A stretch of DNA of 64,000 bases, taken from positions 1,366,501-1,430,500 of the forward strand of contig NC_091947.1 of assembly GCF_041260155.1 (NCBI RefSeq). Direction: 5' to 3'. Source of the stretch: Ptychodera flava. Its lineage: Eukaryota; Hemichordata; Enteropneusta; Ptychoderidae. Each line of letters starts with the position of its first letter. Within the stretch, counting starts at the first letter, position 1. This document shows, piece after piece, positions 1-64,000 of this stretch. Made by a program: the position numbers and the translations under genes. Below the pieces are notes generated by a model, which searched no databases, was not told where the DNA came from, and saw nothing but the letters and a program-made list of their open reading frames with translations.

Positions 1-205
1 TTCCGGCAAGCATTACCTCAGTATTGGGTGAGAGGGTGCGTCGACCACATACTTATCAAGAAGATTTCATTCGAGTGATTTGAGTAATTCTTAAACAATG
101 CAAACTTCTCCGACTATTCAAACGAGAGTTACAGTGAAAATGGTCCAGAAATTAACAATTCAAAAGCAGCTCTGTAATAATTGTCAAAGAATACAAATTC
201 ACACG

Positions 206-206
<1 letters not shown>

Positions 207-266
<60 letters not shown>
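207..266. repeat. (AGAT)n microsatellite
   Basis: About 14 uninterrupted GATA/AGAT tetramers, downstream of exon 4 of SBP gene 1, within its next intron. Confidence 0.95.
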
Positions 267-320
267 TCAAGAGAACGGATAATAAGTATATAGAACACAA
301 TAGATTATCTGCTTCCATAC

Positions 321-373
321 CTGCATTGATGACGTCAGGCCAAATACCTTTCATGTTACCATCAAGTTCATCG
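321..373 (-). CDS. SBP gene 1, exon 4
   Basis: Acceptor TTTAAAACGCAG, donor GTATGG, 53 nt, phase 2 in and 1 out. It encodes DELDGNMKGIWPDVINA, paralogous to 21201-21253. Confidence 0.72.
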
Positions 374-3300
374 CTGCGTTTTAAAGTAAAATAAAATAAT
401 ATTTAATGCATCCATCCATGCATGGAAGGAGGGTCCCATTCATAAGTTATTCCCTTGAATATAATTTGAAAAATCATTGAATAAATTCGTATTAATTGGC
501 ACAAAAGTTTTAAATTGATTCATTCGGTGCAAAGAACGACCCCTGAGTATGATCCACATATCAATGCTATTCAAGGATAGAAAATCTCCTACCCTGCTAA
601 AAATGCCACCCCAAATAAATATTTTCGAGGTTAATGAGCAAGGTCGCCTCTTGCATTTACACTCCCCGTGTCAATTGTTCCATTGTGCGTCATGATTCTT
701 GAATATGCTATCAACAAAGCATGCGAACGCCAGAAATTAAATTTGTGTACGTAACTGCGAAGTATTTGTAAAAGAATACTTACGCATAATACAAAGAACA
801 GTTGCAAAGAGAGTCAACCATAAATGTGTAGATTCGATCGTCTTGCTCTTTCTTAAGTCCGTCCATTATTGTACTCTGCAAGGTATTTGTCGTTTGATGT
901 AACATCAACAAATTTAGTATCAAATCTTCGCGGTTTCGTAATCCTCGGATGGCAGATAACAGATTACCACCAAAGCCATGCTGAAAATATGTAAGAGATC
1001 TGCTTTCAAAAAATGTTTTAATATTTATTTTATAATTTAAAAACATCAATAAAATTTTGATTTTAAAAACCCATTTAAAGTTTTTTTATGCATCTTATTT
1101 AACATCAGCGTTCTTTTCTGTCTCTCTAGAAAGATAATAAGCATACACAGACATCATTTGCGGGAAAAGTTAATACTTCAAGCTTTTCTTTTATTGTGTA
1201 CACGATGAGTATCTATTTCATGGCTAAATGTGAAACCTCTCTCTATGCAATGGGGTCGTTTATTGTCAGACATGCAAGTAAAATTATAAGCATTTTGTAA
1301 ACACAAACTGTCATTATCTCTTTGCTTTGAAGAGCAATAATGGCCAGGACACTTTTCCGAGCACAAAAAATAATCAAAGGGTCATTCCTACAATGCTTTA
1401 CAGTAACGAAGGTGGGACATGATTATTTGCCTTTATAAAAAAAAGAACAAGTTCACATTGCTTTGGTAAATAATAAATTCTCTAATAAAAACCCAAAGAG
1501 TTAGATGATCATATGTAGAAATAAATGTGTCCATGTCTGGTTATAAAAACTACATGAAAGTGAAACATCACTTCAAATCTAACATATTCCTAATACAAGT
1601 TTACAATTGTTATTTGAGAACATCAAGGTAGAATGCGCCTCGGGGACAGATGTTTGGACTCTCAAACTTTACAATTCTTTTCTGATCTACCTCTTTTTTG
1701 GGGCTCATTTTAAAGGTCTTGCACTGAGAAAAAGTTTCATCCTCTAAGGCTTTTCGGCAATCAAGAAATGTGTGTTCCCTGAGGTTAACAGAAGGATTAA
1801 GCCATTTTGAATTTCGAATACCTTCAAATGTTGCGTTATTTGTTTTGGTTTCTGCCGGCTTCACCGACTTGGACTCCTTGCACAGTAATGGCGGCGAGAC
1901 GGACTCTGTAAACAGTGACGTAAAGCAAATACAAAATGATTGACAGCCCTCCCCGGTTATTCTGGCCGATAAGGAGAAAGCATCCACTTCGACATCGAGT
2001 ACGTTACACGCTTAGCAAATATGGTATAAAGTTAGCATATCGACCGCATTCTAAAACTGATCGGTTGAGCATCGCAAATCATGATATATTACTTGAGAAA
2101 AGTTGTCGAGAATTATATTCTGGTAAAATATGTGTACGTCTGTGCACCAACTCGCAGCGGTAAATCATTGTTCTGATTTCCATCGCTTTGGGCAAAATTG
2201 TACTGATTAAAATCTCCCCACATATTGCTCTAAAGAAGGAGCAAGCCTCAAAGTTGAACGGAAGGAAACTAAAAGTCGTATACATCAGCTATCAGAAAGT
2301 TGATATGCCCTGCGTAGAGGAATGCTGGTTCAATTTCGTTTTCGGGGTTCGTGCTTAGCCCTTCGAACGATGCTGTGTTTTATAGGCGTTGTACGGTCTC
2401 CCACGGGGAACACAGCACCGTACGCAGAGCTAAGGTCGTGCTGACTTTGATGGGAGTTATCGCACTCGACATTTTATCAATAACGCCATGTGCGTTTTAT
2501 GCACATTCCTTAGGGGTTCGAAAGGTAGGGCAAGATATCCAAGTATGTGATTCCGGGAGAAACTCCCCTTTATATCGTTCACCTCACTCATCACGTTCAC
2601 CCCACTCACGCGTTTTACATGAAAACAACACAAATCATCGCACTCACCCCGTCAAACATTCATAAACCACAGACTTGAACCAAGTCTAACGTGATCTCTA
2701 TTTTTCATTCTTGACTTAGTAAGAGTCTGGTTGAAAGTTTATCTAAAGAAACTTTGCTCAAAAGTTTAAGTCGTTTCAATTTCCAGGCGCTTACAACCTT
2801 AATGGAAAGGATTAAGTTATGAAAATACTTTGGATTAGAAAACATGACAGGGAGTGAAAAATGAGGCAAAACGTGACATTACTCTATTGAAACCATAATG
2901 GTGAATAAGGTTTAAGGCATAAAATCACGCAAAGTCTAAAAGGACTATATATCTGCCACTGATTTAAAATTCAAATCTGCCATTGACAATCGATCAAATG
3001 ACGTAACTCAGAGATAATATGCATTCTAAACTTTAACTCTTCTAAATACTGAACGTCTTGAAAAGGATGGTAATGATTTGGAAAAAAATAACAACAAAGG
3101 CACCTGCTGAGTAGAGCATCTTCATTTAACCGGAGAGAAAAGTATCACCCTAATGGATGTGCAGGACAGACTCTTTAAAAGTATGCACAAAAGTCAACAC
3201 TGAAGTCTTTATTCTTTCTTCTGATCTCACATGATGTGAGAGAAAAGTTTTTGCCTAACCTGAATGATGTAACGACTGGCTATTGCGCGACCCGTCGAAA

Positions 3301-6300
3301 TTGGCACCCTCTCAGACATCATGGCCATTAGAGCTGTATTTGGCACATCATGGTTCATGAGCATCGCCTCCAGTTTTTCTGGTATGTTATGATGTAAAGG
3401 CAGAGGATTTCCAGGGTAGCCGTACTCATTGTTTTCCATCTTAGCCAGCACGAAATCTGGGGACAAGGTAACAGTTAAGCTCAGGTTAGTGAAATCCAAG
3501 TGACAATATGCAATAAGCTATGTTAACTCTGATTGTCGAGCCATTATATAAGGTATTCAGTTGTTTGCGTCATATAAACTTTAATCTCAACAGGTATGCA
3601 CTACAAAAAGACATGCCGTTTATGCAGAACCGTGTTTTGTACTTTAGCAATGGGAATTCTCCCATACGCCACATCTTTTAGTGGCGTCTTACAATCAGTA
3701 TGAAAGGAAAAGTTGTAAAAGCAAAATATCCTTCAATTGCGAGATCGAGGGACAGAAACGCAAACAGTGGATAAGTCAACCACTTCTTACTATAGTAAAT
3801 CTCAGACATTGTGTATAAACATCCATTCGACTTTTGTTCAGGTTTGAGCCCGCGTGTTGAAGAAACTTTGTGGTATGTTTAAAAGTTCCACCGCTCTTGG
3901 AACATTTTTTATTCTTTAACGTTTTCTCTTTATTAGTATAACATTTTCTCTTCACTGACATTAAGAAACTAAAAAGGATATTAGGAACGTCTTCTTGATT
4001 TATCGTGTGCTCAAACTGATATCATATGGAGCTATATTTCCTTTACTATTGTATGCAATTCACGTTTTTTAAAAGTTCGGGAGCTTATCATTAGAGAAAA
4101 GAATTCATTTTGAGTGCCTGAAAGCTAATATGCAACCACGTTACCAACGTCTGAAAATAAAGGAACATATACTCAAGGACATAGTTCAACGTAAGCACAC
4201 CAATTTATCCCATGATACAATCAAATACGGCCACCTGGCGGCCATTTGTACAATGTTCTCATTTCGAGAGCTGTTACTGGAACATATACCTGGAATAATT
4301 TTTCCGATTTGTTTCAAAGTTTGTGCAAGGAACATTACCTCATTTGTACCTCATTTTGTGATTGTCATTTTGTAGAGTGAGACGTGTTCCACTCTTATGC
4401 TCGCACAACACACCTCTCAGGACAATTGTCCTTCAAAGATATTTTCTCACTACTTTTGATCAATATGCATTCAAAATGCAGTGCACATGTGTCTTCGTTG
4501 TCTCAATTGTGACGGCCCTGTACACCGATCTCCCTCAGATGGTGCCCTTCTATAGCTAACCCTGGCTTTTAGTGGTGATGCCAATTTTAGATGTCGATCA
4601 TACCATACACAATACGTTAAAGGGAAAATAGTTGTTACGTCTGATATTTTTACCGATTTATGTTATCATCTACCCTAAACCTTTAATCAAGGTATAATAG
4701 CTGTAACTTTGATGATATTTTTATAATATTTGTTTGAGAATTTGCACGTCGGCATGTCAGCAAAAGCATTTACCATGCACAACCAACAAATGTGCTGTGT
4801 TTTTGATGATAAGTGAATTCTAAGCTGTACTAGAATCAAGTTGTCAACAAGTGCATTGGACAGGACAAACCTACAGTGCTGACAAGTCGAACAACAAGTA
4901 GAAGCAGACAAGGAAACAATACGACGATAGGCTACAAATAGAACATAAATATCGGATAATTCATTTCATTAACCTCGCGGTAGATTTAAATTTACCAGCA
5001 ATTCACTTTTTAGTATAGGCAACGTAATAGATTTTATCGACGTTTGCCAATTTTTAATACTTTTGCTTTTAGTTTGAGAAGAAAGCTAAAAGCATTTGGT
5101 TTTTGATTATATGTTTTTTTCCTGGTTAAGGTAGAACGCACCTCGGGGACAGACATTCGGACTCCCAAACTTTTACAATTCTCTTCTGATATACCACTTG
5201 TTGGGGTTCATTTTCAAGCTATTGGTGTAAGAAAACTTTTCACCGGCTTAGTTTTTTCGCAGTTCGAAAATTTTTATTTTTCTCCATAGAGTTAACACAG
5301 GGATGGCGGCCATTTTGAATTTCAAATATCGGTAAATCTTGAGTTATTTGTGTCTCTAGTACCAAAATTTGCACGGTGACCCCCAATTTTTATTCTTGAT
5401 TTTGAAAGAGAACTGTTGAATGATTCCTTAAGGAAAGTTTGAGCAAAATTTTAAATCTTTCACTTTCGAGGCGCATACTACCTTGAGTGCCATTTGCTTT
5501 AACTAGCTTTCTTTTCCTGTAGGCCTAATGACATTTTATATGTTTTACTATAATCTTGCTGTTAGTGCGGATGTATGATAGTTTTAGACTGTATCATATA
5601 TGTGTTGAAGTTCTAAATAAACAAATGAATAAATATATCAAACGCTGTATCCACTGGAACTTTAACTCAAACCCTAACGAACTGCATATTGTATCTTCCT
5701 ATGGCAGGTTGTTCAATAAGGTTTCCGTCATATATAGCCGGACACAATAGCTTAAAGAGATAAGCCTGGACTCTACCAATGTTGATTCAGTGTTTATAGA
5801 CCTAGATATCCTCGGTACATCAATTCCTTGTTCTTCAAGCTTACCAGTGCTGAAGCACTTAAATCTTTAATCATGCAGTCACCTTCCGAAACAATTTACC
5901 TTGACCCCATTCCCACAGCCTTGTTGAAGAAATGCCTAGATATTTACTCCCCTACATAACTTCAACCGTATATCTCTCACTTCCGTCTAGTAAAGCACCT
6001 ACATTTTATAAGCAAGCTGTTATCTCACCATTACCCAAGAATTCTTCGCTTGACAGTGACAATCTAAAACATTATCGTCAAATGTCAAAATCGCCATATC
6101 TTTCTCAGGTCATGGAATAGGTTATCTCTGCTCAAATCAAGACCTGCATAACACCCAACGCGCTAGTGGAATCACAGCCATCTAGCTACAGAAAGTTTAA
6201 CAATACTGCACAACAGTGAGACTGCTCTGCTCAAGTTCATATTATCGGATATCTATCCGTCTCTTGATTCTGGTAACTACGTAATACTCATCTTCTTGAT

Positions 6301-7760
6301 TTATCAGCTGCTTTTGACACAATCGACTACAACCTGCTTCTAAATCGACTTTCATGTCTTGGAACTACAGATGTTGCAATTCAATGGTTTTAATCATATC
6401 TCACTGATAGTTACCTGTCTATGTCCACAGATTGTGTTAACAGTAAACTTGCCCATCTTCATTGCAGTGTACCAGGAGGTTCAGTGCTCGGCCCACTACT
6501 GTTCATAATGTACATCTAACACGATTGGAACTAATTTGGGATAATTGGATCTTCATATTTTTCAAATTTCTCAAAAGTGTTAGGTGCCCTATAGCTGAAT
6601 CTTGCAATATTACAATTTACTCACAAAAACAAGTGTATAACTTATAAAGAAAGGCAGATGAGCTTACATTTACAGATTAAACCGACATTACTTCACCATC
6701 CAATTATCCAAAATTTGTTCCAATCGTGTTATCTCTCCTCTCCGTAAACCGAACTATTTACATTTCCATCAATGTACAGACAACAGTCAGCTGCAGACTA
6801 CCTATCCTTTTCTCACCAAGATTCATCATCGGCAGTCAGTTCAGTCGAAACATGTATCTCCGACCTCCAACAATGAATACACTTGACAAGCTACGACTAA
6901 ATGTCGCCAACACAGAGGTTATCTTTATTGGATCAAAGTTTAACTTATCTCCAGACGCTGTTGACAGTATTACAATCTGCGCAAACACTATTTCAACTTT
7001 TGAAACAGCCAGTAACATTCGATATTTTTTTGATATCGACCACGTTTCATCAGCAGATTAAATCTACCTGTAAGTTATTTCATTGTCATCCACGTCAAAT
7101 CGGATACACCAGGAGATACAGAAAACCTTTCAGAAAATAGTTGTCTTCTAAACTAGACTACTGTAATTCGTTAGTATACGGACTTCGAAGTTACAGAAGT
7201 TATCTCCTTAAAAAATACAGCAGCTAGAACTGTTTCACGGTGCAAAGTCAGACCATATACATCCAATCTTCAGACACCTTCACCAGCTACCATTTCAATA
7301 CAAGCTTGACTACAAAATTCTTCGAATGACTAACAAAACCCTCAATGGCCACGCTCCAGCCTACATTCAAGATTTGATTAAGACCTACGAACACAACCGT
7401 GTATTGCGCTTTGAATCGAAAAATCGGTTGTGTGTACTGTGTACTGAAAACATACGGAAGAAAGGCTTTCTCATCTAATACTCCGTGACGTTGGATTTCC
7501 TTACCATGTGCTATTCGAAAACCAAATATTATGAACAGACTCATTTATTTGCCGAGGGATAAAATGTATACCAACTCGACCGCGCCTCCGAGAATAACAT
7601 TGCTTATTGATTGTTGCGGGTTACAGATAATTTTGCTTTGATTGACTGAATTTGAAGTTTCTTGGCACTTTTTGAGAGAAGGAAAAATATGAATATGTTA
7701 CAACTTACCTTTGGCTCCCAGAAAGAGAAACGCTAACGCAAACACTACATATAAACGCAT
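321..7760 (-). CDS. Paralogous secreted SBP-domain gene, 5' part (runs off the left edge)
   Basis: Exons: 7709-7760 (signal peptide MRLYVVFALAFLFLGAK), 3260-3456, 784-980 and 321-373. Phases (1, 0, 2, 1) and lengths (52, 197, 197, 53) match the gene at 17486-24179 (55, 200, 197, 53). Exon 4 encodes DELDGNMKGIWPDVINA, the same position as DEHEHETKGFFKDLVLE. The solute-binding lobes must lie left of base 1; no match to exon 5 is visible in 1-320. The gene is read toward lower coordinates, in tandem with its paralogue. Intron 1 holds a LINE relic and two MITE copies. No stop or frameshift is seen in the four exons, so it may be intact. Confidence 0.78.
784..980 (-). CDS. SBP gene 1, exon 3
   Basis: Acceptor ACATATTTTCAG, donor GTAAGTATT, 197 nt. 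It begins HGFGGNLLSAIRGL and ends CNCSLYYA. The length equals that of the paralogous exon at 21691-21887. Confidence 0.82.
1624..2806 (+). mobile_element. 'AAGGTAG...CCTCGGGGAC' MITE, copy 1, split by an 800-bp insertion
   Basis: The first half (1624 to about 1890) begins AAGGTAGAATGCGCCTCGGG. The second half (about 2690-2806) resumes with the 'TTTTCATTCTTGACTT' segment and closes with CAGGCGCTTACAACCTT. The 800 bases between match nothing else in the window. It lies in intron 2 of SBP gene 1. Confidence 0.6.
3260..3456 (-). CDS. SBP gene 1, exon 2
   Basis: Acceptor TTGTCCCCAG, donor GTTAGG, phase 1 in and 0 out. It begins DFVLAKMENNEYGYPG and ends SERVPISTGRAIASRYIIQ, paralogous to 23351-23550. 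Confidence 0.8.
5130..5485 (+). mobile_element. 'AAGGTAG' MITE, copy 2
   Basis: Starts AAGGTAGAACGCACCTCGGG, ends GAGGCGCATACTACCTT, about 355 bp and intact. Contains the family phrases 'GGGATGGCGGCCATTTTGAA' and 'TTATTCTTGATTTTGAAAGA'. Confidence 0.75.
5870..7560 (+). mobile_element. LINE relic (CR1/L2-like reverse transcriptase), intron 1 of SBP gene 1
   Basis: Fragments of one reverse transcriptase in shifting frames: TFYKQAVISPLPKNSSLDSD near 6000-6060, LLDLSAAFDTIDYNLLLNRL at about 6292-6350, and a region near 7300-7380 resembling the thumb/C-terminal part. The YADD box is not readable. Same subfamily as 44534-45420. Confidence 0.65.
7709..7760 (-). CDS. SBP gene 1, exon 1 (signal peptide)
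   Basis: ATG at 7760, hydrophobic core VVFALAFLFLG, donor GTAAGTTG, phase 1. A TTTTCCGTAG acceptor ends two bases before the ATG, so the 5' UTR is probably spliced, as in the paralogue. Confidence 0.75.
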
Positions 7761-7764
7761 TGCT

Positions 7765-9611
7765 ACGGAAAAGAATGTATTAACCATCTGAAAGCATACA
7801 AAATCTTTGGCTGTAGGTGCGGAGGTAGAACCATTTGACAAAACAATTGTATGCTAATCATGTATTATCACTGTGACGCATTGGGTGGAGGCTGCAACTG
7901 ATATACTTGAAAGATAACTGCGGGTTTATCGTAAAATGCGTACTATATTATACCATGCTACCATGCACTATTCTGATTGGATGAGAGCTCATTCCATCGG
8001 TGCTAAAATACTGTTTTAGCAGTCCTAAAACGGGCCCTTTAACCAGCATAGAGGCTTAATGCGGAAACCAATAAAGGGGAGGGCAAGGGAATTTATGGGG
8101 TAATAAATAAATAAAATAAACAATGGTTAATTTGATAATTAGTATTTTGTAAACATAGGTGTAGACTTTCTCATCCTCGTTTTAGAAATGCCTCACTGTA
8201 CTTTTGGCACTTTGCCATACTTGCACTGTCACTTTTTGTCGTCTGCGTGTGCTGTCGTTATATACTGTGTGCGTTTATTGTCAATGTAATCCGAACTTAT
8301 AAAATGTTCGGCCTCTGAGGTTGAATTCCGACGTTCCATCTCTCAGACGTCAAATTTTTGCATTTCCGGCTTAAGGTAGAAAACCCCGATAAGACGACAG
8401 AGACACACAAGTTGATATAATATTATAGCAATATAGCACTTGCCTATCGGCTCGTGCTACATGTCGCGAACTGTACCAAAATATCCTGTACACCCGCCTG
8501 CAGCGGGGGGGCTATTGCTTAATTAAAAGCGACGAAACCATATCTTTATCGTTAGTCGAAATAAAGTTTCTCCTTAATGAGAATTTAATGACCGTGCCTG
8601 TTATTGGTCGATCCACAGATGTTTCTGGAAAAGCACATAGTTTCGGATGATCTTTATTTTAAATGCCCGAATATAACATGTACTCAGACATTTTAGGCAA
8701 ATTTCATTCCTAAATACGTGTCTTTAGGAATTGTAAGATCCTTTTGATTGGCTTTTGGGCAAAAGAGATTTTTCGGCAAAAACGCAAACGTTATTTGTTT
8801 GGTATAAAAATCTGATATTGCTAATGCCGTCAGCACAACGTAGTAAAGGATATAGATAGTCAAAAGAAATGCCGATGAACTTTGCTGGGAACTGGCATTA
8901 AACATTAAAGTGCCTGAAATATAGCTCTAGAATAAAAGTCATGTTGGTTGCAACTTTCCCATGCCATGTTTATAATATAACAAATTCTTCACAATAACGC
9001 TTTCTTACATATATCATAATCATACATGTTTTACTTTATTGTAAGAAAATATAACACCTTCTTCAATTATTCTTCAATTATTCTTTAAACATATCAAGCT
9101 GTTAATTACAGGATAAATTTTGGAGGAAAGCTTAGTCTTGGTGATAAGCGCGTACGAGTCGCATTAGCGCGTCTCCATCCATCAGAAATACAAAAGATGA
9201 AAGTTGCATAATTGCATAAAGCATCACCTGCATAAGTTACGTCAATTGGTTGACAATATTATCTATTAGCAGATCAACAACGGAGACCAGGCGTGAAAGG
9301 AAAGGTTCGGCACATGCTTTCACTCTTATTTGTTGGTAAATTTGCACTTCGTTACAACAATTTCTGTAAGTTTGCGAATTGTTTTAGCTCAGCCTAGTTT
9401 TACAAGTTTGATCTGCGCCATCTTTCTTTCGGTTGTTACTATTGGTATGGGGATCAATCAAAATGGCGGACAGCTGTAGAACCAACATACATATGGAAGA
9501 CATTTTGAGGTTTCACCTCCGAATTTATCGCAAAATATACATGGTCACATACCTAGAGATGACTTGCGGTGTGATACATCCATATTAAACCAAACGTGCA
9601 ACACGTTCATG
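7765..9611. other. Intergenic region upstream of SBP gene 1
   Basis: Should hold the promoter and any 5' UTR exon of SBP gene 1 (minus strand). I see no clear TATA box or exon. The 70-codon ORF at 8693-8905 has no recognisable motif. Confidence 0.4.
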
Positions 9612-9616
9612 CAGGG

Positions 9617-11000
9617 TGTATTACCCCTATTTGTAACAATCAACCCTATTTGTAACAAAATTTAATTTTCAAAAAAACTTTGCCGTATATGTTGAAATAT
9701 TAATAAAATATGCATATTTGTATGTTTGAGGGCAATTTTCTTTTTTTTTCTGGTCAAAACTCATTTTTCCGAAACTGCTTTTGTTACAAATTGGGTTGAT
9801 TGTTACAAATAGGGGTGACATGTGTCAACCTATTTGTAACAATCAACCCTATTTGTAACAAACCTAAATTTCAAAGAACTTGGCCGTATTTGATGAAATC
9901 TTGATGAAATATACATATTAGTATGTTCGGGGGCAATTTCTTTGTTTTCCTTGTTGAAACTCATTTTTCCGAAAATGCTCGTGAGATTAAATTTCGTTGT
10001 GCCGGTTCCTAGGGATAAGAGCCCTACTCGTAAGATATAATCAAGTCGTGCAGATACATGCCAAAGGTTTGTTTTGGGGCAATTTTCACCATTTTCGGTC
10101 AAAAATGTTAAAAATCTTGTTTTCTGACCGAAATCATAGTAAACCTATATGGGGTTAACTTTTGTTACAAATGGGTTGATTGTTACAAATAGGGTTGACG
10201 TGTCAACCCTATTTGTAACAATCAACCCTATTTGTAACAAAATTTAACCAACTTGAAACTAAACCTAATTTTCTACAAAACTTGGCCGTATTTGATGAAA
10301 TCTTGATGAAATGTACATATTAGTATGTTTTGGGCAATTTTTATTTTTTCCTTGTCGAAACTCATTTTTTCCGAAAATGCTCGTTAGATTAACTTTCGTT
10401 GTGCAGGTTGCCTAGTATAAGAGGCCTACTCGTAAGATATAATCGAGTTGTGCAGATAGATTTGTTTCGGCTCAATTTTCCCCCAATTTCGGTCGAAAAT
10501 GTTAAAAATCTTATTTTCTGACCGAAATCATACTAAACCTATATGGGGTTAACTTTTGTTACAAATTGGGTTGATTTACAAATAGGGGTGACGTGTCAAC
10601 CCTATTTGTAACAATCAACCCTATTTGTAACAACAACCCTATTTGTAACAAAATTTAACCAACTTGAAACGAAACCTAATTTTCAAAAAAACTTGGCCGT
10701 ATTTGATAAAATCTTGATGAAATATACATATTAGTATGTTTGGGGACAATTTTCTTTTTTTTTCCTTGTCGAAACTCATTTTTTCTTAAACTACTCATTA
10801 GATAAAATTTCGGCGTGCAGGTTTCTAGGGATAAAAGGCCTCCATCTAAGAGGTAATCATGTTTTTCAGATACATGCCAAAAGTTTGGTGGGGGGCATCA
10901 GTCATTAATTTTGGTCTAAAATGCAAAACAAATCTTCTTTTCTGACAGAAGTCATACTAACCCTATTTGTATCAAAAGTTAACGCTATTTGTAACACTTA
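9617..11000 (+). repeat. Left arm of the fold-back element
   Basis: Sub-units start near 9640, 9840, 10210 and 10610. Each carries 'TTGGCCGTATTTGATGAAAT' or a close variant, and is separated from the next by facing copies of the TTTGTAACAA motif. Confidence 0.8.
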
Positions 11001-13180
11001 AAACATAAATTTTGCTCTTCCAATAACATGGTTTCAAAATAGGGCAGTTAGGTCGGCTGGTTTTCTTTTCCCCAATATTTTTTTCTAAATATGCACTTTT
11101 CAGGGGTTCAGGGCGATCTAACACTTACCACAACATTTCCAGAAAAAGCGTATCATACATATTAAAGGACTAATTACATAAAAGACGTCGACGTCCCAAG
11201 CAAAAATCAAAAATATCAGCTCAGGTGACGAACACGTGATTTTACGGGGGTTTTCTGTCTTTTTGATTCTTTCGTGTTTACGTTGCTAAAAAGTTTAGGG
11301 TCGCAGTCTAAAAAATAGGGTAGGTCGGGTTATCGGAACAGGACAACTTATTTCTTTTGCCTATCCTATCCATCTGCAGGCCACCGAGACTTTGGTCGGC
11401 CTCTGTAAAGGATGCTTCATAGTAACTTAAATCATCATCAAACTTTAAATTTTAAAAACTTTCAATAACGTCGCCCTCGAGTTCTATATTTTTTTCCTCC
11501 TTCAGTCGTATTTTTCTCTGTATTACTCCACTAATAATGCCGTACAGCAATGACAATGCCGTAAAATCGATAATTTTATCAAGCTTCAGCAGCCGAAAAC
11601 CATATGGAATTAAGGCAGAAAGGACCCATCATGTAGTTACTCATAACCCAAGCCAGGCACAGATAGGTGAGACACTACACATACGGTGTCCAAAGTTAGA
11701 GAGTGGAGTCGTTTATGTTCCAGATACCTTCGATCTGGTATTTGACCTTATAGTATCGGTCACCCAAATAACCGAGTAGTTCAGAATATCATAAAAATAT
11801 AATCAAGTGCATTGTTTTAGAATTCGAGGGACAGATACTTCTCGATCTTAGTAATCATAATGTTATTGAATGTTATCGTGATCCCTATGAACATAAAAAG
11901 TAGAGATGAAACGTGATTCTGAAGAGTATTCAGAATGAAAATCTCCGAATCTAAGAAGTGGTGCGGCCGATGCAGATAATAACATCGTTTATGATAGTCT
12001 ACCTCTTGAGGTTTATGATACGAAATATGCCATGCACTTGACTCATCCCTTCATCAAAGGTCATAGGGTTACTTATCCATCAGCGCTCGGCAGCAACATC
12101 GAGTGGGAAATTACCCTTGTATCTCTGTCTCCTAGTTAATTGTCAGTGAAAATCTCCCTTCAGCAGGTTATACAAACTGACGAATATTCAATTTGAATAT
12201 TAAAATGGTTGTAGACTTCATGACACTACTGACACTGGAAATGCATTCAACATTTGAATTTACAGTTGAGAAATACCTAAAAAAACAACATTTTCCGACG
12301 TTGAAATATTTCAGGGCTAAAAGCAAAACTAAGAAATCATTCTTGATATTAAAACAAATGCAAAACCAACTGGAACGTTCCAATGCCTGCTCAGAGGATC
12401 AACCAAAACCAACCTTTAAGGTACCCATCAAAGGCAAAATTCTTAGATACTCGCCTACATGCAATACCCAATCGATTTCAAGAAAAAATGTAGCATTCTT
12501 CACAAGCAAATTAATAGACAGAGAATGCACGGCAACATAAACCAAACAGAAACCATACTTAAAACGTAAATAGAAAAAACAAACAAACAAACATTCACAA
12601 CATAAAATGACTTGATCTTCACAACAACATTTAGGCTCAACACATATCAAAACAAAGGATAAAAAAGAAAGCCCGTCAAAATATTTGGAAGAACTTGATA
12701 AGTGGGAAGCAATAAAAACCCTTTTGCCGAAACAACCAACAAGAGCCTACAATAAACAACAAGTGTATAAATTAAAGCAGCGGCATTGAGGGTTCAAATG
12801 AATCCGAACAAATGCCAACGCCGTATCTGTGATGAATTATCTGAAAATTAGGTAAAACGTCACCACAAGGAACCTTAATACAAAATGTCAAAGCAATAGG
12901 ACGAGTAGATTCTAAGGAGAAGATTTTTGACCTGTTTTTTAGCAAAAATGGCGAAATTGCCAAAAAAGAGTCGTGGATAGATCAGCACAATTCAATACGT
13001 CTTGAAGGAATTATCTCCAGAAACCTGTATACCAAATTTCAAAACAAAGCACCTCGCAATTTTAGAAAACATATTTCTTTGAAAAACGACATATTTCCCA
13101 AAATATAGACCTAAATACGCATATTTCATCACGATTTCGTCAATATGGCCAAGTTTTTTGAAAATTAGGTTTTTATACAA
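11000..13180. other. Unique centre of the fold-back element
   Basis: The longest plus-strand ORF is 12193-12540 (115 codons, lysine-rich, beginning MNIKMVVDF). Another covers 11537-11779. Neither shows a DDE, helicase or reverse-transcriptase motif, and codon use is not clearly coding. If this was an autonomous element its enzyme has decayed or was never here. Confidence 0.4.
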
Positions 13181-14652
13181 AATTATTAAATTTTGTTACA
13201 AATAGGGTTGATTGTTACAAATAGGGTTGATTGTTACAAATAGGGTTGACACGTCAACCCTATTTGTAACAATCAACCCAATTTGTAACAAAAGTTAACC
13301 CCATATAGGTTTAGTATGATTTCGGTCAGAAAACAAGATTTTTAACATTTTTGACCGAAAATGGTGAAAATTGCCCCGAAACAAACCTTTGGCATGTATC
13401 TGCACAACTCGATTATATCTTACGAGTAGGCCTCTTATACTAGGCAACCTGCACAACGAAAGTTAATCTAACGAGCATTTTCGGAAAAAAAATGATTTCG
13501 ACAAGGAAAAAATAAAAATTGCCCCAAATCATACTAATATGTATATGTCATCAAGATTTCATCAAATACGGCCAAGTTTTTTTTGAAAATTAGGTTTTGT
13601 TTCAAGTTGGTTAATTTTTGTTACAAATAGGCTTGATTGTTACAAATAGGGTTGATTGTTACAAATAGGGTTGACAGGTCAACCCTATTTGTAACAATCA
13701 ACCCAATTTGTAACAAAAGTTAACCCAATATAGGTTTAGTATGATTTCGGTCAGAAAACAAGATTTTTAACATTTTTGACCGAAATTGGTGAAAATTGCC
13801 CCGAAACAAACCTATCTGCACAACTCGATTATATCTTACGAGTAGGCCTCTTATACTAGGCAACCTGCACAACGAAAGTTAATCTAACGAGCATTTTCGG
13901 AAAAAATGAGTTTCGACAAGGAAAAAATAAAAATTGCCCAAAACATACTAATATGTACATTTCATCAAGATTTCATCAAATACGGCCAAGTTTTGTAGAA
14001 AATTAGGTTAGTTTCAAGTTGGTTAAATTTTGTTACAAATAGGGTTGATTGTTACAAATAGGGTTGACACGTCAACCCTATTTGTAACAATCAACCCAAT
14101 TTGTAACAAAAGTTAACCCCATATAGGTTTAGTATGATTTCGGTCAGAAAACAAGATTTTTAACATTTTTGACCGAAAATGGTGAAAATTGCCCCAAAAC
14201 AAACCTTTGGCATGTATCTGCACGACTTGATTATATCTTACGAGTAGGCTCTTATCCCTAGGAACCTGCACAACGAAATTTATCTCACGAGCATTTTCGG
14301 AAAAATGAGTTTCAACAAGGAAAACCAAGAAAATTGCCCCCGAACATACTAATATGTATATTTCATCAAGATTTCATCAAATACGGCCAAGTTTCTTTGA
14401 AATTTAGGTTTTGTTACAAATAGGGTTGATTGTTACAATAGGGTTGACACTTGTCACCCCTATTTGTAACAATCAACCAATTTGTAACAAAAGCAGTTTC
14501 GGAAAATGAGTTTTGACCAGAAAAAAAAAGAAAATTGCCCTCAAACATACAAATATGCATATTTTATTAATATTTCAACATATACGGCAAAGTTTTTTTG
14601 AAAATTAAATTTGTTACAAATAGGGTTGATTGTTACAAATAGGGGTGATACA
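13180..14652 (-). repeat. Right arm of the fold-back element
   Basis: Inverted match of the left arm. It carries 'ATTTCATCAAATACGGCCAA' at about 13556, 13970 and 14370, with the same palindromic spacers. Confidence 0.8.
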
Positions 14653-14657
14653 CAGGG

Positions 14658-16329
14658 AAGTTTCGAAAGTGCAACAAAACGTTAATGAAAGAAGCACATA
14701 TTCTGGCAGTTATAATACAAAGGAGTTTACAGAAAAACGATGCTCGAAAAGAAACGAAACGTTTTGACATTTTAAAAATATATTATCAGTTTTAATCAGT
14801 TTTGGTATCTCGGCATCCCTACAGTGTAACCGTTTGTCTTTTGTAGCTACGAGCCATTATGCTTCTCATAATGCGTAAACATCTCTTTTAAACAGACATA
14901 TTTATGTTGGTATACATACTTATTAATTCCAAATAACAATAGCAGGAATCAATGCATATGTCCTGGTGTTACGATTTGTGACTCCCTTTCGAGCGTTTCG
15001 TTTCTAAAACGAAATGTGAACTCCCTCCACAACTTCTTTTGCGTTGGAAGTCGATAAAAATGCACACATTTGCTCTTCGACAAGTTTCTATGAATTTGGA
15101 ACACATCAATTGAATGGCATATATTCAGTGTGTACAGGGGTCATGAAAATGGCCGATTACTTACTAGCTGACATGAACTGCAAAATGGCTTTTAATTGCC
15201 CAAGTCTTGTTCTGACCTATATGACCAGTAAAATTCATGGAAATTGTGCTGGCCCTGGTTGCTATTTAAAAGATCTCTCCGGAACAAGGTTCCTCAATTC
15301 TTTGTAAGATAAAAGCAGTGATAGTCAACTCTCTACTGTAGAGTGTATACGTTTTTCCAATCAATAATAAGACATTCTCACCGTAAGATTTTCGATCGAT
15401 TAAATTGGGCGTTTTAGTACCTGCCCAGCTGGTATAATTGACTTGTGGATGTGGCATATAGTTCAGGATGGGGACGTTTGCGTCCTTATATGCTTTTGAA
15501 AATGAAGGCGTTCATTACTTGAATTAGTCGGCAATCAGATATGGTGTCAAAAGAAGTTTTATGAGCAAAAGCCGATAACTAAATCGAAAAATTAGTGAAA
15601 CCATCGCATACGGTATTGCATTAGGACACCTCGTGGCGCCAGTCTATGGTTACTCTGCATGCCAAATCACTGAACCTTAATCTAACATGGCCGACATACG
15701 TGGCAACACGGTATGAACAACAGAAACATGGATCCACCCAGACATCATGACAAGATGCAGATATATGAGTCTGTAGATATGCAAATCACACCCTTAACTT
15801 CCCCCTTTAAGTAACCCTATGTAGGTCGATGGTCCATATCAGTCATGGGTCATCATGATTGGTAAACAAAGACCCGGCCAACATATTGAATCAAGGAGAT
15901 AACACTTATCGACGTCGGTAATAAACAAACATCCTAAGTTCAGTTTCCGGATTACATATATCGATCCCATTAAAATAGTGTGGCCCTGTTCGTCTAATTA
16001 TTGAGTGCATTATCAAACGCGCTTCAGATTTGTGAATAACATTTAGAACTAGCTTCGATGATTTTGATCCCATTAAATTGGAATTATGAAAGTGAATATA
16101 CTAATTTGAAAGCAAAAGTCAAATGGGTTAAGAGAAAATATATTTTGAAAAGGAAAAAGTGTTTCAATGTATTTTAACAATTTTAATGTAACAACTCATA
16201 ATTTGAGCAAATCGCCAATTAAAAAACACTAGAACCTATATGACATACTTGAAAGCCGTATGACAGCTGTTTTCTGGAACAGATATTGCTTTGAAAAAAT
16301 GAAAATTGACTTGAAAAATTACACGTGCA
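14658..16329. other. Intergenic stretch between fold-back element and tandem repeat
   Basis: An 87-codon plus-strand ORF (15044-15307) without a motif or convincing splice sites. Otherwise AT-rich unique DNA. Confidence 0.4.
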
Positions 16330-16816
16330 AAATTCATCATAATTTTAACAAACTTAGTAGAAATCATACATATCTAACTGATAAAAACAAACCAATGTTC
16401 CATGCATTTTGATAAGTGGCTGCAGCAAAATCATCATAATTTTAACAAACTTAGTAGAAATCATACATATCTAACTGATAAAAACAAACCAATGTTCAAT
16501 GCATTTTGATAAGTGGCTGCCAGCAAATTCATCATAATTTTAAGAAACTTAGTAGAAATCATGCATATCTAACTGATAAAAACAAACCAATGTTCAATGC
16601 ATTTTGATAAGTGGCTGCAGCAAAATTCATCATAATTTTAACAAACTTAGTAGAAATCATACATATCTAACTGATAAAAACAAACCAATGTTCAATGCAT
16701 TTTGATAAGTGGCTGCAGCAAAATTCATCATAATTTTAACAAACTCAGTAGAAATCATACATATCTAACTGATAAAAACAAACCAATGTTCAATGCATTT
16801 TGATAAGTGGCTGCAG
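16330..16816. repeat. Tandem repeat, about five units of 97-98 bp
   Basis: Unit starts near 16331, 16428, 16526, 16625 and 16722. Each runs from 'TTCATCATAATTTTAACAAA' to 'TTTTGATAAGTGGCTGCAG'. Units differ by single bases. Confidence 0.9.
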
Positions 16817-17116
16817 GGAAGTGTATTCATTTAGGACAAAATATCAATATTAAAACATGAAATTATGTAAATTTGAACAAACCAGGCTGAAACTAGAAAT
16901 ATGTATACCGTGTATCAAGACGATTTGACCACCTGTTCGTGCGTTTTTGATGTTTTGACCAGTTCCACTCTTGTTGCCCTCTTTGGCACAGTTTGAGAGA
17001 CTTGCATACTAGTTTGGGAACCACTCTAATCACTTGAATGAAATTCTTCCTAAGTCAATGACGCATCTCCAACCAAGTATTGGCGTAATGGTTGCTACCT
17101 TTTCCTTTATTTTATG

Positions 17117-17177
17117 CATACATACATACATACATACATACATACATACATACATACATACATACATACATACATAC
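17117..17177. repeat. (CATA)n microsatellite
   Basis: About 15 CATA tetramers. The left flank (16880-17115) resembles the flank of the similar tract at 54640, so both may be tails of one repeat family. Overlapping ORFs encode Tyr-Ile-His or Val-Cys-Met runs and are not genes. Confidence 0.9.
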
Positions 17178-17485
17178 AATTCGACTGATAAGAATTCATT
17201 TGATGCAATCTTCATCTATTATTTATTTCTGTTTTCACTAGGTCTTATCTTGTTAATTGGTTATATAGAGTCTATTCATAGCAGAAAATCCGCAAATAAC
17301 AGAGAAATAATTCAATGCAAATCTAAGTCATAGTCGGATTTACATTAACATTATTAAAATGTAAGAACACATCTGCTGCAATAATGCTTGTTCTGACTCA
17401 ACCGTACATTTTTAAAAGGGCCATAATCCCTCATCAGGATTTCAAAATTTATCTTGTCCTTCGATGGATTTTCTTGTGATGTTAT

Positions 17486-17517
17486 TTACAGTACACACTC
17501 GACCGGTCCTCTTGCTC
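17486..17517 (-). CDS. SBP gene 2, exon 9 (C-terminal tail and stop)
   Basis: 32 nt after an ACATTTTAG acceptor. Joined in phase 1 it completes IEHG-ARGPVECVL and TAA. The total coding length then divides by three. Confidence 0.6.
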
Positions 17518-20500
17518 CTAAAATGTGAAGAAAAAATGGACAATAAATAAACGTTGAGTATGAAATCCGGAAGCTGGTAAATTAAGTTAACGTTTAAACA
17601 ATAACGCGGTAAATGAAAAAATATTATAAATTTAACAAAAATTTGCAAAAAGTCGGGGGCCAGTAAACGAGCTCTTTTCTTGGTTCCAAACATTTACAAA
17701 CTTACCATGTTCGATCTGTGCCTTTCTGCATATTTCAGCGTATTTACCAGTCGCCTTTAGCCTCCTAAGGGCAGCGTTGAACCATTCCAACACTCCACTG
17801 TCCTTCCGAACTCCTAAGTGTACACCATCAGTACAACGCATGACGTCACCAATTGGTTCCAATCCAGGGGGTGTGCCGCTGATCATACCAGCCTGTTCAA
17901 GACCATCTTCTTTGCTGGGCCATAGCAGTGCAAAGGCCGCATCGATCTGATGATAAATTTGATGGAGTTAAGCTATTAAAATTTCAAAATATTAAATTTC
18001 TCAATTATCGTGGTCACTTCAGTATCATTTACAAACTTCAGTCATAGTTTTGTTCGGTGTACACAAAGTATTTCGCCTAATATACCATGTCTCCTTCTCA
18101 AAAGGTTTAAGGGAGATGTACTGTATTTAAGGTGGAACGCGCCTCGGGGACAGATGTTCGGACTCTCAAGTTTCTACAATTCTTTTCTGATCTACCACTT
18201 GTGGGGGGCTCATTTTAAAGCTCTTGGAGAGAGTAAAATTTTTACCGTCTTAGTTTTTCGAAAATCCAATATTTAATTTTTCCCCAAAGAGTTAACACAA
18301 GGATGGCGGCCATTTTGAATTTGAAACATAGCAAAATTTTGGGCAATTTGTTTTGCTAGTTCCAAACCTTGCAAAGTGACCATCGGTTTTTGTTGTTGAT
18401 TTTGTAAGAGAATGGTTAAAAGTTTCATTTAGGAAAGTCGAGGCGCATACTGCCTTACAAAAAATTATACCACCTAGAATACAAAATTGCTCTGAAGAAA
18501 GATAAACTATAGGAGAGATTGCTATAAATTGATAAGAATACTTAAAACTTTTCGACAACTACTGCAATCCTTTATTACTGTTACATGTAAAAGAAGTCAG
18601 TGCATATTGCATTGTCTTTATGGTGTATTTAGTCAATTCATATATTGTCCTAGGTGATATCATATGCAGGATCATAACTTCTGAAACTTGTTAAATGTGA
18701 TCACTGTGTATGCAAAAGATCCCCCAATATCATTCGTACCACAACATTGTCACTGACTTATTACCAATTATGTATTCTTTTACTTAGAGGACAAAACCAA
18801 TTCCTATTGGTGGATGGCGCTTTCGGTTTTCAAGATTCAAAATTATCCATACTTCAGTATTCGCCCAAGCAATACTATAGGTCTTCATTTGGGGATTGTG
18901 ATCAGACTACAATAATCTACCTCGTTATTCTCGAAGCCACCAGAAAGGTCCGGAGGTACATCAAACATTTGAATTTGATGTAAAGGAAGAGTGGCCGCCC
19001 CCATGACCTTATTGTCGACGAGGCAGCGTCGATTACTATACCAACCATTTATAAACCCTGTTAAAAGGAAAAATTAAGTAATTCTGTTCATCTCAAAGTT
19101 AGAAAAAATCATCTGTCGAGGTAACTCACAAAATTTTTTCAATCTTACGACATATATTTTCAGATGTCAAGAATGAAGTACATTTATACAAAAGTATTCC
19201 TGCGTCGTATTGCATATACATATCCCGCAGATTGAATGCAAAATAATTGTTGCAAATGAAAAAGACATAACCTGTGATTATCCTCCAAACTCCATCAAAC
19301 CATCTGACAATAGCACAGCGTACAGTATCTCAGGTGCCTTTGTCACACCAGTAAATTAAAGCAGTGTAAAGTTTTTGATCGACACCCTTCGGCTGAAATT
19401 ACAAAAGTAAATCCACTGTGAAATTTATAAAGAAGCACATGCCTACAGTTTTGCCACGAATGTCGTTTGGATTGAAATTTCCAGGATTTCCTACTGGAAC
19501 AAAAAAACGTGATTCTCCGCCGTACTTCATCCACGTATCTGACAACGCCATAGTGTGCACTATCTCACTTGTCTTCGTCACACCACAACCATCAAAGTGT
19601 CTAGACAGTATGCCTGGCAAAACATTAATACAATTATAAGCAGTGGGTACGAATAAAGTATACTGATCAACTTGATAAAGGCTAATGAGCATTCTCTCGT
19701 ATGTTTATGTTACTATAAATCATATTTGATATCGTGCAAGCAAGTGACGTCATTAAGAGAGAGTGTTAATTAACATAGCATAATATGATATAATGTAATA
19801 TAATATAACATAACATAACATAACATAATATAATATAATACAATACAATACAATAAAATATAATACAATATAATATAATATAATATAATATAATATAATA
19901 TAATATAATATAATATAATACTCTAAGTGACATGGTAGTGTTTATGTGAAGTACTTTTGATTGATATTAATGAAACACATTCGCTTATTGAAAAGTTTTT
20001 TTATGCATTAATGTTTTAAGGTAGTTTTAAAGTCTTACCAGTGCGTTTTGCACGGCAAATAAATACCAGAATGGATATCATGAAAGTGCCTTACAAAGAG
20101 CTTTATAAAGGTTATAGATTTGAATGAAAATTTTGATTTGTATCTATTCCTTTTTTGAATTTCTGATTGGAGTTGGTAGTTCTCAAAACAATCCGGCAAC
20201 TTCCATATTTAATGTTTATCGAATGATTGTTCATTACACAAGTCTGTGGCAGTTTGTGCACAGCACGCGCATACATCGAAGTAATACCACGTTCGGGCCA
20301 GTGGGTTTTTACCATTGAAATACAGTTTGTGCATTGCCATCCATATAGTCTTATGTTAGGTTGCTGCAAAACAAGGAATGTGATCGTTTATAAACACATT
20401 TGTATGGTCAGATGCACGATCGTTTCGTAGATTACAAATAAAAGGCTTTGCTATATTTACCTCTTCCCGCAGCCTCGAAATCAGTAGAAGTACCACTATT

Positions 20501-23500
20501 GAGGCACATTTCGTAGGGCATATGTTGTGCAATGCATTTCTTGCCAGCTTCCTTGCAGACTTATTGCAAAAGACCAAACAATAACGTTAAGGTAATGACT
20601 GTATATTATGAAAACATGAATGAAAAATATGGATACCATATATGAATATTATGTGTGACACCAATATTGTACAGGTGTAAAAGTGAACTAGTACGTTTTT
20701 CATTTACTGTAAGTTTAGTGTCTGTTTTAATGAGTATCGTCTTTCTTCTCTTCAGCAGTTTACCAATTTCTATCACATCTTGTACTTGTGATATTAAAAC
20801 ATGTCCAGAAGTCACGAAAATCAGTGAAGCAAACTTCCTTCATTGTGCACACCTTGCCAGCTAGCTACAACCAAGTTGAAGTATGTCACTAATGTATTGG
20901 TGTGATGATTTTAAGACGTTCTTTTTGTGATGTCGTTCGGTACTCACATAAACTAGGATCAATTATGCGATCATCTGCAAAGTGAACAACACGCAAACTG
21001 CCAACATGTTTAAACAGGGTAGTTTAAAATCAAGATGGGTATTTCTCATATTGGACAAGGGGGCTTTTCTCTTCCTGTGGTGAGAGACAATATTAAAATT
21101 ACATTTTCACTATTTCTGTAATAAGGTTTAAACAGACACATGATATTACAGCATTGTATTTACATGACCTAAATCAAAGCCAATAACATTCTCATATTAC
21201 CTTCTAGGACTAAATCCTTAAAGAAACCTTTAGTCTCATGTTCATGTTCGTCCCTGTGTTGAAAAAAAGAGAAACTATTGCTCAATATATAGAGTGATAC
21301 AATTCAATGACAACTTCATCATACTGTCAACTATTGGTTACAACGGCACTAACTCAAATGAAAACTTAATGTCATAGATCTAACATGAAGTTCATTAGCA
21401 AAAGGATAATTGACAAATATTTCAACCAGAACTGTATGGATGACAAAGAATCGGAAGACATAAATGCCCAACTGTAATTCCTGTATTAAGATACATGTAC
21501 TTTCAGGGGCTGATTATTGGTAAAATATTAAAAATTGTCCTTATATCATCTTACAAATTCCTGACGGTTGAGACCAGAATATTACTAAGGGGCAGGAATA
21601 AAACAAAGTGGTGTTATCTGAAGTGGTTATGTGACAAATATTAAGTTAATCTGAAGTCTTGAGTAAGACAAATCATAGATGATACGATACACATAAAACA
21701 GCGAACAGTTGCAATCAGCGTCATCAACAAATGTGTATGTCCTGTCATCTGCTTGTTCCTTAAGTCTGTCTAGTATTGTGTTTCCCATTGTTTTCGCCAT
21801 TTGCTGAAACATCAAGAGTGATAGTATCAAATCTTCTCGGTTGTGCAAGTCATGGATTATAGAAGTCAGTCGAGCATCAAAACCATGCTAAGGGATAAAA
21901 GAAAGGAACATTTCATTGAGTTCTACAAATATTTTGAGGAGGTTTTGTGATTACAGTTCTTCTCCGAAAATATTATTTTATTACATGAACATATTTAGGT
22001 GATGACATTCAGAACCAACTCATTAGTCTGGTGCCGAAACCCTGATTTTTGGTCGAACCCAAAAATTTCGGCCCCACAATGGTTCTCGGTGGTTTCTGTA
22101 TCTTCAAAGCCTACTGAATCAGGATCTGCATGATGCCACCCTGGCATCCTTGGGCATTTTAATATATTCAAGATGGCCACCAAGATGGTCGCCAAAATAT
22201 GTAAATGGTAATGTCTTAGCTCTATGAAATGTTATCAAAGTGATTTTGGTGTCATTTGCCAGGTAAACAGGACCAAGAAATTCATTTCTTTCATTTCCCA
22301 ACATGTGCAACTCTTAATTTGCATAAAAATCCAAGATGGCTGCCAAAATCACCTCCAAAACAGGTAAATGCCATATCTCAGCTCCATGAGAAGCCGTTGG
22401 AGTCATTGTGGTCTCCTTTGCCAGGTAAATGGGGTAAATGAGACCACAATATAACAAAAGATACCTACTTTTGACCCATAAAACATGCCGAAAGACACCA
22501 AAATCAGTGGCATAGTGTATTGAGATATGACTCCTTACACACTGAAACAGGTATTTGGATTTTTATGAAAAGTTTATGCAAATTAAGGGTTGTACATGTT
22601 AGCCAATGAAAGATATGAATTGCTTGCAAAGGAGACCAAAATGACTCCAACAGCTTCTCATTGAGCTGAGATATAATATTTTACCTGTTTTTTGATGTCG
22701 TTTTGGCAGCCATCTTGGTTTTTTATGCAAATTAAGGGTTGAACATATCAGGCAATGAAAGATATGAGTTCCTTAACCCCATTTACCTGGCAAAGGAGAC
22801 CACAATGACTCCAACGGCTTCTCATGGAGCTGAGATATTGTATTTACCTGTTTTGGAGGTGATTTTGGCAGCCATCTTGGATTTTTATGCAAATTAAGAG
22901 TTGCACATGTTGAGCAATGAAAGAAATGAATTCCTTGGCCCTGTTTACCTGGCAAATGACACCAAAATCACTTTGATAACATTTCATAGAGCTGAGATAT
23001 TACCATTTACATGTTTTGGCAGCCATCTTGGCGGCCATCTTGAATATATTAAAATGCCCAAGGATGCCAGGGTGGCATCATGCAGATCCTGATTCAGTAG
23101 GCTTTGAAGATACAGAAACCACCGAGAACCATTGTGGGGCCGAAATTTTTGGGTTTTGTGTTTCGGCACCAGACTAACATAGCAAGATACGAATCATGTA
23201 ACACCTACTGCTTAATATTAGACTCGAGCATTATCAATGCTATCATCACGTGCCCCATCGTCAATACGCCTTTATTGTGATGTGTTGCTATAGAAATATA
23301 GTTGATAAAATGCTTCAAGTCCTCATTTCACCTGTTACACGAAATCTCACCTGACTGGCATAACGTGAGAGCATTGCGCGGCCTACGGTGACTGGAACTC
23401 GCTTTGAAACCATAGCAAGAAGAAAATTGGATGACCTCACATGGCTGCCAGATATGGCTTTGATTTCATCTTGTAGTTCATAATCTAAAGGTCGATGGTT

Positions 23501-24179
23501 CGCGGGAAGGTGGTCAAGGTCAAAATGTAAACTGTCGGTAAACACAAACCCTACAATAAAAACAAGATTAAACATAAATCTTGCCGTATAGCCTATGTCA
23601 TGACGAAATACCAACATTACTCAGATCACGTTTGTTCACCGACAAAATACGTTCTGCTCATCTGATATGTCAATTACAACGTATTTGTCCGGTAATAAGT
23701 ATTTTCAAATCACTTTCAAATTTGAAACCGTACTCTGACTCTGTTAAATCAACCACAATGACCTTTTTTAACATCAGGGTATCAGTGGGTGATTCTGACC
23801 TCCATAACAAGAGATTGAAATTTGAAAAATTGACAATATCGAGTCTACGTTACTAAATTTCATTTCCAGTAATAATAGCAATTAGGACTTCACGGCTGTA
23901 TCGACATCTATATCATGTATAAACCTGGATAAGAGATATTTTTATTGATAGAAAGGGATATTCCTGAAAGAAAGAAAACAACGCATGTTTGTACTCGATA
24001 TGGTAGTTGTTATCGTCTTTAGACAGTGTCTGCACAAATGGGGCCATGTCGCTTACATCTTGCGCTACAATAAGAACAATAATTAATACATCAACACAGG
24101 ACCAACAACATCTGAGGAACATACCTTTGCTTGCAAGACAAAAGAAGATTACAAGGACAAAATACCACTTCATGTTCAT
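17486..24179 (-). CDS. Secreted protein with a bacterial-type solute-binding (SBP family 3) domain, complete nine-exon gene
   Basis: Coding exons, in order of translation: 24125-24179, 23351-23550, 21691-21887, 21201-21253, 20461-20559, 19443-19613, 18921-19057, 17706-17946 and 17486-17517. They total 1185 nt, 394 residues plus stop, and every junction phase agrees. Residues 1-18 are a signal peptide with no later membrane segment, so the product should be extracellular. Residues 19-150 are a novel, probably helical region. Residues 151-390 match the periplasmic-binding fold: lobe I start GFFKDLVLEVCKEAGKKC, the 'GVTKTSE..ALSDTWM' strand, the hinge motif RGKTVGF, IDAAFALLWP, and the C-terminal helix GVLEWFNAALRRL with GKYAEICRK. 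About ten cysteines suggest disulfides. The arginine after T-x-E that holds the ligand carboxylate in bacterial amino-acid binders is not seen; isoleucine stands there. Unlike ionotropic glutamate receptors there is no pore between the lobes. The ligand and role are unknown. A tandem paralogue lies at 321-7760. The fold call is firm; the family name is open. Confidence 0.82.
17706..17946 (-). CDS. SBP gene 2, exon 8 (lobe II and C-terminal helices)
   Basis: 241 nt, acceptor TTATCATCAG, donor GTAAGTTTG, phase 0 in and 1 out. It encodes IDAAFALLWPSKED, then HLGVRKDSGVLEWFNAAL and TGKYAEICRK. This is the best-conserved segment: 'G-[IV]-A-[VF]-R-K-x...L...[VF]-N-x-A-L...L-x-x-x-G-x-[YW]-x-x-I' is the family-3 C-terminal signature. 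Confidence 0.85.
18129..18457 (+). mobile_element. 'AAGGTGG' MITE, copy 3, in intron 7 of SBP gene 2
   Basis: Starts AAGGTGGAACGCGCCTCGGG, ends CGAGGCGCATACTGCCTTA, about 329 bp, with a short loss before the right end. Confidence 0.75.
18921..19057 (-). CDS. SBP gene 2, exon 7 (lobe II)
   Basis: 137 nt, acceptor TTTTAACAG, donor GTAGAT, phase 1 in and 0 out. It encodes FINGWYSNRRCLV and ends DLSGGFENNE, so the join reads NNE-IDAAF, matching the 'G-x-[IV]-DA' motif of solute-binding proteins. Confidence 0.75.
19278..19349 (-). pseudogene. Decayed duplicate of part of SBP exon 6, in intron 6
   Basis: Reads GVTKAPEILYAVLLSDGLM, EFGG and then TAA. It lines up residue for residue with GVTKTSE...LSDTWMKYGGE of the exon about 160 bases upstream in the gene, with stop replacing the glutamate. 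Similarity fades on both sides. It is a relic of an internal exon duplication in the same orientation. Confidence 0.7.
19443..19613 (-). CDS. SBP gene 2, exon 6 (ligand-cleft strand and hinge)
   Basis: 171 nt, phase 1 in and out, acceptor TTTTGCCAG. It encodes 'DGCGVTKTSE...ALSDTWM', equivalent to the bacterial 'D-x-x-x-x-x-x-T-x-E-R...F-S-x-P-Y' strand, then FVPVGN and NDIRGKTVG, the hinge that precedes lobe II. The only phase-consistent donor is GCATGT after TGTAG, so the next intron appears to be GC-AG. Confidence 0.75.
19785..19921. repeat. TAATA-type AT microsatellite
   Basis: ATAAT, ATACA and ATAAC pentamers in blocks, in intron 5 of SBP gene 2. Confidence 0.9.
20461..20559 (-). CDS. 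SBP gene 2, exon 5 (lobe I)
   Basis: 99 nt, acceptor TTGCAATAAG, donor GTAAAT, phase 1 in and out. It encodes VCKEAGKKC followed by a PYEMCLNSG segment. This is the usual 'A-x-x-x-G-x-x-V' helix-strand unit that follows the first helix in periplasmic binding proteins. Confidence 0.75.
21201..21253 (-). CDS. SBP gene 2, exon 4 (start of solute-binding domain)
   Basis: 53 nt, acceptor CAACACAG, donor GTAATA, phase 2 in and 1 out. It encodes DEHEHETKGFFKDLVLE. GFFKDL matches the 'GF-x-x-DL' first helix of family-3 binding proteins. Paralogue 1 has a 53-nt exon at 321-373 with matching phases. Confidence 0.75.
21691..21887 (-). CDS. SBP gene 2, exon 3 (helical region, CNCSLFY)
   Basis: Acceptor CCCTTAG, donor GTATCG, phase 0 in and 2 out, 197 nt. 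It begins HGFDARL and contains NREDLIL. It aligns end to end with the equally long exon at 784-980, including the closing CNCSL-[FY]-Y. Its helical character is judged from composition only. Confidence 0.82.
22023..23177. mobile_element. Palindromic (fold-back) MITE in intron 2 of SBP gene 2
   Basis: The left end TTAGTCTGGTGCCGAAAC is mirrored by the right end ending CACCAGACTAA. The arms stay similar for about 560 bp to a centre near 22600, so nearly the whole 1155 bp folds back. The arms contain the repeated phrases 'CAAGATGG-[CT]-[TG]-GCCAAAAT' and 'CTCCAACGGCTTCTCATGGA'. ORFs in it are mirror images of one another and are not genes. Confidence 0.8.
23351..23550 (-). CDS. SBP gene 2, exon 2 (N-terminal novel region)
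   Basis: Acceptor TTATTGTAG, donor GTGAGAT, phase 1 in and 0 out. It shares the ending pattern 'RVP-[IV]-[ST]-x-GRA-x-x-SRY-x-x-Q' with the 197-nt exon at 3260-3456, differing in length by exactly one codon. I know no domain with this sequence. Confidence 0.8.
24125..24179 (-). CDS. SBP gene 2, exon 1 (signal peptide)
   Basis: ATG at 24179 opens MNMKWYFVLVIFFCLASK, a basic then hydrophobic signal sequence. The exon ends in phase 1 at a GTATGT donor. A TTTTAG acceptor about 25 bases upstream of the ATG suggests a spliced 5' UTR. Two ATGs further upstream at 24230-24233 are in frame but would spoil the signal peptide. Paralogue 1 has the same short exon in the same phase. Confidence 0.75.
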
Positions 24180-24619
24180 GTTAACGGAAACACCGAAGTA
24201 GCTAAAACAGGTACAGAGTGACCTCACCATCACAGAAAATGTTTGACACGAACGATTTTAGGGAGCCGTCATTATTTACGGCCTGGGGGGGGGGGGTCGG
24301 AGGAATTGCTTTCGAAACTCCAAATTTCGAGTAACCCCCCCCTGCCAACCATGACGTGTTTGAGTAACCCCCCTCTCTGCTACAGAAAATTTGATTGACC
24401 CCCCTCCCCCCCAAAAAAAATTGGGAAAGTTAAATATCTATACAGTAAAATGGATTGCTGCTGCGACAGGCCCTCTACAGACCCTGATTAAACCCTGTGG
24501 TATAGGTCTTTGTCGGAAGGAGGTTCCAATTGCTGTGGCAGGGGCTGATGTACAGGTCTGTATCCAGTGCTCTGGTGACATGCAGTTATTCTGTAGGACT
24601 TTTTTCAAGAGGGGAAGAT

Positions 24620-24672
24620 GTGGTGCGAAAGCACCACAAGAGACCGCATAAGCGGTCGCGGGGGAGGTCCCC
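24620..24672. repeat. Three consecutive perfect short hairpins
   Basis: GTGGTGC-GAAA-GCACCAC (24620-24637), GACCGC-ATAA-GCGGTC (24642-24657) and GGGGA-GG-TCCCC (24661-24672) follow one another with four or three bases between. The first has a GAAA tetraloop. Confidence 0.75.
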
Positions 24673-25221
24673 CCTCCTGCCATTGGAGCTTTTGAAAAAT
24701 TGAGATTAAAATGGTGTTATTTGGTGGCACTTGGGGAGTATTTTTTTCGTATAAAAAACTCAAAGGAAAATAAATCTGAGACAGTATTCCAAAACTTATA
24801 TTTCAGTTCACTGATTTCAACTATATTTTTTGAAACCGAAAAAATAGCGACAGACATACATTTATTCACATTTATTATTTATTATTATTTTCCTGCAATA
24901 AAAGATGGGTTTGTTGTCAAGGCATTCAACTGGTTTTAAACTTTGGTTTTAAACTTTATAGCATCAGAATAAGCTTGCTTTACACATTTTCCCTATCGGT
25001 AACCTATACAATGTAGAATATAGAAAGCAGACGTTTCTCATTAATGATCAGGCAAGTATATCAATCTTTAATCAGGAAATACTGAAAAATGTACTCAGTA
25101 CTAGCCTCTAACATAAGGCTTGCCACGTCGAATAGCTGATCATTCTCGTCTGAAGATCACAATAACGTGAAACACATAGTGTAATGAGATTTAGTTTCTA
25201 CTTGAAACCACCTGTATTATG

Positions 25222-25223
<2 letters not shown>

Positions 25224-25263
<40 letters not shown>

Positions 25264-25283
25264 TGTGTGTGTGTGTGTGTGTG
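25224..25283. repeat. (TA)n(TG)n microsatellite
   Basis: About 17 TA and then 11 TG dinucleotides, inside the TIR element. Confidence 0.9.
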
Positions 25284-25503
25284 TACACAAATACCGGGTA
25301 TGAATATACATATCTTTACTATTATTGTTGTATTAATTCGTAACTCCACTAAATGCTTCAATACATGTCAACAAAATTGAGTAGCCCCCCTTTCTTGTTC
25401 TCCACTTTTGAGCAACCCCCCCCCTTGTAGCTTTCGATTTTTTGAGTGACCCCCCTCAGATTCCTCCGACCCCCCCAGGCCATAAATAATGACGGCTCCC
25501 TTA

Positions 25504-27309
25504 TGCAAACATTCTGTAAATGAAACTTTGACCGCAGCATTACTACCACCGATATGGAACGCGTTCAATTTGGTCGTGATTACCTTGAATCCATCATTAA
25601 TTGCGGGAATTAAAGTATCCCTGTTAACGTTGTACATTCCCCAGAGTGTCAATTTCTTATTCCGACAGCGAGTGTGAAAAGGAAACACAAATGCCTGATT
25701 TTGTCTTCAACTGACAGGGTCGATTTCCGGTCATTACACTTGTACAGCACTATTAACTCAAAGCCCCTCAAGTATGTAACCTTCCAGCGAGATTCAAACT
25801 TCACACCCATTTGTATAATGGTAATAGTTATGATTTTCATTTTATGTGCACACAAAAAGGATCATTTAGACCGATCTGTTTCGCAGAGGTGTCTTTAAAC
25901 ACGCCGATTTGTCATTCACAATACAGGATAGGCAATAAAGTTAGCTACCATACCTTTTATGGCCGGACAGAAGAAGAAGATCGCAACTGTCGATATTGAT
26001 GACGTTGTTGTCTTTTGTCACTGTCTGAGGTATCTGTGTCTTCCCCCATGCCTTCCTTTTTTCAATCTTAACACGGTTTTCTGAAGAAAACAAAACAGAA
26101 ATGTGTGTTTTCAAAGTAATGAACATAAAACCCTGTTTAACTTTCGTGTATTGTTTTCTCAATTACAAATCACATATAATAAAGCTCATTCTGTCTTCAC
26201 TAGCATTCTTTTACTTATGACCATTTAAGTTACCCTGAAGAAAATAAAATAAAAATGTCTGCAGTATATTGTATCAAAGTATTTTGTGTAAAACCCTTTT
26301 TCACATTTTGTAATACATCCCCCAACTTTTTACTTTGAGACATATAATAGGAGCATCTACTGGCCCCAATATCTCATCTGGTACATGGTACTGATACACA
26401 GTCACTGGCAATCCATTGTCCTTCAACTGGTGAATTAATAGTTGACAGAAAATAGACTGGCTACTATCTATCAGTCAAAGTGACTCATCAAAGACGAGTA
26501 GTACGAAAGATGCTGTGTGCCTCAGTCAGCGAACTTGACAATCAAAGTGACTCATCAGAATAAACGCTCTTGTCCCATTGGTGTTCTTAGCTCTATTTGC
26601 TAATCCTGTTTGTTCAAATTTATGTAATATAAAGTCCAAAAATCTTTGCAAACACTTCACATGACACCATATTTTCAAACATTGGAGCTATTTTCCTGAG
26701 TTTCAAAGTGTAATAAAAGTTATATCGTGAACATTGCTATGACATTTATCATACTTCTTTTGGTGAACTTGAAAATTTTATTTTTGTGAACAAAAGTGCT
26801 CCTTTCTACATATCACCTCTTAAGACAGAATATAGCCATATTCGTAGTCTGTTTTGTATACTTTTCGGTCAATCCTGTTTGGATTTTTTTGCAATAATTC
26901 CATACAAACCTTTGTAACATTCCCTCCCCAAAACATTGATTGTACAATTTGTACAAAATCAAAATTTGTACAATAATCTGTTTTGTAAAAGTCAACCCCC
27001 TCCCCTAATTTCCACCGACAACCTCCCCGTAAAAAAAACTAATCTCCCTGAGACCGAGTGAGATATCGGAATATAGATCAAAGTTGAAAGTTGAAAAATA
27101 GGGAAATTTGATTGTTCGGCTTTATGAAAATAATAATCACCAGCCTATGACTGCTATTAAATGCATTACAAGGCCTCCGGCCCATATACAAGATAATTCT
27201 TAAAATAATATACATAAACTCATACATGATTCTACATATTGTTCTACAAAGGATTTCTTCTTTTGATAAATGCGTGATAGACAAATTTACATCGGCTAAT
27301 TAACAGATC
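25504..27309. other. Region upstream of SBP gene 2
   Basis: Probably contains the promoter or 5' UTR exon of SBP gene 2. At 25964 an ATG opens MAGQKKKIATVDIDDVVVF and runs to a GTATCT donor on the plus strand, but nothing joins it. No other feature seen. Confidence 0.35.
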
Positions 27310-27720
27310 AGCGTGTGTAGATTATAAAAGACTGTAAAACTTTACATAGTTGCCGCTAGTCTGGAAATAGGGAGGGAGATACTCTTGTCTTAGCTCTCTA
27401 TAAAAAGGACAGATTAAACGAAAATGACATTCATCTTCTATTTCTCCCAAATTACAGAAAATGCATACTCTATTTATTAAATCAACATTATGATGTCTGC
27501 CTTCTTCTATTGCTAATGGCGACGTAGAGCATCGGAATCGAGCAAAAACTTGAATACATTTTCTGTTAAAGTTTAAAGAGAGGTATCTCTCTGGTTCCAA
27601 TAAACTCTTCAAACATGAATAATTGTGCAGTCTGGGTTTTAGGGTGATATTATGCTGCCACTGTTGCTTACAAACATCCGATACACGAGTAAAAAATTCT
27701 GACAAGAATAAATGTTTGTT
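27310..27720 (-). mobile_element. LINE ORF2 3' end with CCHC-like motif
   Basis: The frame at 27705-27322 has RVCIFCNLGEIEDECHFRLI and CPFYRELRQEYLPP: 'C-x-x-C...ED-x-x-HF-x-x-x-CP-x-Y-x-x-x-R', the usual C-terminal zinc motif of LINE-encoded proteins. RFRCSTSPLAIEEGRH precedes it, as in CR1-like ORF2. No intact reverse transcriptase follows upstream, so it is a truncated copy. Confidence 0.7.
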
Positions 27721-27835
27721 ACCTATTTCCTGAAATAACTCAGCCTTAGGCTGTATTGAATTTTGCAGCGCATAGTATTGTTAGGCTGTATTGAATTTCG
27801 CAGCGCATACTTTGTTCTTTTCTGCAAATACTATC

Positions 27836-27880
27836 AATAACAATAACAATAATAACAACAACAACAACAACAACAACAAA
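27836..27880. repeat. (AAC/AAT)n microsatellite
   Basis: AACAAT units, then about nine AAC trimers. A short (ATC)n tract follows at 27932. Confidence 0.9.
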
Positions 27881-28077
27881 TTTACAGAGTCCAAATATAT
27901 ATTTTTATTTTTCTCCATTTTTAAATATTTAATCATCATCATCATCAATATCATCGGAGATTGAGGACCCTATGAGAGAACTACCAACTCAAGAGTACAA
28001 CTGGTCTGACACTGGTCCAGTCGCAAACCTGATTGAGCACAGCGCAGCCAGCGGCGGATATAGGTCAGATCATGATC

Positions 28078-28091
28078 GTGTCACGTGACAC
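28078..28091. promoter_or_regulatory. Palindromic CACGTG (CLEAR/USF-type) box upstream of the EEP start
   Basis: GTGTCACGTGACAC is a perfect 14-base palindrome with the E-box core CACGTG and the TCACGTGA flanks favoured by TFEB/MITF and USF proteins. It lies 130 bp before the proposed ATG in a CpG-rich, repeat-free stretch (about 28010-28280) that looks like a promoter. Binding is inferred. Confidence 0.45.
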
Positions 28092-28219
28092 GGTGAGTAT
28101 CAAAAATGGTCTACGGTCTGTGATGTGATCTGACAACTGTCACTCAACCGGTCGCGATTACAAGGCGGTTCGGCTCACCAGTTGTCAGCAAAGTGGTTCT
28201 CACCTCGACGCGAACGACG

Positions 28220-28278
28220 ATGGAGTCTTTTTCGAGTTGTGCAAGCGTGCCAAACGGACTCGGTGTGAGAAAAAAAGG
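28220..28278 (+). CDS. EEP gene, exon 1 (start codon)
   Basis: ATG at 28220, context GAACGACGATGG. Encodes MESFSSCASVPNGLGVRKKG up to donor GTAAGG, phase 2. It is the first ATG exon whose phase leads through 29236-29324 into the conserved exon, and the surrounding DNA is CpG-rich and free of repeats. A different first exon is possible. Confidence 0.5.
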
Positions 28279-31200
28279 GTAAGGATTCACATAGTACCGA
28301 ACCTTGGCTCCCAAATGATGAATGAAAACAATAACACAGCTGGGAACTGGCTCTTCGATACAACTATATGCTAAGAACCGTGTAGAATTTGTGGTTCATG
28401 CCTGTGATCGGGCTTTTATTTTGTGCACAGATGGATGTTTGGTGTTAGACAGCATACTGTTTACCGTGTACGGCATCCATGAACATTCGCCGTCGTCGCT
28501 GCAGTAATATGTTACTCTGGGTCCATGGCCATATGATAGTGTTTTCAGACCGGATTTTTGGCGGTTTTTACCTCTTACGACTTTCGTAAAAGTCAAAATC
28601 GGCCTGTAGAAAGAAAATACCGGAGATTACACCATAGCTATGGACCCACAGCTACAGTTATTTTAACTGCAAGAATTTAGCCCATGAGCCGTGCACCGGC
28701 TTGTTTTGTTCTATCTTGTTTGCTGTGTATAGTACTCCCTGGCCCATAGCTTTTTTAACGAGCTGGTGAAAGGTCGCCCTCACTCCGTGCACAGTCCCTG
28801 CACAGAGGGACATAACTAGTGATTAGCACATGACAGGAGCGTGCGTGTGGATGGTTAAAACATGAACAGTTACAGCGTGCATCATGCCTGCAGGAAATTA
28901 GCCCTGTAAACTAATACTCATATCTGCTGCATGCAACTGCAAGACTAGTACATGCATAATACATGGAGGTACATGTAACTCCATGATGTGACAGACAACA
29001 GATACATGAAAATTTACATGGACTGCAGAGTGGAAAAAGAATCAGAACATGTAACAGCAAACTGTATTCATCATAACTTGTTTTAATATAACGGCTTCAA
29101 ACTATGCATTTCCATGCGTGTTTTTCCTTCAATAGCCAGGCTTCGGAGCCCAGCTTTGTGAACACTATGATCTCAGTGACATGGAATTAACAATATTTTA
29201 ACTCGATCTGTCTGTTTTCCCAAATTATTTTCAAGACTTTTCGACCCTCTGGGCAAAGCTAAAGTCAGTATGTGGAACAGAGACCTACCATGGCACTGGC
29301 AGTCAAGATTGCAGGCACCATTTTGTAAGTGGTATGGCCACAAATTGATGATGTCAAAGATGTGTGTACTTATGGAAATGAGGTCAAAGGTTACGTTTTA
29401 AAAGGGGCGATAAATTATTTTGGGGATAAGAGTTAGGAATGGAAAATAAAAGGCCATGACACTCCATAATCCTCTGATAGGGTTTATCTTGATGTGATAT
29501 ATTGAAATTATAATGAAATCTTCAATATTGTATTTTTTGCGGCTAATTTTGCCATTTTTAGTCACGTTCTCCTGAAATGAGCTGTCAAAGATATCCACCT
29601 TCGTCATCAACACATGAGTCACAAAAAGTTATTCTCCACATAACACAACGGAGCTCTGTCAACTGTTAGGTTGCTTGTTTTTTCAAAACCCCTGGTCAGA
29701 CAGCTTTAATATTTGGTATACAGGTCCCTAGGATGACTTTAGTGAGATAATTTCATACATTCAGGAAATACTTAATTTTGTATCCATGTCTATAGTAGCT
29801 TCAGGGACATTGGTCCTATGTTTTAGTTTTTTCCGGCTGCAAAAACGAAGACAGACAGCCAAGTGGTCAGCGCAAAGCTGCTGCTGATCAAACTCTGTAG
29901 TTATATTCATATTCTAACGCGACTGGAAGACGCTTTTTTAGAAATTCAAGCTATGGTGGTGAGGAATCAATGACCGTTGGTGATTTGAACTGACTGTCAA
30001 TCAAACGCTTGTATAAACTCTGTTTGCAGGATTAGCAAAAGGTACCAAAAGGTTGAGATCGGTTTGTGTAATTAATGTTATAGAAATCAAACATCGTACT
30101 GGCCAAGTGTTTGACTGGGAGGAGAACTCCACTAATGCGAGAACCTGGGATTGAAAATTGCACCTTTAACAGATTTCACAAGAGTCAGACCAACATCTTA
30201 AGAAGATCAAGTTATGATAAGACGTTACATCTTCTGTTGTTTACATTTACAGGCATAGGTTTTTCTTCTCCATGAAATTTTTTTAATATCCACTCTGTAC
30301 TCTCTCTCTCTCTTTTTAATACACAGGTCACCCAACACGGAGAAGAGTTGAACAAAAGTTGCTATTTTCTCTCTTGCTAGGAATCAGGAATTTACACAGC
30401 CATAGGATTTATATGATAACACATGTTCTTCACAGTGCCTGTGTACCAAGGATTGATTCCATTGGATACGGACTGTGTATCTGAATATGGTCAGGTACAG
30501 GTTTATGACTCGGTTGCTAAACCATCCAGGGAGCATTCAATGATGCATCATGGAATGAAAAATAGTTTAGAAAACACAAAAGACTTAAATTCAAATCTTT
30601 AAGAAGAATTAATTGTTGTTTTTACACAAATTATTATGTACTATATAAAGTTGTCTGTCATTTTATAAATCAACCACCACTGAACCATCTGTGTACCTTG
30701 AATGCTCCAAAAACCATAAGTTTTTCTAAGAAAGTCACAGGTGTAATTCTTCTTGCTTTGACCTTGTATTGTTCTTTGTCACAAAAATCATGGCAGAAAA
30801 CGGGAAGATTGGTAGGAAGATCAAAGATTGCCTGTGATGCTTTACCGGTACAGATAAAAAGACACATTTCTTTAGATGACAGGACAAGTTGCTGAGTACA
30901 AGTCACAGTAACATCACTCAGTGTTGATGTTGAATTACATCCTTTTGGTACCCTGTAGCATTTCATCTTTCCTATTCCTTCCAAAACCACTTGATAAGGC
31001 TGCCGCTGTATCACAGTAAGTCAGGCTACCCACAATTCCCCTTGATTTGTGCACTTGGACATTATTTGCTAAAGGCTTCTTCAATTTTATCAGTTTCTGA
31101 ACAATTTGAAACTAACGATTTAAGTTAAGGATTATTTGTTAAAACTATGTTCCAAAATTATCAATTATGTTTTAGATTCAAGAGTAAATTGAATGAGAAG

Positions 31201-34200
31201 TCGATGTTTTGAGGGGCTAAAAATTGTACACTGTCAAGGTAAAGTTATCAGCAACTAAGATGGTCTAATCATACTATCTGTCTGACATGCAAATTTCCTT
31301 TGTCACGAACATTAAAAAAATCAATACCCTTTCTTTTGCCAACACAGATGCTACTTATTCCCTTAGTTTCCTTGAAAATATTGTGTATGGCTGTCAAAAA
31401 TCTATGTCAACAAAACAACAAAATTGCTATCTCCTCCGCGGAAAAGGGGTTATTGTTCTCATTATTCACAGTGAGAAATCGGAAAATTATGATTGTCAAA
31501 AGTATGTTGCCAAAATTTTGAAATATGGATCGAGCTGTTCTGTGTACAGAAGAAATTTGTTTCAGTTCAGTGAGAGATCTTCGTGTGTACGGATCATGGA
31601 GAATTGTGGGTAGCCTCACTTACTGTGTGTATGTTACTTTTCAGTTGACGTGATGAAAATGAAATTTATTTTAGGTAGTTCATGCCTCGAAAATGAAGAT
31701 TTAAACATCTGCTCAAACTTTCCTCAAGTAAACTCTCCATTCTCTTTCAATATCAAGAATAAAGAAAGGGGGTCAGTGTTCTTTCTAAGATTTTCTGGTA
31801 GAGTGGTGGCTAATTTGCATAACAATTAATGTAGTTGTTCTGGTAATGAATTTCTGTTCTTTACCAAAATTAAAGAGTGGTGGCCACCACTAAATTGCTC
31901 TGGCCTTGGAAGAACACTAAGGGTCCAGAGAACAAATTACCCAATATTTACCAATATTTGAAATTCAAAATGGCTGCCATCCTTGTGTTATCTCTGTGGG
32001 GAAATCAAAATTCCCAATTTTCACAAAACTAAGCTAATGAACACTGTCTTTACCCCATAAGCTTCAAAATGAGACTCCATAAGTGGTATTATGTAAAGTA
32101 AAAGTTTGAGATTCCAAATGTCTGTTCCCGAGGCACATTCTACTTTAAAACAAGAAGGTACACGTAAGATTCATATATGGTGATTTGTAATTTATAGGTG
32201 TAATAAAGGAATTTAAAGGTTTAGTGGTTTCAGGGTATCATATGGATATGGCCATGCAGAAAGATTCTCATTATTTTGTCGGTAATTATTTCTATAGGTA
32301 CACAGGTGTAAATGGATTGAAAGGCTGTGTGAGTCATGTGAACCAAGCTCATCTATCTAGAAAGTGGGTGCCAAATAGTCGGCTGAGGGGGAAGAATTCG
32401 CCATGCTTTGATGTTGTCACGTACAATATCCTCTCGGATTTCTTTATGGATCCAGACATTGGTCACAATCCCAACTATCCTAAAGAAGACTTGAGCAGAT
32501 CAAAACGAGAGGGACAGCTGTTGATGGAACTGGAAAATAACAAGGACACTGATGTCATTTGTCTGCAAGAGGTACAATTGCAATTCATTCTAAATTTAAA
32601 TATGTAATCTAAAGCCATTGTGTCATTATAGAGCAGATCCCTTACGTTAATAGCTGTTAAGCAATAATCAGTGTTCATTCTAGTATGTAAAATCAGGGGG
32701 CTACTGTGGGCCCCTACTTCGGTCCCAAGGGGCCATTTTAGAAAATCGGGGGCCATCATTAATACACATGTAAAACCCTTAAATATTTATGCAGAAAATA
32801 CTATAGTCTATCAAATCAAGAAAAGAAGAATACAAGAGATCAGGCCTCCTGTAACCAACCAAGCCCCATTGTAAAGTTGTCCCCCATATATACGCAACAG
32901 GCCCAACCATAGCTCTGCATGGCAGGGCTGTGTGTTACCTGTGTTATACGGGAGGCCATATAACACCGGTAACACACAGCCCTGCCATGCAGAGCTAGTC
33001 CAACAATGGCGACAGCAAACTAACCGTTTGGTTTGATTTGTTCGCGTAACTTATGTGATGAATTATTGATATGTCGGACTTGAACAACTGTACAAATTGG
33101 TAAGGACTGTGATTTTGACTGTGGAGACAATCATGATCAAAGCTTTGAGCACCAGTAGGATTTTTCTGAGAGTGGCCCCGATTTGCATGCATGGACAATT
33201 CAATTTAATTTAAGGGACTGCCTAATCTTTTTCTAAAACAAGGGTTCATCAAATACATGTATACTCGTGTTAAAAATCCGAGTGACGACAGCCTTTCGCC
33301 ATTAAGCAGCGGCTAGTGCTGTTGTTTACATTCATCTGCCATACCACATGGCTTCAATACACCCTTGCCCTTACATATACATCAGTCATCAGTCCTTTCT
33401 TACCAGCTTCTTATGCACCACCGTATATGCTCTACTGGGTATTGAATTACAAAGGTCGATGGGTAACTGAATCATTTACTTGTCACACATGACTGAGGTG
33501 ATGACCTTCGGGGTGCCCATCTTCACTACGCCCATGTATGAACTACGTGAACTCTGCGTGATCGACCCATTTATATAATGTTGCACCCTTAGTGGCGCAT
33601 CAAATGTTGAAATGAGTGCCATTTGAGATTTTATTGTGCGAATTGCGTAATGGCACGTCCTAGAATTAACTCTGAATAATGTACCCTTTCCCAGCCCATA
33701 CTGGATGAAAGCAAACTTTGCATGATATAATGTACAAGGCAAAGCTACCAAGTACATTATGGAGTGCAAAATGTGCTTGAGTCCATTAGGCCAAAGTAAT
33801 TAAATTCTTTGTTTTGCGTCCCCACCTGCTTAGGTTTTTAAGGTTTTCATGAAAAACACACACAGTGTATTGAATAGGAAATTTTAGGACATAACCGCTT
33901 AGCTTTTCTGAACTGAAATTTTGTTACAAATTTTCATTTGCTGCAATCAAATTACATTGTGTTAATTTTCTTGTGTGTGTTTTTCAGCCGCTCAGACGCG
34001 TACCTTTTCCCATTTAGAGTGGACGCAAATCAAAGAATTTAATTACTTTGGCCTTATCAGCTGGGTTGGGTATATTATTGCTATTATTTTATAATTTTGA
34101 TGATGCCAGTGAATTTGTTTATGTGGAAAACATCTGGGACCACAATGCTGGATAATCAGATTCATTATCAGTAATAATCTGAGGGTACATGTATGACGTC

Positions 34201-37200
34201 GCAAATTCACCAGTGTTGATAAAGCTGTAAATGTAATTGCCAATAAATGCTTTTGAAATTGAAACTCCACATTGTGACGTTGACTCCTTTGTTAGTCCCC
34301 ACGGACACCGTCCGGGGGGACTTATAGGTTTGCAGTGTTCTCCCCAGAGCTATTATAGAGTGGTGGCCGCCACTCTATAATTTTTGGTAAACAATAGAAA
34401 CTCATTACCATAACAATTACATTTATTGTTATGCAAATTAGCCGCCACTCTATCAGAAAATCCTGGGGAGATCACTGGGTTTGGTCATGTCCGTGCGTGC
34501 GTGCGTCCGTCCGTTCACGCAGATATCTCAGAGACGCCTGGAGCGATTTGATTCAAACTTGGTACAAGTATTATCATCTATGCCATGCATGTTGATTTGT
34601 TTTACGATCCGATTCAAAATGACCGTCTGGCAGCCATTTTGTTTCCTGTATTTGATGTCGGTGCGTATATTCACGCAAATTTCTCAGTGATTCTAGGAGC
34701 GATTTCATTCAAACTTGGTACATAGATTACTCTATATGTTATACATATGCACATGGATTTTTGTTTTGATCTGGTCTAAAATGGCTGCGTGGCGGCCATT
34801 TGTTTCCTATATTTACGACTGTACGTTTGTTCACGTAAATTTCTCAGCGATGCCAGGAGCGATTGCATTGAAAGTTGGTACCTATATTAATCCTTATCAC
34901 ATATATATGCACGCTGATTTTTGTAATGATTCGATCATAAATGGCTGTGTGACGGCCGTTTTCTTTCCTGTATTTGATATCCATCCACAGGGTCCCCAGG
35001 TATGATCCACAGGGGTTCCAGGATGAAATTAATACTAATGCTGTGTCTATGCATAGGGGCTCATGAATGCAGATATCTGAGATACTCCTGTGCCAATTCT
35101 TTTTAAACTTGGTACAAGGATACTACACTATGGCATACATATGCAGGTTTATTTATATTGGTGTGGCATGCATAATTAGGTCTAATTTGCATAATTCAGA
35201 TTAGAGCGCTGTTTCTGGTACAACTGTACCAAATTAGATGAAACTTTATGCAGATGGTTTTAGTCCCCACAGACACCATCCGGGGTGACTTATAGGTCAT
35301 GTCGGTGCGTGCGTCCGTACGTGCATGCGTCCGTCCGTCCGTTCACACAGATATCTCAGAGATGCCTGGAGCAATTTCATTCAAACTTGTCACAAGGATT
35401 ACTTCATATGTCATACAGATGTATGTCGATTTGTTTTGTGATATGATCCAATATGGCTGTCGTGTGGCCATTTTATCACGATTTTTTCATGTATAGAGCC
35501 ATTACTCAGGCATGTTTCAACCGATTTTATTCAAAGTTGGTACAAGGACATTGACCAATGACATAGATATGCACACCAATTTGTTTTGTGATGCAATCCA
35601 ATATGGCTGCCTTAAGGCCATTTTTTTTCAAATTTTTTTCATGTACAGAGCCATAACTCAGGCATATCTCAACCGATTTTATTCAAAGTTGGTACAAGGA
35701 CATTGACTTATGTCATACATATGCACGTCAATTTGTTTTGTGATACGATTCAATATGGCTGCTAAGCGGCCATTTTATTACGATTTTTTTCATGTACAGA
35801 GCCATTACTCAGGCATGTTTCAACAGATTTTATTCAAAGTTGGTACAAGGACATTGACCTATGTCATACATATGCACATTGATTTGTTTTGTGATACGAT
35901 CCAATAAGGCCGCCATGTGGCTATTTTATTACGATTTTTTCACGTCCTGAACTACAGCTCAGACATGTATCAAGCGAATTTATTCAAAAGTATTTTTATC
36001 ACAGACCTAATGAAGAGGACTCTATCCTCTCTGAGGACCTGTAATCAAAGTACCCATTAACAAGTGGGGACTGTGTCATCAACCATGACTTGTTATCTGT
36101 AGAAACCTCAGGGCAGCAACAGAGATAACAGGCTGCAGCTTTAACTCTTTTTATCACAATACAAGGCATCATAAATACAATGCGTGTTGAGAAGCAGGCA
36201 AAGTTTAGGCCAATTCACACACTTAACATATTCACAGGTTTTATTCCTTTGCCCTGCCAAGTACACCGTAGGACCAGATGCATACATGTAGTTGTTTGCA
36301 GTCTGTCCAATTGGCAATTGTTTTAGGCATTGTCACATAGAATGGAATCACTCATTGGAAAGAAGCTTGGGCTTGCAAGAATATCAACTGGAATATACCA
36401 CATGATGTATTTTCAATGCATTTTGACTGTCGTTATTTGTTTACGTACATGTAATCACTTTTCAATTCATATTCTGAAAGGCAACGATGCTCTGACAGCA
36501 AACTAACCACTTATACCATCATTTGTCATACTTACAGTCAAAAGCTTTGAATAAAACAGGCCATTTTCATGATCTTACTTGTCACCCCTAATTTTTGTAC
36601 ATAGGTCTACCATTCAATAAGAAGACCATGGGAATTTACCAAAGTCTGATAGTGAAAGGGGTGTTTGGTATTTTCATGTGTATGATCTGTAACTGCAGCG
36701 TACAAAATTGCCATGGATTGAATCCATTCATTTTCAGGGGTTTAAACTTTGGTGATTTCTTCTGTTTTAACATTTGTTTCATTTGTGTCAGGTTGATCCA
36801 GACTACTTTATTGATAAGATCGAACCACTGATGAAAAGTTATGGATTCTGTGGCTGTTACATGCCAGAGACATGTGGCATCATTGATGGACTTTCAACGT
36901 TTTACAAGACAGCCAACTTTGACCTTGTGACCCAGAAATCAACCACGTTTAATGAACTTCTTGAAAAGGTAAATACATATGGCATGACTGTATTTATGTT
37001 TCGTTAGCACCTAGCGAAAATTCCACTGATCTTTGGGTCAACTTTAAAACAAAAATCTTATCTATATTCACTTATGTAACTTTTTGATAGTGTTTGTCAT
37101 GTGAGTATGGGTGTGTTTGCAAACTCATTCATTAACAACAAATATGTTATCTTTTGCGGTCTTTTGGGTCACTTTATCTGGTTTGCAATTGATTAATACA

Positions 37201-40200
37201 GTTATCCTATCACACTCGCTGATGGAAATATTCCCAGACTTCAATTGCCAGTCATATGAACCCAGCTTGTTGTTGCAATACAATGCCATGTTTTCATCGA
37301 TTCTGAGAAATTTTTGTCTGCCTCAGATGTGTTGAAAATTTGGACTGAGTTCATACCTGGTGCTTGCTCAGTATTATTGAAATTACAGTGGCTAAGCAAA
37401 AATGACTGTCACAAAAGAATTACATTATCCTGCAAGGTGACTCCTGAAATTTTCAATCTCAATTATGCAAGAGAATGGCTCAAAGTCTCTTCTGGAAAAA
37501 TTCAAACAAAAGTTGAAAACTTGCTGTTCTGAGACGTGTAATACTTCAAGACAGACTATTTTGCTTCCAAGCAGCATTGTTGCTACAGTTATCAAACAAG
37601 ATCAGATAATTTAACACATGAACTGGGTTATGTCATTATTGAAAATAATTTTGTGAAAATATAGATCAGATCATGATAAGGTCTGTATCAGGGACATAAA
37701 TGTTAAGGCTATACAATATGTCACCTACTCAATACTTCTTGGTTCCTTTTTGTTTTTCAACAGGCAATCGGCCGACATCCGTCAGTGGGTAGTCTGTGTA
37801 GTGCCGTCACTCAGCATATTCAGTCGCAAGCAGTGGTGATGTACACCAAACTGAGATGTAAAAGGACTGGCAAAGTTGTTACTGTGGCTAACATCCATGG
37901 ATGGTACGGCAACTATCGGAAAATGGATGTCACTGTCATGCAGGTAAAATAAAAGGGAAAGATACTCCGCCACGCATAAATGTTTATCCAGTCTATTGAC
38001 ATAAAAGGTCATGCTAATCATGTTACACAGATATGTCAGAAGTGCTCCGCAGCTTTCGAAAAGATCTTTATTGCATTGTCCCAGTGTGAAAATCATAGAA
38101 AATTTTCAAAAAATCAACTTACAGTGCAGCCCGAATGCAATCGCCCTACACTGAGAGCGCTGATCATGCAGTGATCTTGTGACAATTTTCAAAATGGCAG
38201 CTTACATACGCGGAAGAGCAAGCTTATGAAAAATACGAGCAATAATGTCTGTTTCAAAGGACCTTGTCATGATGTGACAACATTTTTGATGAAAGTAGGT
38301 CCCATGTGTATATTGTGTCGGATTAACATGTCTGTATCATAGTGGGATCGAGCTGTAGACAATATTCGCGTGATCAACCTTGCATTAAAAACTGACAAAT
38401 TGTGACATTTTTCATGTTCGCCATTTCCTTATTTTAAGCATTTGTAACTGTCATTTTTACATTTAGATTTTTGGCATCTACATCCACTTGTCCAAAACTC
38501 GACATTTTTCTTCACTTTGTCCAAATTTTCATCTGAATCCCAGATGACAATTATTTTATATTTGATAAGTTTCCAACCAAAATCCGTTATTGCAGGTACA
38601 TATAAAATGACATCATCTTTTTGGATGGTAGAAATCCAACCTCACTGTCAATTCAATCCCATATTTTGTTTCTGATATCATCAAGACATGTGTGATGTAC
38701 CTCAAGTGTTGTAGTCGTTTCACTGATGAGCGACATGAAATGTTCATGTGGCCCTTTATATCTTGAAAATGCTGATGAATGTTTGCAATGGTACACACAT
38801 CCTATCAACCGATAAAAGTCTAAGAGACCAAATTCTTTAGATGATGTGTCTGTGTCATTTAACATTCCAGCTATAAGTATGCACTCATTTTCAGTACCAG
38901 TTATAAATGAGGCTTCCTTGAAAAACGTATCTAAAATGGCTTTTTTTCCCACAGCCTCGAAAGAACAAAATGTAGTCACAACCACTACCGTAACATATAA
39001 ATAGAGTTTGAAACACTTCAGCAAGCTTATTGGAAGCTACATGTATGTAGGTCAATGACAGATCATATTTCATACACTCAATCAGTGATGACATAGAAAG
39101 ATAGACATTATCAAATGGTACTGCACGTAGCTGTATTAAAACATTTTTTTCATATGCCTCAAGTAAAGGTAGACCAATGTGGTAAACATCAGTGTCTGGG
39201 GAATAGATTAGAATGTTTTGATAGCCAGATTTCAGAGCATTGAACCAAACTCTTGAGTCACTCTTCTTCGTGATTGGAATTGTACATGGGACTGATTGAT
39301 ACACCATTTTAAACAGTTACCTGTTTTGCTGTGTCACTTTGCTCACCATCAAAGCCACCTGTAGTAACAAGCTTGTTGTCACCTGACAGATATGCCTTGG
39401 AATATGTCAACGTGGTTTCACATAGAAGATTGACAAGGAGTTGTTTATGTTGTCAAACTCCTAAAAATTAGTTCCAGTTTGATGATAGGGGCTGATGTAC
39501 AGTTAGGGTAGCAAACATCACTGTCTCTTCTTTCCTTGTGTCACGCTTTGGTCTTTCAATGTCCTTTGGACTTACGCCATGTCTGTGAGGATGATCAAAC
39601 ACAATATGCACCTCGCTAGCATTGAGTTTACAAAAGTATGGCTTCACCCATATTCTGCATAGAAAGGCCACATAATTATGAAATGTTTGATGGAATGCGA
39701 AAGGAGTAGCATTGGTCAGAAACGTACTCTAACGCCACACATTTGGGGGTAAAATTTTGGGGCAATTCAGAATGAAAGGCAGATGGGTATCTGCCTTTCA
39801 GTATTTTACCCTCACTTGCCTTTGTCCCTTTTCAGGTAGTCCATCAACTGCAGCAATTGCCCTAGGAAGCTGTATAAACTGGCTTAAATCATCGATGGGA
39901 ATGCCTGTAGCCTTATATGCACGTATGCACATCAGTTTATTTCACGACATGTTGTAGTATCATGTCAATCATTGAATTTTCGTAATTAGGCTGATATGTC
40001 AAGAAAAACTGCTTCAAATTTCATGAAACTAGGTACAGATGTTAAGGTCACATTGCTTAAACAGCGAATGAAGACATCAGTGTCATGGTAATTAATTTGT
40101 AATTGCATATGTATAATGAACTTTCCTAATTAGAGAATATGTCCACAAATACTGCATTAAGTTTGATGAAACTTGGCACAGATGTTGATCTCAATGACAC

Positions 40201-43200
40201 TTAGCAGTGTCGTTTAAATTAATTGCTAATTTGCATTTACATGATGAATTTTTGTTTTTAGGGTGAATGTCCAGAAGCACTGCATCAAACTTTATGAAAT
40301 ATGGTACCAGTGATAATCTGTCAGTGTTAATTATGATAGGATGCAAAAATTTTTGGCAACATCCTGTTGATTAATTACTAATTGACTCATTTAATGACCT
40401 TTTGTAATTAGGATGGCGGCCTACATTGGTTTTATGTTTTCACCACCATAGAACTTGATCATTCTCGGCCATTAAGCCCCATCTGTATCACAGTATTTTT
40501 AATCACAGACCTAATTAATGAAGAGGACTGGATCCTCTCCGAGGACTTGTAATTAATTAAAGTACCCATTAACAAGTGGGGACTGTGTCATCAACGATGA
40601 CTTGTTTATCTTGTATTTCCTATATTTGGCTGAAATTGGCAGTGAGCAAATTGAACATGCTACAGGAACATTGCCTTTCACAAAATTATTAACTTCACAG
40701 TAATGCTGGTGACACAAAGGCATATTTTTTGGCAGACCTTCAAAGTTTGCTGCTATTTTAAGATGTGTGAATAATTGTTCATATGTTGTAACAGTAGAAC
40801 CTTCACGGTTTGCCGTAGCTGTACATAGATTGTATTTACACTGAGTACACTGAAAAATACTTGGTTTTGATTGCTTTGGTTGACTTTGATCAACAGGTGA
40901 TTTGAACTTTCTCAGCATTTTCTGTCACAACTGCTGCATATGCAATCATTTTTGGATATCAACTCATTCTTTATTGTTTTTAAAATTTTACATTATGTGA
41001 TGAATGAGGTTGTCATTTTCTTTTGGACACAAATGATAATTCCTAGTCTTGGAGTCACTGCCACAGACAACACATGGCACACACAATTTATCTAGATGTA
41101 ATGAATCACATGATTTTTTCACTCCATCACACCCAGCCACATTCAGAGAGAGACTACAGTGAATATTGTGATCAAGTACTGATCTTTGCATAATGGGTTT
41201 GCTATTAGCAATTAATTTATATGCAGTACATAGAATTCCAGCTTTCTCGAGTATATTAATATTTGATGATGGCATCAGTGGTGAAGGTGATTCATAAATG
41301 AGAACAGACTGGTCAGGCAAAGTTACATGAAATGAGTACTTGTGTTGAATACATGCTTCATAGGCAAGTAAAACTGATGCTGTGTACATCATCAACGCAT
41401 AACCACACACAAAATCAAATTCATTACACTGTGTACTTGTAGGTGGCATGTCTTCATAGACACACTGTACTTTACATTTGAAAAACCTGGACACAAGGCC
41501 TAACATGATGGGACTGCAGTTATTTCCATGAAAAGTCAGTCTTTTGCCACCGATGGTTTTGTGCAGTTAATGGAGATACTGTCTGCTTTAGATGGACATT
41601 TGGAAACGCCTAGTAAACCTACCAGCTTGGCTGGCAACAGAAGTGACGAGACTTACTATTAACCCCATACTGCAACTATGCAGTGAAACCCAATGTGAAA
41701 ATATACACCACTACAGACTCTAGTCCAGTAGTAAAATATCAACCGGAATGATAGGCACTCCACAGAGAGAAAAATATTAATTCGCCAACAAAGAGTAGAA
41801 AGTCAGAGCCAAAGACTATGTAGCTAAAAACTGTGGTCAGTTTCTAGCTCAATGCAAAGACAAACCACAGACAGATCGTTTACTATCGATGACCTATGTG
41901 AGAACTCGTGAACAGCCGGCAAATTCATTCACCTGTGACTTGGTCACTGCATGATTGTACAAAAATAGCATCAATGGTCACTGTATAAACACCGTAAAGC
42001 AAGAAGTGAAAAAAACCAAGACTTTTCTTAGAGAGAATAGACCAGAGCAAGAGGAACTCAACAGACAGGAAAATAATATGAACAACCAAGAATGTCAGAG
42101 CCAAAGACCTTATAACCGTAGAAATGTCAGTGCCAAAAACCTTATAAACGTAGGCAGAACGTCCACACACAGTCCCGGTCCACACAATCAACTACCAAAA
42201 AACCTCAAACACACAGTTTGCCTCTGTGCCAGGTCATTCACTCAACGTCACTTCACATACCTCAGCCGCAAAGAACGGAGAAGTTTTTTGTATAACCGAA
42301 ATAAAAGACCAGATACAAAAATCAACTCTAGAGCTAGTCTTGTTCACTAAAATGAAGCAAAAAGTGGAGCAAATTTCGGGACAAAGCAAACTTGGATTGC
42401 GGAGTGCCACACCTACAATAGTTGCTCGCATACGTTTGCTGCCTAACTGAAATAACATCATCGGACTGATATTTAAGGAGCTTGTTCGCAAAGAACTCTT
42501 GGGGTCGCATCACGACTTTTTTAAATTTTATTACAAAATATATCAATTTCACGGAAAATAATGTATTTTATTTAAAATTGCTGCAGTGTGTAAAAACCCG
42601 AAGTACAGCATGTTTATCTTTTTGTTGTTTTGGGGTCAGTCTGTAATCTGCTCAGTTTTGCACTAAAAATTGTTTTTTTCATGGTAACAACAGTGTACAT
42701 ATGAAGTTAAGGTCCAAGTTTGACTATTTTATCTGTGTAAGGCATTCTACTGCCATCGATTATTTTTGTAAACTAGCAATTATAAAAAAGCCGGAATTTT
42801 GCATGCCATTTCCGGGTTTGATAACGACTGAATGTTGATGGCGTAACAAGGAATAGAAAAAACAGTGATTAATGGTCATATGGCTGACCTACGTCCAGGC
42901 TGGTGATCAATTGCCTTTTTGTATCTCAGTTATTTTTTTCAAATTCAAGGAGTGGTCTCATTTTGCCGTTCAATACAGAAATCTAATATTAGAGCTGTTC
43001 AGCAGCCATTTCAAGGAAAGTGTTAAAGGTGTCCTTCTCAGTCCTTGGCTCACACACATTATTAGATGTGTGAAGTGTGTGTGAACTCTGTGTAAATCTT
43101 TTGTTCTCCACTGAAAATTTTATCAACTGCAATTATTTCCTGTAAGTGTAGGATGAATCTGATAAAAGGAGGGCCTATAAACACAGGATAAACTCACAAA

Positions 43201-46200
43201 TGTGATGTTGTGTAATTATTGGATTTTTCTTTGTAAGCCCTATTAAGTCATTATGAACCCTGTTCATCTGATCTTGTGTGAAATTTTACATTCTGAACAT
43301 TTCAGAAATGTGTTTCATCACTATTGTACAACCAGACAAAGGTTCTGTTTTGAGCCACAATGTATGCTGGGTATTGAGAAACCTAGCATACCTAGCATTG
43401 AGGTATTGAAAAACTGCAATGCATAGGGAAAGTTTGTATCGCTTTTCACTGCACAGTTCTAATATTGTGTTCTCTGATTCCTTGGACAGATTTCAACTGC
43501 CATCAGGGAGCTGGTAGAGTACGCAGGCAGTGATAGCCAATCTTACATTCTATGTGGCGACTTCAACCAGGAACCTAAGATGCCTGGATACAAAGTCACT
43601 CAGAACGGTCAGTTGGATCCCTGTGAGAAAGAAGAGCTTCGAAAATATCCCAAAGTATCTGTCAATGTAAACCAGGTGAGTTTGAGTGGAGAGAATTGAA
43701 GGAGAAGCCATAACAAAGTATCTTGAGTAGCTGACTAAATGCTGATTGATTCGGCCATGTCAAGAATTCATGGTAGGTTTTTGACACAGTGAATTTGTGA
43801 ATATAAATACAAGACCTGAACATGTTGGGTGAAGGGTCAATATTGCCTGCTTTTGTGTTTTGAGATAGCTGTCATGTTCATGAACTTGAACCCTGCTTAA
43901 TAAGCAGTTGACCAGTGAAGCAGATTAAGGTATAACTATGCAATGATTTGTAAAGAAAGCGGACTAGTCTGAAGTGTAGTTAGGGTGGAAGGGGTTGTCT
44001 TATGGCAAGGCAATGTTCAAAATGGAAATCCTGTTTATTTGTTTACCTCCAGGATATCAATCTCATTGATGTTGTTCCAAAATGTTTTGAACATTCTGCT
44101 GCAAGTATTCGGAGCAGTTACAAAGAAATAATGGTATGTATATCATCACAGTGTAACAAGCTACTTATTCATTGTCTATTCATATTATATGGATAGACAA
44201 TCAATAAATAGCTTGGTACAATGACATCACTGTTTGCTAATTTGCATAGTTACACTGTTTCCTTATCTGAGACATGGAGCTAGAAACGGAAGGAGTCACA
44301 TCTCCTTTGTGACGCACTGTTATGATACATACCGCCGTTTGCTTTTACGGTTTGTTATACGCGTCAGTTTCCAGCTTTGCGAAATCCAATCAACATAAAT
44401 TAAACTTAATAAGCCAACCTTTAGCGGCATTTGGCATTTTCCAACCTGTTCTTTGCAACATCTAGGTATTGCCACAGCGTTGTTTACAAGCCTGTGAAAG
44501 TGTGCCTTGGCAGCTAGCAGCTATAAAAAGCGTCTACATTACTCTAAATTTCAAACATGACTTTGTTCTCTGAAGATGGACAAAACTAAATTGAAGAAAG
44601 TCTTCTTGAAGATAAGAAATTTTGCGTGTGCAAAGACAAGGAAAGAGAAGAAATGACATTAAGTGTAATCTATGAGACAGATAGGATTTGAACCAGGATA
44701 GCGCACAATCAGTGATTCCAAAAGAGTGTTCAAGTCGATGAAGGAGAATTTCAAGATCTAAAGTGTCAAACGCAGCAGAGAGGTCTAACAAAGTCAAAAT
44801 GCTAATTTCACCCCTGTCTAGTGCAGTGAGGAGATCGTTAACAATTCTAAGGAGGGCTGTTTCTGTGCTATGATGTGGTCTATAGGCTGACTGAAGTGGA
44901 TTCAACAATTTGTTTGAAATAAGATGGTCATTTAACTGCATGAGAATAATTCGTTCTATGATTTTCGAAAGGAAGTGCAAATTTGAGACGGGTCGATAGT
45001 TCTTTAAATCATCTGGGTCAAGAGATGGTTTCTTAAACAAGGGGTTTGCAAGAGCAGTTTTATAGACGTCTGGGAAAATACCTGAAGTGAGAGAATTTTA
45101 ATGACTTTGGTGATAGTGGGTAATGAGATGTCTAAATATTCAACTAAGAGACTGGTAGGCATAACCATCGAGGTCACAACTTTTGGCAGGAGACCTTAGT
45201 ATGATGCGTTTCACTACGTCATCAGAAACTTGTTTGAAATGACCGAGGTTTTCTCCGTGAAAGCAAGGTTCAGTACACATGGGAGGGGAGAATCAGTACG
45301 ATCAAGGTTTGCTGTGATCGTTTTAATTTTGCCATCAAAGTATTCATCAGAAAGTTTAAATACTGAAGTTTTTTGGAATACTACAGTGAATGGGGGCACA
45401 ATGTGGCAAGCAATGGAAAGTGAAAGTTGAAGATATGATGAATTGGAGCCTAGGAAAAGACAAGAAGAGTTATAACTTACCTAATACTCAACGGACGCGT
45501 ACACATCCGGTATCAATCTGACCGTATCGTCAAGCTCTATCAAAAGCAAGCTTCTGTGCATGTATATTGACCTCTATATACTCAAGTGAGCAAGCAAATC
45601 TTACTTGCATCAAAGGTTAGAGTCGACACCCATCTCCGTATGCTGAAACCACTCATGGTATGTAACGGTGTAAAAGGACATTAGAACAAAAACGATAACA
45701 AGATTAACACGTCCTTATTACAAAGGAAGTTAAGCTTGTTAACAGCGCTGTTACCGTTTCTAGCTCCATGCCTGAGACAAAGAGATTTTCAAGGTACCAT
45801 GAAACTCTGCTAAAACTTCAGGAAGGCTAAAAGATCTATTGTGCTAAACTCCCATCATATGATAACAGAAACAAAACTACCCAATAGTTTGGATGTATAT
45901 GCTGATTCGCAGTTTTGTTGCAAGGAATGTGTACAATAAACCCACACTTATGTACTCACGGTCCCTCCTCTTTTGTGGAGGGACCGTGATGTACTAAATA
46001 ACACTTTAACACATAGATTCTTCTTCAAATTTTAAGTGATACTATGCCACGATCTAACACAGATTTATTTCAGCAGAAATGTCTGTAATGATCTCTTTGC
46101 ATTGATCCAAAATTAAGCAGGAGAAGTGAGTAAGAAATCTGCTTACAGGGGAAGTTCACCAAGGCTAATTTTTACACATGTGGTAGCTTTCCGATCATTT

Positions 46201-46903
46201 ATTCTGGAAAAGCAGTTTTTGCCACTTATAACTTGCGTGATTTTTTACAAAAAGGGATATATAGAATTGTTCACTCACTCACGTTCATGCAAGGCTATGC
46301 AAATTTGCATAGCTTAAACAGTAGTTATGCAAATACACACAGCCTGGTGTTGAACGTGAATGAAAATGCCATACCCATCAGAAGATGGTCCCTGCCATAA
46401 TACGTGATGAAAGCGCCAAGCTTGGTGCTTTTTTCCCATGATTCAAAATACAGTGAGTTGATGAAGTCCTAAAATGCAACTTCCACCACTATTTTTGCCG
46501 TTTTTGTAGAAAAAATGTGCGAGTTATTAGTGGCGAAAAATGGCTTTTCCGGAATAAGTGACCCAAAAGCTAACACATACGTAAAATCAGCCTCGATGAC
46601 CTTCCCCTTTAACTCTTCCATGAATGTATATCAACCATGCTGGCATTTGTTATCAAATATGCCGTACAGTGATAAAGTATGCGATGATTCTTCCAGGGGA
46701 AAGAACCAGACATCACCTGTTGCCCTGACAACGCTGATGATCAAGCCACGCTTGATTATATCTGGTATGATTCAAACTCCATGGATTGTCATGAAGTGTT
46801 GGACGTCGTCTCCACTGATGTGCTCAAATCTCTCAAGTGGTGTCCAAATCCAGTTTTCCCTTCAGATCATCTGCTGATGAGAGCCAAGTTCAGCTTCCGG
46901 TAG
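28220..46903 (+). CDS. EEP-family (CCR4/Angel/PDE12-like) nuclease or phosphodiesterase, eight-exon gene
   Basis: Exons: 28220-28278, 29236-29324, 32234-32571, 36792-36968, 37764-37943, 43490-43675, 44053-44133 and 46697-46903. They sum to 1317 nt, 438 residues plus stop, with all phases consistent. The endonuclease/exonuclease/phosphatase fold starts near residue 95. Motifs seen: VVTYNILSD (metal-site Asn), DVICLQEV (catalytic Glu), IDGLSTFYK, VANIHGWYG (His), ILCGDFNQEP (Asp/Asn), TLDYIWYD and FPSDHLLM (catalytic Asp-His). In this family such proteins cut RNA 3' ends (deadenylases, 2',5'-oligoadenylate phosphodiesterase) or hydrolyse phosphoesters. The motif order, especially LDYI and PSDHL, points to the CCR4/Angel/PDE12 branch rather than DNase I or TDP2. 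The N-terminal 95 residues match nothing I know and are not a leucine-rich repeat. No obvious signal peptide or membrane span. Exons 1-2 rest on splice phase and an open frame only; exons 3-8 are secure. Confidence 0.85.
29236..29324 (+). CDS. EEP gene, exon 2
   Basis: Acceptor TTATTTTCAAG, donor GTAAGTGG, 89 nt, phase 2 in and 1 out. Reads LFDPLGKAKVSMWNRDLPWH and on to APF. It joins to exon 3 as a tryptophan codon split T|GG. Exactly this phase is needed on both sides. Confidence 0.55.
31012..31627. mobile_element. 616-bp TIR element in intron 2 of the EEP gene
   Basis: The left end CACAGTAAGTCAGGCTACCC is the inverse of the right end GGGTAGCCTCACTTACTGTG, with about 27 bp of terminal match. 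No transposase inside; the 108-codon ORF at 31287-31613 shows no known motif. Confidence 0.7.
31671..32147 (-). mobile_element. 'AAGGTAG' MITE, copy 4, inverted, carrying a nested MITE
   Basis: On the plus strand it starts TTAGGTAGTTCATGCCTCG and ends CCCGAGGCACATTCTACTTTA. A foreign 146-bp MITE sits at 31774-31919. In intron 2 of the EEP gene, just upstream of exon 3. Confidence 0.7.
31774..31919. mobile_element. 146-bp CAGTGTTCT MITE, nested
   Basis: The ends CAGTGTTCTTTCTAAG and CTTGGAAGAACACT are inverted. The interior carries AGAGTGGTGGC on both strands. Same family as 34333-34477. Confidence 0.65.
32234..32571 (+). CDS. EEP gene, exon 3 (start of catalytic domain)
   Basis: Acceptor GTGGTTTCAG, donor GTACAA, 338 nt. 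Contains FDVVTYNILSDFF and DTDVICLQE, the first two catalytic motifs. Confidence 0.85.
32910..32995. repeat. Near-perfect 30-bp-arm hairpin in EEP intron 3
   Basis: TAGCTCTGCATGGCAGGGCT with its extension GTGTGTTACC is followed, after a loop of about 27 bases, by GGTAACACACAGCCCTGCCA and its extension TGCAGAGCTA. The arms are perfect inverses. It is sense to the EEP gene. It is either a tiny fold-back transposon or a small-RNA-type hairpin. Confidence 0.75.
34294..36072 (+). mobile_element. GTCCCC-ended repeat with internal 170-200 bp monomers
   Basis: AGTCCCCAC at 34294 and its inverse GTGGGGACT at 36064-36072 bound the unit. A second left end (AGTCCCCACAGACACCATCC) lies at 35264, so two copies are fused or one is nested. 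The body repeats 'ATCTCAGAGA-[CT]-GCCTGGAGC', 'TTCAAACTTGGTACAAG' and 'AATATGGCTGC' about eight times. A further right end is at 40500-40583. The ORFs it holds are in-phase artefacts of the repeats. Confidence 0.6.
34333..34477. mobile_element. 145-bp CAGTGTTCT MITE
   Basis: The ends CAGTGTTCTCCCCAG and CTGGGGAGATCACTG are inverted. It has a GAGTGGTGGCCGCCACTC hairpin near its left end. It lies inside the start of the GTCCCC repeat, so it inserted later. Confidence 0.65.
36792..36968 (+). CDS. EEP gene, exon 4
   Basis: Acceptor TTTGTGTCAG, donor GTAAAT, 177 nt, phase 0. Begins VDPDYFIDKIEPLMKSYGF, completing LQEVD, and includes IDGLSTFYK, equivalent to the substrate-site 'x-G-x-A-x-F-Y' loop. 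Confidence 0.85.
37764..37943 (+). CDS. EEP gene, exon 5
   Basis: Acceptor TTTTTCAACAG, donor GTAAAA, 180 nt, phase 0. Contains VVMYTKLRC and VVTVANIHGWYGNYRKMD, the strand with the conserved catalytic histidine. Confidence 0.85.
38600..41520 (-). pseudogene. Degraded transposon-type gene with a PIN-like 'PDTDVYHIG' domain, in EEP intron 5
   Basis: Read on the minus strand the pieces come in order. 41506-40988 is a 172-codon ORF rich in Cys and His (VPCVVCGSD...HLCP). 40918-40605 is a zinc-ribbon-like ORF (FQCTQCKYNLC, CHQHYCEV, ACSICSLPI). 39671-39540 has VHIVFDHPHRHG, PKDIERPKRD. About 39420-39310 has TYSKAYLSGDNKL. 39307-38650 has ILIYSPDTDVYHIGLPLLEA and, in another frame, GCDYILFFRGCGKK. 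I recall the combination 'VH-x-[IV]-FD...PK-x-x-ER-x-RD' plus 'SPDTDVYHIG' from repetitive proteins in cnidarian, mollusc and hemichordate genomes. The Asp pair resembles PIN/FEN-type nucleases. Frameshifts and the inserted repeat at 39960-40604 show it is dead. Confidence 0.55.
39960..40583 (+). mobile_element. Second copy of the GTCCCC-ended repeat (right part)
   Basis: Shares the last 90 bases of the 34-36 kb element (AAGAGGACTGGATCCTCTCC, GTACCCATTAACAAGTGGGG) and the body phrase 'TGATGAAACTTGGCACAGATG'. It inserted into the reverse-strand transposon ORF ending near 40605. The left end is unclear. Confidence 0.55.
43490..43675 (+). CDS. EEP gene, exon 6
   Basis: Acceptor CCTTGGACAG, donor GTGAGT, 186 nt, phase 0. 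Contains YILCGDFNQEPKMPGYKV, the family GDFN motif with the 'x-P-x-x-x-x-Y' follow-up typical of the CCR4/PDE12 branch. Confidence 0.88.
44053..44133 (+). CDS. EEP gene, exon 7
   Basis: Acceptor TTACCTCCAG, donor GTATGT, 81 nt, phase 0. Encodes DINLIDVVPKCFEHSAASIR and SSYKEIM, the variable insert before the last strands. Confidence 0.75.
44534..45420 (-). mobile_element. LINE relic (CR1/L2-like reverse transcriptase), EEP intron 7
   Basis: The frame at 45040-44534 contains KPSLDPDDLKNYRPVSNL, SAYRPHHSTETALLRIVNDL and ILTLLDLSAAFDTLD, the fingers and palm start of a reverse transcriptase. Upstream pieces to about 45420 continue in other frames with stops. Truncated before the catalytic YADD. 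Confidence 0.75.
46697..46903 (+). CDS. EEP gene, exon 8 (C-terminus and stop)
   Basis: Acceptor GATTCTTCCAG, TAG at 46901. Contains ATLDYIWYDS and NPVFPSDHLLMRAKF, the closing catalytic Asp-His. A decayed copy of this exon lies about 1 kb downstream. Confidence 0.88.
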   Translation, partial: GKEPDITCCPDNADDQATLDYIWYDSNSMDCHEVLDVVSTDVLKSLKWCPNPVFPSDHLLMRAKFSFR

Positions 46904-47429
46904 CCTGTTCATCCCTGATTTGCTGTCAACAGGTCCACAATCACCATTAATAACAATGGGTTTGGGCCAAACCATGGCCGCTGTGAAAGGGTTAAAGCAG
47001 TCAAGATTACCACAATACAAGTTGACAATCTTTTATTCTCAGGGTATAAATACACTTCAGAAAGTGGAATATCTTTTTGAGCATGAAATACACAAGTGTA
47101 CATACATTTGGGGTTCATGATTTCGGATGTTTAGAAAGACTATATCACTTGTCATCAAACAGATCTAATGATGTCAAAATTGCTGTCACCTGTAAAGCCC
47201 CTCTTGCTGTAGCTCTTGAATTTTGTTGACCTGAAAAAGGCTTTCTGTTTTCTCTGGTTTTCTTTAAATTCTACAAATTTAAAGGATATAGTCTTTTACT
47301 ACTGAAAAATTGGACAAGTAAATTTAAATTTTAACTGTTATTTTGATTTCCTGCCATTTTTAAAAATTGGTAATATTACAAAGAAAACAAAACATATGAT
47401 GTCCCAGTGGAAAACATTCAGCACTATGC

Positions 47430-47432
<3 letters not shown>

Positions 47433-47462
<30 letters not shown>
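47433..47462. repeat. (AT)n microsatellite
   Basis: About 14 AT dinucleotides, downstream of the EEP gene. Confidence 0.9.
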
Positions 47463-47464
<2 letters not shown>

Positions 47465-47744
47465 TCAACGTACAGTGTTTTTGCTTTATTTGAATAAGGG
47501 CACCATTTTATGTTTGGGCAAATGTTTATTATTTATCTTGCTCAAAATTGCATATGTAGTCCCAGTGGACAGTTTATTATACTTGTATAAACACCCCTCA
47601 ATGAGTACATTCCCACGAACTTGTTTTAGTTTGGAAGTAAAATCACAAAAATAATGCTTAAAAATAGAGCCATTTGGCCTTTAATTTCTACTCAGGTATG
47701 GATAACTGGACTCTTTAAGGGCTGGTCAAAAATGGAGAGTGAAA

Positions 47745-47900
47745 CTTTCCAGCTTTTTAAAAAATGCTCTCTTGACTTGAAAATAAAAAATTCTTGTCAT
47801 GAAGTGTTAGACATCCTCTCTACTGATGTGCTCAAATCTCTGAAGTAGTGTCCAAATCCAGTTTTCCCTTCGTGATCACCTGCTGATGAGAGCCACTGTC
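47745..47900 (+). pseudogene. Decayed duplicate of the EEP gene's last exon
   Basis: Reads NSCHEVLDILSTDVLKSLK, then TAG where the gene has TGG, then CPNPVFPS and another break. At the DNA level the stretch from TGTCATGAAGTG to TGATGAGAGCCA is nearly the same as 46790-46888. The upstream part, with the LDYIW motif, is lost. It is a relic of a tandem duplication, not an alternative exon. Confidence 0.8.
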
Positions 47901-48177
47901 AAAACAGTGGGTATTTATCTTCTGCCTCGCTAAGGTGAAAAAATATATATAACCTTTCTGAAGAAAGCAATGTGTATCTTCAATTTTATTTCACTCAGTA
48001 TTTATCCTTTAGCACATCATACCTGTATAATTTAGATCAGTGGGATGTAAAACCTGATCAGCTAGTAAGTGTCTTGTGGACCACTGTAACAACTTACAAA
48101 ACTGGCAATACAATGTTATATCTGGAAACAAGTTATCATAGTTTCTCCAATGCTGACCATGTAGCACCAGTAATCTT

Positions 48178-48315
48178 TTTTCACCCATGGTGTCTTGACT
48201 GTGGTTCAGTGGTATGCCCTGTCTAGTTTCACCCATGGTGTCATGACTGTGGTTCAGTGGTATGTCCTGTCTAGTTTCACCCATGGTGTTGTGACTGTGG
48301 TTCAGTGGTAGTTTC
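48178..48315. repeat. Short tandem repeat, three units of about 52 bp
   Basis: 'TTTCACCCATGGTGTC' ... 'GGTTCAGTGGTATG-[CT]-CCTGTC' recurs three times. A related phrase is at 50590-50640. The minus-strand ORF across it is an artefact of the repeat. Confidence 0.8.
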
Positions 48316-48689
48316 CCCCACATTCAGACAACGAATGATGGCTTTCCTCATAAGAAGTAGTACCGGTATTTCAAAGTTTATTGGTGTTACTTAAAGATCC
48401 CAGTGACTTTCAATTTTCTTTGCTTAAAAACAGGTGATATTTAGTTCCAAAATTTCAGTTTAATTTAAATGTTATGCTAATACAGTCCTTTAAAATTTCA
48501 GATATTTTCATGGAAAAAAATAAAAGATGCCTCATCATCAAAGACAGAGCAACTATTTTCACTGGATTACTAAATTTTCACAGAATGTTACAACTTGCCA
48601 GGTAAAGAAATGTTTAGTCACTAAGCTTGACAATGAGTATACACCATCAGGTGATCAAGTATGGGTCTTCTAATCCTGATTTTCTAGGT

Positions 48690-50370
48690 GATAAGGTCAG
48701 ATCACACCATTCTAGGTAACAGTGTTGAGGCTTAGTTTGATGGTTTTAGGGTACAAAGTTAGGGATCTGACCTCACCATTGTAGACAGAGTCAAGTTTGA
48801 TGGTTTTAGGGTACAAAGTTAGGGGGTCTAAGCACACCATTCTAGGTAACAGTGTTGAGGCTTAGTTTGATGGTTTTAGGGTACAAAGTTAGGGATCTGA
48901 CCTCACCATTGTAGACAGAGTCAAATTTGATGGTCTTAGGGTACAAAGTTAGGGGGTCTGAGCACACCATTCTAGGTAACAGTGTTGAGGCTTAGTTTGA
49001 TGGTTTTAGGGTACAAAGTTAGGGATCTGACCTCACCATTGTAGACAGAGTCAAGTTTGATGGTTTTAGGGTACAAAGTTAGGGGGTCTGAGCACACCAT
49101 TCTAGGTAACAGTGTTGAGGCTTAGTTTGATGGTTTTAGGGTACAAAGTTAGGGATCTGACCTCACCATTGTAGACAGAGTCAAATTTGATGGTCTTAGG
49201 GTACAAAGTTAGGGGGTCTGAGCACACCATTCTAGGTAACAGTGTTGAGGCTTAGTTTGATGGTTTTAGGGTACAAAGTTAGGGATCTGACCTCACCATT
49301 GTAGACAGAGTCAAATTTGATGGTCTTAGGGTACAAAGTTAGGGGGTCTGAGCACACCATTCTAGGTAACAGTGTTGAGGCTTAGTTTGATGGTTTTAGG
49401 GCACAAAGTTAGGATCTGACCTCACCATTGTAGACAGAGTCAAATTTGATAGTTTTAGGGTACAAAGTTAGGGGGTCTGAGCACACCATTCTAGGTAACA
49501 GTGTTGAGGCTTTATAGTTTGATGGTTTTAGGGTACAAAGTTAGGGATCTGACCTCACCATTGTAGACAGAGTCAAGTTTGATAGTTTTAGGGTACAAAG
49601 TTAGGGGGTCTGAGCACACCATTCTAGGTAACAGTGTTGAGGCTTTATAGTTTGATGGTTTCAGGGTACAAAGTTAGGGATCTGACCTCACCATTGTAGA
49701 CAGAGTCAAGTTTGATAGTTTTAGGGTACAAAGTTAGGGGGTCTGAGCACACCATTCTAGGTAACAGTGTTGAGGCTTAGTTTGATGGTTTTAGGGTACA
49801 AAGTTAGGGATCTGACCTCACCATTGTAGACAGAGTCAAGTTTGATATTTTAGGGTACAAAGTTAGGGGGTCTGAGCACACCATCTTAGGTAACAGTGTT
49901 GAGGCTTAGTTTGATGGTTTTAGGGTACAAAGTTAGGGATCTGACCTCACCATTGTAGACAGAGTCAAGTTTGATGGTCTTAGGGTACAAAGTTAGGGGG
50001 TCTGAGCACACCATTCTAGGTAATGGTGTTGAGGCTTAGTTTGATGGTTTTAGGGTACAAAGTTAGGGATATGACCTCACCATTGTAAACAGAGTCAAAT
50101 TTGATGGTCTTAGGGTACAAAGTTAGGAGGTCTGACCACACCATTCTAGACACAGTCAAACTACAAAGGGGGTCTGACCACACCATTCTAGGCAACAGGA
50201 TGGAGGCATAGTTTAATGGTTTTAGGGTACAAAGTTAGGGGGTCTGACCACACCATTCTAGGTAACAGTGTTGAGGCATAGTTTGATGGCGTTAGAGTAC
50301 AGAGTAAAGGATCTGACCACACCATTGTAGACGATAGAGTCAAGGCAAAGTTTGATCATGTGAGGGTTCA
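48690..50370. repeat. 130-bp satellite array, about 13 units
   Basis: The unit boundary AGGTAACAGTG recurs at 48844, 48974 and 49104, exactly 130 bp apart. Each unit is two 65-bp halves, both ending 'TTTTAGGGTACAAAGTTAGG'. One half has GATCTGACCTCACCATTGTA, the other GGTCTGAGCACACCATTCTA. The central units are almost identical; the units at the right end (after about 50110) are diverged. Confidence 0.92.
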
Positions 50371-52559
50371 AAGTTAGGTATTCTCAAAGTGACTCTGTGG
50401 AGTACAAGTCTGCAGGGAGAATGACAGGGTAGTGGTGTAACTGTTTACTGTCTTTCATGTTTAAAAATTATGTTTGACTCTGCACTTTATGTTTACCAGG
50501 GTTATATGGTTATCTGAAGTATTTAACCAACGTCAGATAGTCACGCCAATCCATCTTATCATTTTAAAAGTAGGAAGGGTAAGCTGTTCACCCCCATGGT
50601 GTCTTGGATATGGTTTGGCCTCTGGAAAGGATTTAAGGAGGGTTACACTAAATGGCAGCTATTTGAAGGTATGAACTTTGCAGCTTCAAATTATGTTGTA
50701 GAGGGATGAATTGGAGTCTGACCAAGCTCTATAGGGTACATGCAATATTCCTTCTGGAAGGCAAAAAAAATATAAATATTCATGACCCTGCAAAATATTG
50801 AGAAAGGTGTGATGACAGGGTTGTTCCTTATCCCATAAGAATCCACACAGAGGTATATAAAACCAAGGCAAAACAAATATTTTAGGATTGTGTTAGTGAG
50901 GGGGATGGGGGGGGGGGGTGCTAGAATGTACACGCTGGGACAAGCAGACTGTCATTTACCATAGTTTCACATTCTAGCTTCCTCTGTCACCACCATCCTC
51001 CCAAACCACAATTCTGAAATAACTGTAATCAAAGTAATTTCGCACAAGACAAACAAGAATTTACAAATTTACAGCCTGCTTCAAGGAGAATATAACTGCA
51101 TTGTGTTTTATTTCTTGAACTTGATTTTCTGTATTCATGAAACTTGTCTTACACTGTTGATTGTTTGCATATTTCTAATGTATTTTACTTTTCCTTTGAT
51201 ATTCATGAAATATTCTGACTCATATTGAGTAAAAGTTATCTTATTCTAAAAATTTCTATGATATTTAAAAAAATTGTAAAAATATTAAAAATTGCAAATT
51301 GTACAAATCAATATTGAAAGTTCTCTTTAGAAATTTATTGTATGCTGTGAATTTAGACTTCAATGTATCGTCACTGATTGCAAATTTTAGACGTCAGTTT
51401 GTACATGTGAGTAATACTTAAAGTGTTCCATGTTTTGTACTTTTGTACTACAGGTTGGGTTGACAAGTGACTTGTACAAAATCAAACAAAACCTTGGCCT
51501 GATCAACAGGCTTTGTAGAGAAAGTTTTCATGAAATGAAATCAAGGTGTGTACGGAGTTTGTTTCCATAGCAATAGATGGTTTTGTATCAACATTTCTCA
51601 AGGTTTATGTGTACGCATTGCACTATAGATTTCAAAAGCGTGAGTGCAAGTTTGACATCAGTACAGATCATTATATTATAAAGGGACATAAACTGTAACT
51701 TGTGGCAAGTTTTCAGTTTCTACTTCTATATATCAACTACAATGTCTGACCCTAATCCGTTTGTCATGCTGAAATTTCGAGTATTCTTTTTGTCAACACA
51801 GCTTGTATGTGTGTAGTGATCATTGTTTATTGTTTACAATTGAATTCTAGTCTGGACTTGAATAACAATGTAGACTATACTCATGTAGGTTGTGTTGATA
51901 TGCTAGGGATTGAATGCAGAAAGTGTCGGGAAACCGAAAAACAAAAGTTCTGAAAAAATAGCCAAAAGATACAGCTTATAGAGCTTTAAAATATCAGCAT
52001 TTTGAAATTGGTATGACCTAATGTAAGAATTTTTTTTCCATGATGTACATCAGTACTTAATATTAACTGTTGCGATTTGTAGATCTCATTTTGGGTACTT
52101 GCAATAGGCTTTAAAGTGAGGGGGTGGTCAGAACTGTGCTTAAAGTTGTATAAGACCCATTGAACCAAAGTAAACTCTGATAAGAAATTAAAGTTAAGGG
52201 GTCATCGGAACTGCAGGTGTACGACTTTCTTATTTACAAACAATGTATTTCATTCACTTTATGTCAACATAGCTGCAACATTTAAATTTTATGATGTACA
52301 TTATGACACCCATGTTTCACTTTCTATCAATTTTCAACGTACATAGGATACAAGTTGCTAATTTGTATCCAACGGTTAATCAATCCCCTTTCTCCCAAGT
52401 TGTATTTATTTCTATGCCAGGTAGAAAGAGCATTAAATTTGTTGTTCAGTACAATAAGAGACTCATCTTTTTTTTTCATTCCCTGGAAATGTAAAAACGA
52501 AACGTACAGCTGCATTTTGGTCAAAAATCATTTTCTAAAAATTAACTATTCTGATTGCA
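50371..52559. other. Gene-poor stretch right of the satellite
   Basis: Apart from the weak exon-like segment at 51454 I see no feature. Facing ORFs near 50690-50930 are artefacts. Confidence 0.4.
51454..51545 (+). CDS. Exon-like segment, unassigned
   Basis: Acceptor TTGTACTACAG, donor GTGTGTAC, 92 nt open as VGLTSDLYKIKQNLGLINRL and on to MKSR. No partner exon found on the plus strand nearby. It may be a chance open segment or an alternative 3' exon. Confidence 0.25.
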
Positions 52560-52905
52560 TTGAAACTCGGTATGCATGTACCTAGAGGCATACTTAGCTG
52601 AGTGTCTTCAAATTGTGGTGAAATTTTGGTTTGTAGTTTTGGGGCAATTTTCCCCATTTTTGGTCAAAAAATCATTTTCTCTGAAAGCGCTCGTCCAGTT
52701 GCTTTGAAACTTGGTATACATGTTCCCAGAGGTAAACTTAGTTAAGTATACTCACTCTGGCCAGTCACATGACATCAAAAGAAATGTGAGCCCAGTGTCA
52801 TTGTGAGGGTATTTTTACTGAATGACATGCATAAATTAATGGATACAGCCTGCGTCTTACAGCCACTGTTCTCAGACTTAAAACAAGTCGGCATACTGTA
52901 TGACC

Positions 52906-53080
52906 TCACTTGCACTCATAAAAAATTACTTCCTCTGCCTCCGCCCTGTTCTGGATGTCATATCTCATGAATAATTCATCGCAATACAATCCATGGAACT
53001 CAGCACAGTCCCTGGTTATGTCTTGGACACTTACAGTTATGCCTGCAGCATTCCCAGGGCCCACCCCAGTATGTGCGAGA
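52906..53080 (-). CDS. Exon-like ORF, weak
   Basis: After CTCAACTTAG the minus strand reads LLAHTGVGPGNAAGITV and on to RAEAEEVIFYECK-stop. A GTAAGTGTCC donor lies inside it. No family recognised, and it sits in a repeat-rich stretch. Confidence 0.22.
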
Positions 53081-53929
53081 AGGAAGCTAAGTTGAGAACT
53101 TTGCCGTGTGTGAGAGTTCTTAGCCACCCCAAACATAAAAAATACCGTCAAGGACACTATGTGCTCCCATTTGGTTTGAATTGGTCCATTCAAGAAATAT
53201 TTAAACCAGGAAAAACAAGAATGACAAAAGCAAATAAGGTATCCAACTTAGGTACTGGAGGTCATCTTTAGGAACATGCATATCAACTTCTATAGCAATG
53301 GGACAAGCAGATCCTAAATACATAAGCAAATGTCAACAACAAAAAACAGAGAAGGCTTGATAAAAAGAAAAGGTGGGAGTGGGCAAAAAATGCACAAGGG
53401 ATCTGGTAAAAAAGTAATGCTACATCATCAATCTTCTAGACCCTACCCCCTCCTGAATATCAAATGTTCCACCCCTTGGTATTACATAAGACCAAATGAC
53501 AGGAAGTACATTTACAACCTTGGAGATTTTTTAATTAATGTCATGAGTGTTATCATTATAATGTAAACAGCACTTAAGGTAGTTACAGATAGTGAAATGC
53601 CTTCAACTGTGGGCAGTGATTACAACATCTGAAATTATCCTGGATCCAAATTTCTCATCAGTTCTTGTATGTCTTACATAGAAAAGTTGCAAAAATTGGT
53701 CCAAAATGAAAAAAAAATCACCTCAGCTTTGTTTTCTGGATCAAATTTTCCTACAAATTGATACCAAATATGACAAAATTATGTTCACAGCCTTCAAAAT
53801 TGTCTCACAACATATCCTGGGTTGGTGTAGGTCATTTAAGGTCACAAACTGAGAAAATTACCTAAAATATACGAATTTTGGGGTTTCCCAACACTTTGAG
53901 CAGAAAATTTATCTAATAACATCTTTCAG

Positions 53930-53998
53930 GACTTTATACCAAATTACAAAGCTATCAAACAAGGGACTTTATACCAAATTACAAAGCTATCAAACAAG
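53930..53998. repeat. Direct 35-bp duplication
   Basis: GGACTTTATACCAAATTACA and its continuation to AACAAG occur twice, adjacent. Confidence 0.8.
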
Positions 53999-54635
53999 TA
54001 ATTTTGAGATAAAGTTTTCTTGACCAAAAATGACAATATTGTCTTAAAAATACAAATTTTTATATTTCAGGACAATTTCCACACATCTAACTATTGTCAT
54101 CTCTGTACGTCTGTGTACCAAATATGAAAGCTGTCTGTCCAGGGGTTTTAAAAAGGAAATACTGTTTAAGATTTTTTGACCAAAAATGACAAAATTGCTC
54201 CAAAATAGTAATTTTCCTAATTTTGTCATAATTTCAACAAATTAGAAGAGTAACACCCTTGCAAAGAGACAACCCAAATTTGAGAGCGATTGGGCTGGCG
54301 GTTTCAGAGAAGAAGAATTTTTACTGAAAATGAGAAAAATCACAAAAAAATTCAGCAAAAATACAAAATTAAGGATATCTTCACAATATTCATAAAACTG
54401 TATAAGGTTCACCTAAGGTACTTGCAGATAAATTTTCAAAGCAATCAAAAAAGCGGTTCTTGAGTTATTTATTCTTAACCATTTTCACATTTTGTAAGCT
54501 CATTTGCATAATTTTGGCAATGCAGACTTCATTTGAACAAAATGCCATCTATAGCCCAGGATGCATCAACACACCAAATACCAAGCTGAAACGTGCAGCG
54601 GTTTGTGTGTTTTTGATGTTGACAGACATACTGTA

Positions 54636-54678
54636 CGTACATACATACATACATACATACATACATACATACACACAT
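54636..54678. repeat. (CATA)n microsatellite
   Basis: About ten CATA tetramers at the end of the 52.6-54.7 kb repeat region. Confidence 0.9.
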
Positions 54679-54865
54679 ACATGCAGACACCATCGACTTC
54701 AGCCTATACGATAAACTCACATTGGTATAACCAAATGTGAGCTAAAAAAACTCTGCTGGAGCACACAAAGTTCCCAAAATGGCCAGATTTTCCCTTTTTT
54801 TTTTTTCGAAATTGAAATAAGGAAACTTGCTTTGAAGAATTAGGTTATATTCAAGCATATAAGAG

Positions 54866-55390
54866 AGCCATCATTATTTATGGCCTAGGGGGTCTGAGGA
54901 ATGTGAGGGGGAGTCGCACAAAAAATTGAAAACTTCAAGGGAGGGTTGCTCAAAATGTGGAGAGGAAGAAGGGGGCGGGGTTACTCAATGTTTGGTGCAA
55001 AATAAATTGAACACCTCTCAAATTGTACCATTGCACACATCAATTTCTCAAAATTTTCAATGCGAGAGTGGAACACCCCCTCTCGTGCTCTCCCCCTTGG
55101 GGTGTTCTAACAGTTTTACTTAGTAAAAACAAATTGAAAACACCTCTCAGATTGCACACCAGACTGCACCATTACACACCCCCAATTTCTCAAAATTTTC
55201 GACACGAGAGAGGGGACACCTCTCATGCTCTCCCCCTTGGGTTGTTCTAGTAGTTTTACTTAGTAAAAAACAAATTAAAAACACCTCAGATTGCACCAGA
55301 GTGCACACACATCAATTTCTCAAAATTTTCCACGCAGGATAGGATCCGAGGCACCCCCTGACACTTCCTTCTCAGCCTCTCTTGTTTTCC
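54866..55390. mobile_element. One-ended relative of the 24-kb TIR element
   Basis: Starts AGAGAGCCATCATTATTTAT and continues with a G-rich block and 'GTTACTCAATG', like the 24261-25500 element. The right terminal repeat is missing. Two internal 120-bp stretches ('CACCTCTCA...CTCAAAATTTTC...GGTGTTCTA') are in tandem. Confidence 0.55.
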
Positions 55391-55794
55391 TCATTTACTT
55401 TCAAATTCTGCCAAGTCAGATATCCTAGTCAAAACTAAGGCTGTCATTATACCTATCCAAATTAAATAATATATAGTGGTTATAGCGTGAGCTTTATATC
55501 TTTGGACAAATCTTCGGTCACAAAATGATAGCAAAAGCGTCCAAGAAGCAAGATTAATGTATGTGGTGTGATATTAACATGTTATTTGTCGACAGTCAGT
55601 CGGATCATGGACCCTCGAGAAATGTTCACATACAATCGCAATATTGCACATTTGATGTTCACATTTCATGTACACGCATGTACTAGTTGGATTGTCTTAC
55701 ATGACTTGGGCAGGTTTATCAGGGGTGTTCAATCATGTAAAATCTGACTCTCCCCAATACCCCTATCTAAAATGTGACCTTTCCCTATTCCAAT

Positions 55795-56592
55795 TTTTCG
55801 GTGTAATAAGATAAATAACACATAATAGCGAGGGCAATATCACAATTTATTGCCTAGGCTGGTGCTCATGAGTGGAATATTGACTGCATCTGCTAGCCAT
55901 CTTCAACACAACCGCACACCGTTATCATCCGTCATTTCTCAGCCTGTTTCTGGTCAACAGTCCCAACCAAATATAACCATTGATGTTCAAAAATCTGCTG
56001 CAGCGTCTCTTTTTGCGGATGCTATGATCACCGGCAGACATTTTCACATTTTCCTTGGACAGCAACAGTAAATGCTGGAACGAGTTCTCCTTTTCACAGT
56101 CGTCCATTTGGACATTTAAACTATTTTTGGAAACGAAAGATTCAAATGACTTATTTGAATTTCTACATAAATTATATTTTGATGGAAATTAATGAATTCC
56201 CCAATGTTGAATGTTCAAACTGTTTTCTGCTGTTCAAATTAAAAGAGAAATGCTCCTAAAGTATTCCTAAGTGAGTTGTAAATGTTTAAAAATTCACTCA
56301 CTTTTAGTTTGTCGGATGTTTGATTGAACATTTCATTAACTATTAAATTAATTATTGATTTGAATTCATTTTGGTTGTGTGAGTGTCGTTATTTAGTGTG
56401 AATCTTCGGTGTAATAAAATAAATAACACATGATAGCGAGGGCAATATCACAATTTGTTGGCTGCCCTCGGGCTTGGTGCTCATGACCGGAATATTGATG
56501 ATGCCCTCACCGTAGGCTCGGGCATCAACAGCACCACCCATCGGGCAGGTAACAAATTGTGTAATTGCCCTCGCCATTATGTGTTATTTAAC
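55795..56592. mobile_element. Palindromic MITE family (AATAACACATxATAGCGAGGGCAA), two copies
   Basis: 56404-56592 is a complete fold-back: AATAACACATGATAGCGAGG is mirrored by 'CCCTCGCCATTATGTGTTATT'. 55800-55870 carries a second left end followed by unrelated sequence. Confidence 0.6.
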
Positions 56593-57040
56593 ATGACTTG
56601 GTCCAAGTCTGTGGGCATATAAATATCAAAACAGAATAAATTGAAGTACTAAATTTCAGTAGGCTGTCGCGCTAAGTGGTAGGCTGGTGCTTTGATCGTG
56701 GGATCGTGGGGTGAACGCCTTTGGCCATCCAGTAACTGCTACACCGAGAGAAGCCAGGCAACTTGTGGCCAGTCTATTAAAGCGTCTGCAGTTTGGTAAC
56801 TTATCCTTGCTTGCTGACACAAAATACATGTAATGCAATCATGCTCATCAGATTATAGAACCCGTACAGTGAAATAATTTTAATGGCTCACAGCTAGCAC
56901 AAATACATTACACAATAAAGTAGAAGCAAAAGAACCTTGATGAGATATGATAGTTGGCACCTGGTTACAAGTAAGCTGTCAACTAGCCTGTTTGAAAATG
57001 TTCTCTATAGATACCATTGATGTGTGTATGTGCCGTGCTT

Positions 57041-57413
57041 CTATAGATTTGCCTTTGTCTGCAACCTGCCAATTTCCACAGCAACACATCTTGTAATGAA
57101 GCTTACAAACATCAGTTCCCTTTTAATTGTCTCTAATTGACTATGTGGACTGCATAAGTCACGGTATTCATATTTTATTTTTGTATCTGCAAACCTGGCC
57201 TCATTCATAAATGCTAATGTTCCCTGACCATAGAGTGAGTATGCGCATTGCTGTGCAAGGTTTGCATCGTCAGCAGAGATGAAGTTCTTTTCAAGAATTA
57301 TGTACACTTTGAAATGAAGATGATTCTTCGCAGCTTCCTTCCATTGTTTGAAATGTGGACTTCCGTTCAGAAAGGTCGAGTGGTTGGTTAAACCACGGTT
57401 ACTCTGCCCCAAA
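57041..57413 (-). CDS. Exon-like ORF, unassigned
   Basis: After a TTATCAG acceptor the minus strand reads open for 124 codons to TAG: starts near SNRGLTNHSTFLNGSPHF, includes KVYIILEKNF, AFMNEARFADTKIKYEYRDL and ends RLQTKANL. It is not repeat-like and codon use looks plausible, so it could be a last exon of a minus-strand gene. I recognise no family, and no neighbouring exon was found that joins it. Confidence 0.35.
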
Positions 57414-60400
57414 CTGATAACTTATGCCAATTATGCAATGAATGGAGGTTCAAAAGTTTGACAATTTCATCACCTATTTATATTTTTGCAACATCGAAAT
57501 CTTCATTATTTGATCCCGTAAGCTTACCCCTTTCAACAAACATGTATCAACAGATGAACCAAATACTGGAAAACCAAATTTTGGCTGAAAATTGTCACTT
57601 TTGGGTCAAAAAGGACCATTTTCGTCCAAAAACTAGACACAAGTTTACCATTAATGCCCACTGTCATTAATGAATATATTAAATAGGCCCTATGTGGCGT
57701 GATTCAGTACATTATTATGTGCATTACCAAAACCCTAAGATGCAGAGTAATCGAACTGGATCAAAAGTGATCATTACTTGCCCTAAATTTAAATGACTAT
57801 TTTGAGCCAAATTTGTCCAAAAGACTAAAGGTTAGGCTGTTTCCCCATTCTATGTTATCAATTCAATTATATGACATGATAAATTACAGTTTAGAATATA
57901 CATATGCGCTATCAGAGCTCAAAAGTTTGAAGAAATTGATAAAAATAACTTAAAGTGGTGAAAATGGAAGTTTTGTCTTGAGTGTGGTCTATTGAGAGGT
58001 TTAGTCACACATTATGACGTTCCATCACTATGTTTAGTGTCGTTCTCACATGATAACCAGAATACAGACGTTCGGAACCTCTCACCAAAACGACACTTCT
58101 ACACGTAGTCATAATCACGTGTAGTTTTTCTTTGAAAGATGTTCTTGGCGTTTCGATGAATTCAGACAAGTGATTTTGTAAAGTGTCATTGTGTTAGCAA
58201 ACATCTGTGATATCAGACATTCTCTTGAGTTTGCACCTGTACAAGAAGTGTACGTTTTCTCGAAGGCCTATGGTTTAATTAAACTTTTCTCTGACGCCTC
58301 CACGAAAATATTTTGTTTAAACCACATCAATAACTAAATAACTGTATAGAAGAAATTGGCCGAAATTTGATTCGCAGGTAGAAAGGTATTGGCATCAAGT
58401 AAAGAAATTAGTTTTCTTAAAATTGAAATAATTTCGCAAGTTTCTGAAAATTAAAAATGCCCCACAATGATCAGGAACGCACAACCAAAATATTTGCATG
58501 TTAAGATTGATATGCATATGCGGCTATGCGCCCTAAGACGTACGTACAATTACGTGTAACTAAATAAGACTGTCTTTCCTTGAGTCAACACAACTTTCAC
58601 ATGGAATAGACTATATCCTCACCTGAAATCCTGATTAAAGACTCATCCATCCATCATCTCTCTCAGAGTAAGATTTCATTTCCTGATCCACATAGCTACT
58701 ACTACACAGTAAATGAACACTCAAAACAACTGACACAACAACGTCATTCATTCATTCAAATGGTTTTATTTTCAATATTGGCACATTTCTTTTATTTTTT
58801 TTTACAAAATTAATTCCATCTGAATTGAGCACATGAAAATGACAATTTTTATTTTTATAAGACCAGACTATTCAACACTGTTTACTGGTAAATACAGACG
58901 TCGTGCATTTTTTTCAACATTAGATTCTGTACAGCCAATCAATTAGAAATTATTTACAATATTTGCATCTATTATCAAAGAAGACAGTTTCAACAAGGCA
59001 TTACAATCACATAACACACATATCACTGAAAGAAAAATTGCAACACTTGTCATTTTAGACCATGGACACCAGTCATATATACATGATTACGTACACTAAT
59101 TTCTCAATATTCTACACACACAACTGTTTAGGGAGAAACGTCACCATGGATCTAGGTTGAACTCTTTGCCATGGTATTATGTTCCTCATAAGATGCAACT
59201 GCAATATACACAAACTTCTGAAGCTTACTAAACAATTGTCATGAGCAACCACAAAAGTTTGAAAAGAGAATTACAGTTAAGTACATTCACCTGTGCCAAA
59301 AGAAATGGTAGTGGGTCAAAGTTCACAGTCATAGTTCAAATTACAAAATTGGGGTCACTACAGAAAACGGGGGGATTGTGCAAGTTGATCAGCATACACC
59401 AATAATACTGTTTTGCAGTAAGGGAGACAGCAAATATCAGTACCTCTTTTATTTTCTCAGGGCATATCGTCTCCAAGACCAGATAGAAATGACTGGTTTT
59501 AGCAGGTGAGTTGCAGGCCTGATAGGTAACAGATATTCTTTCCTTTACTGGAACACATCTAGTCCATGTTTGCTGTCACAAATACAGCATATCCACTTTC
59601 TATTTTACATTGCAAGTCTGATTGGTCAAAGTTGACATCAATATCTCTTTTCACCTTTATGATCACTCCCATGTGTGGATAGTACTTTCCAGTTTGGTTT
59701 TCCTTCATGGCAAGTAGTTGGGAAACAAAAAACTGATAAATATTGGTCTTAGTTTTCACAACTAAAGTGACCAGCCATGACCATAAACCAATAAATAATT
59801 AAACAGATTGTGGATGTACTGTATTGCTTTCAATACTAATCTGCACAATGCAGGACAATTGGTGTGTTTAGCTACGTTGCAAAATTAACAATGAAATTTC
59901 CCATTACAAGGAAATACAGAATATTCCAATAAAAATGTCTTTTTTATTACTCACATTTTTTGTTTTTTAAAAATAATTTTTCAAATTCTGACGGAGGATA
60001 GCAAAAATGCAACTTGACTACAGTAAACTTGTATAACAAAAATAAATAATCAAAAACTTCACATAGAGGATCAGACACTGGTGTCGATAAAAATGAAAGG
60101 TCTAAAATGACAAACGTTTCTATATAAAAGAATTACACACCTCAGCAACCCTTCCCCTCTTCAAGACTTGCCTTTTACAGAAATTGAGGGGGGGAGGAGG
60201 AGGATAAGCGACATAACCATACATGTATTCTCTTTAATATTACCTGATTGAATTGTAAAATTTACAACCAGTCACCAGGGTATAAATTTTTGGTGGTTTC
60301 CTTTTTTTTTGATTGCACATAACAAGTGTAAGTTTGGCAGAAATTAATCACATGGGAGTAGATAAATAGAGAGGGAAAAAACATCTGTTAAAATAATACA

Positions 60401-61432
60401 TTTGATAGCGAGATTACGTTTGTTTCAGTCAAACTGATGTTAAAGCAAAAGAATGAAAACCAAAAAACCAAAACACCCTTGATGATGGGACAATTTGCAT
60501 TCACTATATTGGATATGACCATTTGAATTGGTAATAGAATTATATTGGTGAACAACTAGGACTGTATTGAACAGTCTCTGTCTGGGTAAATAATGTGATA
60601 CAAGTTAAAGGAGTTGCTTTTTAGCCTTACAGTCATCCAAGGCTTTCACTTTATGGTCCTAGCAACTACAAGCAAATCAAATCCAAACTCGTACTGTGGA
60701 AAGAAGTGTAGCGACGAAGAACTAAAAACATGCCGATGGAATGTCTTGCATTTGAATTCATGAGAGAAATGTGATGTAACGTTGGTGACAAAAGGCAAAA
60801 GATATTGAGACAATCTCTATTATACATATATCATTCATATTTCCACTTGTGACAAAATCAGCCTTTGCATGCCAGTTTCTAGGCTACATCCACAGAAACA
60901 GTGTAGTTACAAACCGTTTCAACAGATGGAGCAAAGATTCTATCATTATTCACCCAGAAATTTATACGAGGAATAGTTTATGATGACACTTCTGAAATGC
61001 ATTCCTTTCCTATATTGTAATAAGTACACTGCACAATAGATCAAAGATTTTGTGAAAGCAAATACCCTTATTCAGAGACAGAGTACAATTGTCACAACAA
61101 GTGCTATCTCATTTCATAATGAGGGATATCTGTTCTCAGAATAAGAAAAATCTCAGTCGATAATGAGAAATATCTGAGTTTCTAATGAGCAATATCTCAA
61201 ATGGCAACAAGGTATGACTGTTCTTATTACAAGCAATGTCTCTTTATAATCAGGATGTCTCATTTCATAATGAAGTATTATCTGGTCTCAAAATGAGCAA
61301 TATATTATCTCATGATGAAGGATTTCAGCATTCATTATCGGGAAAATCTCATATGGCAACACAGGTCATGTTTTTATAATGAGTTAATGCCAAACCTCAT
61401 TTCACAGTGACAGATAGTACTTGAGGTAGAAT
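57414..61432. other. Gene-poor stretch, possibly attractin 3' UTR and intergenic
   Basis: Apart from 59559-59732 no coding signal. 61080-61400 has irregular 'CTCAT-x-x-x-ATAATGAG-x-x-ATATCT' phrases, a degenerate short repeat. Strong AATAAA signals on the minus strand were not resolved. Confidence 0.4.
59559..59732 (-). CDS. Exon-like ORF, unassigned
   Basis: After ATTTATCAG the minus strand reads FFVSQLLAMKENQTGKYYPH, then MGVIIKVKRDIDVNF and ends VFVTANMD-TAG (57 codons). It could be a last exon of a minus-strand gene, or lie in the long 3' region of the attractin gene. No family recognised. Confidence 0.35.
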   Translation of the reverse strand, partial: FFVSQLLAMKENQTGKYYPHMGVIIKVKRDIDVNFDQSDLQCKIESGYAVFVTANMD

Positions 61433-61746
61433 GCGCCTCGGGGACAAATAACTTTTACAATTCTTTTCTGATCTACCACTGGTAGGGGTTCATTTTAAAG
61501 CTCTTGGTGTAAGAAAACTTTTCACCATCTTAGTTTTTCGAAAATCGAAAATTTTATTTTCTCCATGGAGTCAACACAAGGATGGCAGCCATTTTGTATT
61601 TCAAATATAAGTAAATCTTGGGTAATTTATTTCTTTAGTGACCCCTGATTTTATTCTTGATTTTGAAAGACAAAGGTTGAAACATTCCTTGAGAAAAATT
61701 TGAGCAAAAGTTTAAGTCTTTCACTTCCAAGGTGCATACTACCTTA
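61433..61746 (+). mobile_element. 'AAGGTAG' MITE, copy 5
   Basis: Starts GAGGTAGAATGCGCCTCGGG, ends AAGGTGCATACTACCTTAA, about 314 bp. The best visible estimate of the family ends is TTAAGGTAG with an inverted GCGCCTCG block. Confidence 0.75.
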
Positions 61747-63530
61747 ACCGCGAGGATATTTCCTTAATAATGAGGAATTCTGCATTTCATAACTGTGGTC
61801 ACCTCATTCCATCAGGCCAATATCTCTTGTAATTTTTGGTGGATTGATAGTTTCAAAATGTCTATACATCAGTTCACGACAAGATCATCATTGGAGATGT
61901 GAAATATCTCAACATGAGATATCTCATGATACTGCATGGACACTATCAGGATAAATGCTATAACCGACTACTTGGAAGTGATAAGTATTAACTACCAATA
62001 CAGACAATCATCTAACAGCTCTACTTTTCCACAAATTTGCATGTAAATGAATTCCTGGTATACTTTCAGACATCTCTGAAAGGGAAACTCCTTAAAAATA
62101 AACTACACTGTAAAAAAACAATGCTGCTCAACTGTCTTTGGATGCAGGCAACCATAAGAATATACATATTTTTGATAAAACAGGACAGTAGATATCTGCC
62201 AACGTCATTCAATGTGAGCAAAGTGACCCCAGTGAACAAAGTACTTGAATATCATATCATATCATACACATTTTCACACAGTTTGGGGTTCCTGGTATTC
62301 AGATTTTGTAGTTTTTAAAAAATGACAAAAAAATTGAGTGTGGTACAAGTGCTTATGGCGCATCTTAACTGAATGTAATGCGTGATGACAGTTTTGCAAA
62401 ATTGTAACGTTCTGAATATCAGTGAATGCAGTGGGCTGAAGGCAAAGTTTTAGTGAAACCATATCATTACAAAAGTTAATGTGTAACTTGTAAGATACAA
62501 CAACGTTACTGAGACTATATGGCTGCCGTAACATCTAAATACAATGTGTTCTACAGAGTATAAAATGGCATGATATGTTCCCATTTATTTACTGAATTAG
62601 CCGACTCACTCACTCTCTGTACATTGACAACGAATGGCACAACCACACACTCCTTTCAGATATGGTATCATTTAGATTAGAAAAGTGGGCAAATGTGTCT
62701 TATCATCTTTCACTCTGTTTTATATCTAAAGCTAGCAATTGTTTTTCCCCTGACAAAATTTGCATCGAAGGCTGATGTAGTTACACCCCTTTACAATTGG
62801 CCATGCTCTCATCCTGCCCTGGTTCAAGTACAGCCTGTGAATGACCAACATACTCTGATGTGGCGCATTGGTTCATTCTATAGCAAGGAGGGGATTTTAC
62901 AGGATTATTTGGTGTGCCCTGGCACGATGGTTATACTACATTTAAACACAGGCATTGTAGCATATACATTCTATCAATTATTTGTACAGAGCTCATTGCC
63001 AATTTTCTATAAAAGGTATCGACGCATAAAAAAACATATTTTGAATACATTTTTATCAGACATACTTTCCATCCCTTTGAGAAGGAAAGAAAATTACCCT
63101 TAGAATGTTAAAAATTACAAATATTCTGAGTGATTTTTATCTTGTTTGCAAGAATGCATTGTTAAGTTTGAGGTGAAAGGGCAGAAATTCTGCAGTTTGT
63201 GGTAGCCCATACATGACCTTTGAACTGAGATTACTGGGCTATGCTAATGAAGGTCAGGGGTCAACCACAGCACATTTCACCAGCCCTCACCTTGAAAAGC
63301 ATAAATTCTTCAATCATATTACTTCCCCCAAAATGAGAGAGGACTGTCATTTCTCTTTTAAAAAATCATTTTACATCCTATGTTGCTGTTTTCTTCCCCC
63401 CTGTTTTTACAACATCAGATTACGATGTGAACCAATAAAATATTAAGTAAAATCAGTTATGAGTTCATATAAAAACCTTTTGTTTTATAGTACAAGCAGA
63501 TAAGAGCTAATTCTAATATATTAATTTGGA
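61747..63530. other. Probable 3' UTR and flank of the attractin gene
   Basis: Lies directly after the attractin stop on the minus strand. ORFs at 62037, 62274 and 62693 have no motif. Nothing else seen. Confidence 0.4.
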
Positions 63531-63779
63531 CTATACACAGTTGTTAGATCCATTTGGGATCGCTCGTTGATTTTGATTTTTTCTCTGCCTTATGCTACCT
63601 TTGTCTTTGCCTTCTGTGTTTTTCTTTGCATTGACTTGTACGATGGCCGTTCCAAACGTCAGCCCACTGTAGCCCACTGGTGCGTAACCTCCTTCCTCTG
63701 ACGGCAGTCTGATGACTAAACTAAGAACCGCAGCTTTTCCTCCTTTACAGGGCTCTATTGATATTGCACTGGCTAGGCG
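63531..63779 (-). CDS. ATRN: Attractin-family protein, last coding exon (rest lies beyond the right edge)
   Basis: Acceptor TGTTTGTGCACAG at the 3780s boundary, stop TAG at 63531. The frame reads ISIEPCKGGKAAVLSLVIRL, PVGYSGLTFGTAIVQ, a basic GSIRQRKNQNQ segment and an end in NNCV. Vertebrate attractin and attractin-like 1 end the same way: 'EPC-x-x-x-KAAVLS-x-x-x-RLP', 'P-x-G-x-SGL', a basic 'R-x-RK' stretch and a terminal Cys-hydrophobic pair. In those single-pass membrane proteins this is the cytoplasmic tail, and the large CUB/kelch/EGF ectodomain is encoded upstream. Attractin is used in melanocortin and agouti signalling and in myelin maintenance in mammals. Whether this is the ATRN or ATRNL1 orthologue cannot be told from one exon. 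It is convergent with the EEP gene. Confidence 0.85.
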   Translation of the reverse strand, partial: RLASAISIEPCKGGKAAVLSLVIRLPSEEGGYAPVGYSGLTFGTAIVQVNAKKNTEGKDKGSIRQRKNQNQRAIPNGSNNCV

Positions 63780-64000
63780 CTGTGCACAAACAAGACAAGA
63801 CCAAAAAACAGTAAGTCTTCTTGATCTACAAATTACCATATCTAAATAACATCACAATAGGACTGATTCCATAAGATTGCACAGAGTAAGATTGGAACTG
63901 TAATTTTGATTAAAAGTGGGCAGTTCACTTTGGACAGTTCATTGCAGTTGTTTTCTTTGATTAAATATTTTTAGGGATACTCTATTACTCTTCTCATCAC

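Follow-up and report, generated by a model that had tools for sequence, protein, structure and literature searches.

The window, a 64,000-nucleotide stretch of the Ptychodera flava genome, contains an animal gene (gene A) whose protein carries the bacterial family-3 solute-binding protein (SBP) domain, and alignment of its acorn worm family indicates that the residues with which the bacterial amino-acid binder LAO grips its ligand are gone. The domain (PF00497) and public records of the family, which give no function, were already known; the loss of the gripping residues is newly observed here. As judged from the sequences, a known domain occurs here in a host where it is unusual, has multiplied, and combines a rebuilt pocket with an N-terminal region of its own.

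The explanation that we favour, and to which we give an even chance in its full form, is that of a secreted protein of clamshell form whose binding site has been reshaped to take something other than a free amino acid. Gene A would encode a secreted, soluble, two-lobed (Venus-flytrap) homolog of the bacterial family-3 SBPs, with its own helical region in front of the SBP domain, as one member of an acorn worm multigene family. Outside the cell, its lobes would presumably shut around a small ligand, and its role may be that of an extracellular carrier or sensor.

Exon structure and public gene model

Gene A lies on the minus strand of the window and spans 24179 down to 17486 in nine exons, listed here with their support and followed by a decayed copy of one of them:

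24125..24179, minus strand: exon 1, carries the start codon and a hydrophobic, signal-like stretch; phase 1 at its end (exon join; in P0001)
23351..23550, minus strand: exon 2, N-terminal region (exon join; P0001)
21691..21887, minus strand: exon 3, helices preceding the SBP domain, ends CNCSLFY; an internal acceptor in the public isoform drops 28 residues (exon join; P0001)
21201..21253, minus strand: exon 4, first helix of the SBP domain (exon join; PF00497 scan)
20461..20559, minus strand: exon 5, second Cys of the C-x6-C pair (exon join)
19443..19613, minus strand: exon 6, the loop that in LAO carries Arg77, plus the GNPGNF motif; its donor is GC (exon join; alignment)
18921..19057, minus strand: exon 7, begins inside lobe 2 with the G-W-Y-S loop, whose Trp occupies the position of Ser120 in LAO (exon join; alignment)
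17706..17946, minus strand: exon 8, IDAAF strand and C-terminal helices (exon join)
17486..17517, minus strand: exon 9, final residues GARGPVECVL and stop (exon join)
19272..19352, minus strand: degenerate, incomplete copy of exon 6 interrupted by a stop codon, in the next intron (48% identity, E 0.009)

The initial annotation had proposed nine phase-consistent exons encoding 394 residues, and translation of the joined exons bears this out: all eight junctions are in phase, giving an intact frame of 394 codons followed by a TAA stop at 17486-17488. All eight introns end in AG and seven begin with GT, the remaining donor being the GC that follows exon 19443-19613. The same GC junction is taken by the public gene model P0001, a predicted 'uncharacterized protein' isoform X2 of Ptychodera flava (383 aa). 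Residues 1-85 and 114-394 of the gene A protein are letter-for-letter identical to P0001, which is the product of gene A. The public isoform lacks residues 86-113 (28 residues) through an alternative acceptor within exon 21691-21887, and starts 17 residues upstream of our start in the same first exon. This is an animal gene with real introns. In place of RNA-seq reads, the exon joins are supported by P0001 and by conservation across the family. According to the P. flava genome paper, its gene models used RNA-seq of 16 stages together with Iso-seq (PMC11175523); the pipeline behind P0001 may differ.

Two further candidate exons were considered. A 27-nt exon at 20948-20974, although phase-compatible, was left out of gene A: with it included the PF00497 score drops from 27.8 to 20.2 bits, and P0001 does not contain it. 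A reading frame at about 23928-24065, noticed by eye just after exon 1, is out of phase with exon 2 at the donor seen and is likewise absent from P0001.

A family of acorn worm paralogs

Gene A had been taken for a stand-alone gene. It is instead one of many acorn worm paralogs: three protein searches gathered a family of 23 clusters. P. flava accounts for 22 of them, spread over 7 contigs that were distinguished by their lengths, and Glandiceps talaboti for one. These searches were word-seeded, and in the second, scoring was confined to the 7995 candidates with the most words in common; members were found in these two species only, and others, in Saccoglossus or in animals beyond acorn worms, may have been missed. 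More than one cluster may stem from the same gene through isoforms, as appears to be so for P0005 and P0013. Glandiceps belongs to the Spengelidae and Ptychodera to the Ptychoderidae, and the family, being present in both, therefore probably predates the split between the two. The PF00497 cut-off was passed by 15 of the 16 family proteins scanned (P0004 fails), and 7 of the 23 clusters have no precomputed Pfam domain, several of these being truncated models. Public names of members, which are homology names, include 'L-arginine-binding protein-like', 'lysine/arginine/ornithine-binding periplasmic protein-like' and 'uncharacterized'.

A second paralog, gene B, is cut by the left edge of the window, its remainder lying beyond. 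Three of its exons lie within the window:

3260..3456, minus strand: gene B exon 2, phase 1 to 0
784..980, minus strand: gene B exon 3, phase 0 to 2, 37 of 65 residues identical to gene A
321..373, minus strand: gene B exon 4, phase 2 to 1

Genes A and B have the same phase at all six comparable exon ends (exons 2, 3 and 4), and exons 3 and 4 are also equal in length. Because the phases agree at every end compared, the introns are old within the family. Exon 3 gave dN 0.31 and dS 0.89, and exon 2, in which 22 of 65 residues are shared, gave dN 0.60 and dS 1.37, each a short single comparison. That dN falls below dS in both exons favours constraint on the protein.

Domain, predicted fold and secretion

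PF00497 matches residues 150-379 of the gene A protein (E = 2.3e-6) with 27.8 bits against a cut-off of 26.4, a margin of 1.4 bits. A C-terminal SBP family 3 fold had been proposed over residues 151-390, and this match upholds it, as does the two-lobed type-II periplasmic-binding fold predicted for paralog P0019. The AlphaFold2 model of P0019 was built on an alignment that joined 6 bacterial rows to 19 of the 23 family proteins (all but P0005, P0006, P0010 and P0012). An earlier model, of P0003 with 11 alignment rows, had a mean pLDDT of 54.8, and no conclusions were drawn from it.

The paralog model also predicts a helical region of ~110 residues between the signal and the SBP domain, in which the helices are weak (block means of 51-71 pLDDT over residues 61-130 and 32-45 over residues 21-60). 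Profile and sequence comparisons of the N-terminal region returned no match, as the initial annotation had anticipated; in an alignment by eye, its second half is still recognisable in the Glandiceps protein, P0022. Within the SBP domain, eight Cys columns are kept in nearly all covering rows of the 19-protein alignment. The two Cys of the CNC motif are lost together in five rows (P0009, P0011, P0014, P0015 and P0022). A C-x6-C pair follows the first helix. In the profile alignment its positions coincide with two Cys of LAO, which we take to form a disulfide there; both Cys of the pair are present in none of the six bacterial rows.

The gene A protein begins with a hydrophobic, signal-like stretch, and past residue 25 the highest 19-residue hydropathy mean is 1.16. 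With no strongly hydrophobic 19-residue stretch in that part, the protein looks secreted and soluble. The earlier claim that pore and membrane spans are absent agrees with this hydropathy maximum and with the lack of any ion-channel Pfam family at E up to 1. As to the claim of secretion, the signal-like N-terminus stands, and secretion itself is probable on the strength of the sequence.

We consider it very improbable that the domain is a glutamate-receptor ligand core that has lost its pore, rather than a bacterial-type binder. The PDB sequences matched by the family profile were bacterial-type or reconstructed binders in 33 of 33 cases and animal receptors in none, Pfam scans of 16 proteins at E up to 1 gave no receptor-core family, and the C-x6-C pair aligns with that of LAO. 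At the level of profiles and PDB sequences, family proteins had no receptor-core match. In contrast to the ionotropic glutamate receptor cores, the gene A protein has neither a pore nor a membrane span past its signal-like stretch. By sequence, the domain is nearest to the bacterial LAO/HisJ/Arg-binding kind rather than to glutamate receptors, and the predicted fold agrees without deciding the matter. Slightly less probable still is an enzyme on an SBP scaffold. The reconstructed ancestral CDT proteins 5tuj and 5t0w, whose lineage we take to lead from binder to enzyme, are weak matches to the family profile, but no catalytic motif was recognised in a non-systematic reading of the alignment.

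Binding site compared with bacterial amino-acid binders

The binding site was read from an alignment of 19 of the 23 family proteins with 6 bacterial SBPs, numbered as in LAO. PDB titles name the LAO mutants D11A, Y14A, D30A, F52A, S69A, S70A, S72A, R77A, Q122A and D161A; this fits a place for these residues in the lining of the binding site. Of these, Arg77 and Asp161 hold the amino acid in LAO. The Arg77 position is occupied by Ile, Leu, Met or Phe in 19 of 19 family rows and by Arg in 6 of 6 bacterial rows. At the Asp161 position, counted five residues on from the Asp in the Asp-Ala anchor, all 18 readable family rows have Leu, Gln, Ser, Ala or Phe and all 6 bacterial rows have Asp. Asp30 is likewise present throughout the bacterial rows (6/6) and replaced throughout the family (18/18), and the Ser69 position is gapped in the 18 of 18 family rows that cover it. 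Every family row (19/19) has Trp at the Ser120 position and Ser at that of Gln122. The Asp11 position is less telling, with Asp in 2 of 6 bacterial rows and 0 of 18 family rows, two of which have Glu. For position 77, the profile and the multiple alignment both show a hydrophobic residue; the other sites were read from one alignment. Single-residue shifts are possible because the binding loop is gapped.

The initial annotation had assigned the protein to the amino-acid-binding (SBP family 3) fold. Since the equivalents of Arg77 and Asp161 are lost, we do not class the family as an amino-acid binder of the LAO/HisJ kind. The usual grip on the amino acid is probably gone and the ligand is likely something else; an amino acid held in the usual way appears unlikely.

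Amino acids, peptides or amines might still be bound through a rearranged site, making the protein a secreted nutrient scavenger or carrier. The nearest solved relatives all bind amino acids or opines, and some members carry public, homology-derived names of the arginine- or LAO-binding-like type. We nonetheless judge this unlikely, as no readable row retains Arg77 or Asp161 and the family alignment has no conserved Arg in the Arg77 loop. To the same degree unlikely, in our estimate, though both are serious rivals, is that the SBP fold serves only as a scaffold, the secreted protein holding no ligand and acting in recognition or immunity by attaching to a macromolecule or a microbe. Loss of the classical ligand residues, the several conserved Cys columns and the many paralogs with diverged N-terminal regions (exon 2 of genes A and B being identical at 22 of 65 residues) would fit such a role, but the invariant Trp and Ser in the lobe-2 ligand loop suggest that the cleft is kept, and Pfam scans of 16 family proteins revealed no adhesion or immune domain.

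The conserved Trp and Ser, the hydrophobic residues in place of charges and a dN below dS together point to a site that is kept but different, which is why we favour a remodelled small-molecule binder. In such a protein, the holders of carboxylate and amino group in LAO would have given way to hydrophobic or uncharged residues, with the invariant Trp and Ser added in the lobe-2 loop, and a free amino acid would be a less likely ligand than some small molecule that is uncharged or aromatic. The ligand could come from food, from microbes or from the worm itself, and paralogs may differ in the ligand they bind. The protein may serve feeding, sensing or defence, and the scavenger, chemosensory binding protein and secreted effector suggested by the initial annotation are all candidate roles.

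Origin of the family

Introns common to two paralogs and P. flava family contigs of up to 63 million bases argue strongly against bacterial contamination, a conclusion that the initial annotation had drawn from the introns. Bacterial transfer appears the likeliest and simplest source of the gene. The tree was computed from 22 of 25 alignment rows (16 family and 6 bacterial), P0008, P0013 and P0023 having been dropped as broken models. All 16 family rows fall on one side of a branch with support of 100/99, and the position of the Glandiceps row is left open. The branch between family and bacteria is very long, drawn with 1.58 changes per column on each side of the root. We name no donor because long branches meet in the tree, as the tool warned.

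Pattern searches of genome contigs returned 139 stretches, with six bacterial SBP loci. In four of these loci the match extends over >100 residues, at 22-29% identity, and in the other two over only 27-28 residues, at 52-54%. On viral contigs, none of 71 pattern-matching stretches encodes a relative. Among plasmids, 45 records matched, 42 of them from Rhizobium, with 24-30% identity among the best 20 of the 45.

A fuller history, which we offer tentatively and hold to be possible rather than probable, would have a bacterial gene for an amino-acid-binding protein taken up by acorn worms before the Ptychoderidae/Spengelidae split, fitted with a new helical front region, its pocket rebuilt away from amino acids, and multiplied into a secreted Venus-flytrap repertoire, an animal counterpart of odorant-binding proteins derived from bacterial transport machinery.

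Relation to known systems and significance

With the bacterial LAO/HisJ/Arg-binding proteins (PF00497, TIGR01096) the family shares the domain match, the predicted fold and the C-x6-C after the first helix. It differs from them in lacking the amino-acid-gripping residues, in its extra helical N-terminal region and in being encoded by a spliced animal gene. Four of five family proteins match TIGR01096 at E up to 0.1, below the cut-off (best E 9.6e-9). No NCBIfam cut-off was reached by these five paralogs, the gene A protein not being among them: the best TIGR01096 score was 35.1 bits against 256.35, and all scores were ~35 bits or less against cut-offs of at least 256. No ABC transporter partner gene was apparent among the 9 window ORFs scanned, and we know of none for the acorn worm SBP family. 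Among the literature matches listed, we found no paper on the acorn worm family in searches on family, domain or transfer; one listed report, on gene transfer into fungi, names SBP_bac_3 once (PMC11291939).

Animal odorant-binding proteins and lipocalins are small secreted soluble binders that occur in multigene families. The acorn worm family has a different fold, so any likeness to them would be functional only. In animals, the clamshell solute-binder fold is best known inside receptors and transferrin-like proteins. If our reading is correct, a secreted, free-standing and multiplied family with a rebuilt pocket would be a direct example of a component of bacterial transport converted to binding outside the cells of an animal. 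Such small soluble proteins would allow ligands to be screened directly and, should these be environmental or self-made chemicals, would open up the chemical ecology of acorn worms. The family also bears on how animals gain foreign genes. For the GH13_1 amylases of hemichordates, both retention and horizontal transfer are discussed (PMC7003070).

Splice variation in the gene family

Splicing is variable within the family of the nine-exon gene for a predicted secreted SBP family 3 protein (gene A), since its public product P0001 skips 28 residues and, of two other P. flava members that look like isoforms of one gene, P0005 lacks an SBP exon that is present in P0013. The P0001 isoform uses an in-frame acceptor in exon 3 (21691-21887), and the residues it omits belong to the N-terminal helical region.

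Repeats and other domain matches

Intron 2 of gene A holds a foldback element of ~1.1 kb (22056-23155), whose two 386-nt arms are 96% complementary and separated by 328 nt. By eye, we also spotted a dispersed repeat with similar copies at 18130-18440 and 1627-1830; these lie in introns of gene A and of its paralog, gene B, respectively, albeit not in the same intron.

The window also contains tandem arrays, the three below among them, together with two domain matches, one of them weak:

48695-50149, tandem array, 130-nt unit, 11.2 copies, 96% matches
13123-14419, tandem array, 425-nt unit, 3.1 copies
16327-16816, tandem array, 98-nt unit, 5 copies
44537-45097, minus strand, reverse transcriptase fragment (RVT_1 match, E 7e-15)
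32191-32604, plus strand, weak endonuclease/exonuclease/phosphatase-like match (E 0.0081, under the Pfam cut-off)
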